Source: Chitinophaga pinensis (lineage in GTDB: Bacteria > Bacteroidota > Bacteroidia > UBA4408). From it: a stretch of 64,000 bases of DNA. The notes under the pieces are model-generated. The model saw only the letters and a program-made list of their open reading frames with translations. It ran no database searches and was not told the DNA's origin. The DNA lies in NCBI GenBank assembly GCA_945872355.1, contig CAMBZU010000006.1, positions 1-64,000 on the forward strand. The letters run 5' to 3'. The translations under genes and the position numbers were made by a program. Shown here piece by piece: positions 1 through 64,000 of the stretch (its first letter is position 1; each line of letters begins with the position of its first letter).

Positions 1-809
1 TTTCTGGATAGAAATTCAAAAAAACTTTCATTATTTATATTTTCGTGACTTCCTTCCTTTAGTGGTATAATTACTCTTCCGTAGCTCGCATCTAAAATAA
101 TAACAAATGCTACTTTTTCTCCATTTGCCATTAAAGAAACTTTATCTACAGGTATATTTAACCAATGGCGGTCATTTCCAATAGTTACAAACGTAAATGC
201 ATATTTTGATGACTCATAGTGATTTCCTTTAATATAGGAAACTTTATCCGAAATTATACCTTCTATTTCCTTAATTACCAATTGAATACTAATTGACTTA
301 GAGGCAATAGAAATACTTTCAATTTCTTCAATTTTGCTTGATTGATTTTCTTTAATATTTGAAGATTCCATTATTGCACTTTCAATTTTTTCAGGGAGCA
401 ATAACAATTTTTCCATTAGGGAATCTGGAATATTATCTGATTTCTCTGCAAAATATTTAGCAAATTCGTAAAATGCAGGAAGCACACAAGCCTTTCGCCA
501 CTTGGCGTTGGCAAACATACCTGTTTTACCATGCACAGCAAAGTTAGTACACGTTTGAATTACATTTAAAATTTCAATTTCGTTTTGTTCAATAAATGAG
601 GTGTTATGTCCTAAATGAGTGATATAATCACTAATTGTCATTTTATTACTTTCCAACTTGAAGGATATGTGCTGTTGTTTAAACAAAATGGCTAACATAT
701 ACTCTGTACTAATACGTATATTAGATAAGTATGAATGATCTCTGTATTTTTCTTCGGATAAGAAAAACTCATCAATATAATGCGCCAACTCTCCATAATA
801 TTTTTCCAT
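1..809 (-). CDS. Hypothetical protein, C-terminus cut by window edge
   Basis: An open frame runs leftwards from an ATG at 807-809 to base 1 with no stop, giving about 269 residues (begins MEKYYGELAHYIDEFF). The ORF track omits it because it has no stop in the window. The N-terminal half is helical and contains the stretch TNFAVHGKTG, loosely like DUF4145/HEPN-type helical domains. A low-complexity Glu/Ser/Ile linker follows, then a beta-rich region (YAFTFVTIGNDRHWLNIPV). I do not recognise the family. It lies upstream-to-downstream after the membrane HEPN-like gene on the same strand, 181 bases apart, so co-transcription is possible. That it is a real gene is well supported by length and protein-like composition; its function is unknown. 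Confidence 0.7.
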   Translation of the reverse strand, partial: MEKYYGELAHYIDEFFLSEEKYRDHSYLSNIRISTEYMLAILFKQQHISFKLESNKMTISDYITHLGHNTSFIEQNEIEILNVIQTCTNFAVHGKTGMFANAKWRKACVLPAFYEFAKYFAEKSDNIPDSLMEKLLLLPEKIESAIMESSNIKENQSSKIEEIESISIASKSISIQLVIKEIEGIISDKVSYIKGNHYESSKYAFTFVTIGNDRHWLNIPVDKVSLMANGEKVAFVIILDASYGRVIIPLKEGSHENINNESFFEFLSR

Positions 810-990
810 AAGTGCTTTTTTTTTATTAATTCTGAATGATTTATTTTATAAAAGTAATTAAATTAAATAATAGGGTAACATTCGTTTTGTCTTAGCTTTT
901 ATTTTATATTTTATTTTTTTTATTATTCCAATAAAAATTTGACCTGTAGTAGCATAAAAATATCCGATAACGTATAATGTAAAGGGATGT

Positions 991-2997
991 TTACTTCCTT
1001 TTATAGATATACTTTTGATTCCCATCATTATACTCTATTGTATTGTCATTAATAATTTTAAAATCAACAGGCACACCATTAAAGTTCGCAACGATATTAT
1101 TTTTCAATACTTGATAACTTGAAACACTATTTAAGTTATAGGTTTCATTAATCCACTTTAATTCATTTTTTTTTGCAAATTCAATGTATTCTTTTTCGTC
1201 TAACTTTCCCTCGTGAAAACGATAATATTTATCAGATAAATTCGATTTATTTACAACTGCTTTCTCTTTATCATAATACTTAGCCACAATTGTTGAAAGT
1301 TCTTCATCAGAACAAGTAAATAGTTGTTTCAAACTAAAAAGGACACTTCCAATCTCCAAGCCTTGATTTTTAAACGTGGCAATAGTTTCTTCAATTGTTT
1401 CTGCCCATTTACGAGAGAAATTATTATATTCTTCAATAGTTGAACGAATACTAACTTTATCAATGAATAGATTTAAAAATACAGTATCTTTTTTTAATAC
1501 TAATAATTCATCATTGATCATTTTATACTTAACTATCTTTTCGCAGGTTATTTTATTACTGGAGGAATTTAATTTATCAGATTTGATGATTGATCGAATA
1601 TAAAAATATTTCACTAAATTATTGTCCTTATTTACCATCATTAGCCCTCTAAAGCTATCTACTTGTATTTCTGGATTATTTATTAACAATATCTCGCAAA
1701 TATTTTCTATTAACCGGCCGCTATTTTTTATTCTCTCTAAAAACTGTTTTTTATTTTTTTCATATCCAGGTAATTCTAATATATTTAAATACTCCAAATA
1801 AGGGTCAACATATTCATCTCCATAAGCAAAATATGATTCATAATTAATTAATGCTTTAGCATAATTGCCTTTTCTTCTATCTGCAACAGCATTCGACAAA
1901 TACTGGGCTCTATTTGATGGTTTGCTAAAATAAATATTTTCTGAATTATTAAACGCTTCACTTAAGTCATCTAGGTTATTCTCGACAGAAGTAACTCTTC
2001 CCGCAACTAAACCTAAATCCTTTCTAAAAAAAAACAGTGAAATACTTATTGAGGCAATTAATAAAAAAGTTGTAAATATTAGTTTCGTGTTTAATCGAGT
2101 GTGTTTTTTTAATTCAGTGCTTAACGTTTTTAATTCTGCGATGTCCAATTTTACAGCTTCATATTCTACCTTAATATTTGAAAGGTATGTTTGGAGCGTT
2201 TTTTCATCTACATTATAATAAATTGATGGATTAACAATTGTCCTGCCGTTATCGTGTGCGATTTGTATTCTAGATATAATTTCACCATAGTATAAGTTAA
2301 GCAATTCAATTTGAGCGTCTGACACTTTTTTATTGTGGGCGATGTTATTTCTTACTATTCGGATATCATTTAAAAAAAATCTGAGAGAATTAATTTTGTT
2401 TTTTGCATAACTTAACCCTTCATTCTGATCAAAAACATTATCGTACGATGTGAAAAACTTTTTATCTAAAAAGAGAGCCGAAAGTTCATTAAAAGATGTG
2501 CCACTTAATATTCCTGTATCATCTGCATTTTTTAACCAATTTTGAATAATTTCTGATTTAAATAACTCTTTAAGCTTTTCAAGAATCCCTTGTCTACCTC
2601 CATTGTGTTCTGTTACTAAAGATCTTATTATTAATTCAAATGCACGGGTTTGTTTAAGAGCAATTGATTCATTGGATTTTAAGGTAATAATTTTAACATC
2701 TAAATCTAAATTAATATTATTACCAACTATACCTAATAAAATGATTACTCGCAACAAGGCTATTTGATAAACATTACCTGTTTCATCTTTGTTTTTTTCA
2801 TAGAATTTAAAACTTGATTCTAATTCAAAAAACAATGGAGCATTTATTCCTAATTTATCACAAATACCTTTTTCTGAATATTTATATTTTAACTTTTTAA
2901 AATCTTCAATTGGATTATTGGTAATATCTTGACTATTTGAATTAATATATTTATTAAGGTCACTTATTTTTTCATAAATCTCTGTATGTATCTTCAT
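991..2997 (-). CDS. Membrane-anchored HEPN-like protein with TPR-like C-terminal region
   Basis: This is a 668-residue protein with no signal peptide. Residues about 160-250 form a helical segment containing RNNIAH (about 216-221), which fits the Rx4-6H motif of HEPN domains and looks most like the Swt1-type HEPN fold. One strong transmembrane segment follows (LIFTTFLLIASISISLFFF, about 306-324), then a coiled stretch, then a TPR-like helix pair (YAKALINYESYFAYGDEYVDPYLEY, from about 378). The HEPN part would be cytoplasmic and the C-terminal half on the other side of the inner membrane. HEPN domains with Rx4-6H are often RNases in toxin or defence systems, but many are non-catalytic, so function is inference. 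No partner gene is obvious; the neighbours are hypothetical and on the same strand. Confidence 0.75.
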   Translation of the reverse strand: MKIHTEIYEKISDLNKYINSNSQDITNNPIEDFKKLKYKYSEKGICDKLGINAPLFFELESSFKFYEKNKDETGNVYQIALLRVIILLGIVGNNINLDLDVKIITLKSNESIALKQTRAFELIIRSLVTEHNGGRQGILEKLKELFKSEIIQNWLKNADDTGILSGTSFNELSALFLDKKFFTSYDNVFDQNEGLSYAKNKINSLRFFLNDIRIVRNNIAHNKKVSDAQIELLNLYYGEIISRIQIAHDNGRTIVNPSIYYNVDEKTLQTYLSNIKVEYEAVKLDIAELKTLSTELKKHTRLNTKLIFTTFLLIASISISLFFFRKDLGLVAGRVTSVENNLDDLSEAFNNSENIYFSKPSNRAQYLSNAVADRRKGNYAKALINYESYFAYGDEYVDPYLEYLNILELPGYEKNKKQFLERIKNSGRLIENICEILLINNPEIQVDSFRGLMMVNKDNNLVKYFYIRSIIKSDKLNSSSNKITCEKIVKYKMINDELLVLKKDTVFLNLFIDKVSIRSTIEEYNNFSRKWAETIEETIATFKNQGLEIGSVLFSLKQLFTCSDEELSTIVAKYYDKEKAVVNKSNLSDKYYRFHEGKLDEKEYIEFAKKNELKWINETYNLNSVSSYQVLKNNIVANFNGVPVDFKIINDNTIEYNDGNQKYIYKRK

Positions 2998-3019
2998 AAT
3001 TTTAAGATTTTAATTAGGG

Positions 3020-3161
3020 TAGTTCCTTTAACATTTTGTAGATTTAGGATGGGCGGGCTTTTTACTATTAATGTTCAAGCGTAGCCGAAAACTCTCGTTT
3101 CCACAAAACTGTCTGCGGCAAACCAAACCCCGTCTATTGTTAATGCGCTGTTAAGTTTTTA
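3020..3161. other. GC-richer intergenic element of unknown nature
   Basis: This gap is visibly GC-richer than its surroundings (gggcgggc, tctgcggcaaacc, aaccccgtc). Read on the minus strand it starts just after the TPM gene stop and has outer arms (gacggggttt and aaaagcccgcc) that pair imperfectly, with further imperfect pairing inside. The arrangement recalls folded recombination sites or dispersed repeats that follow genes, but I cannot identify it. No open reading frame is present. Confidence 0.3.
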
Positions 3162-3716
3162 TTATTTTAATTTGTCAGTAAGCGCAAGAATACCTTGTCT
3201 TGTCCCCTCAAAGTAGTTACCCTTTTTAAATTGTGGTATCAAGTAAGTGTCTATAATTTTTTTTGTTTCTTCATTTGATAACACTTTTTCAATGCCATAA
3301 CCATTTTGTATTCTAATTTTCCGCAATGATGAAGATAATCCAATTAGAATACCATTGTCCTTGTCCTTTTTTCCAACACCCCATTGCTGTGCAATTTTTA
3401 ACATCAAATCGTCAAACGCTTCAGCAGTTGTTTGAGAACTATCAAGTGTTACGATTGCAATTTCAATAGTTGTCTGTTTCTGAACTGCTTTTATTAAAGA
3501 GTCTAATGTTATTTCTTGGTTTTCGGAGAAGATTTTTTCATAGTCGTTGACATAGCCTGTTGGTTTGGGAATGTTGTCTGCAAATTTATTTGAAGTGCCT
3601 TGTATGCCAACAGGGTTATTAACTGAATTATTCTGCTTATCATTCGACTGTCCGCAAGCAAGCATTGCAATACAACTTACTGCTGCCAAGATTGTAAAAA
3701 ACTGTTTCGTTGTCAT
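3162..3716 (-). CDS. TPM-domain lipoprotein
   Basis: This 184-residue protein begins with a lipoprotein signal (hydrophobic run, then lipobox AMLAC at about 17-21). A linker is followed by a TPM domain (TLP18.3/Psb32/MOLO-1 type) from about residue 55 to the end: YVNDYEKIFSENQE, then IEIAIVTLDSS, then QQWGVGKKDKDNGILIG. Full-length TPM proteins often have a C-terminal transmembrane helix; this one instead carries an N-terminal lipid anchor. TPM domains are found in envelope or thylakoid stress and repair proteins, some with phosphatase activity; the substrate here is unknown. It is a single gene on the minus strand, followed by the GC-richer element and preceded by an AT-rich gap with a 22-bp palindrome. 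Confidence 0.88.
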   Translation of the reverse strand: MTTKQFFTILAAVSCIAMLACGQSNDKQNNSVNNPVGIQGTSNKFADNIPKPTGYVNDYEKIFSENQEITLDSLIKAVQKQTTIEIAIVTLDSSQTTAEAFDDLMLKIAQQWGVGKKDKDNGILIGLSSSLRKIRIQNGYGIEKVLSNEETKKIIDTYLIPQFKKGNYFEGTRQGILALTDKLK

Positions 3717-3868
3717 TGTTATCGATTTTTAATGTTTGCAGCTAAATAAATTTCAAACCCAAATACCTTTTAAGTATAATTGTCCAGGTGATATATCAAC
3801 AATGTTATTATTTTGTTGAATACAAGTGTATGATTATTTTTGGCTATTAAAAAATGTAAAATGCAAAT

Positions 3869-3890
3869 TTTAGACTTTATAAAGTCTAAA
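3869..3890. repeat. Perfect 22-bp palindrome
   Basis: TTTAGACTTTATAAAGTCTAAA reads identically on both strands. It sits between the end of the 270-residue gene and the start of the TPM gene, both on the minus strand. It could be a weak terminator for the first or a regulator site for the second; no clear T-run follows it. Confidence 0.5.
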
Positions 3891-3959
3891 TTATTCGCTA
3901 ATCTAAATTGGTATCAATATCAATAACATCCCATTTTATCAATAAAATTGTTGAAATTC

Positions 3960-4772
3960 TTACAAATTGACACAAGGCAAGCTTTGGTCTTTCCAATCGT
4001 AACCCCATAAAATTGTTTTTAAATGAAGAAGACGGTTCATAAGGAATCTCGGCTGTTCGTAATCTTCTTCTTCCATTTCGAAAATATCAACGCCAAATTC
4101 TAATGCCCAATAGGATGAAATAAAATCCTCATCAGTAATTTTTCCATTTACCCATAATATAGGAATTGTGATGCTGAAGTATTCAAAAAAATTGTAAAGT
4201 ATGTTTACTGCTAATCGTTTTGAAATACCCATAGAATCTACTAAAGGCTGTATATCTTGTATTATTTCATCTGAAATAAATTCAACTTCATTTTCATGCA
4301 TTTCTTCCAAACTTTGGTAGTAATTTAGTCCGAAGTTTTTCCATTTTTCATTAAAAAAGTCTCTTGCTTTTTGAGTTTTATTTAGTTCTAAACTACCTGT
4401 ATCGCTTGATACGTTTAGCCGAAAAAGTCTGTCCCATTGCATTTGATCTTCAAACTCAAGCTCCAAATCCATTTGATGTTCCTCATATTCCATTAAGGTG
4501 GATAAGAGGCAGTAAGCAAAACTTTCGCGCAGTTCTTCTCCCGATAATCTTGCTAACACATTATTGAATAAAATCTCATCTTTACTTTGATCGTTTTCAT
4601 CAGTTTTATAATACTTTTCACAAATATGATTTAAGTCTCTAATTAAATTGCGCGAAATATTTTCAGATAAAATAGGATAAGGCTTCCCATTATGGTTTTT
4701 TAATGTGCTTCCATCTGAACCTAACACTTCAAAGGTGTTTTCTTTGGTTTCTTTTCGTGCGTATATTTCCAT
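3960..4772 (-). CDS. Hypothetical acidic protein, possibly ATP12-like
   Basis: This is a 270-residue soluble, acidic protein with no signal or membrane segment. I do not recognise it with certainty. Its order of elements recalls ATP12-type F1-ATPase assembly chaperones: an N-terminal beta segment (FEVLGSDGSTLKNHNGKPYP, about 13-32) like the family's 'LDGR.LKTP.GKPL', a helical stretch with a WDRLF motif (about 132-136), then LVDSMGISKRLAVNIL and a C-terminal segment with ITDEDFISSYWALEFGVD. These are visual resemblances only. It is a single minus-strand gene flanked by AT-rich gaps. It could equally be a lineage-specific protein of the accessory block. Confidence 0.6.
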   Translation of the reverse strand: MEIYARKETKENTFEVLGSDGSTLKNHNGKPYPILSENISRNLIRDLNHICEKYYKTDENDQSKDEILFNNVLARLSGEELRESFAYCLLSTLMEYEEHQMDLELEFEDQMQWDRLFRLNVSSDTGSLELNKTQKARDFFNEKWKNFGLNYYQSLEEMHENEVEFISDEIIQDIQPLVDSMGISKRLAVNILYNFFEYFSITIPILWVNGKITDEDFISSYWALEFGVDIFEMEEEDYEQPRFLMNRLLHLKTILWGYDWKDQSLPCVNL

Positions 4773-5173
4773 GAATTTTATAATTTATTTTATATAGTTG
4801 GTAAAAATAAGGAATTCTATGCAAGCAAAAGAGTCATTTGAATAAATTCTGTCGTAAATATCAAGAACAAGTTGCAATTTCATTAAAATCGTTAATGCAT
4901 ACTATTTCTTTTTCTATTAAGTCTTAAAGTAGGATTTTAAATGAGTTTTGCTTTATTATACCTATTACACTTTCAATTTAGTCCAATTGCGGCCAAGCCT
5001 TGTTGTGCTAGTTTCAAGTTGTATCGGCATTAACCATTGTAAATTTATTAAACAGCTTTGGGCTATTTAATAAATAAAATTGGTATTATTTTAAGATTAA
5101 TATTTTTTAAATTGCCAATAGTGTATTATATTTACATTTTTAAGAACGAATAAGTGATTCATAATTACATTAA
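4773..5173. other. Intergenic region holding a dispersed repeat copy
   Basis: This 401-base gap separates the divergently transcribed 270-residue gene (minus) and the AAA/DUF4143 gene (plus). It contains no convincing reading frame. Positions 4974-5088 are copy 1 of the dispersed structured repeat described separately; the rest is AT-rich sequence without a clear signal. Confidence 0.6.
4974..5088 (+). repeat. Dispersed structured repeat, copy 1
   Basis: It runs from caatttagtccaattgcgg through tatcggcattaaccattg to attggtatta. The reverse complement of 29943-30059 matches it along most of its length. The right half folds: ATTTATTAAA pairs perfectly with TTTAATAAAT around a short loop, inside outer arms AACCATT and AATTGGTATT. 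The other copy keeps this stem with different bases. Confidence 0.75.
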
Positions 5174-6466
5174 ATGGAACGAAAAATAGCAAAACTATTA
5201 AAAGAATGGAAAGCATCAAAGAGCCGGCTTCCTTTACTTTTGCATGGTGCAAGACAGGTAGGCAAAACCTATACGCTGCTGCAATTCGGAAAATCAGATT
5301 TTCAAAATGTTGTGTATTTAAACTTTGAAAACAATACCGAATTACAGAAAGTTTTTGCCGGTGACATCAGCCCCAAGCAGTTGTTACCACAACTTCAATT
5401 AATTGCCGGCCAATCCATATTTGAAGAAAAAACTCTGTTGGTTTTTGATGAAGTACAAACGTGTGAAAGGGCACTTACTTCCTTAAAATATTTTGCCGAG
5501 CAAGCCCCAACATATGCGGTGGTGGCTGCTGGCAGTTTATTGGGTGTTGCCATAAACCGAGAACAATATTCATTTCCTGTAGGAAAGGTACAAATTGAAC
5601 ATTTATACCCCATGGACTTTGAAGAGTTTTTATGGGCAATGGACAAAAAAGAAGCCGTTGCGATAATTAAAGACTGTTTCAACAATAGAAAAGAATGCCC
5701 TTTGCATGCCCATTTTATGGAGTTATTCAGGCTGTACATTTCGTTAGGTGGGATGCCGCAGGTTGTAAACGAATACCTAAAAAACAAAGACTTCAATTTT
5801 GTAATATCCTTGCAGAAAAACATTTTGGATTCCTATATTTCGGATATGGCAAAGTACGCCAATCCTATGGAAACCGTAAAAATAATGGCCACTTACAACA
5901 GTATCCCTTCTCAATTAGCCAAAGAAAACCGAAAGTTCCAATACAAACTCATTAAATCTGGCGGAAGGGCAAGTAACTATGAAGCTCCACTGGATTGGCT
6001 TAAATCATCTGGTTTGATTGTAAAAGTGCAAAAATGCCATCCGCCACATGTACCTTTAATTGCTTTTGCCTCCCCCGATTATTTTAAAGTGTATTTATCC
6101 GATACAGGGTTGCTTTGCTCCAAATTGGGATTAAATAATCAAAGTCTTTTTATTCAGCCCTTTGATATAATTGGAATTAAAGGCGTTATTGCCGAAAACT
6201 ATGTAGCGACAGCACTTAAAACCAACGGATATGAACCTTATTATTGGGAATCTGAAGGAAAAGCCGAAGTTGATTTTATCATCCAAAACAAACAGGGACA
6301 AATTATTCCTATTGAAGTAAAATCATCAGAAAATGTAAAAGCCAAAAGCTTATCCCTATTTTTAAAGCGTTACCAGCCTGAGTTTGGGTATAAAGTATCC
6401 GCAAAAAATTTCGGGTTTGAAGGGAATGTGTATACGATACCTTTGTATGCTGTGTTTTGTGTTTGA
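5174..6466 (+). CDS. AAA-family ATPase with DUF4143 C-terminal domain
   Basis: This 430-residue protein has the standard layout of the AAA_14/DUF4143 family. The Walker A is GARQVGKT (about 25-32) and the Walker B is LLVFDEVQ (about 88-95). The DUF4143 region follows in the second half. Near the C-terminus EVDFIIQ and IPIEVKSSE (about 372-393) form the D...ExK pattern of PD-(D/E)XK-like folds that is typical of these proteins. Length is normal. The family is abundant and multicopy in Bacteroidota; biological roles are poorly known, with links to toxin-antitoxin or nucleic-acid functions suggested. It stands alone, transcribed divergently from the 270-residue gene, directly downstream of a dispersed repeat copy. 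Confidence 0.93.
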   Translation: MERKIAKLLKEWKASKSRLPLLLHGARQVGKTYTLLQFGKSDFQNVVYLNFENNTELQKVFAGDISPKQLLPQLQLIAGQSIFEEKTLLVFDEVQTCERALTSLKYFAEQAPTYAVVAAGSLLGVAINREQYSFPVGKVQIEHLYPMDFEEFLWAMDKKEAVAIIKDCFNNRKECPLHAHFMELFRLYISLGGMPQVVNEYLKNKDFNFVISLQKNILDSYISDMAKYANPMETVKIMATYNSIPSQLAKENRKFQYKLIKSGGRASNYEAPLDWLKSSGLIVKVQKCHPPHVPLIAFASPDYFKVYLSDTGLLCSKLGLNNQSLFIQPFDIIGIKGVIAENYVATALKTNGYEPYYWESEGKAEVDFIIQNKQGQIIPIEVKSSENVKAKSLSLFLKRYQPEFGYKVSAKNFGFEGNVYTIPLYAVFCV

Positions 6467-6904
6467 GAGGATTTATGGTAAAACCACTCTAACATTACAG
6501 ATTGTAGAAATGTTTTTAGGTTTTTTAGATTAACACTTTCCTTTGTAATATTTTAGCTTACATAATAATAAAATAACACGGATAAATTAAAAAAACAGAA
6601 GCCAAATGACAATAAATTCAGATTATAAAAAATTGACCATTGTATCTTTAAAAGAAAATATTAAAGCAATATGTAAGCTTCCCCTCAATTAGTGCCATTC
6701 AAAAATAGAATTTTTATTCCATTCGTCTGTATTCCTTAGGCGTTTTATTGTTTAATGATTGGAGCAATCCAAACTTTAAAAATGTACCTATAATAAATAT
6801 TGGAAAATAAAGTACACTTTTAAATATAATTTGGTTCAAGAAAAGAATTGATTTGGGAGCTTGAAAAGAGGCGATAAAGAGGCTATAAATAAATTTGTGT
6901 GTGT
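6467..6904. other. Intergenic region without a confirmed gene
   Basis: This 438-base gap lies between convergent genes. It holds a 28-codon plus-strand frame from an ATG at 6606 that I do not consider real, and a longer minus-strand frame without an ATG start (6714 to about 6927), listed separately. No terminator-like hairpin was seen. Confidence 0.5.
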
Positions 6905-6927
6905 TTAAATAATTTCCCTTCTTTTTA
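6714..6927 (-). pseudogene. Possible short membrane-protein frame or gene remnant
   Basis: About 70 codons stay open on the minus strand, overlapping the end of the 146-residue gene and ending at TAA 6714-6716. The translation is protein-like: a hydrophobic helix (VLYFPIFIIGTFLKFGLL) followed by a polar tail (NNKTPKEYRRME). There is no ATG at a useful place; a TTG at 6837-6839 would give 42 residues with one transmembrane segment. It may be a third, poorly initiated gene of the STAND operon, a decayed gene, or a chance frame. Confidence 0.3.
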
Positions 6928-7345
6928 ATTCATTTTCCACCCCTTCTCTCATCGCTTTTCTAATTTCACTGCTGGACATTTCTGATTGAATTTCATCATT
7001 ATAATGAATTGCTTTTTCAATGTTATCAAAGACACTAATTTCGCTTTCATCATCATCTTTTGAACGTAAAACTTCTGCGTAGTTTTCCTTTTCAATTGCG
7101 ATGAAGGTATTTACCCAATTAATACTATTTTGAGGGGCTTCGTTTTTTATTAAAATTGCCAATTCAAAATACAGTTCTTTTTCAATAATGATATCCTTCT
7201 CAGATAAATGAAGAAATAAATCACAACATTTATCTAAATATTCTAAATTTCTTATCGTTAGATAATCTGAAATATTATTTTCAAATCTTCTATTTCCTAA
7301 AGTAATTGTAACTACATTATTATTGTATATTATTTCGCAAGTCAT
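6905..7345 (-). CDS. Small hypothetical protein downstream of the STAND gene
   Basis: This 146-residue acidic protein has no signal or transmembrane segment. The N-terminal half alternates short beta strands (CEIIYNNNVVTITLGN), and the C-terminal half is helical, ending in a charged tail (MREGVENELKRRE). I do not recognise the family. Its start codon lies 11 bases after the stop of the 1380-residue STAND/TPR gene on the same strand, so the two are almost certainly co-transcribed. That linkage suggests a partner, regulator or immunity-like role for the large protein, which is inference from position only. Confidence 0.78.
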   Translation of the reverse strand: MTCEIIYNNNVVTITLGNRRFENNISDYLTIRNLEYLDKCCDLFLHLSEKDIIIEKELYFELAILIKNEAPQNSINWVNTFIAIEKENYAEVLRSKDDDESEISVFDNIEKAIHYNDEIQSEMSSSEIRKAMREGVENELKRREII

Positions 7346-7356
7346 AATTTAACTTT

Positions 7357-10300
7357 TTATATTAATTTGCACCCCATCCATCCTGGAATCTCACTCTCTT
7401 TGCCCAACTCCTTTGAAAGCCTCAGCGCATTTGCTATCGACTCTTGTTTAGCTTTATCTTTTATACCAACATCATCTTTTCTTATTTCTGCAGATTGAAT
7501 AAAATAATCTAAAGCATTCTTCAGTTCATTTAATGCTTCATAGCACTGAGCTATTTGAAATGCAATTCCTCCTTTTTTTAAAATTGTATATGCTCTTTGA
7601 TAATATTCTAATGCTTCATGATAATTATATAAAGCTATGTAACAATTTCCAATGTTAAAATTTGAAGTTGCCACATCCTCATTATCTGCACCTAAATTTT
7701 TTAATTGAATAAAGAGTATTTTCTGATAGTTAATTATAGCATTTTCAAAATCACTATTTAAATAATAATATCTTCCCAGATTGTAGATGATTGAATTAAC
7801 ATATTCATGTGATGAATCAAAAACACTTAAATAAATATCAAGAGCTTTGTTACAATATTCTATACACTTATTAAAATCATTAAGTTTTTCATAAATTGAA
7901 GCATAATTTGAATATAAATATGCTAGTTCTAATTTGGCAGAGTCATTTTGTATTGCCAATAATATTTTTTCACTTTGATTAAAAAAATTTAATGCACTCT
8001 CAATTTCATTCTTGGCAAAGTAAACAAGTCCAATTTTTCGCAATGTTAATGAGTTATTTGATTCTAATTTATTCGATTCCTGTAAGTATATTAATGCTTT
8101 TTCAAATTCTTCCTGTTCATGGTATATTGAACCTATATTAGCGATAGTAACTGCACTTCCAATTCCATTTATAGATTTATATATAGTGTTAGCTTTCAAA
8201 TAATAATTTATTGCTTCATTTAATTCTCTAAAATGATGGTAAGCAACACCTAAATTGTTATACGCATTTTTCAAATACTGATTATTCTCGCCATACTTTT
8301 TTAAGGATAACTCTATACATTTTTTAAAGCAATCAATAGCTTCTTCAAATTGAGTTTGCGCTATGTAATTCCAACCAAGACTAGTATAAATATTACTAAA
8401 ACCGATGTGATTTATTGGTAAAATATTTAGTGCAATGTCTAAACTTTGATTTAATATTTCGTTTGATTTATCAAATCTGTTCAATAGCCTCATTAATTCA
8501 GCATAATTTGAATTAACTTGAATAAAAAAAAGGTTATGTGTGCCAAGAAGTTTCTTTGTTTTTATTATTAATTCTTGAAATAGTTTTTCAGACTCAATGT
8601 ATTCCCTTTTTTCTAATTTACAACACGCAACACTATTTTGAAAACTTAATTTTTGTTTTTCAAAATCCCATCCTGTTTTATCCTTAATTAAATTTAATCC
8701 TTTAGTAAAAATATCTTCTGCATTTTTTATTCCACCAGAAATTAAATAGTAAGCATCTCCAACATATTCATATAATTTACAATTAGAATAATTGTCCAAT
8801 TTTATATTTGAAATATCTTTTTGAATGTATTCTTCATAAAGTTTAATTGCAGTTCGCGAATCGATTTCTGCTAATTGTTCAATAATTAGTGTTAGAAATT
8901 TAAATTTGTTTTCACGAGAATATTCTTCAAATGATTTTTTAGTTATAACTGTATTTAATTCAACAAGTCTGTCATTTGAATTTAAGGACTCATGACAGGA
9001 AATTCTCAGAAAATCTTGATTGATTGATTCTTTAATATCTGATGAAAGGATTTTATTGTCAAATTGTGTCACTATATCATGTAAATCATTTTTCTTGATT
9101 TCCGCCCGTAAGAATTCTAATATTATCCAATCATTCTTCGTTGGATTCTCTAACAACTTTTCAACTGTAGTATCAACCCCTTGAGATTTCAAAAAATACA
9201 ACAGAGGTGTTACACACAATTCTAACTTTTCTTCTCCTTCATCAATTAATTTTGCAATCAAACCTATTTTCCCTTCTAAGGCTTGTTCACACAAAAAAGA
9301 TTCAATGGCCGATTTTTGTAGTTTGGTTCCGTTATTTAGAATTTCACCTATTCCATCAGAGGTGAGTGTAGAATTTTGTTGGTTTAATTTTGTGCCTAAT
9401 AAATACAATAAAAGTCCTTCTAAGGTGAAACTAACATATACAGTTAAATCTTTTACGTATCTACTTATCCAACCTAAAGTCAATAAGCGTAAATAAGGAG
9501 CACTTGAATTATCATTTAGAAAATAAGATTGTAGGTTTTTATTGTTCAATACATCATCTAACAACAATTCATTTTCGCCTGATTCCCAAACAACATCCGC
9601 TAACAAGTTCATAAAATTTTGTTCTTCATTGGAGAAGGTTGCAAACCAATCTTTCCAAACGTGCAGGTGTTTAGTTCCTTTTTTAGGTAGGTTTTTGCCT
9701 TTATATGTTTCTAAGAATATCCGCAGAATCAATGGGTTGTTAATTTGCAGATACAATCCTCTATCAAAAGTGGCAATGTCATTAAAGGAAAATAAAGGTT
9801 TAAATCTATTTCTATCATTAGCAACATAACTTCCCCAAGCACTCTCCATTTCCTTCATGTCTAATGGCGTTAACCAAAAGGCAAACCCACTTAAACTTTT
9901 TACATGGTCTTTGTTTTCACCATAAATGTATTGCAATTGGTTCTCAGAAAGAACGTAGCGGTCTATATCTATTTTTGTATTGGCTCTGCTAGTAATAATA
10001 AACTTAAGACTTCCTGGTTCAAAGACTTTAGAAATTTCAAGAATTTCTTGCCATATGTTTTCCGCATAGGATGATTCATTTAAACCATCTATTAAAATAA
10101 AAAATGGATCTTCTTGCGTTCCTGCCAATGAAATATATTGGGCTATGTCCAAAGAGAAATCCATATTCAACTGGTAGCATAATTCCTCTTTCAAAGATTT
10201 TTTCTCCATGCGTGATGCACGAATAAACAAACTCATTAAATTGCGTTCCGCATATTGCCGTTGCATTTCAACCAACAAATTGGTTTTACCACTTCCGGCC

Positions 10301-11499
10301 TCTGCAGCAATAAAAAAGACATTCGCACGCGCACCAATCCACTCGCGCAATTTTATTTCCATTTCTTCCCGATGCTGGTAAATGCCTTCGATTACTTTTT
10401 TTTCATTGAGCAATGATTTTAACATCAATTGATTTTCTTCGGCTATTCGTGCTGCAAAAACATCTTTGGTATAAGTTTCAGGAGTAAATGGAATTTCTTT
10501 TTGTTTATCGTGTAACAATAATTGAAGTCGTTCAAGCAGCTTGCCAGAGGTTTGTTTGGTTATGCCTTCTGGACTAAAAAAAGTAATGGTTTTGCCGTTA
10601 TTAGACTCATAAGACATGATATTTGGTTTTTCATTGCGGTCTATGGCTAATTCTCCAGGAATGATAAAAAATGGAATGATTGGCATGCTTGTATTAGCAT
10701 CACTACTATAGATTGAAACATTTGAATCTATGTTGATTTTGTTTTCAAATGGTTTTATTTCGATTCCTTGTAGGGAGTAATAAACACCTGATTCTTGTTT
10801 CAACATGGGAAACTTCTCACAAAAAGTAAGTTGCTCCAGTAATGTTCTAAAAATGGGGAAATAGTCATTCCATAACTTTTCTGAAGTAATTGAATTCAAA
10901 GTCAATCCATGACCTAAATAACGATTTCTAAAATTAATCAGCATTCCAATTCCGGTATCTTCTTGCTTTATGTACCTGGTTTCTCCACCATTGTAGGAAT
11001 CAACCACTTCAATTTCTCCTTTATACATTTTTCTTTTTTTTCCTGTTTCAACGGTTTCGTGATATTTCACTAAATCGGGACAGAAGAAAGTATGGTTTTG
11101 AGTTTTTAAATAGGTTAAACATTCTCTAGTAAATGCATTCCAAGATCCGAAAGAAGGCTGTGCTAAATTTTGCGAAAATAAATCTACAATCTTCCGTTCT
11201 TTGAAAGGACTGTTGAAGAACTCAGAGGCTGTAAGCAATCCTAAATATTTAAGATAATTTAAAAAGGTATCTCTAAAATAATTCAACCGTTGTGGTGCAT
11301 TTTTTTCTAATAAAGTTTGCTGGAGAGGATAGGCAATGACGTAGGGTAAAGAATTGATTAGATTTAAATCAGTTTCATTAAAAGATAAAACTTCTGATAA
11401 CGGATTATCACAAAAGGGACAATCCATGTCTACGGGATAAACTTTTCCCTTTTTAATCTCAGGGGCAATGCAATCGGTATTTTTACATACAAAGCTCAT
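7357..11499 (-). CDS. STAND (NACHT-like) NTPase with zinc ribbon, HEPN-like motif and TPR repeats
   Basis: This is a 1380-residue multidomain protein. Residues 1-35 hold two CxnC pairs (C5/C10 and C27-PF-C30), probably a zinc ribbon. A helical region follows with RNRYLGHG (about 191-198), resembling the Rx4-6H motif of HEPN-type domains. The P-loop is AEAGSGKT (about 399-406), with Walker B FFILIDGLNE (about 466-475) and a sensor-like IITSR (about 501-505), typical of STAND/NACHT ATPases. From about residue 880 to 1370 there are many tandem TPR units (for example YNNLGVAYHHFRELNEAINYY). STAND proteins use C-terminal repeats as sensors and N-terminal domains as effectors; several are antiviral in bacteria. 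It is the first gene of a two-gene minus-strand operon. The defence role is inferred from architecture. Confidence 0.88.
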   Translation of the reverse strand: MSFVCKNTDCIAPEIKKGKVYPVDMDCPFCDNPLSEVLSFNETDLNLINSLPYVIAYPLQQTLLEKNAPQRLNYFRDTFLNYLKYLGLLTASEFFNSPFKERKIVDLFSQNLAQPSFGSWNAFTRECLTYLKTQNHTFFCPDLVKYHETVETGKKRKMYKGEIEVVDSYNGGETRYIKQEDTGIGMLINFRNRYLGHGLTLNSITSEKLWNDYFPIFRTLLEQLTFCEKFPMLKQESGVYYSLQGIEIKPFENKINIDSNVSIYSSDANTSMPIIPFFIIPGELAIDRNEKPNIMSYESNNGKTITFFSPEGITKQTSGKLLERLQLLLHDKQKEIPFTPETYTKDVFAARIAEENQLMLKSLLNEKKVIEGIYQHREEMEIKLREWIGARANVFFIAAEAGSGKTNLLVEMQRQYAERNLMSLFIRASRMEKKSLKEELCYQLNMDFSLDIAQYISLAGTQEDPFFILIDGLNESSYAENIWQEILEISKVFEPGSLKFIITSRANTKIDIDRYVLSENQLQYIYGENKDHVKSLSGFAFWLTPLDMKEMESAWGSYVANDRNRFKPLFSFNDIATFDRGLYLQINNPLILRIFLETYKGKNLPKKGTKHLHVWKDWFATFSNEEQNFMNLLADVVWESGENELLLDDVLNNKNLQSYFLNDNSSAPYLRLLTLGWISRYVKDLTVYVSFTLEGLLLYLLGTKLNQQNSTLTSDGIGEILNNGTKLQKSAIESFLCEQALEGKIGLIAKLIDEGEEKLELCVTPLLYFLKSQGVDTTVEKLLENPTKNDWIILEFLRAEIKKNDLHDIVTQFDNKILSSDIKESINQDFLRISCHESLNSNDRLVELNTVITKKSFEEYSRENKFKFLTLIIEQLAEIDSRTAIKLYEEYIQKDISNIKLDNYSNCKLYEYVGDAYYLISGGIKNAEDIFTKGLNLIKDKTGWDFEKQKLSFQNSVACCKLEKREYIESEKLFQELIIKTKKLLGTHNLFFIQVNSNYAELMRLLNRFDKSNEILNQSLDIALNILPINHIGFSNIYTSLGWNYIAQTQFEEAIDCFKKCIELSLKKYGENNQYLKNAYNNLGVAYHHFRELNEAINYYLKANTIYKSINGIGSAVTIANIGSIYHEQEEFEKALIYLQESNKLESNNSLTLRKIGLVYFAKNEIESALNFFNQSEKILLAIQNDSAKLELAYLYSNYASIYEKLNDFNKCIEYCNKALDIYLSVFDSSHEYVNSIIYNLGRYYYLNSDFENAIINYQKILFIQLKNLGADNEDVATSNFNIGNCYIALYNYHEALEYYQRAYTILKKGGIAFQIAQCYEALNELKNALDYFIQSAEIRKDDVGIKDKAKQESIANALRLSKELGKESEIPGWMGCKLI

Positions 11500-11834
11500 A
11501 ATTTATTATTCAAAACTATTGGTAAAGTTAAAACATAAGCTTAGATTTAGAAGGATTTTTTTAAGTATTTTCAATATGTTTTATGGAGAGTGTCACATTC
11601 CGTTAAATTTCTCGACTTCAAACACTACTAATACTTTATCGATACGGCCAATACGACCCAGTTAATTGCACTATAACAACTACTCTATCGACATTAGACA
11701 AGGAATTGACGAAATAGTTCATAAACTCTAAATAAGCCATTACAAATTAATTTACCACTGCGTTGCTTATCATCCTTCATTTTGCGTTTCGTAAGAATAA
11801 AAAAGTTTGAAAACTGCATTAAAATTAAACCTCA
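11500..11834. other. Intergenic region, nothing recognised
   Basis: This gap separates the STAND gene from the WapI-like gene, both on the minus strand. A 28-codon minus frame starting MKDDKQRSG is present but too short to support. The promoter of the STAND operon should lie here, but I found no clear TAnnTTTG motif close to its start. Confidence 0.4.
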
Positions 11835-12296
11835 CTAAAAAAAATTATTCATTGTTTTAGCAAGAGCTTCGAGTTCTGCCTCAAAACCTTTCTTAATAGC
11901 AAATAATGCAGCATCATCTGAGAACATATCTACATAATATTCCTTTTGCTTTTTTGCTTTTTTGGGTCTGCATTCTAAGTCAAATTTTATTCTAATGGCT
12001 TTATTTTTTTCGTAAGGTTCATTCAGTAGCTTAAATGAAATGTTTGGTTCAATAAATGTTAAAAATCTATATTGGGGCTCTTGCCCTAAGCTCAGCTTAT
12101 CAAACCAACCAATTATTTCTTGAACTTCATTGATTGTCAAGAATGAATCAATAACCTCCCATCTCCCTTTATTACATTCGACCTTAAGCTGCACCATAAG
12201 CCAATTAAGGTCGGTTTTATAGTTAGCGGTTTCTGGAGATTCAAAACCTATTAAATTTAAGTGTACAGATTGTTTCGCGCTAAATGGAATTATCAT
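11835..12296 (-). CDS. WapI-like immunity-family protein
   Basis: This 153-residue soluble protein has the pattern I associate with the WapI family of polymorphic-toxin immunity proteins: an early DLNWLMVQLKV segment (about 29-39), a middle LTINEVQEIIGWFDKLSLG helix, then FLTFIEPNISFKLL and a beta segment AIRIKFDLECRP, ending in a helix. Such proteins neutralise the C-terminal toxin domain of a large secreted toxin, normally encoded just upstream on the same strand. Here the upstream sequence contains only a short eroded frame (12363-12503), so this may be an orphan immunity gene. The family call rests on pattern memory only. Confidence 0.6.
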   Translation of the reverse strand: MIIPFSAKQSVHLNLIGFESPETANYKTDLNWLMVQLKVECNKGRWEVIDSFLTINEVQEIIGWFDKLSLGQEPQYRFLTFIEPNISFKLLNEPYEKNKAIRIKFDLECRPKKAKKQKEYYVDMFSDDAALFAIKKGFEAELEALAKTMNNFF

Positions 12297-12764
12297 CTTT
12301 TAGAAATTTGTTGAATGTATAAATTTACTCAAAAATTATGTAACTTAATGTATTCCATCTAATTAATTTGCAATAATTTGTCCACCAGGCCATGAGGTAT
12401 TTAAATGTAGACCATTTTCCTTAAAAATTTCTTGTTCTTTAATCTTGATACAAAAGAACCACCTGATCATAGCGAAAACGTCAATATCTATAAATTCAAA
12501 CACTTATGAATAGAGAATGCTGCCAAATGATTTCATTGTTTTTTTGCATTAAAATGTTTAAAAGCATTGATATCATTACGCTACAGAGCGATTTCTTTTT
12601 TTTGCACTTTTACTTTAAGAGATGAAAAAAAACTTTTTTTCAAATACATCGTAAAGAGACTTCAGTTTATAAAATAGTTATAGCCAATGATGTATTGTAA
12701 GTTGCGCTTTGTTTTTCCAATAATTAGAAAGTAAAAAAAGGAATATTCACTTAATATCGGAACT
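12297..12764. other. Intergenic region with an eroded minus-strand frame
   Basis: This 468-base gap lies between the divergent WapI-like gene and the small membrane-protein gene. Its only notable content is the 46-codon minus-strand frame at 12363-12503, listed separately. The remainder is AT-rich with poly-T and poly-A runs and no clear hairpin. Confidence 0.5.
12363..12503 (-). pseudogene. Short frame, possible C-terminal remnant of a longer gene
   Basis: This frame opens after a stop with GTG at 12501-12503 (an ATG lies at 12468-12470) and ends at TAA 12363-12365. Its translation is protein-like, ending KENGLHLNTSWPGGQIIAN. It lies 66 bases upstream of the WapI-like gene on the same strand, where the C-terminal end of a polymorphic toxin would be expected. 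It has no signal or recognised domain. It may be a toxin-tail remnant, a small real gene, or chance. Confidence 0.35.
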
Positions 12765-13013
12765 ATGGAAACAAAACCAAAAATTAGGAAACAAATAAGA
12801 AACTGGTCCCTTAACGCTATTGCATATGCATTTGTGTTTTTAATAAATTATTTGAGTGTTAAAATCGGAGATTCAAAAAGTGTAATTTATTATTTTAATT
12901 TCATATTTACCATATCGTATGTTTATTTGTTCATAGAGGCTGTTTATAACCGTGAGGGTTGGATAGAAATATACAAGAATCCGACCCTTAAGGATGATTA
13001 TTTTGACCTTTAG
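12765..13013 (+). CDS. Small two-helix membrane protein
   Basis: This 82-residue protein has a basic N-terminus (KPKIRKQIRNW) and two hydrophobic helices (about 18-33 and 42-60), ending in a polar acidic tail (LKDDYFDL). I do not recognise it. Both ends would face the cytoplasm. It is the first of two small plus-strand genes in this stretch; the ankyrin-like gene follows 169 bases later. The coherent hydrophobic pattern supports a real gene, but length is small. Confidence 0.5.
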   Translation: METKPKIRKQIRNWSLNAIAYAFVFLINYLSVKIGDSKSVIYYFNFIFTISYVYLFIEAVYNREGWIEIYKNPTLKDDYFDL

Positions 13014-13182
13014 TAATTTTCAGCTGAAAAAATTGCCTTAATTCTAAATGGATTGCATTTGATACACGATTCACATTTGACAAAACACTATAAATCCGAA
13101 TAAAATTAGATGCTCTATCTATTTTTATTGCAATAAATTGGTGATCATCCTTAACTAAATCTACCTTGGCAAAAAAAGTTTA

Positions 13183-13662
13183 ATGAAAATTACCTTATCA
13201 CAAAAAAACAAAAATACCATGAAAATAAAAGACATTAAAATGCTCAAATTATTTGGTTCGGTTAAAGATGTTGATTCGTTGCTCAAAGCTGAGCTTGAAG
13301 GCTTCAACATTGCATATAAAACCATAGATACAGCAATGCCCGGGGCTACTATTTTGCATGAAGCTGCAAAATGCTGCTATCTGGAGTTGTTGGAATATCT
13401 GATATACAATCGTAAAATGGATGTAAATGATCTTGATGATGACACCTGCACACCCCTTGGATATGTAGTAAATGATGAAACACTATACAATCTCAAAGAG
13501 TTGAATGAAATCGGGACAGTTAATGAGGGCAATCAAAATAAAGATGATATTCTTAAATGTTTAGATTTTTTATTGAAAATAGAGGCAAAAGCAGTGTACT
13601 GCGGAAGAGAGTATTCCAAAGATTGGGTATTAAATTACAAGAAGCAATTAATTGCCACATAA
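13183..13662 (+). CDS. Ankyrin-repeat-like protein
   Basis: This is a 159-residue soluble protein. The central part fits ankyrin repeats: a first unit containing PGATILHEAAKCCYLELLEYLIYNR and a second starting DVNDLDDDTCTPLGYVV. The C-terminal part has another helix (DDILKCLDFLLKI). The ORF track starts at 13183, but a second ATG at 13219 (MKIKDIKMLKLFG) is an equally good start, because the first 12 residues look like untranslated leader. Ankyrin repeats mediate protein binding; partner and role are unknown. A strong terminator lies about 110 bases downstream. Confidence 0.7.
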   Translation: MKITLSQKNKNTMKIKDIKMLKLFGSVKDVDSLLKAELEGFNIAYKTIDTAMPGATILHEAAKCCYLELLEYLIYNRKMDVNDLDDDTCTPLGYVVNDETLYNLKELNEIGTVNEGNQNKDDILKCLDFLLKIEAKAVYCGREYSKDWVLNYKKQLIAT

Positions 13663-13767
13663 TAAAGCAAAATAGGTCACATAAAAGCATTGCGATTCTA
13701 TTGGGCCAAGCAAAAGAGGAAAACCCTCAGGAAAAGGTAGAGATTAAATCTAGCCTGTAGAGGAATT

Positions 13768-13799
13768 AGGAGCACGCTTGAGGCGTGTTCCTTTTTTTG
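13768..13799 (+). terminator. Strong intrinsic terminator
   Basis: aggagcacgc pairs with gcgtgttcct (10 bp, one G-T pair) around a 5-base loop and is followed by a T-run. It would end transcription of the ankyrin-like gene. Confidence 0.88.
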
Positions 13800-13829
13800 C
13801 ACTTATAATGGCCAATATAATTAGCTGAT

Positions 13830-14951
13830 TTATTTTCGCCATGCTTTGAGCAGTCCATTTGGTTTGATTAAATTATTAATGTCTTTGTATGGAATAAAAA
13901 CTTCTGGAGCACCAGCAGCATAAACTCCAATTTCAGATTGGTCGTATGAAAATAATAGGCCACCAGGTGTTATTGCAAAATCTCTGGTAAGTTCGAAACT
14001 ACCTTGTTCAAATTGCCAGCCTTCGGAGCCATAGGTTTCTATGAATATACTTTCACCAATTTTATTCAAAGTTTCTGCATAGTTTTGAACTAAAATGTCA
14101 TCGAGTGTAATTATATCACCTGTTCGTATATCAAAGTTATATGAATTGCCGACACTTTGCGCGTGTGCTGCCCCAAAATCATAAAATGACTCACCAATAT
14201 TAATACAAATTATATTGTTGTCATTTGTAACCAAGTAAACACCTATTGAAAGTTCAAAACCAGTGCCATCCTCAATTGAATTTACTGAGTTCATCAATTC
14301 TTCAATTGTTGCATAGCGATCGTCATAAATACCTAGGTAACACAAACTTTTCATTATTGTGTCATTTACTTTTTTTGAGGCTTCAGAGGATGGTAATTTT
14401 ACTGTTAACAAATCTAAGTCTATTGTTGTACAGAGTGTATCCCATGACATTGCATCCTCAGTAAGTTTCTTTTTATTCTTTTCAGCATACTTACAATTTT
14501 TACTTTGTCTTTTTTCATATGTTATTTGAACAACACTGTCTGTCTTTTCAGAAAGATTAAATGAAATTGTTTGTTTTCCTACTTTGTCTGTCCATTTACC
14601 TGAAATCGTGGAATTAGATGTGAATGATCCAGAAAAATTCCCAACCTCTTCATAATTATTGTTCGTTTCTGACAAATTGAATTTAAAGTCTGAACCAATA
14701 ATTCCTCTCAAACTTTTAGGAACGCTGCCACTTTTATCATAATACTCACCAGTCAGAATGGTGTCATTTTTTGTCAGGTCCAATACTATTTCTCTACTCC
14801 CAAAAGTTCCAATAAATTTTCTATAGAAAGTATCAGGAAGTGAAATATCCTCATTCATTGTCTTACCACAAATCGGACTTTGAGTTGAATTGGAATTACA
14901 AGCTGTTAAGATGAAAACAACTAAATAAATTAGTATAATTTTTTTTTTCAT
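13830..14951 (-). CDS. Lipoprotein with DUF3298/RsiV-like C-terminal domain
   Basis: The track frame starts at 14999, but the better start is the ATG at 14951 (17th codon, MKKKIILIYLVVF), which begins a clean lipoprotein signal with lipobox ILTAC. That gives about 373 residues. The first half is beta-rich (SGSFTSNSTISGKWTDKVGK) and resembles a repeat of ligand-binding strands. The C-terminal half carries the DUF3298 signature (FYDFGAAHAQSVGNSYNFDIRTGDIITLDDIL), which in RsiV binds a ligand at the cell surface. It would sit on the periplasmic face or the surface of the outer membrane. It faces the ankyrin-like gene, with a terminator between them. The ligand is unknown. Confidence 0.82.
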   Translation of the reverse strand: MKKKIILIYLVVFILTACNSNSTQSPICGKTMNEDISLPDTFYRKFIGTFGSREIVLDLTKNDTILTGEYYDKSGSVPKSLRGIIGSDFKFNLSETNNNYEEVGNFSGSFTSNSTISGKWTDKVGKQTISFNLSEKTDSVVQITYEKRQSKNCKYAEKNKKKLTEDAMSWDTLCTTIDLDLLTVKLPSSEASKKVNDTIMKSLCYLGIYDDRYATIEELMNSVNSIEDGTGFELSIGVYLVTNDNNIICINIGESFYDFGAAHAQSVGNSYNFDIRTGDIITLDDILVQNYAETLNKIGESIFIETYGSEGWQFEQGSFELTRDFAITPGGLLFSYDQSEIGVYAAGAPEVFIPYKDINNLIKPNGLLKAWRK

Positions 14952-15137
14952 TTTTTTTAAGTTAAAACTAATTATTTGAAGCTGCAATATTTTTTTCAAG
15001 TTAAGTTTCCGCTATCAACTATGATATGAAACAAATTTATAAAACCTTATATTTTTTCCAATTTAAATTAATTAAAGTAAAGATAAATTGAATATTCAGC
15101 TGCGATAATTATAGCATTTTTATTAAATATTGAGTTA

Positions 15138-16343
15138 TTAATGCGCTGCCTCAGCTGGAGCTTCTTCTACTGCTGGTGCTGCTTCTTCATAATTATCCTG
15201 ATTATATTCAGGTTCAGGATAATTTGCACTCTCAGCCTCAGGAACATACTCAGTTTTTACTGTCATATTTGACGACAAATCATTTCTAATTAAATATAAA
15301 ATTACGTCTGCGCTAGCGGCATCAAATTGAGGGTTTATAATATATTTACCCTCATTGTTTATAAACCCTATTTTGTTACTTGTTTCTACCATTGCCAAAT
15401 TACCATTAAATGAAAACGCTGTTTCAAATTGAGGATTGATGACTATCTTGCCTTCTTTATTGATGTATCCGAATTTATTTCCAATTTTAACAGGAGCCAG
15501 ATCATTTTCCAAGAACATAAGGGCTTCTTTAAATTGATTATTAATAATCGTTTTACCTTCACTGTCACACCAACCCCATTTGCCATCGAGTTCGGTTAAA
15601 CAAATTTTATGATCGTTAATGATTGTTTTATAAATTGGGTTTACAGTGTACAAACCTTTAGCATTTATTACACCACTTTTTCCTCCTGTTTTAACAACAG
15701 CATTTCCTTTGATAATGTTATCGGCTTCATCAAACTGAGGATTGATAGTAATATTGCCCTTTTTATCGATATAGCCCCATTTTCCCTCTCCATTTTTAAA
15801 TGCACATTGTCCTTCACTAAATGTTTTTACTTTTGAAAATTGAGGGATTATTACAATTTTACCTGTTTTATCAATGAATCCCCATTTTTTTTCATAGTTA
15901 TCTAGTATAGCAAAAGAAGCTAGACCTTCTCTAAAAATATTAACCTCAACAGCTTCGGTCATTGTAAATTTTATGTTTCCCTGCTTATCAATGGCAGTAG
16001 GACTTTCATTTTCAGCAACTACCCATGCCAATCCATCACTAAATACTGTTGCTTGGTTGTAAATTGGCGATATAATATATTTACCTGCTTCATTTATAAA
16101 ACCCCATTTGGGGTCATCTGTTGAACTTTTCACCAATGCCAATCCCTCTCTAAAAATAGTAGCATCACTGAATTGTGGATTAATTAAAATTTTGCCTTCT
16201 CTGTTTATATAGCCAAATGATGTACCAATTTTAACTGGAAACAATTTAAGCATTGAGCTGCCGGTGATTGATTTTATTTTGTTGCATGATAATGCTACTA
16301 GCATAATCTGAACAAGTGCAAGAACTGTTATACGTTTCAACAT
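15138..16343 (-). CDS. WG-repeat lipoprotein
   Basis: This 401-residue protein begins with a lipoprotein signal (lipobox VALSC at about 16-20). Nearly the whole remainder is tandem WG repeats, with units such as FGYINREGKILINPQF, WGFIDKTGKIVIIPQF and WGYIDKKGNITINPQF. The C-terminus is a low-complexity acidic, Ala/Pro/Glu-rich tail (EEAAPAVEEAPAEAAH). WG-repeat proteins are common and multicopy in Bacteroidota; they form beta-propeller-like or solenoid scaffolds, and their roles are largely unknown. The lipid anchor places it in the envelope. It is a single gene with a 186-base gap to the DUF3298-like lipoprotein on the same strand. Confidence 0.92.
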   Translation of the reverse strand: MLKRITVLALVQIMLVALSCNKIKSITGSSMLKLFPVKIGTSFGYINREGKILINPQFSDATIFREGLALVKSSTDDPKWGFINEAGKYIISPIYNQATVFSDGLAWVVAENESPTAIDKQGNIKFTMTEAVEVNIFREGLASFAILDNYEKKWGFIDKTGKIVIIPQFSKVKTFSEGQCAFKNGEGKWGYIDKKGNITINPQFDEADNIIKGNAVVKTGGKSGVINAKGLYTVNPIYKTIINDHKICLTELDGKWGWCDSEGKTIINNQFKEALMFLENDLAPVKIGNKFGYINKEGKIVINPQFETAFSFNGNLAMVETSNKIGFINNEGKYIINPQFDAASADVILYLIRNDLSSNMTVKTEYVPEAESANYPEPEYNQDNYEEAAPAVEEAPAEAAH

Positions 16344-16663
16344 ATTGTGCTTTAATAGTAAAATGAATATTTTACGAAAATAAGTAAAAAACTACAAATA
16401 GTGATTTTTCTTATTTAGATAATCAAATAAGTTACCATTAAAATATAGAATTTTATTTACCTGACTTTCTCAATTAGCCCACTTAAAAGTAATAGTGCTC
16501 AGTAAACTAGAAACTCGGCTTGGTGTTTTTTAATCTTTAGAGCTCCGCTCGGCTTCATGAAATAATGAACAAGAAACAAGGAATGATAAATTATTAAACT
16601 TTGAAGTATTTTTTTATTGAGCCAACAACTTTCAATATCAACTTCTCCTACCTACTTTTAAGT

Positions 16664-16717
16664 GCATAAAAAAAGCCCCAAATAGGGGCTTTAATAAACT
16701 TTCGTGGTCCTGGAGGG
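16664..16717 (-). repeat. 54-bp direct repeat, copy 1 (tRNA 3' fragment plus terminator)
   Basis: Identical to 16765-16818. It contains the last 13 bases of the tRNA-Arg gene (tggtcctggaggg on the plus strand) and its terminator, but no further tRNA sequence, so it is a fragment and not a second tRNA. Confidence 0.93.
16665..16692 (-). terminator. Duplicated tRNA terminator (distal copy)
   Basis: On the minus strand AAAGCCCC pairs with GGGGCTTT around a 5-base loop and is followed by a T-run. It is an exact copy of the terminator next to the tRNA. Confidence 0.8.
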
Positions 16718-16764
16718 CGTTCCCGACAGCGGTCGGGACAGGCTTCCCCTCCCTCCAATGATTA

Positions 16765-16818
16765 GCATAAAAAAAGCCCCAAATAGGGGCTTTAATAAAC
16801 TTTCGTGGTCCTGGAGGG
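16765..16818 (-). repeat. 54-bp direct repeat, copy 2 (intact tRNA 3' end plus terminator)
   Basis: This copy overlaps the true 3' end of tRNA-Arg. Copies 1 and 2 are separated by 47 bases, a period of 101 bases. Confidence 0.93.
16766..16793 (-). terminator. Intrinsic terminator of tRNA-Arg
   Basis: An 8-bp stem (AAAGCCCC/GGGGCTTT) with a 5-base loop and a T-run on the minus strand, placed 13 bases past the tRNA 3' end. Confidence 0.88.
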
Positions 16819-16879
16819 AGTCGAACCCCCAACCTTCTGATCCGTAGTCAGATGCTCTATCCAATTAAGCTACAGAACC
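16806..16879 (-). tRNA. tRNA-Arg (anticodon ACG)
   Basis: The minus strand reads GGTTCTG at the 5' end, pairing with CAGGACC at the 3' end (one G-T pair). The D-arm is AGCTTAATTGGATAGAGC, the anticodon stem-loop is TCTGA-CTACGGA-TCAGA giving anticodon ACG (arginine CGU family, read after A-to-I editing), and the T-arm contains GGTTCGACTCC. The discriminator base is A and CCA is not encoded. The gene is 74 bases long. Its 3' end faces the accessory block and is duplicated at 16706-16717. Confidence 0.95.
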
Positions 16880-16924
16880 ATTTTTGAGGGCGCAAAGATA
16901 TAAATATTATTTGATATCCAAATT

Positions 16925-17992
16925 TTACTCGCCTTCTTGCTTGTTTACGGGTGCCATTTGCTGCTGCAGTACTTGCCTATCGCGCATTCTACCATTGATG
17001 AGCGCGGTGTACGACCTGGCTTTTTTATTGCCAAAATCGCTGTAGGCTTTTTTACTCCATTCTAAGGCAATATCAAAGTTGCCTCGTGTTTCACAAAAAA
17101 CTGCCATGTTGTAGCATGCGCGTCCTGCAATCTTTTTTTCTTTGTTTAAGGCTTCCTTTTTCCAAATTTCTGCGGCACCTTCCCAGTCGTTTATCTTTAC
17201 TTTTTTACCCGCCTTTTTCAATTCATCGCTTCCTTTTGTATAGTATTGTCTGCTTTCTGTAACCCACAATGGTGTTATTCTGCGGCCATAACGCTGCCCA
17301 GTATGAAATCCAGTTCTAAACAAGGCATCATACTTTGATGGAAGATTAGCTAGTGCCTCATTTTGAGTTAGGCCCTGTCCAGTAAAAGCCAAAAAATCGG
17401 TGTAGCGAAATTCATCTGAAATCACCTCACTCTTGTTGTTATAAATTCTCCATCCTACGGTGATGTTCATTCTACTATCTGCTCTTACCCCGGGCATATC
17501 TTTATACACATCTTTTGCCACGCGGGTTCTTATGGTAATTGGTGTAAAATTTACGCGCGAGTCTGAATCAAAGGCTTCTAAAGCGATTAAGGCATCTAGG
17601 TTATTTCTTTGACATACCTCATTAATTTTAGCTCGGCTCAATGGTTCTGGAAATTGTCCTGTTCCGCTGCCTTTAAGCATATCGATATCTAAACGTATTA
17701 ACTTAAAACGGGGCGATTGACTCATCACATCTATCATACCATCAACAGTGGCCTCTGAACCTCTTCTATCTGTGCCTATGCCCTCGCCTGTTAAAACGCC
17801 TTCAATAATGTTCCATGCCTTATTATCTTTGGTAGGATAGGTGCGATTGATAACACCTACGTTGATGATATTATCTTCTACGGTTATTTCTGCTGGCTTT
17901 AACACTTGCAGACTCGTACTGGAAGTACAAGCGCCTAAAAGTATTGCTAATAAAGGGATGCAGAGTGCAAGATGTAAAAAAATCTTTTTCAT
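16925..17992 (-). CDS. Lipoprotein, DUF6340-like, with C-terminal TPR pair
   Basis: This is a 355-residue protein with a lipoprotein signal (lipobox LLGAC at about 18-22). The middle region (ITVEDNIINVGVINRTYP, then NLDALIALEAFDSDSRV) fits a Bacteroidota envelope family that I recall as DUF6340. The C-terminal 100 residues form TPR-like helices (NDWEGAAEIWKKEALNKEKKIAGRACYNMAVFCETRGNFD is read in two units). Function is unknown. It follows uvrB on the same strand with a 38-base gap, so the two may be co-transcribed, though no functional link to DNA repair is implied. Confidence 0.78.
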   Translation of the reverse strand: MKKIFLHLALCIPLLAILLGACTSSTSLQVLKPAEITVEDNIINVGVINRTYPTKDNKAWNIIEGVLTGEGIGTDRRGSEATVDGMIDVMSQSPRFKLIRLDIDMLKGSGTGQFPEPLSRAKINEVCQRNNLDALIALEAFDSDSRVNFTPITIRTRVAKDVYKDMPGVRADSRMNITVGWRIYNNKSEVISDEFRYTDFLAFTGQGLTQNEALANLPSKYDALFRTGFHTGQRYGRRITPLWVTESRQYYTKGSDELKKAGKKVKINDWEGAAEIWKKEALNKEKKIAGRACYNMAVFCETRGNFDIALEWSKKAYSDFGNKKARSYTALINGRMRDRQVLQQQMAPVNKQEGE

Positions 17993-18030
17993 GAGGGGTC
18001 TTTTGTAAGGCTACAATAAAAATTGTGCCA

Positions 18031-20049
18031 CTATTTATCCTGTATCAATTTTTCGATGGCATACATTTCATCTCTGAGGCGCGCTGCTTCCATAAAATCC
18101 AATTCTTTTGCAGCTGTTTCCATTTGTTTTTTTGTAGCCTGAAGTGTTTTTTTCAATTGATCTTTGTTCATATATTGCACCACAGGATCAGCAGCAATAC
18201 TAATGTTCTCTGGCTCAGTATAAGAATGACTATTAAATCTTGCATCACGAGCTTTATGTCCCGATAAAACGGCATCGGTAGATTTATTAATTTGTGTTGG
18301 AACAAGGCCATGCTTGGTATTGTAAGCAATTTGCTTTTCACGCTTTCTATCGGTTTCATCAATGGTAAGTTTCATCGATTTAGTGATATTGTCGGCATAC
18401 ATAATTACTTTGCCATTAACGTTACGCGCAGCACGACCCGCTGTTTGCGTTAAGGAGCGGTGTGATCTTAAGAAACCTTCTTTATCAGCATCTAAGATGG
18501 CAACTAGTGAAACCTCTGGCAAATCAAGACCTTCACGCAATAAATTCACACCTATAAGCACATCAAACTTACCTATTCGCAAATCATGTAAAATTTCTAC
18601 GCGTTCTAAGGTATCTACTTCTGAGTGAATATACCTACAACGAATATTTAAATTAGCCATATATTTTGCCAGTTCCTCTGCCATACGTTTCGTTAAAGTG
18701 GTTACTAAAACGCGCTCATTCAAATCAATACGTAATTGGCATTCATCTAATAAATCATCTACCTGATTAATACTTGGTCTAACCTCAATTACAGGATCTA
18801 AAAGACCTGTAGGTCTTATTACCTGTTCAACCACAACACCACCACTTTTTTCTAATTCAAAATCTGCAGGTGTGGCGCTTACGTAAATTACCTGATTAAT
18901 TAAACTTTCAAACTCATCAAACTGCAATGGACGATTATCCATTGCTGCGGGCAAGCGAAATCCATAATCTACTAAATTTACTTTTCGTGATCTATCGCCA
19001 CCATACATACCTCTAATTTGAGGAATGGTAACATGGCTTTCATCAATAATGGTGATGTAATCTTTCGGAAAATAATCTATCAAACAAAAGGGCCTGGCAC
19101 CTGGTTTACGTTTATCAAAATATCTCGAATAGTTTTCAATACCGCTGCAATAGCCTAGTTCACGCATCATTTCTAAATCAAAAGTAACCCTATCTTCCAG
19201 TCGTTTAGCTTCTAAATGCTTGTCCATTTCTTTAAGATAATCAACCTGCTTTACCATATCCTCTTGTATTTGAAAAATGGCTTGCAACATACTGTCTTTG
19301 GTTGTTACAAATAAGTTGGCAGGACTAATAACTGCTTGCGTTAATGCTTCAATTTTCATTCCTGAAACTGGATCAAAAGAATCTATAGATTCAATTTCAT
19401 CGCCGTAGAAAACAACCCTAAAACCATAGTCGTAATAGGCCAAATAAATATCTACTGTATCGCCTTTCACTCTAAATTTTCCTCTCACAAAATCGGTTTC
19501 GGTGCGAGAATATAAACTACCAACAAGTAAGTGCAAAAATTTATTCCTACTCAGGAGTTGACCTGTTTTTATTCTAATTACATTCTCGTAATAGTCGCTA
19601 GGATTTCCCATACCATAAATGCAAGATACTGAAGAAACCACAATGATATCTTGCCTTCCACTCAACAAAGTAGATGCTGTGCTTAAGCGTAGTTTTTCTA
19701 TTTCATCATTAATGGCTAAATCCTTTTCAATATATGTATTGGTTGTTGGCAAGAAAGCTTCTGGCTGGTAATAATCATAATAAGAAACAAAATACTCAAC
19801 ACGATTATTGGGAAAAAACTGTTTAAACTCACCATATAATTGGGCAGCCAAGGTTTTATTATGACTTAAAATTAATGCTGGCTTTTGCACTTGTTCAATA
19901 ACATTGGCAATGGTAAATGTTTTACCCGAACCAGTTACACCAAGCAGTGTTTGGTTTGGATTGCCCGCGTTTACGCCTTCGCTTAACTGCCTGATGGCTT
20001 CCGGCTGATCTCCGGTGGGTTTATAGTCAGAAACAATTTCGAATTTCAC
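18031..20049 (-). CDS. uvrB: Excinuclease ABC subunit B
   Basis: This 672-residue protein is a full-length UvrB, the damage-verifying helicase-like subunit of nucleotide excision repair that acts with UvrA and UvrC in the cytoplasm. Walker A is GVTGSGKT (37-44). The DNA-clamping beta-hairpin region contains YYDYYQPEAFLPTTNTYIEKD in two parts, motif II is DESHVTIPQ, and motifs V/VI are NLLREGLDLPEVSLVAILDAD split by the domain with QTAGRAARN. The C-terminal UVR motif (AAKELDFMEAARLRDEM) binds UvrC. The length is normal for the family. The start at 20049 gives the expected N-terminus (FEIVSDYKPTGDQPEAI). Confidence 0.98.
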   Translation of the reverse strand: MKFEIVSDYKPTGDQPEAIRQLSEGVNAGNPNQTLLGVTGSGKTFTIANVIEQVQKPALILSHNKTLAAQLYGEFKQFFPNNRVEYFVSYYDYYQPEAFLPTTNTYIEKDLAINDEIEKLRLSTASTLLSGRQDIIVVSSVSCIYGMGNPSDYYENVIRIKTGQLLSRNKFLHLLVGSLYSRTETDFVRGKFRVKGDTVDIYLAYYDYGFRVVFYGDEIESIDSFDPVSGMKIEALTQAVISPANLFVTTKDSMLQAIFQIQEDMVKQVDYLKEMDKHLEAKRLEDRVTFDLEMMRELGYCSGIENYSRYFDKRKPGARPFCLIDYFPKDYITIIDESHVTIPQIRGMYGGDRSRKVNLVDYGFRLPAAMDNRPLQFDEFESLINQVIYVSATPADFELEKSGGVVVEQVIRPTGLLDPVIEVRPSINQVDDLLDECQLRIDLNERVLVTTLTKRMAEELAKYMANLNIRCRYIHSEVDTLERVEILHDLRIGKFDVLIGVNLLREGLDLPEVSLVAILDADKEGFLRSHRSLTQTAGRAARNVNGKVIMYADNITKSMKLTIDETDRKREKQIAYNTKHGLVPTQINKSTDAVLSGHKARDARFNSHSYTEPENISIAADPVVQYMNKDQLKKTLQATKKQMETAAKELDFMEAARLRDEMYAIEKLIQDK

Positions 20050-20204
20050 AAGGCGAAGTTAGTTTTTTTTATTAAAGTATGAATAGATGAGGCGCTTATT
20101 CGATTGATTTAACAGTACTTTTAACGCACTTAAAACATCTTAATAATGCTTGGTTAATAAGTACTTTCAATAAATTAAATATACACTTGTAAGTTAATGA
20201 TTGG

Positions 20205-22532
20205 ATGTCTATTTTGGGGCTATTAAATTTTTGCTTTTTGAAACGTATTAAAAAGGAGATAGATCGTTATGATAACTTGAGAAAAGTGATTTACTTTTTT
20301 CCAGTACAACTATTTTTAGTGCATTTCAAAAAAAACCAAATGATGTTGGTTTATTGGCTTATTTTATTTGGCTTTATCTTACAAAAAATTGCCCCTAAAT
20401 ACGGCATTCCCTATTTATTTTTAAATCCTGAGTATTTAGATGATGTTAATTTTTGGTCCTACCTCATCATCGGTTTTGGGGTTGGTGGATTTACGATGGC
20501 ATTTAATATTTCGAGTTATATTATGAATGCCTTTCGCTTTCCATTTTTGGCCACCACTTCCAATCCATTTTTAAAATACTGCCTCAATAATTTCATCATT
20601 CCCAGCTCATTTATTATTGTTTATTGCGTTCAAATTTATTTTTTTCAAATTAAAAATCAATTCTTGTCGGTATCTGAAACGCTCTTTGAAATAACAGGTT
20701 TTCTGTTAGGCGTTTTTCTTTTTCTGTTTTTATCTATCAGCTATTTCTTTAAAACCAATAAAGATTTGTTTAAAATGTTTGGTATTAAAATAGAGGAAGG
20801 CGATGAGTTAAAAGTAAAATTTAAGACAAGTAGAATTACACTTAAAAAAAATATGGACTGGCAAACCATAGATAAAAGCCAGCGCGATTGGCATGTTGAA
20901 ACATATTGGAGCACATTTACAAAAATTAGAAAGGCACGTGATTTTCATCATTACGATAAAGAAATGTTGTTGAATGTTTTCCGCCAAAACCAAACCAATG
21001 CGGCACTTTTTGAAGTATTTGTAGTAATCAGTTTACTGATATTGGGAATGTTTAGAGAAAATCCTTTTTTTGAGATACCCGCAGGCGCAAGTATTTTGTT
21101 ACTTTTTACCATGTATTTAATGCTAAATAGCGCAGTATACAATTGGTTGAGAGGCTGGAGCACGAGTGTATTTTTTATGATTTTGTTGGTGATTAATTCC
21201 ATATTTGCATGGAGTTTTTTTAACGTTATGAATGGGGCTTATGGATTAAATTATCATACTGAAAAAGCAAGATATACCAGACAAACATTACAAAAGTTTG
21301 ATGCTAATAAGCAATATTTAGAGGCCGATATGCAGTCGACCTTAGAAATACTTAATAAATGGAGAGTTAAAAACACTTTGAATAGCATGCAAATGCATCA
21401 TAAACCAAAACTTATTATCATCAATACAAGTGGTGGTGGTTTACGCAGCGCCCTATGGACCTTTTACTCCTTACAATATGCCGATAGTCTGCTTAATGGC
21501 GAATTGTTAAAGCATACTGAATTAATTACTGGTGCATCAGGCGGCATGCTAGGTGCGGCCTATCTTAGAGAATTGTTATTACGAAAATATGATCATAAAA
21601 TTAAAACATTAAATCGCCAAAGTTATATCGATAATATTGCCAAAGATGTACTTAATCCTGTTGTATTTGCAATGACTGTAAATGATCTTTTTTTACGATT
21701 AGAAAATATAAAAATTGGTGCTAATGTTTATAAGAAAGATAGGGCTTACGCTTTAGAGAATAAGATCAATCAAAACACGAATTATGTTTTAGACAAGAAG
21801 CTCATGGACTATGAAATTCCTGAAAAGGAAGCAAAAATACCGATGATGATTTTTTCTCCCTCCATTCTCAATGATGGTAAGAAATTATATATCAGTAGCC
21901 AACATATTTCTTACATGTCGCAGAGCAATAGCACCCAAAATATAAATAAGTATAATTTAATTGAAGGAATTGAATTTAGGAGATTTTTTAAAAATCAAGA
22001 GGCAGATAGTTTGCTCTTTACAAGCGCCATAAGAATGAGTGCTACATTTCCTTTTGTATCGCCTGTTGTGAGCTTACCAAGCAGTCCTGTAATAGATGTT
22101 GTTGATGCAGGAGGTAGAGATAATTATGGTGTAGAAACTTCACTAAAATTTTTATATACTTTTAGAAATTGGATAAGCACCAATACGAGTGGGGTTGTGA
22201 TTTTACAGATACGCGATAGAAGAAAACAAAAGACAGATGAGTCGAACGACAATCCTACTTTAATGCAAAGTATTACTGCGCCTGCCGAAAGTTTGTATGA
22301 TAATTTATTTGCTGTACAAGATTTGAATCAAAATGCATTACTTACCTATGCTGGCTTGTGGTTTGATGGCAAGATTGATGTAGTAGATTTTGAATTGAGA
22401 AATGAAAAACCAGATAAGATATCATTAAGTTGGCATCTTACTAAAAAAGAGAAAAAGAAAGTGATGGAGAGTATTCATCTCCCCGAAAATCAATTGGCCT
22501 TTAAACGTTTGAAAGTGCTTTTAGAAGAGTAA
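20205..22532 (+). CDS. Membrane-embedded patatin-like phospholipase
   Basis: This 775-residue protein couples a membrane region to a patatin-like hydrolase domain. The first ~350 residues contain about seven hydrophobic helices, in two groups separated by a basic cytoplasmic loop (about 195-260). The hydrolase part shows the oxyanion motif SGGGLRSALW (about 406-415), the nucleophile elbow GASGGMLG (about 443-450) and the catalytic Asp motif DAGGRDNYG (about 632-640), so the Ser-Asp dyad is intact. The likely role is hydrolysis of membrane lipids at the inner membrane. It is a single plus-strand gene divergent from uvrB, and its stop codon directly abuts the stop of rnhA on the opposite strand. 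Confidence 0.88.
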   Translation: MSILGLLNFCFLKRIKKEIDRYDNLRKVIYFFPVQLFLVHFKKNQMMLVYWLILFGFILQKIAPKYGIPYLFLNPEYLDDVNFWSYLIIGFGVGGFTMAFNISSYIMNAFRFPFLATTSNPFLKYCLNNFIIPSSFIIVYCVQIYFFQIKNQFLSVSETLFEITGFLLGVFLFLFLSISYFFKTNKDLFKMFGIKIEEGDELKVKFKTSRITLKKNMDWQTIDKSQRDWHVETYWSTFTKIRKARDFHHYDKEMLLNVFRQNQTNAALFEVFVVISLLILGMFRENPFFEIPAGASILLLFTMYLMLNSAVYNWLRGWSTSVFFMILLVINSIFAWSFFNVMNGAYGLNYHTEKARYTRQTLQKFDANKQYLEADMQSTLEILNKWRVKNTLNSMQMHHKPKLIIINTSGGGLRSALWTFYSLQYADSLLNGELLKHTELITGASGGMLGAAYLRELLLRKYDHKIKTLNRQSYIDNIAKDVLNPVVFAMTVNDLFLRLENIKIGANVYKKDRAYALENKINQNTNYVLDKKLMDYEIPEKEAKIPMMIFSPSILNDGKKLYISSQHISYMSQSNSTQNINKYNLIEGIEFRRFFKNQEADSLLFTSAIRMSATFPFVSPVVSLPSSPVIDVVDAGGRDNYGVETSLKFLYTFRNWISTNTSGVVILQIRDRRKQKTDESNDNPTLMQSITAPAESLYDNLFAVQDLNQNALLTYAGLWFDGKIDVVDFELRNEKPDKISLSWHLTKKEKKKVMESIHLPENQLAFKRLKVLLEE

Positions 22533-23018
22533 CTATTTTTCAAACATATCTGCCTTATCTTTTATGCTTTCGTAATACACATCGGGCTGTAAATTTTTAC
22601 CCGCTGCGGCAGCTACCGCCAGCCTATCACAGCATTCATTTTCAGGAATTTCGGCATGCCCTTTAATCCATATAAACTTAACTTTATGTTGGCGGTATAT
22701 GAGCAAAAAACGTTTCCACAAATCTGGATTTTTCTTTTTGGCAAAGCCCTTCTTTTCCCAACCCAATAGCCAACCTTTCTCCACCGAATCAACAACATAT
22801 TTAGAGTCGGAATAAATGGTGATATGAATACCAGGCTTTTTTAGTGTTTCTAATCCAATAATAACAGCTAACAATTCCATTCTGTTGTTGGTAGTTAATC
22901 TAAAGCCATCACTTAATTCTTTTCTATTATGACTACTTAGCAATACCACGCCATATCCTCCTGGACCTGGATTTCCGGTAGCTGCGCCATCGGTGTACAT
23001 AATAACTTGACTCAACAT
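22533..23018 (-). CDS. rnhA: Ribonuclease HI
   Basis: This 161-residue protein is a normal-sized RNase HI, which cleaves the RNA strand of RNA-DNA hybrids. The acidic active-site residues are visible in order: MYTDGAATGNPGPGGYG (first Asp), NNRMELLAVI (Glu), IYSDSKYVVDS (second Asp) and the final Asp in NECCDRLAV. The basic handle region GWEKKGFAKKKNPDLWKRF is also present, as in the enterobacterial type. It precedes the MarC-like gene's downstream end on the same strand (gap 15 bases), so the two are likely co-transcribed with MarC first. Its stop lies directly against the patatin-like gene's stop. Confidence 0.97.
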   Translation of the reverse strand: MLSQVIMYTDGAATGNPGPGGYGVVLLSSHNRKELSDGFRLTTNNRMELLAVIIGLETLKKPGIHITIYSDSKYVVDSVEKGWLLGWEKKGFAKKKNPDLWKRFLLIYRQHKVKFIWIKGHAEIPENECCDRLAVAAAAGKNLQPDVYYESIKDKADMFEK

Positions 23019-23033
23019 ATTTTTATTTTAAAG

Positions 23034-23612
23034 TTATATAACTCCGCTAATGCCAGCGTTTGCTCTAAATAATTTAACCGCAATGGCCAATAAAATTACA
23101 CCAAAAACTTTTCTAACAATATCAATACCCCCCGGACCTAACAATTTTTCGATGTGCATGGTATTTTTTAAAACAATATAAACCAAAGCCACATTTATAA
23201 AAATTGCTATAATAATACTCTCGAGCGCATAGGCTGCTTTTAAAGACAATAAAGTAGTCATAGTTCCAGCGCCAGCTATTAAAGGAAAAGCTATAGGCAC
23301 AATAGCAGCTGTTTTTGAATGACTATCCTTATAAATCTGTATACCTGTAATCATTTCTAAAGCAATAAAAAACAAGATTAAGGAGCCCGCAATGGCAAAA
23401 GAATATACATCAATGCCAATAATATCAAGTATTGAGTTTCCAACAAAAAGAAAAATCATCATTAATAAAAAGGAAACAAAGGTGGCTTTTTCCGAATGTA
23501 TGTGACCAGCCTTTCGGCGCACTTCAATCAACACTGGAATAGAACCAATGATATCGATGACCGCAAACAATATCATTGTAACCGTTAAAATTTCTTTGAT
23601 GTTAAATTGCAT
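23034..23612 (-). CDS. MarC family integral membrane protein
   Basis: This 192-residue protein has about six hydrophobic helices and the layout of the MarC (UPF0056) family: an N-terminal TM with DIIGSIPVLIEVRRKAG, a central IAGSLILFFIALEMI helix, and PLIAGAGTMTTLLSLKA, which is the most conserved family segment. Despite the name (multiple antibiotic resistance), the function of MarC is unknown and no resistance role is established. It lies in the inner membrane. It is followed by rnhA at 15 bases on the same strand. Confidence 0.93.
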   Translation of the reverse strand: MQFNIKEILTVTMILFAVIDIIGSIPVLIEVRRKAGHIHSEKATFVSFLLMMIFLFVGNSILDIIGIDVYSFAIAGSLILFFIALEMITGIQIYKDSHSKTAAIVPIAFPLIAGAGTMTTLLSLKAAYALESIIIAIFINVALVYIVLKNTMHIEKLLGPGGIDIVRKVFGVILLAIAVKLFRANAGISGVI

Positions 23613-23826
23613 TGCTTTAAAATTGCTTATTAATTTTTGTGCAAAGAAAAGATATCTATACCGTAAAATTAAACTTCTTTAATGAATTTATCATTCTTAA
23701 AAATTTAGCACTGTTTTAGCAATACATTTTAGTAATGAATAATTTATGATTAACTAAAATTAACTACATTGTGATAACTAAACACAGTCATTTAAGCGTT
23801 AACATTGCACATTAAAACAAAACAAT

Positions 23827-25383
23827 ATGGATAGTATAAACATTCTCTGGGCAGATGATGAAATTGATTTACTTAAACCTCATGTGCTTTTTTTAGAACA
23901 AAAGGGTTATAAAGTAAGCACTGCCAATAGTGGAAATGACGCGCTAGAATTACTTCCAAAAGGAAATTTTGATTTAATTTTTTTAGATGAAAATATGCCG
24001 GGCTTAAGTGGATTAGAAACTTTAGCTAAAATAAAAAACAATTATCCCAATATTCCGGTGGTGATGGTTACAAAAAGTGAAGAAGAAAGCATTATGGAAG
24101 ATGCTATTGGAGCTAAAATAGCAGACTATCTCATCAAACCAGTTAATCCAAATCAGCTCTTATTATCCATCAAAAAAAACCTAGACAACAAGCGTTTAAT
24201 TAGTGAAAAAACAAACGCTGCTTACCAACAAGATTTCAGAAATATTAGTATACAATTGGGCGATAATTTAGACTACCTAGAATGGGTAGAAGTTCATCGT
24301 AAATTGGTATTTTGGGAGTTGGAACTTGAAAAGCTAAGAGACAATGGCATGGTAGAAGTGCTTAGCATGCAAAAGCGAGAGGCAAATGCTCAATTTTGTA
24401 AGTTTATAGAAAAAAATTATCTGTCATGGGTAAATGGCACTGCCAAAGAAATTCCTGTGCAATCTCACACTTTATTTAGTAAAAAAATTGCGCCATTTTT
24501 ATTGGAAGAAGGTCCCATTTTTTTAATCGTAATTGATAACCTCAGATTTGACCAATGGAAAGCCATACAGCCTCTGGTAAATGAGTATTTTAAAACAGAC
24601 ACCGAAGAGTTATTTTATAGCATATTGCCTACAGCCACACAGTATGCAAGAAACGCATTGTTTGCTGGATTAATGCCTTCTCAAATTGAAAAGTTGTATC
24701 CAAAATTATGGTTGAATGATGATGATGAAGGTGGGAAAAATATGCATGAAGAAGAACTGCTAGGTGAACAGTTAAAGCGGAACGGCAAAAACATTAAGTT
24801 TTCATATACCAAAGTAACCAACATAAATGCTGGTAAAAAACTACCTGAAAGTGTAAGTAACATGATGAATAATAAACTGAATGTTATTGTATATAATTTT
24901 GTAGATATGCTAAGCCACGCGCGCACCGAAATGGATATGATTAGGGAATTGGCAGATGAAGAGCCAGCATACCGATCATTAACTGTATCATGGTTTGAGC
25001 ATTCGCCTTTGTTTGAAGCAATGAAAATTATAGCTGAGAAAAAAGCAAGAGTTATTATAACTACCGACCATGGCACTGTGCATGTAAAAGAACCTTCAAA
25101 AATTATTGGCGACAGAAATGTGAATTCTAATTTACGCTACAAACAAGGCAAGAGCTTAGATTATAACAAAAAAGATGTGTTTGAAATTAGAAACCCAGCC
25201 GATGCCTTTTTACCTAAAAATAATGTAAGCTCCTCCTACGTTTTTGCTAAAGAAGATAAGTATTTTGTTTATCCAAACAACTACGCACAATTTGTAAATT
25301 ATTTCAAAAACACCTTTCAACACGGCGGTGTAAGTATGGAAGAAATTTTAATTCCTTTTGTGTCCCTATCGGCTAAACAGTAG
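23827..25383 (+). CDS. porX: T9SS response regulator with PglZ domain (PorX)
   Basis: This 518-residue protein joins an N-terminal receiver domain to a PglZ alkaline-phosphatase-like domain, the PorX architecture. The receiver shows the acidic pair DD (10-11), phospho-acceptor D54 in LIFLDENMPG, and the conserved K of LIKPVNP (about 105). The PglZ part has VIDNLRFDQW (metal-binding Asp), PTATQYARNALFAGL (nucleophile Thr region) and TTDHGT (Asp/His metal ligands). PorX works with the kinase PorY and sigma factor SigP to control T9SS genes, and its PglZ domain is a metal-dependent phosphodiesterase. Its last 11 bases overlap the end of the convergent O-antigen ligase-like gene. It is monocistronic in this window. 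Confidence 0.96.
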   Translation: MDSINILWADDEIDLLKPHVLFLEQKGYKVSTANSGNDALELLPKGNFDLIFLDENMPGLSGLETLAKIKNNYPNIPVVMVTKSEEESIMEDAIGAKIADYLIKPVNPNQLLLSIKKNLDNKRLISEKTNAAYQQDFRNISIQLGDNLDYLEWVEVHRKLVFWELELEKLRDNGMVEVLSMQKREANAQFCKFIEKNYLSWVNGTAKEIPVQSHTLFSKKIAPFLLEEGPIFLIVIDNLRFDQWKAIQPLVNEYFKTDTEELFYSILPTATQYARNALFAGLMPSQIEKLYPKLWLNDDDEGGKNMHEEELLGEQLKRNGKNIKFSYTKVTNINAGKKLPESVSNMMNNKLNVIVYNFVDMLSHARTEMDMIRELADEEPAYRSLTVSWFEHSPLFEAMKIIAEKKARVIITTDHGTVHVKEPSKIIGDRNVNSNLRYKQGKSLDYNKKDVFEIRNPADAFLPKNNVSSSYVFAKEDKYFVYPNNYAQFVNYFKNTFQHGGVSMEEILIPFVSLSAKQ

Positions 25384-26869
25384 TTTGGTTGGGCTTTTCT
25401 TTTAATTGAATGGCTGCTACCATAATGTATGCAATGCTTGTATAATAGAGCAAAGCAGCTTTATCAGTATCTAAAAAATTATTAAAAAAAGCGTGCAAAA
25501 GATAAGTGCATAAACCAAAAAATACCATTAATATTTGTATGCTTATTTTAGGATCATGCGCCTTCTTGTATACTTTTAAGGCATAATAAATAGTTACTAA
25601 AATACTTCCAAAATAAAAAAACAAACTTAAGATACCTGTTTCAGAAAGAAGCAGCAAATACTCTGAATGCGCTGTTCCGCCTTTTCCTTTTTTAATATTG
25701 TAAGGACTTGTTACACTTATTCTAGTCATTTCACTTTTCTTTTGGTAAGATAAGTATTCAAATTGATAGGTGCCAGGTCCGCAACCCAAAAATGGTTTAT
25801 CTAAAAACATGCGCCATGCGCAGGACCATCGATTTAAGCGCTCGGCATTGGATTGATCATTTGTGATGTTTGTTACCGATTTTGTTTGTTGTTCGAGTGT
25901 GGCATTCTTTGCATTTGAATCTGACTTGTTTTGTTTTATGCCATCAATAATCTCAGCTTGATAAACAAACAATAAAATAATTACAGAAAAAATTGTTACT
26001 GCTAATCCTTTAAAACTTAAACCCGCATTAATTGCAAATGTTATTACTACAGCAATTAGCAAACTAATCCAACCTGCTCTGCAATAGGTAAAAAAGAAAA
26101 AAGTGAGCAGGGCCAATGCTAAGCAGCCTATCCAAAACTTTTGATTAAAATTTATACCTAATACTTTGCTATTATAATAAGCCAAAATTGGCAATGGTAT
26201 GATAAAAGCCAAGCAGGCACTATATATGGTGTGATCTGCATAAAAAGGTTCTGTAACCGTGCCACTAATATCTTTTGAAAGTCCGTAATCAAAATGTTTG
26301 ATAAAAATAAGAATTCCAACAATTAAAATTGAGAAAGTATATACCTTTAAAAGCTTTATATGACTGATTTGCTGCTTCAAATATAAATCGGCACTTACCA
26401 CAAAAAACACGATAAAATAACATGATTTAAGAAATATTGTCTTTAAAGAAACCAACGGAATATCAGATCTTATTGTTGATACAAATTGCATCAACAAGCA
26501 TAAAATAGATAACAAAAAAATAGGATGTTTCAGCATGCTAGAAGATACTTTATATCCAAACAAAAGCTTTATTAAAAAGGCTATTGTGATTATAGCTTCA
26601 ATTGGTTGAGAAGGCAAGAGTAAAGTTACATCAGATAAGAATATTTTTTGATTTACTGCAAATGGAATTACAAATACCATTATCATATAAAAATGCGATA
26701 AATTAAATTGTGCAATTACATAAGCCAAAGCCAATATTGTAATTGCGATATATACAGGTAAGGCATAGCTAGAAGCAAAAAAAAACAGCAATAAAAATAC
26801 AATTCCTATCAAGGAGCTTATTTTGCTAAAGCGTGTAATTTCAGAAAAAGCAATGTTTTTGTAGGTCAT
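25373..26869 (-). CDS. O-antigen ligase/polymerase family membrane protein
   Basis: This 498-residue protein has about 11-12 hydrophobic helices and a large periplasmic loop before the last helices, the layout of the Wzy_C (O-antigen ligase/polymerase) family. Marker segments are FFFTYCRAGWISLLIAVVIT (about 250-270) and FLGCGPGTYQFEYLSYQKK after the loop, with a His in AHSEYLLLLSETG (the conserved ligase His region). It would act on lipid-linked oligosaccharides at the periplasmic face. The upstream gene on the same strand is a Wzz-like chain-length protein only 6 bases away, so the pair forms an operon for surface polysaccharide. Its 3' end overlaps porX by 11 bases tail to tail. Confidence 0.88.
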   Translation of the reverse strand: MTYKNIAFSEITRFSKISSLIGIVFLLLFFFASSYALPVYIAITILALAYVIAQFNLSHFYMIMVFVIPFAVNQKIFLSDVTLLLPSQPIEAIITIAFLIKLLFGYKVSSSMLKHPIFLLSILCLLMQFVSTIRSDIPLVSLKTIFLKSCYFIVFFVVSADLYLKQQISHIKLLKVYTFSILIVGILIFIKHFDYGLSKDISGTVTEPFYADHTIYSACLAFIIPLPILAYYNSKVLGINFNQKFWIGCLALALLTFFFFTYCRAGWISLLIAVVITFAINAGLSFKGLAVTIFSVIILLFVYQAEIIDGIKQNKSDSNAKNATLEQQTKSVTNITNDQSNAERLNRWSCAWRMFLDKPFLGCGPGTYQFEYLSYQKKSEMTRISVTSPYNIKKGKGGTAHSEYLLLLSETGILSLFFYFGSILVTIYYALKVYKKAHDPKISIQILMVFFGLCTYLLHAFFNNFLDTDKAALLYYTSIAYIMVAAIQLKEKPNQTTV

Positions 26870-26875
26870 TAGTAC

Positions 26876-27844
26876 CTATTTAATATATTCCTTTTTTAAT
26901 TGCATCATTCTATGCATTGCTAAAATAACAAAGCATGAAATAATAAATGCACTAATCATTGATACAAGCACAATGATTGCTCTTTTTGGCGCGTCTTTTT
27001 TATCTGGTACTTGCGCAGGAGTTATGATATAAGCATCAGCAATTTTAGTATTCAATGATTGGTTGGCTTGCTCGTAACTGTCTTTCAATGCGTAAAAACG
27101 AGCAAGTTTGTCTTCATATTCAAATAATAATTCTAGTAATTCTTTATGCTTATCATTTCTGTATTTAGCAATATAATCGCTTAAATTAATTTGGGCTTTA
27201 ATTCTTTCGGCATATTTTTGTTTAGTTAGCGTATTGTAGTTTAACAAAACATTGCTGTTAATACGTTGCATCTCCTCCCCCAACCTTTCTAATTCAGCGG
27301 TGGCAATCAACATGTTTTTTTGCATATTGTTTACGGCTTCAATTAAATTTTGCTTAAAAATATAGGTCTTAACTTTATCGCCTGTTTGAATAATTTCATT
27401 ACACATTAAAGCAGCCAAAGTAGGATCTTCATCAAAAACTGTAACAGAAATTGAATTATATCTTGTTCTATCCACAATAATATTTTCGCTATACAATTTA
27501 TTTAATTTGAATTGCTTATTGTCTTCTTGCTTTTCAATTTTGTAATGCTCCATTAATTTAAATCTTTTAATAATGGAATCTCTCAATAAACTACTTTTAA
27601 GAATTTGAATATGTTCATCTATTTCTTTATCGGCACCAAACCTCAAATCATATTCAGCAATTAACTTGGCCGAATAAGAAGCAGGAGGATAAATAATAGC
27701 TTCGGCTTTAAATATTGGCGGCAAAAAAAAGGGCATTGTAAAAATGATGGCAGCCACAACCGCAATGGCAGTAGTAATTAAAATCACTTTGCGCCAACCA
27801 TAAAGTATAATCAATGGCATAGCATTGTCAGTTTCAGTTTTCAT
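26876..27844 (-). CDS. Wzz-type polysaccharide chain-length protein
   Basis: This 322-residue protein has two transmembrane helices near its ends (about 18-38 and 288-310) and a long helical periplasmic region between them, as in the Wzz/polysaccharide co-polymerase family. The N-terminal part has YGWRKVILITTAIAVV and FKAEAIIYPPASY, and a coiled-coil stretch lies at about 165-260. There is no cytoplasmic tyrosine-kinase domain. It is the first gene of a two-gene operon with the O-antigen ligase-like gene. A proline-rich segment before the second helix (ITPAQVPDKKDAPKR) matches the family. Confidence 0.88.
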   Translation of the reverse strand: MKTETDNAMPLIILYGWRKVILITTAIAVVAAIIFTMPFFLPPIFKAEAIIYPPASYSAKLIAEYDLRFGADKEIDEHIQILKSSLLRDSIIKRFKLMEHYKIEKQEDNKQFKLNKLYSENIIVDRTRYNSISVTVFDEDPTLAALMCNEIIQTGDKVKTYIFKQNLIEAVNNMQKNMLIATAELERLGEEMQRINSNVLLNYNTLTKQKYAERIKAQINLSDYIAKYRNDKHKELLELLFEYEDKLARFYALKDSYEQANQSLNTKIADAYIITPAQVPDKKDAPKRAIIVLVSMISAFIISCFVILAMHRMMQLKKEYIK

Positions 27845-28164
27845 AGGTTTTAAGAATCGTAGTTAACAAACCTACGTTATTTTTTTGAATCAACAATTTG
27901 AAACATGGCGCGCTTGTAATTCAATAATTGCATTATTTATTACGACAAAGGGCAAATGGAAACAATTTAAACATTTCGCATGTAAAAGCGAGATGCAGCA
28001 AAGCAAATTGATTTCAATTGCAAAAATAGTAAGGATTTTTTAAGTGTTACAACAACAATTGCATTGGCTTTAATGTTGATAACATAATATTAGGCAAAAC
28101 AAGTGCGATAAACTTTATAAATATTAAATAAATAGCTACTTTTGCCGCGCAAAAACTAAAAAAA
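27845..28164. other. Divergent promoter region
   Basis: This 320-base gap separates the Wzz-like gene (minus) from the acyl-CoA dehydrogenase gene (plus). It has no reading frame of note. A TACTTTTG motif lies at 28137-28144 ahead of the plus-strand gene. No hairpin was found. Confidence 0.5.
28137..28144 (+). promoter_or_regulatory. Bacteroidota-type -7 motif of the acyl-CoA dehydrogenase gene
   Basis: TACTTTTG matches TAnnTTTG and ends 20 bases before the ATG. No clear -33 TTG is seen upstream. Confidence 0.45.
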
Positions 28165-29349
28165 ATGGCAGCTAAAACAGACGTATTTCAGCATCCTGAT
28201 TACTATTTAATGGATGAATTATTGACAGATGAGCATAAATTAATTCGCGATACAGCGAGAGCTTGGGTAAAAAAAGAAGTTTCTCCCATTGTGGAAGAGG
28301 CTTGTCAGAAAGCAGAATTTCCAAAACAATGGATCAAAGGATTAGCCAGTATTGGCGCATTTGGTCCTTATATTCCAGTTGAGTATGGTGGTGCAGGTTT
28401 AGATCAAATATCTTACGGCATCATTATGCAAGAGCTAGAAAGAGGCGATAGCGGGCTAAGAAGTACAGCATCTGTGCAAAGTTCTTTGGTAATGTTTCCA
28501 ATTTACAGCTATGCTACCGAAGCGCAAAAAATGAAATATTTACCAAAATTAGCTTCGGGTGATATGATGGGTTGCTTTGGCTTAACAGAGCCAGACCATG
28601 GATCAAATCCGGCTGGTATGATTACCAACATTAAAGACAAAGGAGATCATTATCTATTGAATGGTGCAAAAATGTGGATATCGAATTCCCCATTTGCTGA
28701 TATTGCAGTAGTTTGGGCGAAAGATGAAAGCGGTGCTATTCGTGGAATGGTGGTTGAACGTGGTTGGGAAGGTTTTTCAACGCCAGAAACTCATGGAAAA
28801 TGGAGTTTAAGAGCAAGCGCTACAGGTGAATTGGTATTTGACAATGTAAAAGTGCCTAAAGAAAATGTTTTCCCAGATATTAAAGGTTTAAAAGGTCCAT
28901 TAAGTTGTTTAAATAGTGCGCGTTACGGAATAGCCTGGGGAGCCATTGGTGCTGCTATGGATTGTTATGATTCGGCATTAAGATACTCAAAAGAGCGTGT
29001 TCAATTTGGAAAGCCAATTGCTGGTTTCCAGCTTACTCAAAAGAAATTGGCCGAAATGATTACAGAAATTACTAAGGCACAATTAATTACTTGGCGTTTA
29101 GGGGTGTTAAAAAACGAACACAGAGCTACACCAGCCCAAATTAGCATGGCCAAAAGAAACAATGTGCATATGGCTATAACTATTGCACGTGAAGCACGCC
29201 AGATACATGGTGGAATGGGGATTACAGGAGAATATCCAATCATGCGCCATATGATGAATTTAGAAAGTGTAATTACTTATGAAGGTACGCATGACATCCA
29301 TTTGTTGATCACAGGAATGGACATTACCGGCATTAATGCATTTGAATAA
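28165..29349 (+). CDS. gcdH: Acyl-CoA dehydrogenase, glutaryl-CoA dehydrogenase-like
   Basis: This 394-residue FAD enzyme matches the glutaryl-CoA dehydrogenase branch of acyl-CoA dehydrogenases, which oxidises and decarboxylates glutaryl-CoA to crotonyl-CoA in lysine and tryptophan breakdown. Features are SGLRSTASVQSSLVM (about 92-106), GCFGLTEPDHGSNPAGM (FAD/substrate loop), NSARYGIAWGAIGAAMDCY, QFGKPIAGFQLTQKKLAEM and the catalytic Glu in TYEGTHDIH near residue 372. Length is right for a processed bacterial enzyme. It stands alone with its own promoter motif. The substrate assignment within the family is inferred from the motifs and could be a related short-chain acyl-CoA. Confidence 0.87.
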   Translation: MAAKTDVFQHPDYYLMDELLTDEHKLIRDTARAWVKKEVSPIVEEACQKAEFPKQWIKGLASIGAFGPYIPVEYGGAGLDQISYGIIMQELERGDSGLRSTASVQSSLVMFPIYSYATEAQKMKYLPKLASGDMMGCFGLTEPDHGSNPAGMITNIKDKGDHYLLNGAKMWISNSPFADIAVVWAKDESGAIRGMVVERGWEGFSTPETHGKWSLRASATGELVFDNVKVPKENVFPDIKGLKGPLSCLNSARYGIAWGAIGAAMDCYDSALRYSKERVQFGKPIAGFQLTQKKLAEMITEITKAQLITWRLGVLKNEHRATPAQISMAKRNNVHMAITIAREARQIHGGMGITGEYPIMRHMMNLESVITYEGTHDIHLLITGMDITGINAFE

Positions 29350-29430
29350 AAAATATAGTTAATAAGTTGTTTTGATTATTATGTATTTTTAACTTATGTT
29401 TGTGTAAGATATTAAACAAATTAATAGGAT

Positions 29431-29871
29431 ATGAACACACGTAAAATTTTCTCTTTTATAATCGCAGCATTATTGTTTGTTGCTGGGCAATCATTTGCAC
29501 AAAAAAACAAGAGTGAAAAACCTTTAGACGGATTTAACTATGAGGCAAAATTAACTGTTGAAGCGCAGGCTAAACCAACTAAGCCGATGGAAGACGATTT
29601 ATCATTCAAAAACAATAAACTTAAATCGAAAGCACTGGCTGAAAAATACAATTTTAAGGCCGGAGAATTCACCGCCACTGTTGATTCTTCAAATGCTGAA
29701 GAAGTAGTAATTACTTTTGATGCTATTATGAAAGGTGAAACTGCCGATGATATATTAACTTGGCATGGCACTGTTAATGGTGAAGATATTGAAGGGAGTG
29801 CCATTTGGACAAAAAAGGGTAAAACCAAAAAGAGTTTTGCCTTTACAGGATTGCAAAAAAAGAAAAAATAA
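29431..29871 (+). CDS. Small secreted hypothetical protein
   Basis: This 146-residue protein has a clear signal peptide (MNTRKIFSFIIAALLFVAGQSFAQ) and a mature part with lysine-rich ends and a beta-rich middle (EEVVITFDAIMKGETADDILTWHGTVNGEDIEGSAIW). The strand pattern suggests a small beta-sandwich of the kind that measures or binds a ligand in the periplasm. I do not recognise the family. It follows the acyl-CoA dehydrogenase gene by 81 bases and is followed by a good terminator, so it is either the end of that transcript or its own unit. Confidence 0.82.
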   Translation: MNTRKIFSFIIAALLFVAGQSFAQKNKSEKPLDGFNYEAKLTVEAQAKPTKPMEDDLSFKNNKLKSKALAEKYNFKAGEFTATVDSSNAEEVVITFDAIMKGETADDILTWHGTVNGEDIEGSAIWTKKGKTKKSFAFTGLQKKKK

Positions 29872-29890
29872 TTCAACTAAAATGAATACA

Positions 29891-29919
29891 AACCAGTTCG
29901 CAAGCGCTGGTTTTTTTTT
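29891..29919 (+). terminator. Intrinsic terminator
   Basis: aaccag pairs with ctggtt around a 10-base loop and a run of T follows. It ends the small secreted protein transcript. Confidence 0.8.
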
Positions 29920-29942
29920 GCTTAATAATTTATATTGATAGG

Positions 29943-30059
29943 TAATACCAATTGCATTTATTTTTTTACCTACTAAAAAATAAATATGTAATGGTTAATG
30001 CCGATACTACTTGAAAGTAGTACAATAAGGTAATGCCGCAATTGGACTAAATTGAATTG
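29943..30059 (-). repeat. Dispersed structured repeat, copy 2
   Basis: The reverse complement of this stretch aligns with 4974-5088. It folds into one hairpin with ATTTATTTTTT/AAAAAATAAAT (outer arms TAATACCAATTG and ATGGTTA) and a second one with ACTACTT-GA-AAGTAGT. The first stem has different bases from copy 1 but is still paired. Confidence 0.75.
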
Positions 30060-30100
30060 TAATCGGTACAATCTATCACTATTTTATTTAGTCCTTTTTA

Positions 30101-30134
30101 TTTTGTAAGAGGTATTTAATTTGTATTAACTTTG
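30101..30134 (+). promoter_or_regulatory. Promoter of yicC-gmk
   Basis: TTTTG (30101-30105) and TAACTTTG (30127-30134), 21 bases apart, fit the Bacteroidota -33/-7 promoter pattern. The ATG is 22 bases downstream of the -7 motif. Confidence 0.65.
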
Positions 30135-30156
30135 CGCGCTAATTCAATACTGAACT

Positions 30157-31029
30157 ATGCAAACAAGGTCGATGACCGGTTTTGGGAAAGCCAAAATTAA
30201 TGTAAAAAACAAGCAAATTATTGCGGAAATAAAATCGGTAAATAGTAAGCAACTCGATTTAGGATTGCGCTTGCCTTACTCACTGCGCGACAATGAAGCA
30301 GCATTCAGAAACCTCATCACTGAAGTTGCAGAGCGCGGAAAAGTTGACTTTAGTATTTATTTTGATGGAGAAAGCAATGAACGCAAAATGGTTTTGAATA
30401 AAAACCTAGCCGGAAACTACTACAAAGAATTAATGTTATTTGCCAAAGATGTAAAAGCCGACACAGGTCATTTACTTGCTACGGTAATGAACCTACCTGA
30501 TGTATTTAAGCAAGAAATTTCAGTTGTAGATGCAGATGAAATAAAGAAAGTTAAACAATTAATTCAAACCGCTTTAACCGCCTTTAATAATTTTAGAAAA
30601 ACCGAAGGCATTACTTTAGGTAAAGAATTAGAAAAAAGAATACTGCTTATTTTAGTCTTGTTGAAAAAAGTAGAACAAGGAGATAGTAAAAGATTAAAAA
30701 CAGTTAAAGAGCGCATCAAAAAAGAATTAAACGAAGTAATTGCCAAAGACAAAATAGATCAAAATAGATTTGAAGAGGAGTTGGTTTATTATGTTGAAAA
30801 GATGGATATTACCGAGGAAAAAGTACGTTTAAAAACCCATTGCGATTATTTTTTAAGTACCCTCAAGGAAAAATCATCGGGCAGAAAATTGGGATTTATT
30901 TCACAAGAAATTGGACGCGAAATAAATACCATTGGCTCAAAAGCAAATGATGCAGCCATTCAAAAAATGGTGGTTCAAATGAAAGATGAACTCGAAAAAA
31001 TTAAGGAACAGTTGATGAATGTATTATGA
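30157..31029 (+). CDS. yicC: YicC/YloC family endoribonuclease-like protein
   Basis: This 290-residue protein fits the YicC family: it opens with MQTRSMTGFGKAKI, has SVNSKQLDLGLRLPYSLR in the N-terminal domain, and ends with the conserved C-terminal stretch LGFISQEIGREINTIGSKANDA. Members are RNA-cleaving hexamers involved in RNA turnover. Its stop overlaps the start of gmk (ATGA), the usual yicC-gmk pair, so the two are translationally coupled. A promoter motif lies just upstream. The length is typical. Confidence 0.95.
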   Translation: MQTRSMTGFGKAKINVKNKQIIAEIKSVNSKQLDLGLRLPYSLRDNEAAFRNLITEVAERGKVDFSIYFDGESNERKMVLNKNLAGNYYKELMLFAKDVKADTGHLLATVMNLPDVFKQEISVVDADEIKKVKQLIQTALTAFNNFRKTEGITLGKELEKRILLILVLLKKVEQGDSKRLKTVKERIKKELNEVIAKDKIDQNRFEEELVYYVEKMDITEEKVRLKTHCDYFLSTLKEKSSGRKLGFISQEIGREINTIGSKANDAAIQKMVVQMKDELEKIKEQLMNVL

Positions 31030-31610
31030 GCAGTAAATTTATACAACCAGGTAAACTAATTATTTTCTCTGCCCCGTCTGGCGCCGGAAAAACCACAATT
31101 GTACATCATATCCTTGAAAAATTTGGGATCATTGAGTTTTCTGTTTCGGCATGCAGCAGAAAGAAGAGAGTTGGAGAAAAAGAAGGTAAAGATTATTACT
31201 TTTTAGGGGTAAATGGATTTAAAGAAAAGATAAAGCAAAATGACTTTGTGGAGTGGCAAGAAGTGTATGAAAATCACTTTTATGGCACGCTCAAAAGCGA
31301 AGTTGAACGCATTTGGGCCAAAGGTCATCATGTTATTTTTGATGTAGATGTTGTGGGGGGATTAAATTTAAAAAAGATATACGGCGATAAAGCACTTTCT
31401 ATTTTTGTAAAAGCCCCATCAATAAAAGATTTAGAAGATCGTTTAAGATTAAGAGCTACTGAAACTGCTGAAAGTATAGCCCGCAGAATGGCCAAAGCCG
31501 AAAAAGAAATGGGTTTTTCTGTTGAGTTCGATTATATTTTATTGAATGATGATATGCAGCATGCACTCATTGATGCTGAACAGTTAGTGGCCGATTTTAT
31601 TTATAGTTAA
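31026..31610 (+). CDS. gmk: Guanylate kinase
   Basis: This 194-residue enzyme phosphorylates GMP to GDP in the cytoplasm. The P-loop is SAPSGAGKTTIVHH (about 15-28), the GMP-binding region has SACSRKKRVGEKEGKDYYF and DFVEWQEVYENHFYGTL, and the lid contains RLRLRATETAESIARRMAKAE (with the arginines that contact the nucleotides). It overlaps yicC by four bases (ATGA) and forms the second gene of the pair. Downstream lies a repeat-derived hairpin and then the convergent flippase gene. Confidence 0.97.
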   Translation: MSSKFIQPGKLIIFSAPSGAGKTTIVHHILEKFGIIEFSVSACSRKKRVGEKEGKDYYFLGVNGFKEKIKQNDFVEWQEVYENHFYGTLKSEVERIWAKGHHVIFDVDVVGGLNLKKIYGDKALSIFVKAPSIKDLEDRLRLRATETAESIARRMAKAEKEMGFSVEFDYILLNDDMQHALIDAEQLVADFIYS

Positions 31611-31731
31611 TCAACTGCTCAAAAATTTCCTGCAAACTTTATCGTTTACTTTTCTAAAACCAGCATTAATTTTCAGGTGCATTAGCCTGCTAAAAAGTTG
31701 ATTTTAAAAAGCTAATCACACCATAGGTTAT

Positions 31732-31800
31732 ACAAAATATATAGTCCAATTTTATTGAACTATATTTTGTTATATCGGCATTATCAATTTGTATTTATTA
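31732..31800 (+). repeat. Dispersed structured repeat, partial copy 3
   Basis: It shares agtccaatt and tatcggcatta.ca.tttgta.ttattaaac with copy 1, in the same order. The left part forms its own hairpin (acaaaatatatagt/actatattttgt, 31732-31770). The right end stops at the stop codon of the flippase gene, so the copy is truncated or diverged. Confidence 0.5.
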
Positions 31801-33240
31801 AACCTTAAACTCATGCATTAAACTTTTAAAGTTTACAATTTTAAGTAGCAAGCCATAAATAACAAATGCCACAGCGCAAATTATTATTGAAAGAGTTAGG
31901 TCTTGAAAATAAATTTTAGTGAAATAGGCGGTAATTTCAGCGCTCAACAAAAACAATAATAAAGCGCCAATAAATGGCCAGTTAACTTTGAACTTAAATA
32001 TTTGTTGCGCAAATAGCACTTGAAAAAGCGCAGTGGCACCTTGTGTTATTAAACTGCTTAAAGCGCTTCCCATGGCTTTATATTGCGGTATTAAGGCAAA
32101 ATTAAGCGCCATATTTAAAAGCATACCTGTTGCTGCCATGTAATTTAAAACTTTTAAATTACCATTCGCAGTGAGCAAGGTGCCAAACACATAGGTGGTT
32201 GATACAAATACAAAGCAACACATGAGCAATGAAAACACTTCGGCAGATGCTGAAACATGATTTTGATAAAGCATATCCATAATTTGCACATTAAAATTTA
32301 CCGCTATTATTGCCGCTGATGAAGCTAAAAGAAATAATATGGAGAATGAAAGCCGAACCAAATCTTCAACTTGATGTTTTAATTTAATCATGCGGGCAAA
32401 AATAGGCAAGAGCAAGCCAGCAAATAAATAGGCTATCATGTTGGCCGCGTCTAATAAGCGATAGGCTGATGCATAGATTGACGATTGTTCCTTACCATCA
32501 ATCAACATACGTTCTAACATCACTGCATCAATGCGGTTGTAAAAAGTCATCAGCAACACCAATATGGCATAAGGATAACTCTTCTTTAATATCATCAGAA
32601 AAAAAGTAGTGTTCCATTTTAGTTTTCTTAAACGCGCCTTTTCAAATACAATAAACAAAGTGATGATAATACTAATTACATAGGCAGTGGTTTGACTGTA
32701 TACATACCATTCAATTTTAAAAGGGTTTTGTTTACTGGTAACACCACCCCAAAGCAGCATTGCGCATATGGCTATCATAATTAACCTATCGAGCACCGAT
32801 ATAATACTGTCGGTTTTAAATAAATGTAAGCCTGCTAAATTGCTTCTTAAATACAAAATAAAAGAGGCCAAAAACTGATTAAAAGCCATAATAAGTAATA
32901 GCTTTAATTGAAAACTATTATAGCCAATTAAATAACCGGTAAGCAAGGTTACCACTAAGTAAACAACAGCTAATATAAGGCGCAAAAATACAATGCCCGA
33001 AAGGTGTTTGCTTAATAGATGGTTATTTTGAGCTATATTTTTATTGTTAAAATTGGTGATGCCAAAATCTAACAAGATGTTGAACAAAAATGAAAAATTG
33101 AAGAGGGCGTAAAATAATCCATATTCTGCAGGACTTACAGCATTTTGAACAGCTCTATCAATTCCTAAAATCCAGAATGGTTTTATTAAGAGGTTGAGCA
33201 GCAGCAGTAAAGCAAGATTTATAATGAATTTCTTTTGCAT
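31798..33240 (-). CDS. Polysaccharide flippase (Wzx/MOP superfamily)
   Basis: This 480-residue protein has 12-14 hydrophobic helices, as in Wzx-type flippases of the MOP superfamily that move lipid-linked sugar units across the inner membrane. Family-like segments are PAEYGLFYALFNFSFLFNILLDFGITNF (N-terminal helices, read in two pieces), YNRIDAVMLERML near the middle, and LLTANGNLKVLNYMAATGMLLNMALNF in the second half. Along with the Wzz and O-antigen ligase-like genes 4 kb away it points to surface polysaccharide export, though the genes are not adjacent. Its stop codon falls inside the truncated repeat copy. Confidence 0.87.
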   Translation of the reverse strand: MQKKFIINLALLLLLNLLIKPFWILGIDRAVQNAVSPAEYGLFYALFNFSFLFNILLDFGITNFNNKNIAQNNHLLSKHLSGIVFLRLILAVVYLVVTLLTGYLIGYNSFQLKLLLIMAFNQFLASFILYLRSNLAGLHLFKTDSIISVLDRLIMIAICAMLLWGGVTSKQNPFKIEWYVYSQTTAYVISIIITLFIVFEKARLRKLKWNTTFFLMILKKSYPYAILVLLMTFYNRIDAVMLERMLIDGKEQSSIYASAYRLLDAANMIAYLFAGLLLPIFARMIKLKHQVEDLVRLSFSILFLLASSAAIIAVNFNVQIMDMLYQNHVSASAEVFSLLMCCFVFVSTTYVFGTLLTANGNLKVLNYMAATGMLLNMALNFALIPQYKAMGSALSSLITQGATALFQVLFAQQIFKFKVNWPFIGALLLFLLSAEITAYFTKIYFQDLTLSIIICAVAFVIYGLLLKIVNFKSLMHEFKV

Positions 33241-33353
33241 TGCTATGATTTATTTTAAGCAGCTATAACTCTATAGTGGCGCAAATATTGACAAAAAATC
33301 ATTAAGATTAATGCTTATTTAATTTAATCAACATCGTAAATAAGGTCTTTTTT

Positions 33354-33500
33354 TTATAAATGCTTTCTAAAAAGATATTTCAGCCCAGGCCAGCATCCTT
33401 TTGTGATTGGTTTTAGATACCTAAATAAAATATCGTTAAGCAAAAAATAAACAACACATGAAAGAGCGCCTACAAATAATTTTAAAACACCTTGCCATCA
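33354..33500 (-). other. Short unassigned frame without start codon
   Basis: About 48 codons stay open on the minus strand and end at TAA 33354-33356, with a hydrophobic helix followed by KPITKGCWPGLKYLFRKHL. There is no ATG in frame after the preceding TGA. It might be the tail of a decayed membrane-protein gene beside the flippase. The remainder of the 33241-33535 gap shows nothing else. Confidence 0.22.
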
Positions 33501-33535
33501 GCAAAGTTGATACATGCATAAACCTAATTTGCGTA

Positions 33536-34348
33536 TTATACCAACAATTTATTGCTGTTGCTGTTGTTGGCTTTTGCGCTTTCTGTTAGCTGATTATATA
33601 CGCCATTCCATAATTCAATTCTTTGTTTTAATGATTGTATTACTGCCTCTTCGGCTTCTTTCCAAAATTGTTCATTGTCTTTGCAAAGATTGGCTGTCAT
33701 TGCTAAAGCAAGATGGCTATGATGATCGCCATCAACTTCAATGTGCCTTTCAATGTAGTATTTAAAAACTGAGATATCATCAGGAAAGTTCTTATGGATT
33801 TCATTTATAATTGATATGAACATGCCTGGGATGAGATCTTCACGGCCAAATGTAAAAATAGCTGATTGCAAATAATCTTTTCCGCTATCAATTATTTTGA
33901 ATGTAAAGTCTACAAAATCTTTTGCCTCCTTTGGCGTTTCTGAATGCAAATAAGCGAAGTTAAAGTCGCCAGTATTTTTTAATACATCTATAAATACTTC
34001 AATATTAGTTGTATCAGCGCCGCATTGTTTCATCGCATCAAGATATAATTCAAAATGGCTTTTCCTTATGCCATTAAGGTCAAGGTCCGATTCTTCGCCA
34101 ACAACAATTTCGTTAATAAGAAATCTTGTATCTGCCATGCCTTTTGGGAACCAAGGCACCGATGTGCAAGTTAAATTGTTTTGTAGCGATTTTAAAAGTG
34201 ACATAAAGTCCCAAACAGCGTAAACATGAAATTGCATAAACACTTTCAAATCGTTTAAATCTTTAATAGCCGAATAAACTTTATGATTGATAATCTCTTG
34301 TCTTAAGGGTTCAATTGTTTTTTTAATTTTTTCAATATGACTTTCCAT
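33536..34348 (-). CDS. DUF3050 protein (haem-oxygenase-like fold)
   Basis: The track frame begins with TTG at 34372; the ATG at 34346-34348 (MESHIEKIKKTIEPLRQEI) is the better start, giving 270 residues. The sequence fits DUF3050: NHKVYSAIKDLNDLKVFMQFHVYAVWDFMSLLKSL at the N-terminus, then PWFPKGMADTRFLINEIVVGEESD, and a C-terminal region with ERHIEVDGDHHSHLALAM. These histidines and glutamates are placed as in haem-oxygenase-like di-iron folds (His-His-Glu patterns), but the reaction is unknown. It is a soluble cytoplasmic protein, a single gene between the flippase and trxB on the same strand. Confidence 0.87.
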   Translation of the reverse strand: MESHIEKIKKTIEPLRQEIINHKVYSAIKDLNDLKVFMQFHVYAVWDFMSLLKSLQNNLTCTSVPWFPKGMADTRFLINEIVVGEESDLDLNGIRKSHFELYLDAMKQCGADTTNIEVFIDVLKNTGDFNFAYLHSETPKEAKDFVDFTFKIIDSGKDYLQSAIFTFGREDLIPGMFISIINEIHKNFPDDISVFKYYIERHIEVDGDHHSHLALAMTANLCKDNEQFWKEAEEAVIQSLKQRIELWNGVYNQLTESAKANNSNSNKLLV

Positions 34349-34607
34349 GCTTAATTTTTTATTGGATAACAATTTTAAATGAGCTAATGTTTTATTTTTT
34401 TAAGCTTTAGTTATTTGAAAGTTGAGTGCTTTGCACATAAGCTAATGTTAGGCTTGATACTTACTAAAATATTTGCTGTAATTTAGCTTTGTAAAAAATA
34501 TGTGCTACCATAAAACGCAACATTTGATTGTAAATTAAATTTATATTGGAGCTAATTATCAGTTAAAGCTGAATGCTAAGCATCTTATAAATTATTTGTT
34601 TACTTAT

Positions 34608-35561
34608 TTAGTGAAAACCATTTGCAGCCATATATCGCTCGGCATCCAATGCAGCCATACAACCACTGCCAGCAGCAGTAACAGCCTGGCGGTAAATATG
34701 ATCTTGCACGTCGCCGCAAGCAAAAACACCTTCAACATTGGTGCGTGAACTACCCGGTGTTGTTAAGATATAGCCATTTTCATCCATATTTAAAAAAGGT
34801 TTAAAAACTTGCGAGTTAGGTTCATGTCCAATAGCTACAAAGAATCCGGTTATATCTAAAACTTTTTCTTGCTTGCTTACATTGTCTTGCACCAATACCC
34901 CTGTAACGCCCTTATCGCCTAATATTTCAAGGGTGCTATGATTATATAAAATTTCAATATTTGCAGTGTTTTCAACCCTGTGCTGCATGGCTTTAGATGC
35001 TCGCATTTCTCCTTTACGCACCAACATGTATACTTTGCGGCACAGCTTTGCTAAATAGGAAGCTTCTTCGGCAGCTGTATCACCAGCACCAACAATTGCT
35101 ACGTCTTGTCCTTTAAAGAAAAACCCATCACACACTGCGCATGCCGAAACGCCAAAACCATTTAATCTTTGTTCTGAAGGTAAGCCTAACCATTTTGCAG
35201 AGGCACCAGTGGCAATTATCACCGTATTGGCTTCTACAGTGTGCTTTTCATCAATAATTACTTTATGTGGCACAGCACTAAAATCAACAGAGGTAACCAT
35301 ACCCCATCTAATATCAGCGCCAAAACGTTCTGCTTGCTTTTTAAAATCTTCCATCATTTCTGGCCCTTGGGTGCCATTAGGATAGCCAGGGTAATTCTCA
35401 ACTTCAGTAGTAATTGTTAATTGACCACCAGGCTGTAAACCTTGGTACATCACTGGTTTCATATCGGCTCTTGCAGCATAAATAGCAGCAGTGTAGCCAG
35501 CAGGTCCTGACCCAATAATTAAGCAATTTACTTTTTCAATTGTAGCACTTTCCATATTCAT
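34608..35561 (-). CDS. trxB: Thioredoxin reductase
   Basis: This 317-residue flavoenzyme reduces thioredoxin with NADPH. The FAD site is GSGPAGYTAAIYAARA (about 17-32), the redox-active pair is CAVC (141-144), the NADPH site is GAGDTAAEEASYLAKL (about 156-171), and the second FAD segment is GVFACGDVQDHIYRQAVTAAGSG near the C-terminus (read as two pieces). Length and domain order are normal for the low-molecular-weight bacterial type. It is a single gene, with a TATATTTG motif upstream. Either of two closely spaced ATG codons (35561 or 35555) could start it. Confidence 0.96.
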   Translation of the reverse strand: MNMESATIEKVNCLIIGSGPAGYTAAIYAARADMKPVMYQGLQPGGQLTITTEVENYPGYPNGTQGPEMMEDFKKQAERFGADIRWGMVTSVDFSAVPHKVIIDEKHTVEANTVIIATGASAKWLGLPSEQRLNGFGVSACAVCDGFFFKGQDVAIVGAGDTAAEEASYLAKLCRKVYMLVRKGEMRASKAMQHRVENTANIEILYNHSTLEILGDKGVTGVLVQDNVSKQEKVLDITGFFVAIGHEPNSQVFKPFLNMDENGYILTTPGSSRTNVEGVFACGDVQDHIYRQAVTAAGSGCMAALDAERYMAANGFH

Positions 35562-35574
35562 AAAATTTAGGCCG

Positions 35575-35582
35575 CAAATATA
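35575..35582 (-). promoter_or_regulatory. Candidate -7 motif of trxB
   Basis: TATATTTG on the minus strand matches TAnnTTTG, 14-20 bases from the start codons. No clear -33 element is seen. Confidence 0.4.
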
Positions 35583-35654
35583 ATAAATGTAAGCGCTGAA
35601 ATGTCATTAAAGTTGTATTCTAAACAAATGCTGTACTTTTTAATCTTATCTGAA

Positions 35655-35710
35655 TATTATACCGATGTGAAATAAGCAATGGACCAAATTTATAAATCAC
35701 ATTGGTATTA
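35655..35710. repeat. Imperfect palindromic repeat (MITE-like)
   Basis: ttataccgatgtga and tcacattggtatta (12 of 14 positions complementary) flank a 26-base core. The outer sequence TAATACCAAT is shared with the ends of the larger dispersed repeat, suggesting related elements. Confidence 0.55.
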
Positions 35711-35864
35711 CTTAACAATTGATGTTGCCTTAAATAAAACTAAGGCACATGCTACTTCCCGATTAGTCGCAAAAGAAACATACTTTGTATGCGCTATGAA
35801 AGATGGTAGAGCAAGCTCGCCATGATCTTGTTGGAAAAATTTAATTACACAAAAAATAGCTGTT

Positions 35865-37277
35865 TTAATAATTCATGTTTAACACACCAAAAGAATATTC
35901 AGCTTCTAGTGCTGCTTTTTTTGTTTTGTTAATGAGCTCATTTAATTTTAATTGGGCATTAATATAGCTCATTTCTCGACTGTTAATCATGAACAAAGAT
36001 GTTTCGCCTGCATCATATAATCGTTTTTCTGATTGCCATAAGCGCTCGTAATTATTTACATTTTTACCGTAAATTGTTACTTGATTTTTATAATTATTAA
36101 ACTCATTGATTGACGCCCTTGTTTTATTCAATAATTCTATTCGTTTGTTTTTAATTTCGTAGTTGTTATTTTCTATTTTTATTCTGGTTAATTGCAAATC
36201 GCCTCTTTCTTTCCTCAATAAAATTGGAAACCCAAGCGAGAAGCCCCATTTGTAATTGTTTTGATAAGCCAAGTTTAAGTTTTCTGCATCATATAAAGGA
36301 TTAAAATTTGCATTCAAAGTTGGCTTTAGTTTATCCTTTTTAAACTTCTCTTCAATACTTAATTGTTTTAATTTAAAATCATAAATCCTTAAACTTGGAT
36401 GTGAATTAATTAAGCTATCCATATGCGTGGCGCTTAAATTTGCGATAGTTTCTTGCTCAATATTATCTTTAATAGTTTGCGGCACGGTGCTATTGGTAAT
36501 TTCAACAGGTGTTTCATTTTCAATCCATAAATAGTTTGATAACAACAAAGATTTTGTTCTGTAATCCATGAATGCTTGCTGTAAATTAATGATCCTGTCT
36601 TGCAGCTGAATATTTGCTTCAACAGTGTCAATAGCAGGCCTATCGCCCAGTACAAAGGTTCTTGTTACAGCGGTAAAACGTTTTTCACTTAACGCAACTG
36701 CTTCTTGATGTACTTTTAAATTTACGAAAGATAAATACCAATCCCAATATGTTTTTCCTGCGCGATAAAGCAATTCATTGAGTATATTTATTTTCTCAAA
36801 TGCTGATAGCTCTTTAAATACTTTTGCTTGTTTAAGGGTAGCTCTTCTTTCATCTATAATTAAACCCTGCAAAAGCGGAAATGAAATTTGAGAATAAAAC
36901 AAACCTTGTTTAGGCATAATGTTTTCAGGATTCAAATAAGTTCCGTTGTTTTGTTCGTAACCCGCTTTAAAATCTACACCAAACCATGTTGGAACATTAA
37001 AACCTCCATTACCTAAAGCATAGTAATTTTTATTGTCGTAAAATTTGTTTTTAAAATCATAAAATAATTTAGGATCAAAGGCGCCTCTTGCCATCAAAGT
37101 TTTTGCATCTGCCGATGTTGCTATTAATTCTGCCTGCTTTGCTAAGGGGTGAAACTGCTTCACCATTTGTAAGAAATTTGCAAAACTTAATTCACGCAAC
37201 GAGTCATTTTGTGCATGAACTGTGCACGAGAAAAGGAATAGAATTATAAAAAAGCTAAATTTATTTCTTGCTATCAT
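35865..37277 (-). CDS. TolC-family outer membrane efflux protein
   Basis: The track frame starts at 37358, but the ATG at 37277 begins a clean signal peptide (MIARNKFSFFIILFLFSCTVHAQ) and overlaps the HlyD gene by only 17 bases, so I use it (470 residues). The mature protein has the two TolC repeats with long helices (for example NKRIELLNKTRASINEFNNYKNQVTIYGKNVNNYERLW read in parts) and beta segments (YKWGFSLGFPILLRKERGDLQL, typical of outer-membrane efflux proteins). It would form the outer-membrane channel of the exporter encoded upstream. It is the last of four minus-strand genes: TetR, ABC, HlyD, TolC. Confidence 0.88.
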   Translation of the reverse strand: MIARNKFSFFIILFLFSCTVHAQNDSLRELSFANFLQMVKQFHPLAKQAELIATSADAKTLMARGAFDPKLFYDFKNKFYDNKNYYALGNGGFNVPTWFGVDFKAGYEQNNGTYLNPENIMPKQGLFYSQISFPLLQGLIIDERRATLKQAKVFKELSAFEKINILNELLYRAGKTYWDWYLSFVNLKVHQEAVALSEKRFTAVTRTFVLGDRPAIDTVEANIQLQDRIINLQQAFMDYRTKSLLLSNYLWIENETPVEITNSTVPQTIKDNIEQETIANLSATHMDSLINSHPSLRIYDFKLKQLSIEEKFKKDKLKPTLNANFNPLYDAENLNLAYQNNYKWGFSLGFPILLRKERGDLQLTRIKIENNNYEIKNKRIELLNKTRASINEFNNYKNQVTIYGKNVNNYERLWQSEKRLYDAGETSLFMINSREMSYINAQLKLNELINKTKKAALEAEYSFGVLNMNY

Positions 37278-38628
37278 CTGACTTATTGTGTTTTGTATTG
37301 TCTGTTTTATGCACATAATAGTCGGGAGGAAAACCATTAATTTGCCTCCATAATTCATACCATACAGGCACTTCCTTAAGAAAGGTTAATGTATTTGCAC
37401 CAGCGCCCAAACGTATTTCTTTTGGCCAAGCCGGGTAATCTTTATCGCGAGCCACCAGCACTCTATATTTTCCATTTTCACTTATAAAATTATCTATAGC
37501 TACAATTGTTCCGCCATAAGTACCGTAGGATATGCCTGGCCAACCTGAAAACACAACTGCAGGCCAGCCATCAAATAACAATTGAACATGCTGCCCTTTG
37601 TTTAACAGTGGAATATCCATTGGATTAACATACATTTCTACTGCTAGCTCATAATCGTAAGGCATAATACTAATAATCTCAGCCCCTTCTTTAATTGTTT
37701 CACCAATACCTGATTGAATGGCCTTTGTGATGTAGCCGTCTTGTGGCGCTAAAATGTAATACATGCCAGATCGAATAGTATAGTTTACAAATTGATTTTG
37801 CAATTTCGAAACAAGTGCTTCAGCATCATACATGTTCGACATAGATGTATATTTATCAGATTCTGATTTTGCAATTTTATCATTATAGTCGGCATTGATA
37901 CTTTGCAATTCTATTTTAGCATTCAGCACCTCATTTTTACTTCCAATAAATTTATTTTCTTGCGATATTAATTTAGCTTGTGTTTCCTGTAATTTCTGTT
38001 TTCTGGCTTCTAAATCTGTTAATGATTTAAGGCCTTCTTTATGCAACTCTTCCATCCTCACAAGCTGATCTTTTGCTATTTTATAATTTAACGCTGAAGC
38101 AGAATAATCAATACTATCGCTCTGTACTTTTAAGTTGGCCTGTATTAATTTGTTCTTGGCTTGCTCAAGTTTTAATACCCTCGATTTTATTAATGCATCA
38201 ATTTGAGTATCGTTCGCATTCACTTTTTCAAAATAAGATTTAACAGTCAATTCTTTTGCTTTTAGCTGCTGTTCAGTATTTTCAACCAATTTTGGATCGA
38301 GGTATTCTTCTTTTGTTTCACTTATAAAAAGAATCGTATCCCCTTGTTTAACAAATTGGCCTTCTTGCACATACCATTTTTCAATTCTTCCGGCAATTAT
38401 TGAATGAATATTTTGCGGGCGTTGGTTAGGCTTTAAAGCTGTTACATTGGCCATGGACCTGATATTTTGTGTCCAAGGTAAAAAAAGTACAACCAAACAA
38501 ATAAAGCCTAACACGTAAAGTGTTTTAATTAATTTACGGCTAATTGAGCGCGCATTTAAAATTTGAAAAGACTTCAAATTATTTAATGCTTTCTTATCTT
38601 TTATTGTATTATGAGTTATGTTAAGCAT
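37261..38628 (-). CDS. HlyD-family membrane fusion protein
   Basis: This is a 455-residue periplasmic adaptor. A cytoplasmic N-terminus precedes one transmembrane helix (LYVLGFICLVVLFLPW, about 37-52). A biotinyl-lipoyl-like segment follows (IAGRIEKWYVQEGQFVKQGD), then a long coiled coil (about 120-275), the second lipoyl half (YYILAPQDGYITKAIQSGIGE) and a beta-barrel (PMDIPLLNKGQHVQLLFDGWP). It would bridge the ABC protein in the inner membrane and the TolC-like channel. It starts 15 bases downstream of the ABC gene and overlaps the TolC start by 17 bases. The C-terminus is a short basic tail (HNKSDDSKK). Confidence 0.93.
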   Translation of the reverse strand: MLNITHNTIKDKKALNNLKSFQILNARSISRKLIKTLYVLGFICLVVLFLPWTQNIRSMANVTALKPNQRPQNIHSIIAGRIEKWYVQEGQFVKQGDTILFISETKEEYLDPKLVENTEQQLKAKELTVKSYFEKVNANDTQIDALIKSRVLKLEQAKNKLIQANLKVQSDSIDYSASALNYKIAKDQLVRMEELHKEGLKSLTDLEARKQKLQETQAKLISQENKFIGSKNEVLNAKIELQSINADYNDKIAKSESDKYTSMSNMYDAEALVSKLQNQFVNYTIRSGMYYILAPQDGYITKAIQSGIGETIKEGAEIISIMPYDYELAVEMYVNPMDIPLLNKGQHVQLLFDGWPAVVFSGWPGISYGTYGGTIVAIDNFISENGKYRVLVARDKDYPAWPKEIRLGAGANTLTFLKEVPVWYELWRQINGFPPDYYVHKTDNTKHNKSDDSKK

Positions 38629-38643
38629 GTGAATTTTTTTGAG

Positions 38644-40302
38644 CTATTGTTTGGAAATTTGTCCATCATTCATGTATAAAACTATATCTGATTTTTCCTT
38701 TAAATAAGCATTGTTTGAAATACTGATTAAAGTCCAGTTATTTGTTTTATCAGTTAAAAAATCAATAATTTTATTTCTTTCATTTTCTGCAATAAAATCA
38801 ATATGATTTTCGAGCAAAATGAGTTTGGGTTTATTTACAATACTTCTGGCAATAATTATTTTTTGAATAATACTTTTTGACAGTTTATGTCCTGAAATTT
38901 CTATCTGCGTATCAATTCCTTTAGGCAATTCCTTCACATAATCTAATAAATAAACTTGTTCAATAGCCCATTGTACATCGGCTGTTTTTATAAAATCTCT
39001 ACCTAAAGTAATGTTCTCAATGAGCGTTCCTTCAAATATATTTTCTTCTGCTAAGCCGTTACCAATAAATTTATACAATTCAAAAATATTATAATTTCCA
39101 ATGGGCAAATCATTGATACAAACACAGCCCGAAAGAGGTTGATACAATCCCGCAATTAAATGAATAAGTGTTGATTTTCCTGAACCATTATTTCCAATAA
39201 TACAATAAGAGTTATTTGCCTTAAAACTATAATTAATATCCTTAAGCACTGATTTTACTCTGCCAGGATATGTAAATGACAAATCCTTTACTTCAACTGT
39301 TATTGGCGCCGTAATTTGATGATTTAAGGATGAAGAAGGATGATCATTTTCAAGTTCTAAATCTGTTACTTGACCTATCTTTTCTAAAGAAGAAAGAATA
39401 TCAAATACATTTTCGAGATTTAAAATAATTTTTTCTGAGGAATCAATCACCAACAAAATTATTATTTCTGCGGCCACAAACTGACCAATATTCATTTGTT
39501 GATCAAGCACCAACATACCGCCTACAATCAATAATCCAAAAGCCACTATTATTTTAAATATGAGTAATAAAATATATTGCTTTTTAAGAATTTGAAAATG
39601 GTTTTCTCTAGATTCTAAATAACCAGTAACATGCTCATCAGTTCTTAATTCGGGCAAACTGGTTAATCCTGCCAACTTAAATGTATCTTTAGATCTTGCT
39701 AACTCCTCAAGCCAAGAAACAACTTTATACTTGTATTTTGATTCCTTTAAGCTTGTTTCTAATCCTTTTTTTGTAGTGAATTTTATGATGCTAAAAACAA
39801 GCACAATAAGTAAAATACTAAACAAGATAAAAAATGGATGATAAAGTGATAAGAGGATTAAGCCAAAGATAATTTGAAGCACTGCTGTTGAAAAATCAAT
39901 AATTATTTTAGATAAACTTTTTTGCAAAGTCAATACATCAAAAAAACGATTCATTAACTCGGGCGCATAGTGCTTATATATTTCTTCAAATTTAATTTTA
40001 GGAATTCTATAGGTAAAATCAAAAGCTGCACGCGTAAATATTTTTTGTTGTATTGTTTCGGTAATGCGCATTTGCATTAATTGCATGTAGCCACCCATGG
40101 CAATGCCTGTAATTACTATTCCTACCAGCAAAAGCCATGAAGCAGAAACACTACCTCCTTGTATTAAATTAATAATTGATTGAATACCAATAGGAAGTGA
40201 AAGTGCTATCACGCCTTTAAAAAAGGCATAAGTATAAACTTGATAAATTTCCTTATTATCGGGCTTCAACAGAAGCCAAAATCGTTGGTATGGTGTTTTC
40301 AT
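38644..40302 (-). CDS. ABC exporter with membrane domain and degenerate ATPase domain
   Basis: This 552-residue half-transporter has six membrane helices in residues about 20-300 and a nucleotide-binding domain from about 330. Walker A is intact (GNNGSGKST, about 369-377), but other motifs are not canonical. The Q-loop glutamine is missing (FIGNGLAEENIFEGT), the LSGGQ signature reads ISGHKLSKSII, Walker B reads LILLENH where LLLDE is expected, and the H-loop histidine is replaced by Asn (LISISNNAY). There is no C39 peptidase domain. It lies between the TetR gene (3-base gap) and HlyD (15 bases). The substrate is unknown. The degeneracy may be a conserved trait of a Bacteroidota subfamily or loss of activity. 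Confidence 0.9.
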   Translation of the reverse strand: MKTPYQRFWLLLKPDNKEIYQVYTYAFFKGVIALSLPIGIQSIINLIQGGSVSASWLLLVGIVITGIAMGGYMQLMQMRITETIQQKIFTRAAFDFTYRIPKIKFEEIYKHYAPELMNRFFDVLTLQKSLSKIIIDFSTAVLQIIFGLILLSLYHPFFILFSILLIVLVFSIIKFTTKKGLETSLKESKYKYKVVSWLEELARSKDTFKLAGLTSLPELRTDEHVTGYLESRENHFQILKKQYILLLIFKIIVAFGLLIVGGMLVLDQQMNIGQFVAAEIIILLVIDSSEKIILNLENVFDILSSLEKIGQVTDLELENDHPSSSLNHQITAPITVEVKDLSFTYPGRVKSVLKDINYSFKANNSYCIIGNNGSGKSTLIHLIAGLYQPLSGCVCINDLPIGNYNIFELYKFIGNGLAEENIFEGTLIENITLGRDFIKTADVQWAIEQVYLLDYVKELPKGIDTQIEISGHKLSKSIIQKIIIARSIVNKPKLILLENHIDFIAENERNKIIDFLTDKTNNWTLISISNNAYLKEKSDIVLYMNDGQISKQ

Positions 40303-40305
40303 TTG

Positions 40306-40983
40306 TTATTTTTTTAAAGATTTCAAAGCCATATTAATATAGAAATCACTAATATAATCGGGCGACTTTTGTTTATTGGTAAGGCGTGGCAAATGCGCGG
40401 CAAAGAAAACCTGCAAGTGAGCGCCCTCAATTATAGTTGTTAATAGCATTTGAGGATATTTATAATTTGGGTTTATCTCCTTTATAATTTCGGCCATGCG
40501 AGAAACAAATTGCTTGTAATTTAAATAGGCGCCTTCCTTGTTAGCAATATCAACATCTTTAGTTAAATATGACTTTATTGATTCAGAAATAATAATTTGA
40601 TGAAGCTTACTGATATTGATGCCTTCAATAAATAAATTGTCCTTTTTATTGGAGGTAATTAATAGGATTGATTTTTCTAATCTTACTTGAGCAGAACTAA
40701 TATTTGTAGTTTCAAAAACCAACCGATATTCCATCCAACCCCAATACCAAGAAATTAAGTATGAGAGGAGTTGATTTTTACTTTTGAAATATCTATAAAT
40801 TGAAGCTTCGGGCGAACCAATTTGCATGCCCAATTTTTTAAATGTAAATTTTTCAAATCCAATTTCGTTAATCATATCAACGCTACTAGCTATAATTTTA
40901 TCTCCTAACTTACTGCTCGAAGGGTCGATTTGAAATAAACCTTCACTAATCTTAATTTTAAAATTTGATAATAAAATATCCAT
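40306..40983 (-). CDS. TetR-family transcriptional regulator
   Basis: This 225-residue protein has a TetR-type helix-turn-helix near its N-terminus (IASSVDMINEIGFEKFTFKKLGMQIGSPEASIYRYFKSKNQLLSYLI, seen in two short stretches at about 31-78) and an all-helical ligand-binding C-terminal domain. It is the first gene of the exporter operon, 3 bases before the ABC gene, and probably represses the operon until the exported or toxic compound binds. The -7/-33 elements are not clear upstream. Auto-regulation is inferred from position. Confidence 0.88.
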   Translation of the reverse strand: MDILLSNFKIKISEGLFQIDPSSSKLGDKIIASSVDMINEIGFEKFTFKKLGMQIGSPEASIYRYFKSKNQLLSYLISWYWGWMEYRLVFETTNISSAQVRLEKSILLITSNKKDNLFIEGINISKLHQIIISESIKSYLTKDVDIANKEGAYLNYKQFVSRMAEIIKEINPNYKYPQMLLTTIIEGAHLQVFFAAHLPRLTNKQKSPDYISDFYINMALKSLKK

Positions 40984-41202
40984 TATGATTGTTTTATGTG
41001 CAAATATAATAGTATTACTATTGTTTTTGCGTGTATTAAGATTTTTTAGCTTTTAAAACACTAAATTGTTATGATTATATTTTTATTAAAAGGCCTCATA
41101 CCAGCTAAAATTCCTTTCAACTATTTTACTTTTTTCAATTTTCAAATAATTTAAAAACGAACTAGCAACGGGCGCATGTTTCTTGCCTAATAAAAATAAT
41201 TT

Positions 41203-41766
41203 TTAAGCAGCTAAAATTCTTTCAATGGTCCAATAAACAGCTATGCATGCAATGACTGATGAAATTGGCAAAACAATGCGATTGCTGTACCATGATTTAT
41301 GTGCAAACTGCTTGGTGATAAAAATATACAAAGCCATAATGATAGTAATTTGGGCCAATTCAACACCCAAGTTAAAAGAAATCAAAGACAATAAAAAATT
41401 GTTTTGAAGCATTCCTGTTTCTTTTAATGCACTTGCAAAACCTAATCCATGAATCAATCCAAATATAAATACAATAAGCAAGCTGTACTTTATGTTGGGA
41501 GTTTTTACAATATTTTGAAGTGCAGTAATCAAAATAGAAAATGCAATTAAAGGCTCTATGATTGCACTTTGAGTGGCAACAAAACCAGCAGCACTTAATC
41601 CCAGCGTAATGCTATGTGCCACTGTAAATGCAGCGCATTGTTTAACTATTGATTTAAGTGTATTGCTTAAAAAATAAATGCTTATAATAAAAAGGATATG
41701 ATCAAAACCAAATGGGATAACATGTGCATAGCCAAGCAGGGTAAACTTTTCAATATTTTGAAACAT
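41203..41766 (-). CDS. HupE/UreJ-like membrane protein
   Basis: This 187-residue protein has about six hydrophobic helices and fits the HupE/UreJ family. Conserved His-containing segments are visible: YAHVIPFGFDHILFIISIY (about 12-31) and FTVAHSITLGLSAAG (about 47-61), and FGLIHGLGFASALKE with a further His (about 103-117). HupE/UreJ proteins are metal (nickel/cobalt) or hydrogenase-linked permeases, but many homologues lie in other contexts. No signal peptide is seen. It is the last gene of a minus-strand operon with three T9SS-exported proteins (gap of 14 bases), so it is likely to serve the same process, possibly metal handling. Confidence 0.86.
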   Translation of the reverse strand: MFQNIEKFTLLGYAHVIPFGFDHILFIISIYFLSNTLKSIVKQCAAFTVAHSITLGLSAAGFVATQSAIIEPLIAFSILITALQNIVKTPNIKYSLLIVFIFGLIHGLGFASALKETGMLQNNFLLSLISFNLGVELAQITIIMALYIFITKQFAHKSWYSNRIVLPISSVIACIAVYWTIERILAA

Positions 41767-41780
41767 CTAATAAATTAAAA

Positions 41781-42962
41781 TTAGTTTTTAATCAACTTAA
41801 TAGTGATGATTGAATTGTCTATTATTCTCAAGAAATATATCCCATTTTCTAGTTGACTAAAATCATGCATTTCAATAATTTGCCCACTGTAAATAATAGA
41901 TCCTGTTAGATTTATTAATTCGAAAATTTCATTTCCTGTGCTATTAATAATACGCAGGTAATTACTGAAAGGATTGGGAAAAAGTCTTTGTGTGATTGAT
42001 TTTGCAGTTGAAATGGCAGTTGAACTTTGATTGCTTCTTACACAAATGAGATTGTGTTTTACAGTTTTATTATCATAGGTGGTAATTCCAAACTGAGTAT
42101 TTAAATACCATGCTTTGGCTGTTTGATTTGGAAGTGTAGTTGAAGACCAATACTTATTTACATTGGTAACATTAAAATAAGTTGAATTGATGGATGGATT
42201 GATGCGCGTTTCATCGTTTAACGACTGCAATTCTTTGATATTAGGTAATCGCCAATCATTAAAACCTGCTGTGGTTAAAGTATCAGCGTAAGTGAGCGAT
42301 TGTTCCCATGAAAGCGAATCGCTGAAGGGGGCCTTTTGCCAAATTAAATCAGTTAAGTGATCTGTGATGGTGTTATTTCCATTGTCTGTATATTGATTGG
42401 GAATAGCTACCGGAGCAATGGCATCTCTAACTGCTCTTACATGAAACTTTTTGGGTCCTCCTGCACTTATTGTTTCTGATTTGGGATGGTTACCAATACC
42501 CCCACCAGCATTTGTAGCCCATACTTTAGAACTATCATTGGCCTGTCGATCGCTGGTCCACCAATATTCAGCGGCAGTTGTTGTAAATACTTGCACAATA
42601 AGCGCAGGATTAACCAACTGATGATTTAAGATACTGAATGCTTCATGCGCATTTGGCAAGCGCCAATTATTGTAATTCCCTAAAGTAAGTGTATCACAAT
42701 AAATAGTAGCATTTTCAATTGTCATTTCACCTCCATCTAACTTTTGCCAAACCAATCCAGTAATTGAATCGATAACAGTGCCATTGTTGTTTTGTATGAA
42801 CAGTGGTGGATATATGTTAAAGTCATTATCTTCACCAAATGTTGTGGTATAACTTACTATTTGACCCGTATCCGGAAGTCGCAACATCGATTTATAAACC
42901 GTTTGTGCCTTTATTTGTAAACTATAAAAAAACAGTGCTAAGATTGATATTTTATATTGCAT
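41781..42962 (-). CDS. Secreted DUF1566 protein with T9SS sorting domain
   Basis: This 393-residue protein has a signal peptide (MQYKISILALFFYSLQIKAQ) and two DUF1566 (Lcl C-terminal) units: GLVWQKLDGGEMTIENA with NNWRLPNAHEAFSIL (about 68-112), and DLIWQKAPFSDSLSWEQ with FNDWRLPNIKELQSL (about 205-250). The C-terminal ~80 residues form a T9SS type A sorting domain (LFPNPFSNYLRI and NGIYFLRIIDN, ending IKLIKN), so it is exported to or past the cell surface. Its ATG overlaps the stop of the preceding gene (TAATG), showing translational coupling. DUF1566 domains are carbohydrate- or surface-related; the exact role is unknown. Confidence 0.9.
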   Translation of the reverse strand: MQYKISILALFFYSLQIKAQTVYKSMLRLPDTGQIVSYTTTFGEDNDFNIYPPLFIQNNNGTVIDSITGLVWQKLDGGEMTIENATIYCDTLTLGNYNNWRLPNAHEAFSILNHQLVNPALIVQVFTTTAAEYWWTSDRQANDSSKVWATNAGGGIGNHPKSETISAGGPKKFHVRAVRDAIAPVAIPNQYTDNGNNTITDHLTDLIWQKAPFSDSLSWEQSLTYADTLTTAGFNDWRLPNIKELQSLNDETRINPSINSTYFNVTNVNKYWSSTTLPNQTAKAWYLNTQFGITTYDNKTVKHNLICVRSNQSSTAISTAKSITQRLFPNPFSNYLRIINSTGNEIFELINLTGSIIYSGQIIEMHDFSQLENGIYFLRIIDNSIITIKLIKN

Positions 42963-44206
42963 TATTGCTTAATAATTTTTTCGGTGATTTGATTTTCCCT
43001 GCTTATAATTTTTAAGGTATAAATCCCATTTGGCAAGCCATCTAAAGAAATTTGATCAACAAAATGAGTTGCTATAAATACTTGCTCACCAATTACATTT
43101 TCAAGAATTATTTGTATTACCTCTTGCTGCGCTATGGCAGATTCGAATTTAATATAAATGGAATTATTTGCAGGGTTTGGATAAACATGGCACTTGTTTT
43201 TTGATGGAGAAACATGGCTAAGTGAGGTAGGTGCTGGAACAGTGTAAGTAACAACAACTTCATTGTCTAAAATTAAATTAGTGCTCCAAATAAATTGAGC
43301 ATCTTGCACTGGATCATCAAAAATATTTGTAAAATTTGTGTATGCAGGTTTGTTATTTACACCAACCGTTTGATTGCTATAAATACTTGCTTGAGGGAAC
43401 ACGGCATCATTAAAATTACTATCCATCCAATCAAGGGGTTTCGACCAATGCAAAGCATAATAATTAGTGCCATCATTAGCATCTGCTGTACTGCAATTAT
43501 TTGAAAGTCTTTGATTGCCATTTTCTGTTGGACAATTTAAGTCGGTAATTGGCGCTGTATAAAAGCTTTGTGCTTTCCAATTTTGGTTGGTGATTGCTAC
43601 TGTATTATTAGAAGTATCCTTAAAAACTGTAACAATTCCCCCATCGCCCATGTGATATGGAATTGTGTTATTAACCTCACAGCCAATTCCCAAATACTCT
43701 TCCCAATCTACAAGTAGCATAGCAATTTTAAATGGCTTTTGAACTCTAAAACGAACAATATTAGAATTAAATTCAGTGTAGGGCACATTGTCCTTGCCAA
43801 CCGGCACACCATTGATATATAATTCAAAATAATTATCAGCAAAAATGTAAGCTGTAATTAATTCACCTGTTGAATCTATAGTAATAATATCATTGCCATT
43901 TAGGGCTGCTAATGCTGCATTGGCATTTGTATAATTAGCTCCTACGCAAGCATTATATAAATTTGATGCAAAAGGGAAATTAGCATTTAAATAATTTACC
44001 TCTGCGGGCATTGTCCATACAGAAGCATCAGTTGCCGTAACTATGCCAACATTGGGAATTCTACCATTTGGGCAACTATAAATATTTGCATTGGTAATAC
44101 TGCCTATCCCTTGCGATACCGTTCCTGAGCCATTGTATTGTGCAAAAACATCAAGTTGAAAAAGCATTAAAGAAAGTACTAATGGTGTTGTAAAATTTAA
44201 TTTCAT
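42962..44206 (-). CDS. Secreted protein of unknown family with T9SS sorting domain
   Basis: This 414-residue protein begins with a signal peptide (MKLNFTTPLVLSLMLFQLDVFAQ). The middle is beta-rich with ITAYIFADNYFELYINGVPVG and FKIAMLLVDWEEYLGIGCEVN, recalling a jelly-roll or PA14-like binding domain, then a region with paired cysteines (DLNCPTENG, SNNCSTAD). I do not recognise the family. The C-terminal 80 residues are a T9SS type A sorting domain (VYPNPANNSIYIKF and GIYTLKIISREN, ending EKIIKQ). It is 10 bases downstream of the YHYH gene and overlaps the DUF1566 gene by one base. It is probably a surface protein of the same operon. Confidence 0.85.
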   Translation of the reverse strand: MKLNFTTPLVLSLMLFQLDVFAQYNGSGTVSQGIGSITNANIYSCPNGRIPNVGIVTATDASVWTMPAEVNYLNANFPFASNLYNACVGANYTNANAALAALNGNDIITIDSTGELITAYIFADNYFELYINGVPVGKDNVPYTEFNSNIVRFRVQKPFKIAMLLVDWEEYLGIGCEVNNTIPYHMGDGGIVTVFKDTSNNTVAITNQNWKAQSFYTAPITDLNCPTENGNQRLSNNCSTADANDGTNYYALHWSKPLDWMDSNFNDAVFPQASIYSNQTVGVNNKPAYTNFTNIFDDPVQDAQFIWSTNLILDNEVVVTYTVPAPTSLSHVSPSKNKCHVYPNPANNSIYIKFESAIAQQEVIQIILENVIGEQVFIATHFVDQISLDGLPNGIYTLKIISRENQITEKIIKQ

Positions 44207-44216
44207 ATTGACCTTA

Positions 44217-45851
44217 TTAATGCACGATAAACTTTTGATTTATGCTATTTCCATCAGTAAAATCAAGGTGCAATAAATATAATCCATTATTTAAATTATT
44301 GAATTCCATTGGAGATTGGTAATTATTTGCTTCAAAAATGAGTTCCCCTTTAATGCTATAAATAGCTATTTTATTCACTTTTTTACCTTGTAAAACTGTG
44401 CTTAATTTAAGTTGGAAATTTCCATTATTTGGATTGGGAAAAATGAATGCTTCGGCTTGTATAACATAATCATTGCTTAGTGAAGAAATTACGGGAACTG
44501 TGCATTGAATAAATCCGTTATTTACAATTTTAGTTGAATCCAACACACCATTGTTATAATACTTGAAAGTATATTGCCCATTGTTTGTCCAGTTATACAC
44601 AACAGAATCTATAAAACCACTGCGCGTGTAAGTGAGGTTGTATCCGTTATTGCTGCTATTGGAGGTGCATGATGTTATAACAGCTCCATTTAAAGGTGTT
44701 AGTGCTTGTCTTACGGGATGCGCTGCAGCCTGCGGAATGAGCTGATGACTAGCATCCTCGGTAACATTGCCAACCATTTTTGCAATCATATAAGGAGCCG
44801 ATTGTGTGCCATGATAATGATAAACACCATTGAATGAATGTCCGTGATTTGCATCTAATGTTAACATTGCATTACCATCAGGTTCAACATTTCCATAAAC
44901 AGCAAATCCATCTAAACCATATGCAATGGGTTTATTAGCTGCAGTGTAACTATATAAATGCAATGGTGCAGTGTGATAATGATAATCATCAGCCCTACCA
45001 CAATGGCCCCCGAAATTATCTAATTGACCATCAACATATGAATCTACACCTGTATTGGTATGTACATTAAAGATAGGCACACCATTAACTGCAATAGCAA
45101 TTGCGCCTCTGGTAAAATGAATAGTATCAACAGGAATTGGAGTAGCTGCTATAGTTGGATTAAGCGGTATTGGCCAAGCATTTGCACCAATATAACATTG
45201 TGGAATTGGAACCTGTTGCTGCCAACCATGATTAGAAATCCCCACCATCATTTCATGTGTAGCCGGAATTCCTTTTGATTCAACATAAAAATAATTGGAA
45301 TCCCAAAAAGTATTAATGACAGGTTTAAAAGGTGAAAAGGCAGAATCGATAGCAAGCGGATCGCTCATACTGCGAAGTGATTTTACTACTTTTATAGAGA
45401 AACTCAGCAATGCGGTACTCATTGAAACCAATAAAACAGGAATAATAAATTTTCTTTTAGCTTTATCAGTATAAATAAATGTGAAAAAACTTAAAGCTAA
45501 GATAAACACAAATACAATGCCTATTTTTTGATTGAACAAAGGCTCAGAAACATTACTATTATTGGCATTTGAGACCAGTTGTTCATTTAACTTGGCAATG
45601 TTTGCATATTTTTTAATCGCAAATTGCTGATCGGTTTTAGTTAGCAAGCTCATTGGAAATGCCCATACTTTTTGATTGGCATCTTCAATATAAACCAAGT
45701 TATTTTTTAACATGGTAAAGGAGCCCTCAATTACTTGCTTTTGGTTTTTTAAATGCCACTGATGTAGGGCAACTTTTTCATAATTACTGTTATGCGCAAA
45801 AATAACAATGTTGGCTATGCATAGCGCAATAAGTAAGATAATTTTCTTCAT
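44217..45851 (-). CDS. YHYH protein with N-terminal SHD1-like domain, membrane helices and T9SS sorting domain
   Basis: This 544-residue protein starts with a signal peptide (MKKIILLIALCIANIVIFA). Residues about 26-90 resemble an SHD1-like domain (HQWHLKNQKQVIEG, then KVWAFPMSLLTKTDQQFAIKK). Two hydrophobic helices follow (about 112-127 and 136-153). The core is a YHYH domain with ADDYHYHTAPLHL (about 289-301), a second YHYHG at about 342, and YGLDGFAVYGNVEPDG. The final 80 residues are a T9SS type A domain (FIFPNPNNGNF, GLYLLHLDFTDG, ending NQKFIVH). The histidine-rich YHYH motifs suggest metal binding. The membrane helices in a T9SS-sorted protein are odd. It lies 10 bases upstream of the next gene, in the HupE operon. 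Confidence 0.87.
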   Translation of the reverse strand: MKKIILLIALCIANIVIFAHNSNYEKVALHQWHLKNQKQVIEGSFTMLKNNLVYIEDANQKVWAFPMSLLTKTDQQFAIKKYANIAKLNEQLVSNANNSNVSEPLFNQKIGIVFVFILALSFFTFIYTDKAKRKFIIPVLLVSMSTALLSFSIKVVKSLRSMSDPLAIDSAFSPFKPVINTFWDSNYFYVESKGIPATHEMMVGISNHGWQQQVPIPQCYIGANAWPIPLNPTIAATPIPVDTIHFTRGAIAIAVNGVPIFNVHTNTGVDSYVDGQLDNFGGHCGRADDYHYHTAPLHLYSYTAANKPIAYGLDGFAVYGNVEPDGNAMLTLDANHGHSFNGVYHYHGTQSAPYMIAKMVGNVTEDASHQLIPQAAAHPVRQALTPLNGAVITSCTSNSSNNGYNLTYTRSGFIDSVVYNWTNNGQYTFKYYNNGVLDSTKIVNNGFIQCTVPVISSLSNDYVIQAEAFIFPNPNNGNFQLKLSTVLQGKKVNKIAIYSIKGELIFEANNYQSPMEFNNLNNGLYLLHLDFTDGNSINQKFIVH

Positions 45852-45876
45852 TTCCTTGTGCTTTAATTTGATGTTT

Positions 45877-46128
45877 TTAAATGGATAATTTTATTAGATT
45901 TTGAAATTCCGGCAATGTATTTATAGTTTGCAGTTGAGGATTTGAAAAAGTATCAATAACTAATTCAATTTCAAATACAGCGATATGAATATCATTTTTT
46001 ACACTCACACTTGTTGATCCAACACCTCTACTTGCTGATTCAAAAGGTTCAATCAAACTCCAGCTTTCAAAACCATCATTGGGCATACTTTGGGAATTTA
46101 CTTGACGCATTAGCTGTGATGAAAGCAT
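45877..46128 (-). CDS. Short leading frame of the YHYH operon, possibly a truncated secreted protein
   Basis: This 83-residue frame lies 25 bases upstream of the YHYH gene. Its sequence includes SMPNDGFESWSLIEPFE (about 14-30), which resembles the opening of many secreted Bacteroidota proteins ('PNGGFENW'). In frame upstream of the ATG, the sequence KITKNFLTSLMLSSQ would look like part of a signal peptide but has no start codon. It may be a real short gene, or the remnant of a longer secreted protein. Confidence is low and there is no recognised domain. Confidence 0.35.
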   Translation of the reverse strand: MLSSQLMRQVNSQSMPNDGFESWSLIEPFESASRGVGSTSVSVKNDIHIAVFEIELVIDTFSNPQLQTINTLPEFQNLIKLSI

Positions 46129-46180
46129 TAAAGAAGTAAGGAAATTTTTTGTTATTTTTAATTTGTTGTTTTGTATTACA

Positions 46181-46188
46181 CAAATATA
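46181..46188 (-). promoter_or_regulatory. Candidate -7 motif of the YHYH operon
   Basis: TATATTTG on the minus strand matches TAnnTTTG and lies about 55 bases before the first ATG (46128). No -33 element at the usual distance is visible. Confidence 0.4.
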
Positions 46189-46394
46189 AGGAGACTAAAA
46201 CTGTAAATATAATTTAGCGACAAAGTGCTTTAAAATAGAGGTAAAATGAATTTAAACAAAAGTACATTCAAATAAATTACTGCTGATTAGTGACTTTCAA
46301 AAATTTAAAAAAATTACCCATTTTTCACCACTTTTTTTAGCTGCTTTGCCAATATTTTAGATATTTGCACTCCCATTAAAAAACTGCCATTAAT

Positions 46395-46988
46395 ATGCTT
46401 AATCACATAGAAGGAAAATTAATTGAAAAATCACCTGCCCACGTTGTAATCGACTGCAATGGAATGGGATATACTTTAAATATTTCTTTAAACACTTACT
46501 CTAAATTACAAAAAGTTGACGAAAAAGTAAAATTACTTACCCATGTTTCGGTCAATCAAAACGATTTTACGCAAACAGGCTTTGGTTTTTTTGAAGAAAG
46601 TGAACGTGTACTTTTTCGTCAATTAATTTCTGTTTCTGGCGTTGGTTCAGCCGCTGCACGCATGTTTTTATCGAGCTACAACCCTTTGGAATTAACACAA
46701 CATATTATCAATGGAAATGTGGGCGCACTCAAAAATGTTAAAGGGATAGGCGAAAAAACAGCGCAACGCATCATTGTTGATCTAAAAGCAAAGGTTGGAA
46801 AAAATGAGGCCTTGCCTGATTTTAGCTTCAATCCACACAATAAAATGAGAGAGGAAGCGTTAAGTGCTCTTGTAATGTTAGGATTTGTAAAAAATACAGC
46901 CGAAAAAGCGGTTGACAAAGCCATTGCCCAATTAGATAATAATGCGGCTGTGGAAGACATTATTAAAGTTGCTTTAAAATCGCTGTAG
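46395..46988 (+). CDS. ruvA: Holliday junction DNA helicase subunit RuvA
   Basis: This 197-residue protein binds Holliday junctions and loads the RuvB motor for branch migration. Domain I is MLNHIEGKLIEKSPAHVVIDCNGMGYTLNI (OB-fold, read in two pieces), domain II holds the two helix-hairpin-helix motifs (ISVSGVGSAAARMFL and VKGIGEKTAQRIIVDL), and domain III is the C-terminal helical part (REEALSALVMLGFVKNTAEKAV) that contacts RuvB. The length is normal. sprA starts 10 bases downstream, the usual ruvA-sprA order in Bacteroidota, so the two are probably co-transcribed. Confidence 0.97.
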   Translation: MLNHIEGKLIEKSPAHVVIDCNGMGYTLNISLNTYSKLQKVDEKVKLLTHVSVNQNDFTQTGFGFFEESERVLFRQLISVSGVGSAAARMFLSSYNPLELTQHIINGNVGALKNVKGIGEKTAQRIIVDLKAKVGKNEALPDFSFNPHNKMREEALSALVMLGFVKNTAEKAVDKAIAQLDNNAAVEDIIKVALKSL

Positions 46989-46998
46989 TATTAGTTTA

Positions 46999-49900
46999 GT
47001 GAGACCTTTAAAAAGTATAAATATAATATTGTTTTGTATAGTTGTACCAATGCTAGCCATAGTTTTTGGTGCTGCAACTGTTATAAAACCAATACACCGC
47101 TTTGCAAAGGCTCCAATACCGCCAGCAGATACTACCAAAAAAGAAAAACCAAGATTTCCTGGCACCGACAATAATTACGACCCTACTGATATTGACCCCA
47201 ATCAAACCTTACAATTAAAAGATCCTATTAATTTAAAAACTGATATTGAATACGATTTCCAAACTGGAAATTATGAATTTGATCAGAAGATGGGTGCTGT
47301 GAATTACAGAAATCCATCTTACATGACTTTCAAGGAATACATGGATTATGACATGGAAAAGCAGATTGACAATTACTGGAAACAACGTCATGAAGCCGAG
47401 AAAGTGAATGCCAGCAAGGGTTTGATTCCGAAAATCATGATTAACAACGAAACATTCGACCGTATTTTTGGTGGCAATACCGTTGATATCAGACCTCAAG
47501 GGGCAGCAGAGTTAATATTTGGTGTTAATACTTCGAGAACCCAAAACCCGGCCATAGCTGAAAATCAAAGAAAAATAAGCACTTTCGATTTCAATCAAAA
47601 AATACAAATTAACCTTTTAGGTAAAATTGGCGATAAGTTAAAAGTGACCACCAACTACAACACCGAAGCTGCTTTCGATTTCGAAAATCAAATGAAATTG
47701 GAATATACTGGCTATGAAGATGAAATTCTACAAAAAATTGAAGCAGGTAATGTTAACTTGCCATTAACAGGCTCGCTCATTACTGGTAGCCAAAGTTTAT
47801 TTGGCTTAAAGGCACAAATGAAATTTGGCAAAACAAATGTAACTACAGTATTTTCAGAACAAAGAGGAAAAAAGCAGGAAGTAAATGTGCAAGGAGGTGC
47901 GCAAATCCAAAGGTTTGAAGTAAATGGTGATAATTACGAAGCCAACCGTCATTATTTCTTATCACAATATTTTAGAGAAAGCTATGATACTGCTATGGCT
48001 AATTTGCCATTAATAGCTTCAAATATTAACATCACCAAAATAGAAGTATGGGTAACAAATTTAAGTGGAGCAGTTGATAATACCAGAAACATAATTGCAT
48101 ATACCGATTTAGGGGAATCAAGAAGAACAAGTGATCCAAGTAATCCGGCCAACCAAAATAAAACTTGGTATGCCGATCAATTTATTGACCCTCCAGTTGG
48201 CGCAAATTCAGGCCCATATCCATCTAATCAAGGCTCAAACAATTTATACACAAAGCTAACCACACCTGGTGGTTTCGATAGTATAAGAAGTATTTTTCAA
48301 GCATCAAGCATTTTATCAGTCTACAATTCAGGTGCTGACCCCGCTTTTTCTCCAGTTAGAGATTATGAAATTCTTGAAAATTCAAAACGACTGTTACCTA
48401 CCGAATACACCTTTAACCCGCGTTTGGGCTTCATATCACTTAACCAATCATTAAACAACGGTGAGGTTTTAGCAGTAGCCTATCAATACTCCGTTGGAAG
48501 TGCTACCTATCAAGTTGGAGAGTTTTCAGTTGATGGAATTGCAGCGCCTAGAGCTTTGTTCGTTAAATTATTAAAACCATCAAATGTGCGCGTGAAACTG
48601 CCAATTTGGGATTTAATGATGAAAAATGTATACTCTATTGGTGGTTATAATATTGATGTAAAAGATTTCAAACTTGAATTGTATCATGCCAATCTGCAAA
48701 GAGGTGTTGATTTGAATTACATTCCTGAAGGCGCTGTAAACAAAAAAATATTGATTCAGGTATTAGGGATGGATAAAATCAATAATCAATCAGAAAGAAT
48801 TCCCGATGGTTATTTCGATTTTATTGACGGTTTAACCATTAACAAATCCAATGGCAGGGTTTATTTCCCTGTGATTGAACCTTTTGGAAGTTATCTAAGA
48901 GCTCAATTTGCTGCTAATGAGCAATCCATTGCCAACAAATATGTTTTTCAAGAACTTTATGACTCTACAAAAACAGCAGCCCAGCAAATTCCTTCTAAAA
49001 ATCGTTTTAAAATTAAAGGTCAATACTCTTCTGCTTCGGGCTCCGACATTTCTTTAAACGCAACCAATATTCCACAAGGCTCGGTTACAGTTACAGCAGG
49101 CGGCGCTGTGTTGCAAGAAAATATTGATTACACCATTGATTATTCATTGGGCAGGTGTAAAATAATTAATGAAGGTGTGCTGGCATCTAATCAACCAATT
49201 AAAGTGCAACTTGAAAGCCAAAGTTTATTTAACATTCAAAGAAGAAGGATGTTGGGAATGCACTTTGACCATAAGGTAAATAAAGATTTTACACTAGGTG
49301 GAACTATCATTAATTTAAGTGAACGACCATTAACCCAAAAGGTAAACATGGGCGATGAGCCAATTAATAACACGATTTGGGGACTAGATGCCAACTATAA
49401 AACAGAAGTTCCTTTTCTTACACGTTTAGTTGATAAAATTCCATTTATCGATACAAAAGAAAAATCAACAGTTACACTGCAAGGTGAATTTGCACATTTA
49501 ATTCCCGGACATAATAAAGCTGTTACAAAAGAAGGCAATTCTTATATTGATGATTTTGAAGGTAGTCAAGCATTGATTGATATTAAAGCAGTGCAAAATT
49601 GGAGTTTGGCAAGTATTCCACAAGGCCAACCCGATCTTTTTCCTGAAGCATCACTAAGCAACGATTTAAGAATTGGAATGAACCGTGCTAAATTCTCGTG
49701 GTATGTGATTGACCCATTATTTTTTAGAAGTAACAGTTTAACGCCCGACCATATTAAAAATGATTTAGTATCGCAAAGCAATCACTTTACTCGAGAAATT
49801 CTTGAAACTGAAATTTTTCCAAACAGAACACCTCAAAATTCGCAAATAACCAATTTACCAGTATTAGACCTTGCATTTTATCCCAATGAAAGAGGACCTT

Positions 49901-52900
49901 ATAATTATGATGTAAACCCTACTGCTTTTTCGGCAGGACTAAAAATAGATGGCGGCCTTGAAGCACCAAGTACAAGATGGGGCGGCATGATGCGCAAGAT
50001 TGATAATACCGATTTTGAAACTACAAATATTGAGTATATTCAGTTTTGGTTAATGGATCCCTTTAATGAAGATAACACAACGCCAAATACAACTGGTGCT
50101 TTATATATTAATTTAGGAGATGTAAGTGAAGATATTCTTAAAGACTCAAGAAAATCTTTTGAAAATGGTTTGCCAATTGGCGCAACCATTCCGGACCCTA
50201 ATTTATATGACAGTACAAAATTTGGCATTGTGCCAGTGGTGCAGCAAGTGGTGAATGCATTTGATAACAATCCCGAATCAAGAAAATTCCAAGATGTTGG
50301 TTTAGATGGGCTAGGTAACGATAATGAAAGAACATTTTATGACACTACCTATGTTTCTAAAGTTGTAAATAAATTTTCTGCCGCCAACTCGCAAGCGCCC
50401 GCAATTTTAAAAGCACAAAGTGACCCTTCTGCCGATGACTTTAAATATTTTAGAAGTAGTGCTTTTGATGCCGAGGAAGTGCCTGTTTTAGAGCGTTACA
50501 AAAACTTTAGAGGTTTAGAGGGCAACTCTTCCGTCGACCAGCCCGATGGCTATCCAATTACCTCAACTACATTGCCAAATGTGGAAGACATAAACCGTGA
50601 TAATAATCTTACCTACAACGAAGCATACTATCAATACAAAGTAAAAATTGACCCTAACAGTATGCAGGTTGGTCAAAATTATATTACTGATGTGTTGAAT
50701 GCAACAGTGCAAACAAAAAATGGTCCGCGTTCAATAAAGTGGTACCAATTTAAAGTGCCATTAAGAAGCCCCGAAAAGGTTGTTGGTGGTATTGCAGATT
50801 TTAGATCTATCCGATTCATGCGTATTTATTTAAAAGGTTTCGACCAACCTGTTGTTTGTCGATTTGGCCGTTTAGATTTAATTAGAGGCGATTGGAGAAA
50901 ATATATTTATGATTTAAGATATCCTGGAGAATATATTCAACAAGACAATCAAAGTCAAACAGAATTTGAGGTTGCAGCTGTAAATATTGAAGAAAATGGC
51001 AACAGGGTGCCTATTAATTATGTTGTACCTCCCGGAATTAAAAGGGTAATTGATCAGAGTACAACAAACTTACGTCAATTGAATGAACAATCTTTAGTGC
51101 TAAAAGTTTGTAATTTGCAGGATGGTTATAGCAAAGCTGCCTACAAAAATTTATCTATCGATGTGAGAAGATACAAGCGTTTAAAAATGTTTGTACATTT
51201 AGAAGCAAGAGGCGATGAGGCTGCATTAAAAAAAGAAGATTTACGTTTCTTTATGCGTATTGGTACCGACTTTGACCAAAATTATTATGAATACGAAATG
51301 CCTGTTACACCAACTGCTTGGGGAAATAACGACCCAAATGCAATTTGGCCTACAGATAATGATTTAGAAATTGTTTTTAAAAATCTAACCAATGCAAAAT
51401 TAGATAGAAATGTAAAGAACAAAGATGTTACAGTGCCCTACCGAATTAAAGATACTGAAAGCACTTATCCTGATAGATATATAACAGTAGTTGGAAACCC
51501 GAATTTAGCAGCTGTTAAAACCATTATGGTAGGTATAAAAAATCCCAAGAAAAGCACCCCTTCCGATGCCGATGATGGTGCGCCTAAATGTGCTGAAATG
51601 TGGGTTAATGAATTGCGATTAACTGATTTTGATGAGAAAGGTGGTTTTGCAGCAACAGCTCGAATTCAAGCTAAATTAGCTGATTTTGCAGATGTTAGTG
51701 CCTCTGGAAATTGGCGCACACAAGGGTTTGGTGGTGTAGAACAAAAAATTATGGAGCGCAGCACAGACAATATGCTTTCCTATGAGGTATCCTCTACAGT
51801 TAAACTTCAAAAATTCTTTCCAGAAGCCTATAATATTTCACTTCCAATGTATGTAGGCTTATCTGAAACTTTTATTAATCCGCAATGGAACCCATTGGAC
51901 CCAGATGTAACAATGAAGGATTACAAAGAGGTTTATCAAGTTTTTCCAGAACAAAAAGATTCAATTGTAAATATAACACGCGATTATACCAAGCGAAGAA
52001 GCATCAATTTTACCAATGTTAAAAAGAACAAAGGCAAAGGCAAGAGCAAAACCCATATTTATGATGTTGAAAATTTCTCCTTAAATTATGCCTACAGCGA
52101 AATTTACAGAACTAGTTTTTTAATTGAAGCTGATAGCACAATTAATTACAGAGGAGGCGTTGCATATAACTTTAACAACAATCCAAAAAACTTTAAACCT
52201 TTATCTAAAATTGGTTTTTTAAAAAATGATGCCTTTAAAATAATAAGTGATTTTAATTTTAATTTAATGCCTTCTCGTATTGGTGTACGCACCGATTTTG
52301 ATAGAATGTACAATGTAAATAAACCAAGAAATACAACACCAAATTCAGATATAATAATTTTACGCAACTATAATAAATCATTTACCAATACACGTAATTA
52401 TGATTTTAAATACGATTTAAGCAAGGCCATTGCTTTTGACTTTACAGCCACTACTAATGCACGTATTGATGAAGTAGCCGGCAAAAGATGGAAAGACTTT
52501 AATGGCCCTAATGATGCAGATACGGTAAAAATTATTCGCGATTCTTTAAATAGCAATCTTAAAAACTTTGGCAGGATGACCAATTATCATCAAACCTCAA
52601 ATATTAATTGGAATGTGCCTATCAATAAATTACCATTTTTAAATTGGATAACAGCAACTGCAAAGTATGCTGGAAATTATGATTGGATAGCTGCAACCCC
52701 TGCTCCTGCAAGCTTTAATTTAGGAAATACAATTTCTAACTCCAATAACAAGCAAATTAATGGTAATATAAATATGGTATCATTGTATAACCGTGTGCCC
52801 TATTTTAAAAAGGTAATTAGTGGTAAAAAAACACCCCCTAAAGCAGCAGCAAAAAAGGAAGATAAGAATAAACCAAAAACAGAAAAAGAGGAAGAAAAAG

Positions 52901-54345
52901 CACTAAAAGAAGCGCAGGATACCACTAAAAAAGACAATAAATTTGTTGAAGCTTTGGCAAGAATTGCAATGACTTTGCGCACAGGTTCTGTTTCTTATAC
53001 CGAAACACAAGGAAGTTCATTACCCGGATTTTTACCAACTGCAAGATACCTTGGCATGGCCGATAACACTGACGGCTATAAAAATGCACCCGGCACAGGC
53101 TATGTTTTTGGGCAACAAGATCCCGCATTTTTGGCAAATGCCAGGGCTAACGGTTGGATTACACAAAACCAAAATTTAAACACAAGCTTTAGTAATTCCG
53201 AAAGTAAAAATTTTACAGCAAGAGTTAATCTTGAACCTGCAAAGGATTTTAAAGTAGAATTAAATGCCACCAAATCATCTTCGTTAAATAAATCAGGAAT
53301 ATATCGCTACAACCCCAGTGATAGCCAAGCCGATGAATATGGTTTTATCACGCAAAGCCCTATGGAAACAGGAAACTACAGCGTTTCTATCATCACATGG
53401 AAAACAGCCTTTAAAAAGATTGATAAACAAACTTATGCTTCTGAAACATTTGATGCCTTAAGAGAAAACCGTAAGGGTGTATCTGAATTATTAGGTACCC
53501 AAACTGGCAATTTCTCTGAAGGTAAAGATAGTGGCGGTTTTTATAATGGCTATGGACCAACGTCGCAAGAAGTACTTATTCCTGCATTTATTGCAGCCTA
53601 TACGGGTAAAAGCATTCAAGAAACTGGAACCAATGTTTTTCCAACTATTCCATTACCAAATTGGAGAATTACTTATGATGGATTAACCAAAATAGAGAAA
53701 ATAAAAAAACATTTTAAATCATTTACTTTGAGTCATGCTTATCGCTCAACTTATAATGTGGGATCATTTACAACCAATCAATTTTACAAAGATTCATTGG
53801 GCGATGGCTTTACAGGAAGGCGCGATTTAAACGATAATTTTAGACCACAAAAAGAAATTCAAGTAGTTACTATTTCAGAGCAATTTGCGCCATTTTTACT
53901 CATCGATATGACTTGGGCAAGTAGCTTAATCACAAAAATAGAACTAAAGCGTGAACGCAACTTGTCGATGAGTTTAACCAATGCGCAGCTCACAGAAATG
54001 CGCACGAACGAGATTGTTACAGGTGTTGGTTATAGATTTAAAGATGTGGTTCCTCCGTTTGCAAAAAGATTCAAGTTTAAGGTAAAAAGCGATTTAAATT
54101 TAAGAGCGGATGTTTCCTTCAGAAGAAATCAAACATTAATTAGAAAAGTAGTGGAAAACCTTACCCAACCAACTGCAGGGCAAAATGTAATTTCTATAAA
54201 AGTTTCAGCAGATTACATCGTTAACGAAAAACTAAACATAAGAATTTTCTACGATAGAATTATTACAACACCGCTTGTAAGCACCACATTCCCTACTTCA
54301 AATACCAACAGCGGTATAAGTTTAAGATTTACTATTGCGCAGTAA
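46999..54345 (+). CDS. sprA: T9SS translocon outer-membrane protein SprA (Sov)
   Basis: This 2448-residue protein is the giant beta-barrel SprA, the channel through which T9SS cargo crosses the outer membrane; it is also needed for gliding in many species. It starts with GTG at 46999 and has an N-terminal hydrophobic signal (INIILFCIVVPMLAIVFGAA). Large repeated SprA_N-type regions follow, with recognisable stretches such as NYNTEAAFDFENQMKLEY and EFAHLIPGHNKAVTKEGNSYIDDFEGSQ (read in parts). A Lys/Glu-rich linker (KTPPKAAAKKEDKNKPKTEKEEEK, about 1945-1970) interrupts the barrel. The C-terminus ends in aromatic beta strands (GISLRFTIAQ). Size matches known homologues. The last 14 bases overlap the convergent GT-C-like gene. 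It follows ruvA by 10 bases. Confidence 0.97.
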   Translation: MRPLKSINIILFCIVVPMLAIVFGAATVIKPIHRFAKAPIPPADTTKKEKPRFPGTDNNYDPTDIDPNQTLQLKDPINLKTDIEYDFQTGNYEFDQKMGAVNYRNPSYMTFKEYMDYDMEKQIDNYWKQRHEAEKVNASKGLIPKIMINNETFDRIFGGNTVDIRPQGAAELIFGVNTSRTQNPAIAENQRKISTFDFNQKIQINLLGKIGDKLKVTTNYNTEAAFDFENQMKLEYTGYEDEILQKIEAGNVNLPLTGSLITGSQSLFGLKAQMKFGKTNVTTVFSEQRGKKQEVNVQGGAQIQRFEVNGDNYEANRHYFLSQYFRESYDTAMANLPLIASNINITKIEVWVTNLSGAVDNTRNIIAYTDLGESRRTSDPSNPANQNKTWYADQFIDPPVGANSGPYPSNQGSNNLYTKLTTPGGFDSIRSIFQASSILSVYNSGADPAFSPVRDYEILENSKRLLPTEYTFNPRLGFISLNQSLNNGEVLAVAYQYSVGSATYQVGEFSVDGIAAPRALFVKLLKPSNVRVKLPIWDLMMKNVYSIGGYNIDVKDFKLELYHANLQRGVDLNYIPEGAVNKKILIQVLGMDKINNQSERIPDGYFDFIDGLTINKSNGRVYFPVIEPFGSYLRAQFAANEQSIANKYVFQELYDSTKTAAQQIPSKNRFKIKGQYSSASGSDISLNATNIPQGSVTVTAGGAVLQENIDYTIDYSLGRCKIINEGVLASNQPIKVQLESQSLFNIQRRRMLGMHFDHKVNKDFTLGGTIINLSERPLTQKVNMGDEPINNTIWGLDANYKTEVPFLTRLVDKIPFIDTKEKSTVTLQGEFAHLIPGHNKAVTKEGNSYIDDFEGSQALIDIKAVQNWSLASIPQGQPDLFPEASLSNDLRIGMNRAKFSWYVIDPLFFRSNSLTPDHIKNDLVSQSNHFTREILETEIFPNRTPQNSQITNLPVLDLAFYPNERGPYNYDVNPTAFSAGLKIDGGLEAPSTRWGGMMRKIDNTDFETTNIEYIQFWLMDPFNEDNTTPNTTGALYINLGDVSEDILKDSRKSFENGLPIGATIPDPNLYDSTKFGIVPVVQQVVNAFDNNPESRKFQDVGLDGLGNDNERTFYDTTYVSKVVNKFSAANSQAPAILKAQSDPSADDFKYFRSSAFDAEEVPVLERYKNFRGLEGNSSVDQPDGYPITSTTLPNVEDINRDNNLTYNEAYYQYKVKIDPNSMQVGQNYITDVLNATVQTKNGPRSIKWYQFKVPLRSPEKVVGGIADFRSIRFMRIYLKGFDQPVVCRFGRLDLIRGDWRKYIYDLRYPGEYIQQDNQSQTEFEVAAVNIEENGNRVPINYVVPPGIKRVIDQSTTNLRQLNEQSLVLKVCNLQDGYSKAAYKNLSIDVRRYKRLKMFVHLEARGDEAALKKEDLRFFMRIGTDFDQNYYEYEMPVTPTAWGNNDPNAIWPTDNDLEIVFKNLTNAKLDRNVKNKDVTVPYRIKDTESTYPDRYITVVGNPNLAAVKTIMVGIKNPKKSTPSDADDGAPKCAEMWVNELRLTDFDEKGGFAATARIQAKLADFADVSASGNWRTQGFGGVEQKIMERSTDNMLSYEVSSTVKLQKFFPEAYNISLPMYVGLSETFINPQWNPLDPDVTMKDYKEVYQVFPEQKDSIVNITRDYTKRRSINFTNVKKNKGKGKSKTHIYDVENFSLNYAYSEIYRTSFLIEADSTINYRGGVAYNFNNNPKNFKPLSKIGFLKNDAFKIISDFNFNLMPSRIGVRTDFDRMYNVNKPRNTTPNSDIIILRNYNKSFTNTRNYDFKYDLSKAIAFDFTATTNARIDEVAGKRWKDFNGPNDADTVKIIRDSLNSNLKNFGRMTNYHQTSNINWNVPINKLPFLNWITATAKYAGNYDWIAATPAPASFNLGNTISNSNNKQINGNINMVSLYNRVPYFKKVISGKKTPPKAAAKKEDKNKPKTEKEEEKALKEAQDTTKKDNKFVEALARIAMTLRTGSVSYTETQGSSLPGFLPTARYLGMADNTDGYKNAPGTGYVFGQQDPAFLANARANGWITQNQNLNTSFSNSESKNFTARVNLEPAKDFKVELNATKSSSLNKSGIYRYNPSDSQADEYGFITQSPMETGNYSVSIITWKTAFKKIDKQTYASETFDALRENRKGVSELLGTQTGNFSEGKDSGGFYNGYGPTSQEVLIPAFIAAYTGKSIQETGTNVFPTIPLPNWRITYDGLTKIEKIKKHFKSFTLSHAYRSTYNVGSFTTNQFYKDSLGDGFTGRRDLNDNFRPQKEIQVVTISEQFAPFLLIDMTWASSLITKIELKRERNLSMSLTNAQLTEMRTNEIVTGVGYRFKDVVPPFAKRFKFKVKSDLNLRADVSFRRNQTLIRKVVENLTQPTAGQNVISIKVSADYIVNEKLNIRIFYDRIITTPLVSTTFPTSNTNSGISLRFTIAQ

Positions 54346-55684
54346 TAGCATTGCGCTTTTTTGGTTTGCTTAAAATCATTAATGCTAAGATTAGTACAAA
54401 AATCATAAAAGCATACAATGGCTTTTGCTTTGTAAACAAGGTTAAAATATTGCCATCATTAAATCCATCTTTAAGTTTAGCAATAAGATAACTTAAAATG
54501 TTTTGATTAATGGGTGGCACCGAATATATAACAGTATGTTTAGCCAGCAACATGCACACAATACCATATCCACAAACAATCCAAAACACCGCTTTAAATT
54601 TACCAAATAAATCAGACTGAATAATTGCAAAAATAAGCAAAGTACTTACTGCAGTTAAATGTCTTGGCCCATAACTCCAGCCGCCATCCCAAGCAGCGTG
54701 AGATGAAATAAATAGCAAGGTTAGAATAAAAGGCAATAAGACCGGATGAGTTAAATAGCTTCGGATTGTTAGTTTCCAACTGAAACTTGGTTGTGTAAAA
54801 AAAAGAAACAATCCATAAACCAATACAGGAGCGTAAAAAAACAAGCCTCTATTTTCAGAAAAAAGCAGTCCGTATAATGCTTTTAATTTAGGAAAACTTA
54901 AGCCATAAGTTGATTTTGTAGCAGCATCAAAATTATCGGCAACAAATAAATACAACATGGTAAAAGGATTTCCAGTGAAGTAAAAATTATAATACAATAG
55001 GATGAGCACAGCAGGTAAAAAACCCAACATCAATTGCAAAGCATGTTGCGTAGATTTATGTTTAAACAATTCAATTACAAGCCATGCAAATACAATCCAA
55101 AGTGTTGTATATTCTGTTAAAAACCCAAGCCCGCATAACATACCAGCTGCATAATAGTTGGCTTTCTGGTATTTTACAAATGCAATCATTACCAAAGTTG
55201 CCGCTAAAGCATGCGCAAAAAATGTTCCTGCAAATACAAAAATAAAGGAGCCAAATAAAGCAACAAAAGCCTGCAAAATTAAGTCTTCGCGCTGTTTTAA
55301 GATCAAAGATTGCGCAATAAAAAACAACATAATTAAAAAAGGAATAATGCCACAAACAATGGCACCAGCGATGTAAATCGTTTTCCCATAGTAACTTCCT
55401 CCCTCAGCCTGCGTAATTCCTAAACCCTTTAAAAGGCCAAAAAAAGGAAGTGTTATAAATGTAGGCAATGGTGCTTTATCCATATAATAATGCCCATCAA
55501 TAACACTTATATCAATGGTTTTATCTTTATATTTATCTAAAACAAAATTGCCTTGTTCAAAATAAGTGGCAATAGGCAAAACCCTGGAGCATGAATTAGA
55601 GTTTTCCCAAACATCAATGTACCAAAAACTAAAAAGCAGGGTACACAATACAAATAATTTATTCTCTATGATAAAGTTTTTCAA
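54332..55684 (-). CDS. GT-C-like polytopic membrane glycosyltransferase
   Basis: This 450-residue protein has about 11 hydrophobic helices and the layout of GT-C glycosyltransferases that use polyprenyl-phosphate sugars. The N-terminal loop contains DGHYYMDKAPLPTFITLPFF, with the acidic DK..P pattern often seen after the first helix; helix 4 onward contains GLGFLTEYTTLWIVFAWLV. A later loop has AAWDGGWSYGPRHLTAVSTLL. The acceptor is unknown and could be a surface glycan or glycoprotein. Its 3' end overlaps sprA tail to tail by 14 bases. It is a single gene divergent from gpsA with a 97-base gap. Confidence 0.78.
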   Translation of the reverse strand: MKNFIIENKLFVLCTLLFSFWYIDVWENSNSCSRVLPIATYFEQGNFVLDKYKDKTIDISVIDGHYYMDKAPLPTFITLPFFGLLKGLGITQAEGGSYYGKTIYIAGAIVCGIIPFLIMLFFIAQSLILKQREDLILQAFVALFGSFIFVFAGTFFAHALAATLVMIAFVKYQKANYYAAGMLCGLGFLTEYTTLWIVFAWLVIELFKHKSTQHALQLMLGFLPAVLILLYYNFYFTGNPFTMLYLFVADNFDAATKSTYGLSFPKLKALYGLLFSENRGLFFYAPVLVYGLFLFFTQPSFSWKLTIRSYLTHPVLLPFILTLLFISSHAAWDGGWSYGPRHLTAVSTLLIFAIIQSDLFGKFKAVFWIVCGYGIVCMLLAKHTVIYSVPPINQNILSYLIAKLKDGFNDGNILTLFTKQKPLYAFMIFVLILALMILSKPKKRNAITAQ

Positions 55685-55781
55685 GGTCAGCTATAGGTTT
55701 GAACAAATGTAAATTCCATTTTGATAAACACAAGCATTTATTTTTAAAAAATAAAGTTACTTTTAACGCTTTCTAAATACT

Positions 55782-56780
55782 ATGGAAAAGATACAAAAAA
55801 TTGCAGTTATAGGAGGAGGAAGTTGGGCTACAGCTATTATTAAAATGCTAAGTAACAATAGCAACGAAATATTATGGTGGATCAGAAAGCCTGAAATTGC
55901 AGATTTCATTAAAAAATACAAACACAATCCTACTTATTTAAGTGCTGTTGAAATAAATTTAGAACGTGTAGAACTTAACACCTCGCTTACCGAAGTTATT
56001 AAATTGGCCGACATCATTGTATTGGCTGTTCCCGCAGCTTTTTTGGCTGATAGTTTGAAAAAACTAACTAAAGAAGCTTTCGAAAATAAAATAATTGTGA
56101 GTGCTATTAAGGGCATTGTGCCTGAACAAAATAAAATAGTTGGGGAGTTTATACATGATAGTTTTAATGTAGATTATCAAAACATAGCTGTAATAAGCGG
56201 GCCCTGCCATGCCGAAGAAGTAGCTTTGGAAAAACTCTCCTACTTAACCATTGCATGCAGCAACACCAACAACGCACAAATCATAGCCAATCAATTAATG
56301 TGTCGTTATATTAAATGTTCTGTTTCTGATGATATTTTTGGCACTGAATACGCTGCGGTGCTTAAAAATATTTTTGCAATTGCCAGCGGTATTTGTCATG
56401 GTTTAGGCTATGGCGATAATTTTCAAGCAGTACTTGTATCTAATGCAATACAAGAGATTGATCGTTTTGTAAATGCCGTGCATCCTATCAATAGAGATAT
56501 AAAAAATTCGGCATACTTAGGCGATTTGCTTGTAACAGCTTACTCACAATTTAGCCGCAATAGAACTTTTGGAAATATGCTCGGCAAAGGCTACTCGGTA
56601 AAATCTGCCCAGTTTGAAATGAATATGATTGCCGAAGGTTATTATGCAGCAAAATGTTTACACGAAATAAATAAAAAACATCAGGTAAACATGCCTATCT
56701 CTGCCGCAGTTTACAACATTATTTACGAAAGAATTTCGCCAGTAATTGAGATGAAGTTGTTGACTGATAAGTTGAGTTAA
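55782..56780 (+). CDS. gpsA: Glycerol-3-phosphate dehydrogenase [NAD(P)+]
   Basis: This 332-residue enzyme reduces dihydroxyacetone phosphate to sn-glycerol-3-phosphate for phospholipid synthesis. The Rossmann motif is AVIGGGSWATAIIKML (about 8-23). The substrate region holds VSAIKGIVPEQN and ISGPCHAEEVALEK, and the catalytic Lys lies in YAAVLKNIFAIASGICHGLGYGDN (read in parts). C-terminal LGDLLVTAYSQFSRNRTFG matches the family. Length is normal. Its last four bases overlap the convergent PorQ-like gene. Confidence 0.96.
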   Translation: MEKIQKIAVIGGGSWATAIIKMLSNNSNEILWWIRKPEIADFIKKYKHNPTYLSAVEINLERVELNTSLTEVIKLADIIVLAVPAAFLADSLKKLTKEAFENKIIVSAIKGIVPEQNKIVGEFIHDSFNVDYQNIAVISGPCHAEEVALEKLSYLTIACSNTNNAQIIANQLMCRYIKCSVSDDIFGTEYAAVLKNIFAIASGICHGLGYGDNFQAVLVSNAIQEIDRFVNAVHPINRDIKNSAYLGDLLVTAYSQFSRNRTFGNMLGKGYSVKSAQFEMNMIAEGYYAAKCLHEINKKHQVNMPISAAVYNIIYERISPVIEMKLLTDKLS

Positions 56781-57613
56781 AAATAGGCTCTCTTGCCAAA
56801 TTTATACCTTAGGCCAATTTGAGGACTAACGCCCATTTGTGGATGAAATGCAGCAGCAAAATCTAGGTTAAATTTATTTAACTCTATTCCAAAACCTGCT
56901 GCGTTTAACGATGGATTGTTTGATAAACCTCCACGCAAATAAATTTCGTCTGCTATCCTATACTCAGCCCCAATCTTTAAGATAGGTTTGTTGGCTATGT
57001 CTTTTTCAACTTCTACAGTGGTAAAAACTTTATCAGAAAAGGTGTATTGCAATCCCATTTTAATGATAGTTGGCACACGCTCATTATTGTATTGAGCCGT
57101 TTTAGATCGTGTTGGATTATAAATATGCACGCCAACTTTTAAATTTTTAATCACTTCAACTATAAAACCTGCTTCAACAGCTAAAGTTCCTCTACTTCCA
57201 TAGTTATTATCGCCAATAAAAGTGTTCAGATAGTTTATTTGCATGCCAGCAGAAATAGCCTTGCCAAACTGGCGCGAGTAGCCTAATCCATATTTACTCT
57301 CGTTGTACAAATTTTTAAACCCTAAGCGAGTAAACGTAACACTTATTACGCCATATTTAAATGGGCTTGCCACTGCCACTGCATTCATCAATACTTTACT
57401 ATTAGGATAAACGATCTGACTAAAAACACCAACTTCCTGTTTTTTTAAATTGGCCAAGGCGGCTTGATTGTGCTGCACTGCCCAAACATCGTTAATACAA
57501 ATACTTGCATGAGCCATACCTGCACTGCGAGCACCTACAGGTAAATTATCATTGGCAGCCTTTAAAGTAAAAGCGCTTATTAATAAAAACAACAAAAGAT
57601 TTATTCTCATCAT
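56777..57613 (-). CDS. porQ: PorV/PorQ-family T9SS-associated outer-membrane barrel
   Basis: This 278-residue protein has a signal peptide (MMRINLLLFLLISAFTLKA) and a repeating amphipathic strand pattern of a beta-barrel. The mature start (LPVGARSAGMAHASICINDVWAVQHNQAALA) carries the GARSAGM and N-x-A-x-L signature of PorV/PorQ and related FadL-like proteins of the T9SS. The C-terminus ends in an aromatic strand (IGLRYKFGKRAYF). The assignment to PorQ rather than PorV or another paralogue is tentative. In the T9SS, PorQ/PorV/PorU/PorZ form the surface complex that attaches cargo. It overlaps gpsA by four bases tail to tail and is divergent from the Crp-like gene. Confidence 0.7.
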   Translation of the reverse strand: MMRINLLLFLLISAFTLKAANDNLPVGARSAGMAHASICINDVWAVQHNQAALANLKKQEVGVFSQIVYPNSKVLMNAVAVASPFKYGVISVTFTRLGFKNLYNESKYGLGYSRQFGKAISAGMQINYLNTFIGDNNYGSRGTLAVEAGFIVEVIKNLKVGVHIYNPTRSKTAQYNNERVPTIIKMGLQYTFSDKVFTTVEVEKDIANKPILKIGAEYRIADEIYLRGGLSNNPSLNAAGFGIELNKFNLDFAAAFHPQMGVSPQIGLRYKFGKRAYF

Positions 57614-57760
57614 CTATTTTGAATGGATAAATGTAGTAAAATATTAAAAAACAATGCCCCTTTTATTAAAACATGCATAATTATAATATTCCAACTTTTA
57701 TTAATTGTTTCTTTTCTAAAAAATACAAATTACATTTGGTTGTTATTTGTAGATGCAATT

Positions 57761-58348
57761 ATGCCAAATCAATTCAATCTCATCAGAAAAAACATAGAAA
57801 AACAGATTGTCATTAATGATGATGAATTCAAAATTTTTAGTAGCTTTTTGATTGAGAAAAAAATATCAAAAAGAGATTTTTTATTAAAAGAAGGCGAAGT
57901 TTGTAACTATACCGGCTTTGTAAATCAAGGCTGTTTTAGAACCTTCACAAGAGATCATGAAGGCAATGAAAATGTAACTCGTTTTGCTGTTGACGATTAT
58001 TGGATTGGTGATTTATACAGCTACCTTACCGGCGATGTTTCTCCTTATAATATTGAAGCTACAATGGACTCAACAGCGCTTTTGATACATAAAAATGATA
58101 TGGAAAAAGTGTATGAGCAAGTCCCTAAATTTGAGCGCTTTTTTAGAATAAATGTACAGCGTGGTTATATCGCGCTCGAAAGAAGATTTAGTATAGATTT
58201 AAGCAGTGATGCAAAAGAAAAATATGAAAATTTATTAAACAAAATTAATGATATAGAACTGCGTGTGGCACAAAAACATATTGCTTCTTACTTAGGTATT
58301 ACGCCTGAATCTTTAAGTAGAATAAAAAGAAAATATTATAAAAAGTAA
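57761..58348 (+). CDS. Crp/Fnr-family transcriptional regulator
   Basis: The track frame starts at 57623, but the first 46 residues look like untranslated leader (hydrophobic, KTCIIIIFQLLLIVSFL) and the ATG at 57761 (MPNQFNLIRKN) gives the usual ~195-residue length. Residues about 15-110 form the cNMP-binding-like domain (KISKRDFLLKEGEVCNYTGFVNQGCFRTF, in two pieces; YWIGDLYSYLTGDV). The C-terminal part has the helix-turn-helix (RVAQKHIASYLGITPESLSRIKRKYYKK, read in pieces). Bacteroidota members of this type usually lack a known ligand. It stands alone between the PorQ-like gene and the 178-residue membrane gene. Confidence 0.9.
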   Translation: MPNQFNLIRKNIEKQIVINDDEFKIFSSFLIEKKISKRDFLLKEGEVCNYTGFVNQGCFRTFTRDHEGNENVTRFAVDDYWIGDLYSYLTGDVSPYNIEATMDSTALLIHKNDMEKVYEQVPKFERFFRINVQRGYIALERRFSIDLSSDAKEKYENLLNKINDIELRVAQKHIASYLGITPESLSRIKRKYYKK

Positions 58349-58392
58349 CGCCTTTAATAATTAAAAGCCTCACAATTTTATTCCTTTAATGA

Positions 58393-58929
58393 TCAAGCTT
58401 TATTCAATCTTTGTTTCATCACTTTCACCAATTGCACGGCCTCCTCTTCGGTTAATTGCAAACCCAATGCTTCTTCTTTTCCATTGTAATCAAAAAGCAC
58501 TGTTTCGTATCCCATATTCCAATACAAAGGCGTTACGCGTGCCAATACTTTTCTATCCTTGAAATTTACGGTGCTAATATTCTTTACTTCTTCGCGTGCA
58601 TAAACTTTATCAATGCCTCTTCCATTTATATCTCTGCGTAAAGTAAAACCGCTTTCGCTGAATGTTAATATTTCTTTTCCCTTTCTTCTCCAACTTAATA
58701 ATACACTCGCTTTGTATTCAAAATAAGCCCAAAATGCCATCCAAACGGCATACATCAATTTTACATCTTTTGTACTTGGCATAAAAAATTGACTAAACAC
58801 CACCATCCCACATACCGTCCATAGCACAAACCAAACAATTAATATTTTTAGTTTAGTTGTATCTTCAATACTTGGAATTTCTAATGTTTTTCTATCGTTA
58901 CTTAATTGAATTCTATTCATGATGGGCAT
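58393..58929 (-). CDS. Hypothetical membrane protein
   Basis: This 178-residue protein (or 175 if the second ATG at 58920, MNRIQLSNDRKTLEI, is used) has two adjacent hydrophobic helices (about 28-50 and 58-80) followed by a cytoplasmic basic beta-rich domain (RRKGKEILTFSESGFTLRRDING). The latter resembles a PH-like/bPH domain. I do not recognise it by name. It follows nrdA on the same strand, with a strong hairpin in between (58938-58965), so it probably has its own promoter or depends on read-through. The C-terminal helix has EEEAVQLVKVMKQRLNKA. Confidence 0.78.
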   Translation of the reverse strand: MPIMNRIQLSNDRKTLEIPSIEDTTKLKILIVWFVLWTVCGMVVFSQFFMPSTKDVKLMYAVWMAFWAYFEYKASVLLSWRRKGKEILTFSESGFTLRRDINGRGIDKVYAREEVKNISTVNFKDRKVLARVTPLYWNMGYETVLFDYNGKEEALGLQLTEEEAVQLVKVMKQRLNKA

Positions 58930-58965
58930 AAAAAATTAACGGGAACAAAGTTAATTGTTCCCGTT
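58930..58965 (-). terminator. Strong intrinsic terminator after nrdA
   Basis: On the minus strand AACGGGAACAA pairs perfectly with TTGTTCCCGTT (11 bp) around a 6-base loop and is followed by AATTTTTT. It lies 24 bases past the nrdA stop and just before the next gene's ATG, so it also sits in that gene's leader. Confidence 0.88.
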
Positions 58966-58988
58966 AGATGAGTTGATGTTTTTTTTAA

Positions 58989-61367
58989 TTAACTACCACA
59001 AGCTTCGCAAGCTTCTGGGTTATCTAGTGAACATGCTATTTGTTCAATTGCTAATTCATGTGATTGCCCCTCGCCTCCGTTAATTGGTTTAAATTGTTCT
59101 TCGGCTTGCTTCTCCACAGTAAACTTAATTGCATCAGATGCGGCTTTAGTTCTTAAATAATACATGCCTGTTTTTAGTCCTTTTTCCCAAGCATAAAAAT
59201 GCATAGAAGTTAACTTAGCAAAATTGGCATCTTGTATAAATAAGTTCAATGATTGAGATTGACAGATGTAAGCTCCTCTATCAGCAGCCATATCAATAAT
59301 GGACTTTTGTTTAATTTCCCAAACTGTTTTATAAAGTTCTTTAATGTTTTCAGGAATATCGTTAATGGCTTGAATAGATCCGTTATTGGCAATTATTTGA
59401 TTCTTTAAACGATCATTCCAAATTCCTAATTTCACTAAATCTTTCAATAAATGCTTGTTTACAATTACAAACTCACCACTTAATACCCTGCGCGAGTAAA
59501 TATTAGATGTATAAGGCTCAAAACATTCATTATTACCTAATATTTGCGAGGTTGAAGCAGTTGGCATAGGCGCAACCAATAAAGAGTTTCTAACGCCATA
59601 TTTTGCAATTTCTTCTCTTAGCACATCCCACTCCCAACGATTTGATGGCGTTACTCCCCACATATCAAATTGCATTTGACCTTTTGACATTGGCGACCCT
59701 TTGTATGTTTCATAAGCACCCAACTCAATTGCAATATCTTTGGAGGCTGTTAAAGCAGCATAATAAATGGTCTCAAAAATATCTTTATTTAATTGACGTG
59801 CATCATCACTATCAAAGGCCATACGTAATAAAATAAATACATCGGCTAAACCTTGCACACCTAAACCAATAGGGCGGTGACGTAAATTACTGTTTCTGGC
59901 TTCAACTACTGGATAGTAATTTCTATCAATAATTTTATTTAAATTTTTTGTAGCAACATAAGTTACTTCAAACAAACGTTGATGATTGAACTTACCATCT
60001 TCAACATATCTTGGCAATGCTAAAGAAGCCAAATTACAAACAGCCACCTCATCAGGTGAGGTATATTCTAAAATTTCGGTACATAAGTTAGATGACTTAA
60101 TAGTACCAAGATTTTTTTGATTCGACTTTTCGTTGCAAGCATCTTTGTACAACATGTATGGATTGCCTGTTTCAATTTGAGAATCTAATATAGCAAACCA
60201 TAACTCTTGTGCTTTTACTGTTTTACGCGCTTTACCTTCTCTTTCGTATTTAGTATAAAGGGCTTCAAATTCAGCACCGTAACAATCGCTCATTCCGGGG
60301 CATTCGTTAGGGCACATTAAAGACCATTCGCCATTGTCTTTTACACGTTTCATAAATAAATCTGGAATCCAGAGTGCAGTAAATAAATCGCGTGCTCTTA
60401 TTTCTTCTTTACCTACATTTTTTCTTAAATCTAAGAACTCAAAAATATCTGCATGCCATGGTTCAAGATAAATTGCAAAACTGCCTTTGCGTTTTCCCCC
60501 ACCTTGATCTACATAACGGGCGGTATCATTAAACACACGTAACATTGGAACAATACCATTTGATGTTCCATTGGTACCTCTAATGTATGAGCCTGTAGCG
60601 CGCACATTATGAATACTTAAGCCAATTCCGCCAGCACTTTGCGATATCTTTGCACACTGTTTTAAAGTGTCATAAATTCCATCAATGCTATCATCTTTCA
60701 TGGTTAATAAAAAGCATGATGACATTTGTGGTTTTGGTGTGCCTGCATTAAACAAGGTTGGTGTTGCATGTGTAAACCAACGCTCACTCATTAAGTTATA
60801 GGTTTCAATCGCAGATTCAATATCTTCTTTATGAATACCAACAGATACACGCATTAGCATGTGTTGCGGGCGCTCAGCTACTTTACCATTTAAACGCAAA
60901 AGGTAAGATCGCTCTAAAGTTTTGAAACCAAAATAATCATACCCAAAATCGCGATCATAGATAATTGTTGAATCTAATAATTGCGCATTTTTTTCTATAA
61001 TTTCATGCACATCATCAGCAATAAGCGGTGCTTGTAATCCGGTTTTAGGATCTACAAAATGATACAAAGCCGACATTGTTTTTGAAAACGACTTGTTGGT
61101 GCTTTTATGTAAGTTGCTCACTGCAATTCTTGAAGCCAACAAAGCGTAATCAGGGTGAGTTGTTGTTAATGAAGCTGCAATTTCTGCTGCTAAATTATCT
61201 AACTCGTGCGTGGTAACTCCTGCATATATTCCTTCAATAACTTTCATCGCTACATTTACAGGATTCACATGCGTAGGCTCCAAACCATAACACAATTTTT
61301 GAATCCTGGCCGTAATTTTATCGAACTTTATTGATTCCTTGTTGCCATCACGTTTTAATACATACAT
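58989..61367 (-). CDS. nrdA: Class Ia ribonucleotide reductase alpha subunit
   Basis: This 792-residue protein is the catalytic subunit that reduces ribonucleoside diphosphates to deoxy forms. An ATP-cone lies at the N-terminus ([21 protein letters not shown]). The substrate site contains the conserved Cys in [11 protein letters not shown] and NLASLALP, and [23 protein letters not shown] (about 620-645) is the conserved radical/active-site loop. The C-terminal redox pair is CEACGS. The length is normal for bacterial NrdA. It follows nrdB by 39 bases on the same strand and is followed by a strong terminator. Confidence 0.97.
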
Positions 61368-61406
61368 ATCTTAAATCTAATTTAAATAATTAATACAATT
61401 TTTTTT

Positions 61407-62375
61407 TTAAAAATCCTCTTCTAATGAAAACACGTTGGTGTCTTTAGAACCCATTACGCCACTTTTTTGATACTCTGCCACTCTTTTTTCAAAGAAGTTT
61501 GTTTTTCCTTGCAATGAAATTAATTCCATAAAGTCAAAAGGATTTGTTGCATTGTAAACTTTGCTACAACCTAAGGCCAATAATAAACGATCAGCAACAA
61601 ACTCAATGTATTGACACATCATATCAGCATTCATCCCTATTAAACGCACGGGTAATGATTCGGTAACAAATTCTTTTTCAATCCTTACCGCGTCTGTAAT
61701 TATTTCTGCAACTTTTTCCTTTGGAATTTGATTTACTAATTGACTGTACAAAAGGCATGCAAAATCGCAGTGTAAACCTTCATCACGAGAAATAAGCTCG
61801 TTACTGAAAGTAAGTCCTGGCATTAAGCCTCTTTTCTTTAACCAGAAAATACTGCAAAAACTTCCTGAGAAGAAAATCCCCTCAACGGCTGCAAATGCTA
61901 TTAACCGTTCAGCAAATCCACCATTCTCAATCCAGCGCAAAGCCCATTCTGCTTTATGTTTAACCGCAGGAATTGTTTCTATGGCATGAAATAATTTATC
62001 TTTTTCTTGTGGATCTTTGATATAGGTGTCAATCAGTAAAGAGTAGGTTTCTGAATGAATATTCTCAATCATGATTTGATAGCCATAAAAACAACGCGCC
62101 TCAGGATATTGCACTTCATTCATAAAGTTAACAGCCAAATTTTCGTTAACAATACCATCACTGGCAGCAAAGAAAGCAAGCACATGTTTTATAAAATGAC
62201 GCTCGTCATCACTCAATTTTGCCGTCCAATCAACTTGGTCGCTCGAAAGGTCTATTTCTTCAGCCGTCCAAAAACTAGCTTCCGCTTTTTTATACATTTC
62301 CCATATATCATTGTGCTTGATTGGGAAGAGTACGAAACGATCTTTATTCTCTTGTAAAATTGGTTCTATTGACAT
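61407..62375 (-). CDS. nrdB: Class Ia ribonucleotide reductase beta subunit
   Basis: This 322-residue protein is the di-iron radical subunit. The metal ligands and radical Tyr are in place: [11 protein letters not shown] (first Asp/Glu), [14 protein letters not shown] (Glu, His and radical Tyr), [14 protein letters not shown] (Glu) and [16 protein letters not shown] (Glu, His). The preserved Tyr argues for class Ia over Tyr-lacking class Ic. C-terminal NVFSLEEDF is the tail that docks in NrdA. It is the first gene of the nrdBA operon. The rbs AAAGGA precedes the ATG closely. Confidence 0.96.
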
Positions 62376-62732
62376 CTTTTTTTTCCTTTAATTTATAAAA
62401 ATTGGTAGCTTAAATTTCAATCAAGGATGAAATGAATTAAAATTACCCATTTTTGAAGTCAACAAATTTTCCTCAAAAAAACTTGGTAAACAAGGCCAAA
62501 GGATTAACAATTAATTGAAGTTATAAACATTGCCTAAAAGCCGCAATTTTAGAGGGATTGCGCAAAACTAAAAACTTACCCTTTTTATATCAACACTATT
62601 GTGTTATTAAATATGTAAATAAGTGTAGTAATTTTGTTAGCAACAAATTTTGAAATCAAAATGATTTTTTTTAAGAGAACGAATGAAGATATTTTTACTC
62701 TTTACAAAAGTGCTTCATCATTTGATATAAAA
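62376..62732. other. Intergenic region upstream of nrdBA
   Basis: This 357-base gap holds the leader of nrdB (with AAAGGA) and the region where nrd regulation would occur. A small inverted repeat aacac-tatt-gtgtt (62592-62605) is the only palindrome seen; it only loosely resembles the NrdR box and is not called as such. No gene is present. Confidence 0.45.
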
Positions 62733-63626
62733 TTACAAACTTGCTGCTACTTTTTCAAAATTTCTGATATTTTCCATCACACTTTCCATAAGCCACATAG
62801 GCGTGGAGGTTGCACCACAAATTCCTACATTAACAGCATGTTCAAACCATTCCTTTTTTAATTCTGATGGTTCTGATATAAAATATGATGCCTCATTTTC
62901 TGATTTGCAAGTATCGAATAAAGCCTTGCCGTTAGAACTTTTTTGACCACTCACAAAAATAATTACATCATGCTTTTGTGCAAATATTTTTAATTGTGGC
63001 TCACGATTACTCACTTGGCGACAAAGGGTATCATTGGCTTCAAAAGAGAGCTTAGCATCGCCACCGGCTGCTTCTATCCTTTGCTCTATTTGTTTCTTTA
63101 AATTCATGAAGCCTTTGGTGCTCTTGGTTGTTTGAGAAAACAACTGAATTGGTTTTGTGAAATCTATTTTTTCTAAATCAGCTTCTGTCATCACAACAAT
63201 TGCCTTGCCTCTGGTTTGGCCTACTAGCCCGTTCACTTCTGCATGTCCTTCTTTTCCAAAAATAACCAATTGACCTCCTATTTCCTCCACCTCATCAAAT
63301 CCAGCTCTTACTCTATTTTGAAGTTTTAAAACCACTGGGCAAGAAGCATCAATTAACTCAATATTATTTTCTGCCGCAATAAGATAGGTAGAAGGAGGTT
63401 CGCCATGCGCACGAATTAAAACTTTAGCGTCTTTCAATGCTTTAAATTGATCATGATCAATAATTTCCAAGCCTTTTGATTTTAGGCGCTCCACTTCCAT
63501 GTTATTATGCACAATATCACCTAAACAATAAAGCATACCGTGCTCATCTAATTCATCTTCTGCCATCTGAATAGCATACACTACACCAAAACAAAATCCA
63601 GAATTAGCATCTATATCAATGTTCAT
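62733..63626 (-). CDS. ispH: 4-hydroxy-3-methylbut-2-enyl diphosphate reductase (IspH/LytB)
   Basis: This 297-residue [4Fe-4S] enzyme makes isopentenyl and dimethylallyl diphosphate in the last step of the MEP pathway. The three cluster cysteines are in SGFCFGVVYA (C12), DASCPVV (about C95) and NDTLCRQVSNR (about C200). Conserved His and Glu pieces are GDIVHNN (about 36-42), RAHGEPP (about 72-78) and GKEGHAEVNGLVGQT. The C-terminal GATSTPMWLMESV matches the family. Length is normal. A TACTTTTG motif lies just upstream of the ATG. It is a single gene on the minus strand. Confidence 0.96.
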   Translation of the reverse strand: MNIDIDANSGFCFGVVYAIQMAEDELDEHGMLYCLGDIVHNNMEVERLKSKGLEIIDHDQFKALKDAKVLIRAHGEPPSTYLIAAENNIELIDASCPVVLKLQNRVRAGFDEVEEIGGQLVIFGKEGHAEVNGLVGQTRGKAIVVMTEADLEKIDFTKPIQLFSQTTKSTKGFMNLKKQIEQRIEAAGGDAKLSFEANDTLCRQVSNREPQLKIFAQKHDVIIFVSGQKSSNGKALFDTCKSENEASYFISEPSELKKEWFEHAVNVGICGATSTPMWLMESVMENIRNFEKVAASL

Positions 63627-63645
63627 GATTATTAAATTTGAAAAA

Positions 63646-63653
63646 CAAAAGTA
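63646..63653 (-). promoter_or_regulatory. Candidate -7 motif of ispH
   Basis: TACTTTTG on the minus strand matches TAnnTTTG, 20 bases from the ATG. A TTTG lies at 63680-63683 but is slightly too far upstream for a good -33. Confidence 0.5.
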
Positions 63654-63726
63654 AACATTATTAATGATACCTAATTAAACAAATTTACGCCTAATGTTAG
63701 CATACAAATGCTCCTAAAAAACCCTT

Positions 63727-64000
63727 TTATACTGTAACTCTTAGCCCACGCACTACAAAATAAGCGCCTATCAAAATGAGCAAGGCTGCTGCTGCAAATG
63801 CTGCTCCTGGGAAATAAATTATAGCAGCTGGTTTAGAAAATTGGTAAAATAAATTTGTCATGATTAATGGCGATAAAATAGTTGAAATACTATTTAAGGC
63901 TGTTGTCATTCCTTGTAGTTCGCCCTGTTCATTGGCTGCCACACGCCCCGAAATAATTCCTTGAATGGCTGGAGGTGCAATGCCACCTAATGCATAAACA
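63727..64000 (-). CDS. TetA-like MFS transporter, C-terminal part
   Basis: The frame runs past the right edge; the track shows only 71 residues from an internal GTG, but the same frame stays open to base 64000 (about 90 residues visible). The sequence is the C-terminal end of a 12-helix major facilitator of the Tet(A)/DHA1 type: YALGGIAPPAIQGIISGRV, then NEQGELQGMTTALNSISTILSPLI, which is the conserved helix-10/11 region, and a last hydrophobic helix. It would be an inner-membrane drug or metabolite antiporter. The substrate is unknown. Confidence 0.85.
   Translation of the reverse strand, partial: VYALGGIAPPAIQGIISGRVAANEQGELQGMTTALNSISTILSPLIMTNLFYQFSKPAAIIYFPGAAFAAAALLILIGAYFVVRGLRVTV

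Follow-up and report, generated by a model that had tools for sequence, protein, structure and literature searches.

What joins a YHYH-domain gene, two further genes for secreted proteins and a HupE-like permease gene in one tight row, and what might they do together? The row lies within positions 41,203 to 46,128 of the window, by which we mean the whole 64,000-nucleotide stretch of Chitinophaga pinensis contig CAMBZU010000006.1 analyzed here. The genes are:

44217-45851, minus strand: YHYH gene (YHYH2), 544 aa, an ORF with Pfam and TIGRFAM matches
42962-44206, minus strand: gene for a beta-rich protein of 414 aa (P414) with signal peptide and T9SS tail (residues 341-414)
41781-42962, minus strand: DUF1566/Lcl_C gene, 393 aa, with signal peptide and T9SS tail (residues 327-393)
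41203-41766, minus strand: permease-like HupE/UreJ-2 gene, 187 aa, with a PF13795 match

The gaps of +10, -1 and +14 bases between the four ORFs given in the initial annotation match these coordinates exactly, and the two YHYH motifs it reported in YHYH2 were found again. The interval it drew up to 46128 covers the four genes but also takes in an 83-aa ORF (45877-46128) that is no gene. The TetR-ABC-HlyD-TolC operon downstream (35865-40983) was considered as part of the cluster and rejected, because its regulator starts 219 bp past HupE and the operon was not seen at the loci of relatives.

Pfam assigns HupE to HupE_UreJ_2 (PF13795, 138 bits, cut-off 24.5), YHYH2 to YHYH (PF14240, 43.3 bits, cut-off 25) and the 393-aa protein to Lcl_C/DUF1566 (PF07603, 166 bits); the latter also weakly matches the adhesin Lsa25. 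As initially proposed, all three secreted proteins carry a T9SS tail: Por_Secre_tail scores above its cut-off on each and TIGR04183 agrees (TIGR04183/PF18962, 30.3 bits for YHYH2, 34.3 for P414 and 34.5 for the DUF1566 protein, cut-off 23). A gene for the T9SS translocon component SprA lies near the cluster. Sequence searches of the PDB returned only T9SS tail matches for YHYH2 and no match for HupE.

The four genes form a real, recurring Bacteroidota cluster. YHYH2 represents a distinct YHYH subfamily found in about 4% of the sampled genomes of the class, and in more than ten genera its orthologues lie beside P414 and/or DUF1566, often together with two metallophosphoesterase genes and HupE. 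YHYH2 is co-directional with DUF1566 at 11/14 loci, with the 414-aa gene at 9/14 and with the two metallophosphoesterase genes at most; P414 homologues occur in 12 of 395 genomes, mostly within this cluster. The earlier proposal that the genes belong together thus holds across other genera, and we did not find them scattered independently in relatives. HupE is a facultative member, present at 5/12 evaluable YHYH2 loci and absent from 7/12. Both phosphoesterases are absent from the window, where a search gave no match beyond T9SS tails. Searches across 5.39 million open papers gave no account of this gene set.

YHYH2 is the most elaborate of the four products, with the following parts in order from its N-terminus:

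45795..45851, minus strand: signal peptide, residues 1-19 (ending IVIFA directly before a His), from a hydropathy peak, with an inferred cleavage site
45792..45794, minus strand: codon of His20, the predicted N-terminus after cleavage, invariant in 14/14 orthologues
45567..45794, minus strand: small beta-rich N-terminal domain, residues 20-95, with His20 and Trp32 invariant
45393..45524, minus strand: transmembrane (TM) hairpin, residues 110-153, whose loop is positively charged
44472..45344, minus strand: YHYH domain region, residues 170-460, which contains both YHYH motifs
44220..44444, minus strand: T9SS C-terminal sorting domain, residues 470-544, from Pfam and TIGRFAM

A signal peptide followed immediately by His is a hallmark of histidine-brace metal sites. 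In all YHYH2 orthologues Ala or Ser precedes this His. A lone copy of the N-terminal domain in genome G098 (L113:6999-7418) does not have it, hence the N-terminal His is not universal to that fold. Further invariant histidines, His199, 283, 291, 293 and 347, lie in the YHYH domain. The AlphaFold model (mean pLDDT 44, alignment of 5 rows) covers only the N-terminal beta domain, the TM hairpin and the T9SS tail, with about four strands in residues 30-66 (pLDDT about 70-80) followed by a helix and the hairpin; the His site is illegible in it. For P414 (mean pLDDT 37, alignment of 3 rows) only the T9SS tail is modeled.

Both TM segments of YHYH2, which the initial annotation did not note, are strong (residues 110-128 and 135-153). 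Because of this hairpin, simple T9SS export of the entire protein is doubtful, which qualifies the initial view that T9SS places all three proteins at the surface. That view suits P414 and the DUF1566 protein, which have no inner-membrane anchor and fit soluble periplasmic T9SS intermediates. In divergent relatives P414 is a lipoprotein.

In HupE, the invariant residues His15, Asp22, His23, His51, His106 and Glu136 occur throughout the family alignment, so the histidines that had been taken as a metal clue do not make this HupE special. The window HupE is without the signal peptide and N-terminal His extension of its closest homologs, a feature present in 14/16 homologs outside the cluster versus 0/6 inside (Fisher p 0.0004).

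Such extensions are known from the anglerases, N-terminal-His domains fused to HupE/UreJ-2 that bind Cu2+ and Ni2+ experimentally (PMC12537917). Like the cluster, Ang-1 and Ang-2 combine a signal peptide and an invariant His directly after it with a HupE/UreJ-2 (PF13795) partner, and metallophosphatase neighbors are reported for Ang-2 (PMC12537917), as metallophosphoesterases are found at most related loci. Whereas the anglerase His domain is fused to HupE, here it is on a separate polypeptide at every locus seen, one that continues into a YHYH domain and ends in a T9SS tail. It comprises about 75 aa plus the TM hairpin and shows, in a low-confidence model, no sign of the anglerase's beta-sandwich of about 150 aa. 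The hosts also differ, being Bacteroidota here but Pseudomonadota for Ang-1 and Actinomycetota for Ang-2.

For the YHYH domain, the only functional account we found in the literature is a phage-based prediction of a metal-dependent hydrolase with a His3/Asp metal site (PMC7824862). YHYH2 shares the YHYH motifs and the invariant His/Asp set with the PF14240 family, which includes the YHYH1 type and phage-tail YHYH domains. It differs from the YHYH1 type in its N-terminal His domain, its TM hairpin and its low score against PF14240 (43 bits versus 190-200 for YHYH1).

The gene neighborhoods point to copper. At four relatives, the only ones with direct linkage, the cluster joins an island of a CueO-like T9SS multicopper oxidase, YHYH1, a sulfatase and redoxins, a set that is incomplete at some; at two of these (L063 and L068) the island also holds MbnP/MbnH. 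Genes for ECF sigma factors and/or Metal_resist/LTXXQ proteins lie near the cluster at L067, L069 and L083. At 15/25 loci in relatives, no more than 5 kb separates YHYH1 from MbnP. The MbnP neighbor scores above cut-off (PF20243, 152 bits), and the putative MbnH neighbors score under the equivalog cut-off (TIGR04039, 211 vs 363), as do the matches to TIGR04052 (35 vs 140). MbnP/MbnH pairs (CorA/CorB, MopE-like; PMC3621798, PMC3912023) bring a copper context as genomic partners of YHYH1 and the larger cluster, and their partner protein is surface-exposed or periplasmic, as proposed here. The window itself holds no MbnP/MbnH homolog; the genome's three MbnP genes sit on other contigs.

An oxidase-sulfatase-YHYH1-294-redoxin island, in which 294 denotes a gene for a 294-aa T9SS protein, is present on contig 26 of the same genome. 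The 83-aa ORF, which might have passed for a fifth small gene, was rejected as a pseudogene fragment of this 294-aa gene:

45910..46155, minus strand: remnant of the gene for the 294-aa T9SS protein, N-terminal 82 codons, decayed copy

The remnant is 61% identical to the intact protein encoded on contig 26, and at L063 an intact 294-aa gene stands directly before YHYH2. The window holds a truncated remnant of the copper-associated island.

Since the cluster lies repeatedly beside copper-associated genes, its probable task is to capture copper, or a metal like it, and to deliver this metal. To this reading, in which the four genes would be the core of an envelope cluster, with copper the most likely metal and nickel or cobalt possible, we give about an even chance. 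The metal handling suggested initially is supported by the linkage to CueO-like oxidase, MbnP/MbnH and ECF sigma/Metal_resist genes and by the invariant His, if not by the HupE histidines. By analogy, the cluster is best read as a split, Bacteroidota-style variant of the anglerase-HupE idea. Once the YHYH2 signal peptide is removed, the N-terminal His would be exposed on a small domain in the periplasm, and the TM hairpin would keep this domain at the inner membrane beside HupE. This His site may pass metal to the permease or take metal from it, and would thereby play in trans the role that the fused anglerase N-terminal His plays in cis. The YHYH part has a multi-His site as well and may be released by a cut in the second TM segment; by way of the T9SS tails it would work at the cell surface or outer membrane with P414, the DUF1566 protein and, in relatives, the two metallophosphoesterases. 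As HupE is absent from 7/12 evaluable YHYH2 loci, a partnership in trans cannot cover all loci.

A more specific version, to which we give perhaps one chance in four, treats YHYH2 as a polyprotein in two parts. Its second TM segment would serve as a signal peptide inside the chain, so that a single translation product yields an N-terminal-His metal donor or acceptor for HupE in the inner membrane and a separate YHYH metalloprotein destined for the outer membrane or surface. The two divergent orthologues at L073 and L074 fit what this version predicts: they are without the T9SS tail, and a lipobox-like Cys closes their second TM segment. If true, the arrangement would add a new mode of His-brace metal acquisition, split between two membranes.

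Other functions would also account for parts of this picture. Phosphatase and sulfatase genes in the neighborhoods would suit the hydrolysis of esters and count against metal capture and delivery as the main role. YHYH2 could be a metal-dependent hydrolase, as predicted for its domain (PMC7824862), whose substrates, shared with the T9SS metallophosphoesterases and the sulfatases, are polymers bearing phosphate or sulfate groups; DUF1566 and P414 would bind the substrate and HupE would only supply a cofactor metal. In most relatives YHYH2 comes after two T9SS metallophosphoesterase genes, at several loci sulfatase genes flank it, and the Lcl_C and weak Lsa25 matches suit a binding role; yet such surface ester-scavenging leaves the multicopper oxidase, MbnP/MbnH, Metal_resist and ECF sigma neighbors and the invariant His unexplained, and the window copy is without both phosphoesterases. 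We regard it as possible at perhaps one chance in four.

Uptake or homeostasis of nickel or cobalt, imported by HupE and bound by the surface proteins, seems unlikely. PMC12537917 cites the characterized HupE, that of Rhizobium, as a nickel permease, so one would not expect copper of a HupE by default; this protein and the window HupE share the HupE/UreJ superfamily and conserved His/Asp in TM segments, with the window HupE in PF13795 (138 bits) and that of Rhizobium in PF04955. Ang-1 also binds Ni (PMC12537917), and Metal_resist/ECF genes near some relatives would fit as well. The linked genes are nevertheless of copper type; an unsystematic look noticed no Ni/Co enzyme, NikR, cobalamin gene or riboswitch beside any locus and no hydrogenase or urease genes around the window HupE. 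Least probable, and in our view very unlikely, is that T9SS cargo genes without a common function became neighbors by chance. Such genes are common, SprA lies nearby, and some relatives are without HupE, some without P414 and some without the phosphoesterases, but the genes keep their order and direction from genus to genus, and HupE adjoins YHYH2 at 4/11 other evaluable loci against a chance of about 0.14% per genome.

The links from YHYH to MbnP/MbnH and CueO-like oxidases, and from an invariant N-terminal His to a neighboring HupE, make the operon testable as a system for copper-type acquisition and suggest where outer-membrane metal capture in T9SS bacteria may be sought.

The four genes that the initial annotation had read as a possible surface metal-handling operon were confirmed in their coordinates, spacing and family matches.

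Genes of the cluster and its surroundings in the window
35865-40983, minus strand: TetR, ABC transporter, HlyD-like adaptor and TolC-like genes in one operon
41203-41766, minus strand: HupE/UreJ-2 protein (HupE)
41781-42962, minus strand: DUF1566 (Lcl_C) protein with a T9SS tail
42962-44206, minus strand: P414, a 414-aa beta-rich protein with a T9SS tail
44217-45851, minus strand: YHYH2, a YHYH protein with a T9SS tail
46395-54345, divergent from the T9SS cargo operon: ruvA then sprA (sprA: TIGR04189, 2647 bits)

The interval of the initial annotation, 41203-46128, also holds an 83-aa ORF, a remnant of a decayed gene for a 294-aa T9SS protein. It keeps the N-terminal 82 residues and shares 61% identity with the intact copy, which lies on contig 26 of the window genome. 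As sprA, a T9SS translocon gene, adjoins the operon together with ruvA, part of the export machinery for the T9SS tails is encoded at the window locus. The TetR-ABC-HlyD-TolC operon is probably a type-I-like export or efflux system and showed no linkage to YHYH2 at the relatives' loci.

The window genome encodes two YHYH proteins. YHYH1 (458 aa, contig 26) is a full PF14240 match of ~195 bits and YHYH2 (544 aa) scores 43 bits in the Pfam search and 36 bits in the genome search; by sequence, YHYH2 is a subfamily of its own. A YHYH2 query against 395 genomes from the class yielded 14 loci including the window, the other orthologues being 41-58% identical over nearly the full length, as well as a shorter relative in genome G030 and more distant YHYH proteins. 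In the G030 neighbourhood (L075:698-4825) the YHYH relative is flanked by an EF-hand/PEBP protein on one side and an EF-hand metallophosphoesterase on the other; upstream there is a distant relative of P414. Across the 14 aligned YHYH2 proteins (full-protein numbering) His20 and Trp32 are invariant, and the YHYH domain has a dense invariant core of His199, 283, 291, 293 and 347 and Asp278, 288, 289, 314 and 333. No PDB relative came up by sequence for YHYH2 outside the T9SS tail or for the window HupE; structure predictions were shallow and reached neither metal-site placement nor the P414 fold.

Reading of the wider regions revealed a recurring single-strand order of metallophosphoesterase b, metallophosphoesterase a, YHYH2, P414, DUF1566 and HupE, from which some loci deviate by gene loss or local rearrangement. 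DUF1566 occurs at 11 of the 14 YHYH2 loci, and P414 and at least one phosphoesterase at 9 each. P414 homologues occur in only 12/395 genomes, mostly within the YHYH2 cluster; in G260, P414-DUF1566-HupE stands at the end of a contig. HupE, found in 151/395 genomes (38%), accompanies YHYH2 at 5/12 loci on long enough contigs (4/11 without the window) and is an optional cluster member. At that genome frequency, chance occurrence of a HupE within 6 kb is ~0.14% per locus, which by hand arithmetic makes 4/11 of order 1e-9. Given the recurring order, a HupE adjacency far above chance and a P414 mostly confined to the cluster, the independent scattering in relatives that the initial annotation had raised against its own proposal does not hold. 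YHYH2-P414-DUF1566-HupE is a genuine conserved gene cluster, of which we found no description in the literature.

A free N-terminal histidine is a classic histidine-brace ligand. In 14/14 aligned YHYH2 proteins a hydrophobic signal segment is followed by one small residue (Ser in two, otherwise Ala) and then directly by a His, while the next ~10 positions vary. Anglerases, N-terminal-His domains fused to HupE/UreJ-2, were shown in 2025 to bind Cu2+, Ang-2 with an affinity of 62 nM, and Ang-1 binds Ni2+ too (PMC12537917). In the YHYH2 cluster, by contrast, the His sits on YHYH2 and HupE is separate, so that the pattern looks split. Among close HupE homologues from outside the cluster, which mostly lie in TPR/DUF4331 neighbourhoods, 14/16 have a signal peptide of their own and a His right after it, whereas none of the six inside the cluster do and YHYH2 carries the His there (Fisher p 0.0004). 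This partition and the gene adjacency suggest that YHYH2 and HupE may work together. The YHYH2 N-terminal domain also has a free-standing homologue (L113:6999-7418) that lies outside any such cluster and has a terminal TM segment but no N-terminal His. A second conserved Bacteroidota unit (L087-L104, e.g. L088:966-5187) combines one or more T9SS-tailed DUF4331 proteins with a TPR protein of ~445 aa and a HupE/UreJ-2 that bears both a signal peptide and an N-terminal His; genes for a small protein and a TonB-receptor-like protein often come next.

Two strong TM segments of YHYH2, at residues 110-128 and 135-153, are separated by a positively charged loop and are both helices in the predicted structure as well. 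If the signal peptide is cleaved, the His and YHYH domains would both be periplasmic and tethered to the inner membrane, in conflict with the T9SS tail. The divergent orthologues at L073 and L074 lack this tail and end the second TM segment in a lipobox-like Cys (LAAC, ILAC), and the L075 relative has His and YHYH domain without the TM hairpin; these variants suggest that cleavage at the second TM segment may release the YHYH part. The P414 neighbours at L073 and L074 are also lipoprotein-like.

The genomic context of the cluster is copper-type. In four relatives (G214, L063; G333, L067; G372, L068; G264, L072) the YHYH2 block is contiguous with a second gene set of T9SS multicopper oxidase, sulfatase, YHYH1, 294-aa protein and thioredoxin/redoxin genes, not all at each locus. 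MbnP and MbnH join it at L063 and L068; Metal_resist/LTXXQ-type genes are added at L067, L069 and L083, and an ECF sigma factor gene also at L067. Contig 26 of the window genome carries the oxidase-sulfatase-YHYH1-294-thioredoxin-redoxin set, the top NCBIfam match of its oxidase being CueO, at 364 bits and thereby short of the equivalog cut-off of 525 bits. Since the 294-aa fragment before YHYH2 matches the position of the intact gene in L063, the window block bears the trace of a contig 26-type island. Counted independently of the YHYH2 loci, an MbnP gene lies within 5 kb of YHYH1 at 15/25 loci (60 relatives), for which chance is negligible, with MbnH directly beside YHYH1/MbnP in most of them. 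MbnP/MbnH pairs, known from methanobactin operons, may play a part in copper homeostasis, although this is unproven; CorA, which is loosely similar, is a copper protein of the cell surface that is repressible by copper (PMC3621798, PMC3912023). YHYH1 is often the third partner of such pairs in Bacteroidota (L002-L025, e.g. L013, L016), a partnership of which we found no mention in the literature. Distant short YHYH lipoproteins adjoin SCO1/SenC-type genes (L076 tested; L077-L079 alike by eye); the L076 locus also has ECF sigma and TonB-receptor-like genes.

The best-supported reading of the cluster is that it would serve envelope handling of a copper-like metal, the most interesting component of which is the apparent split version of the anglerase-HupE arrangement.
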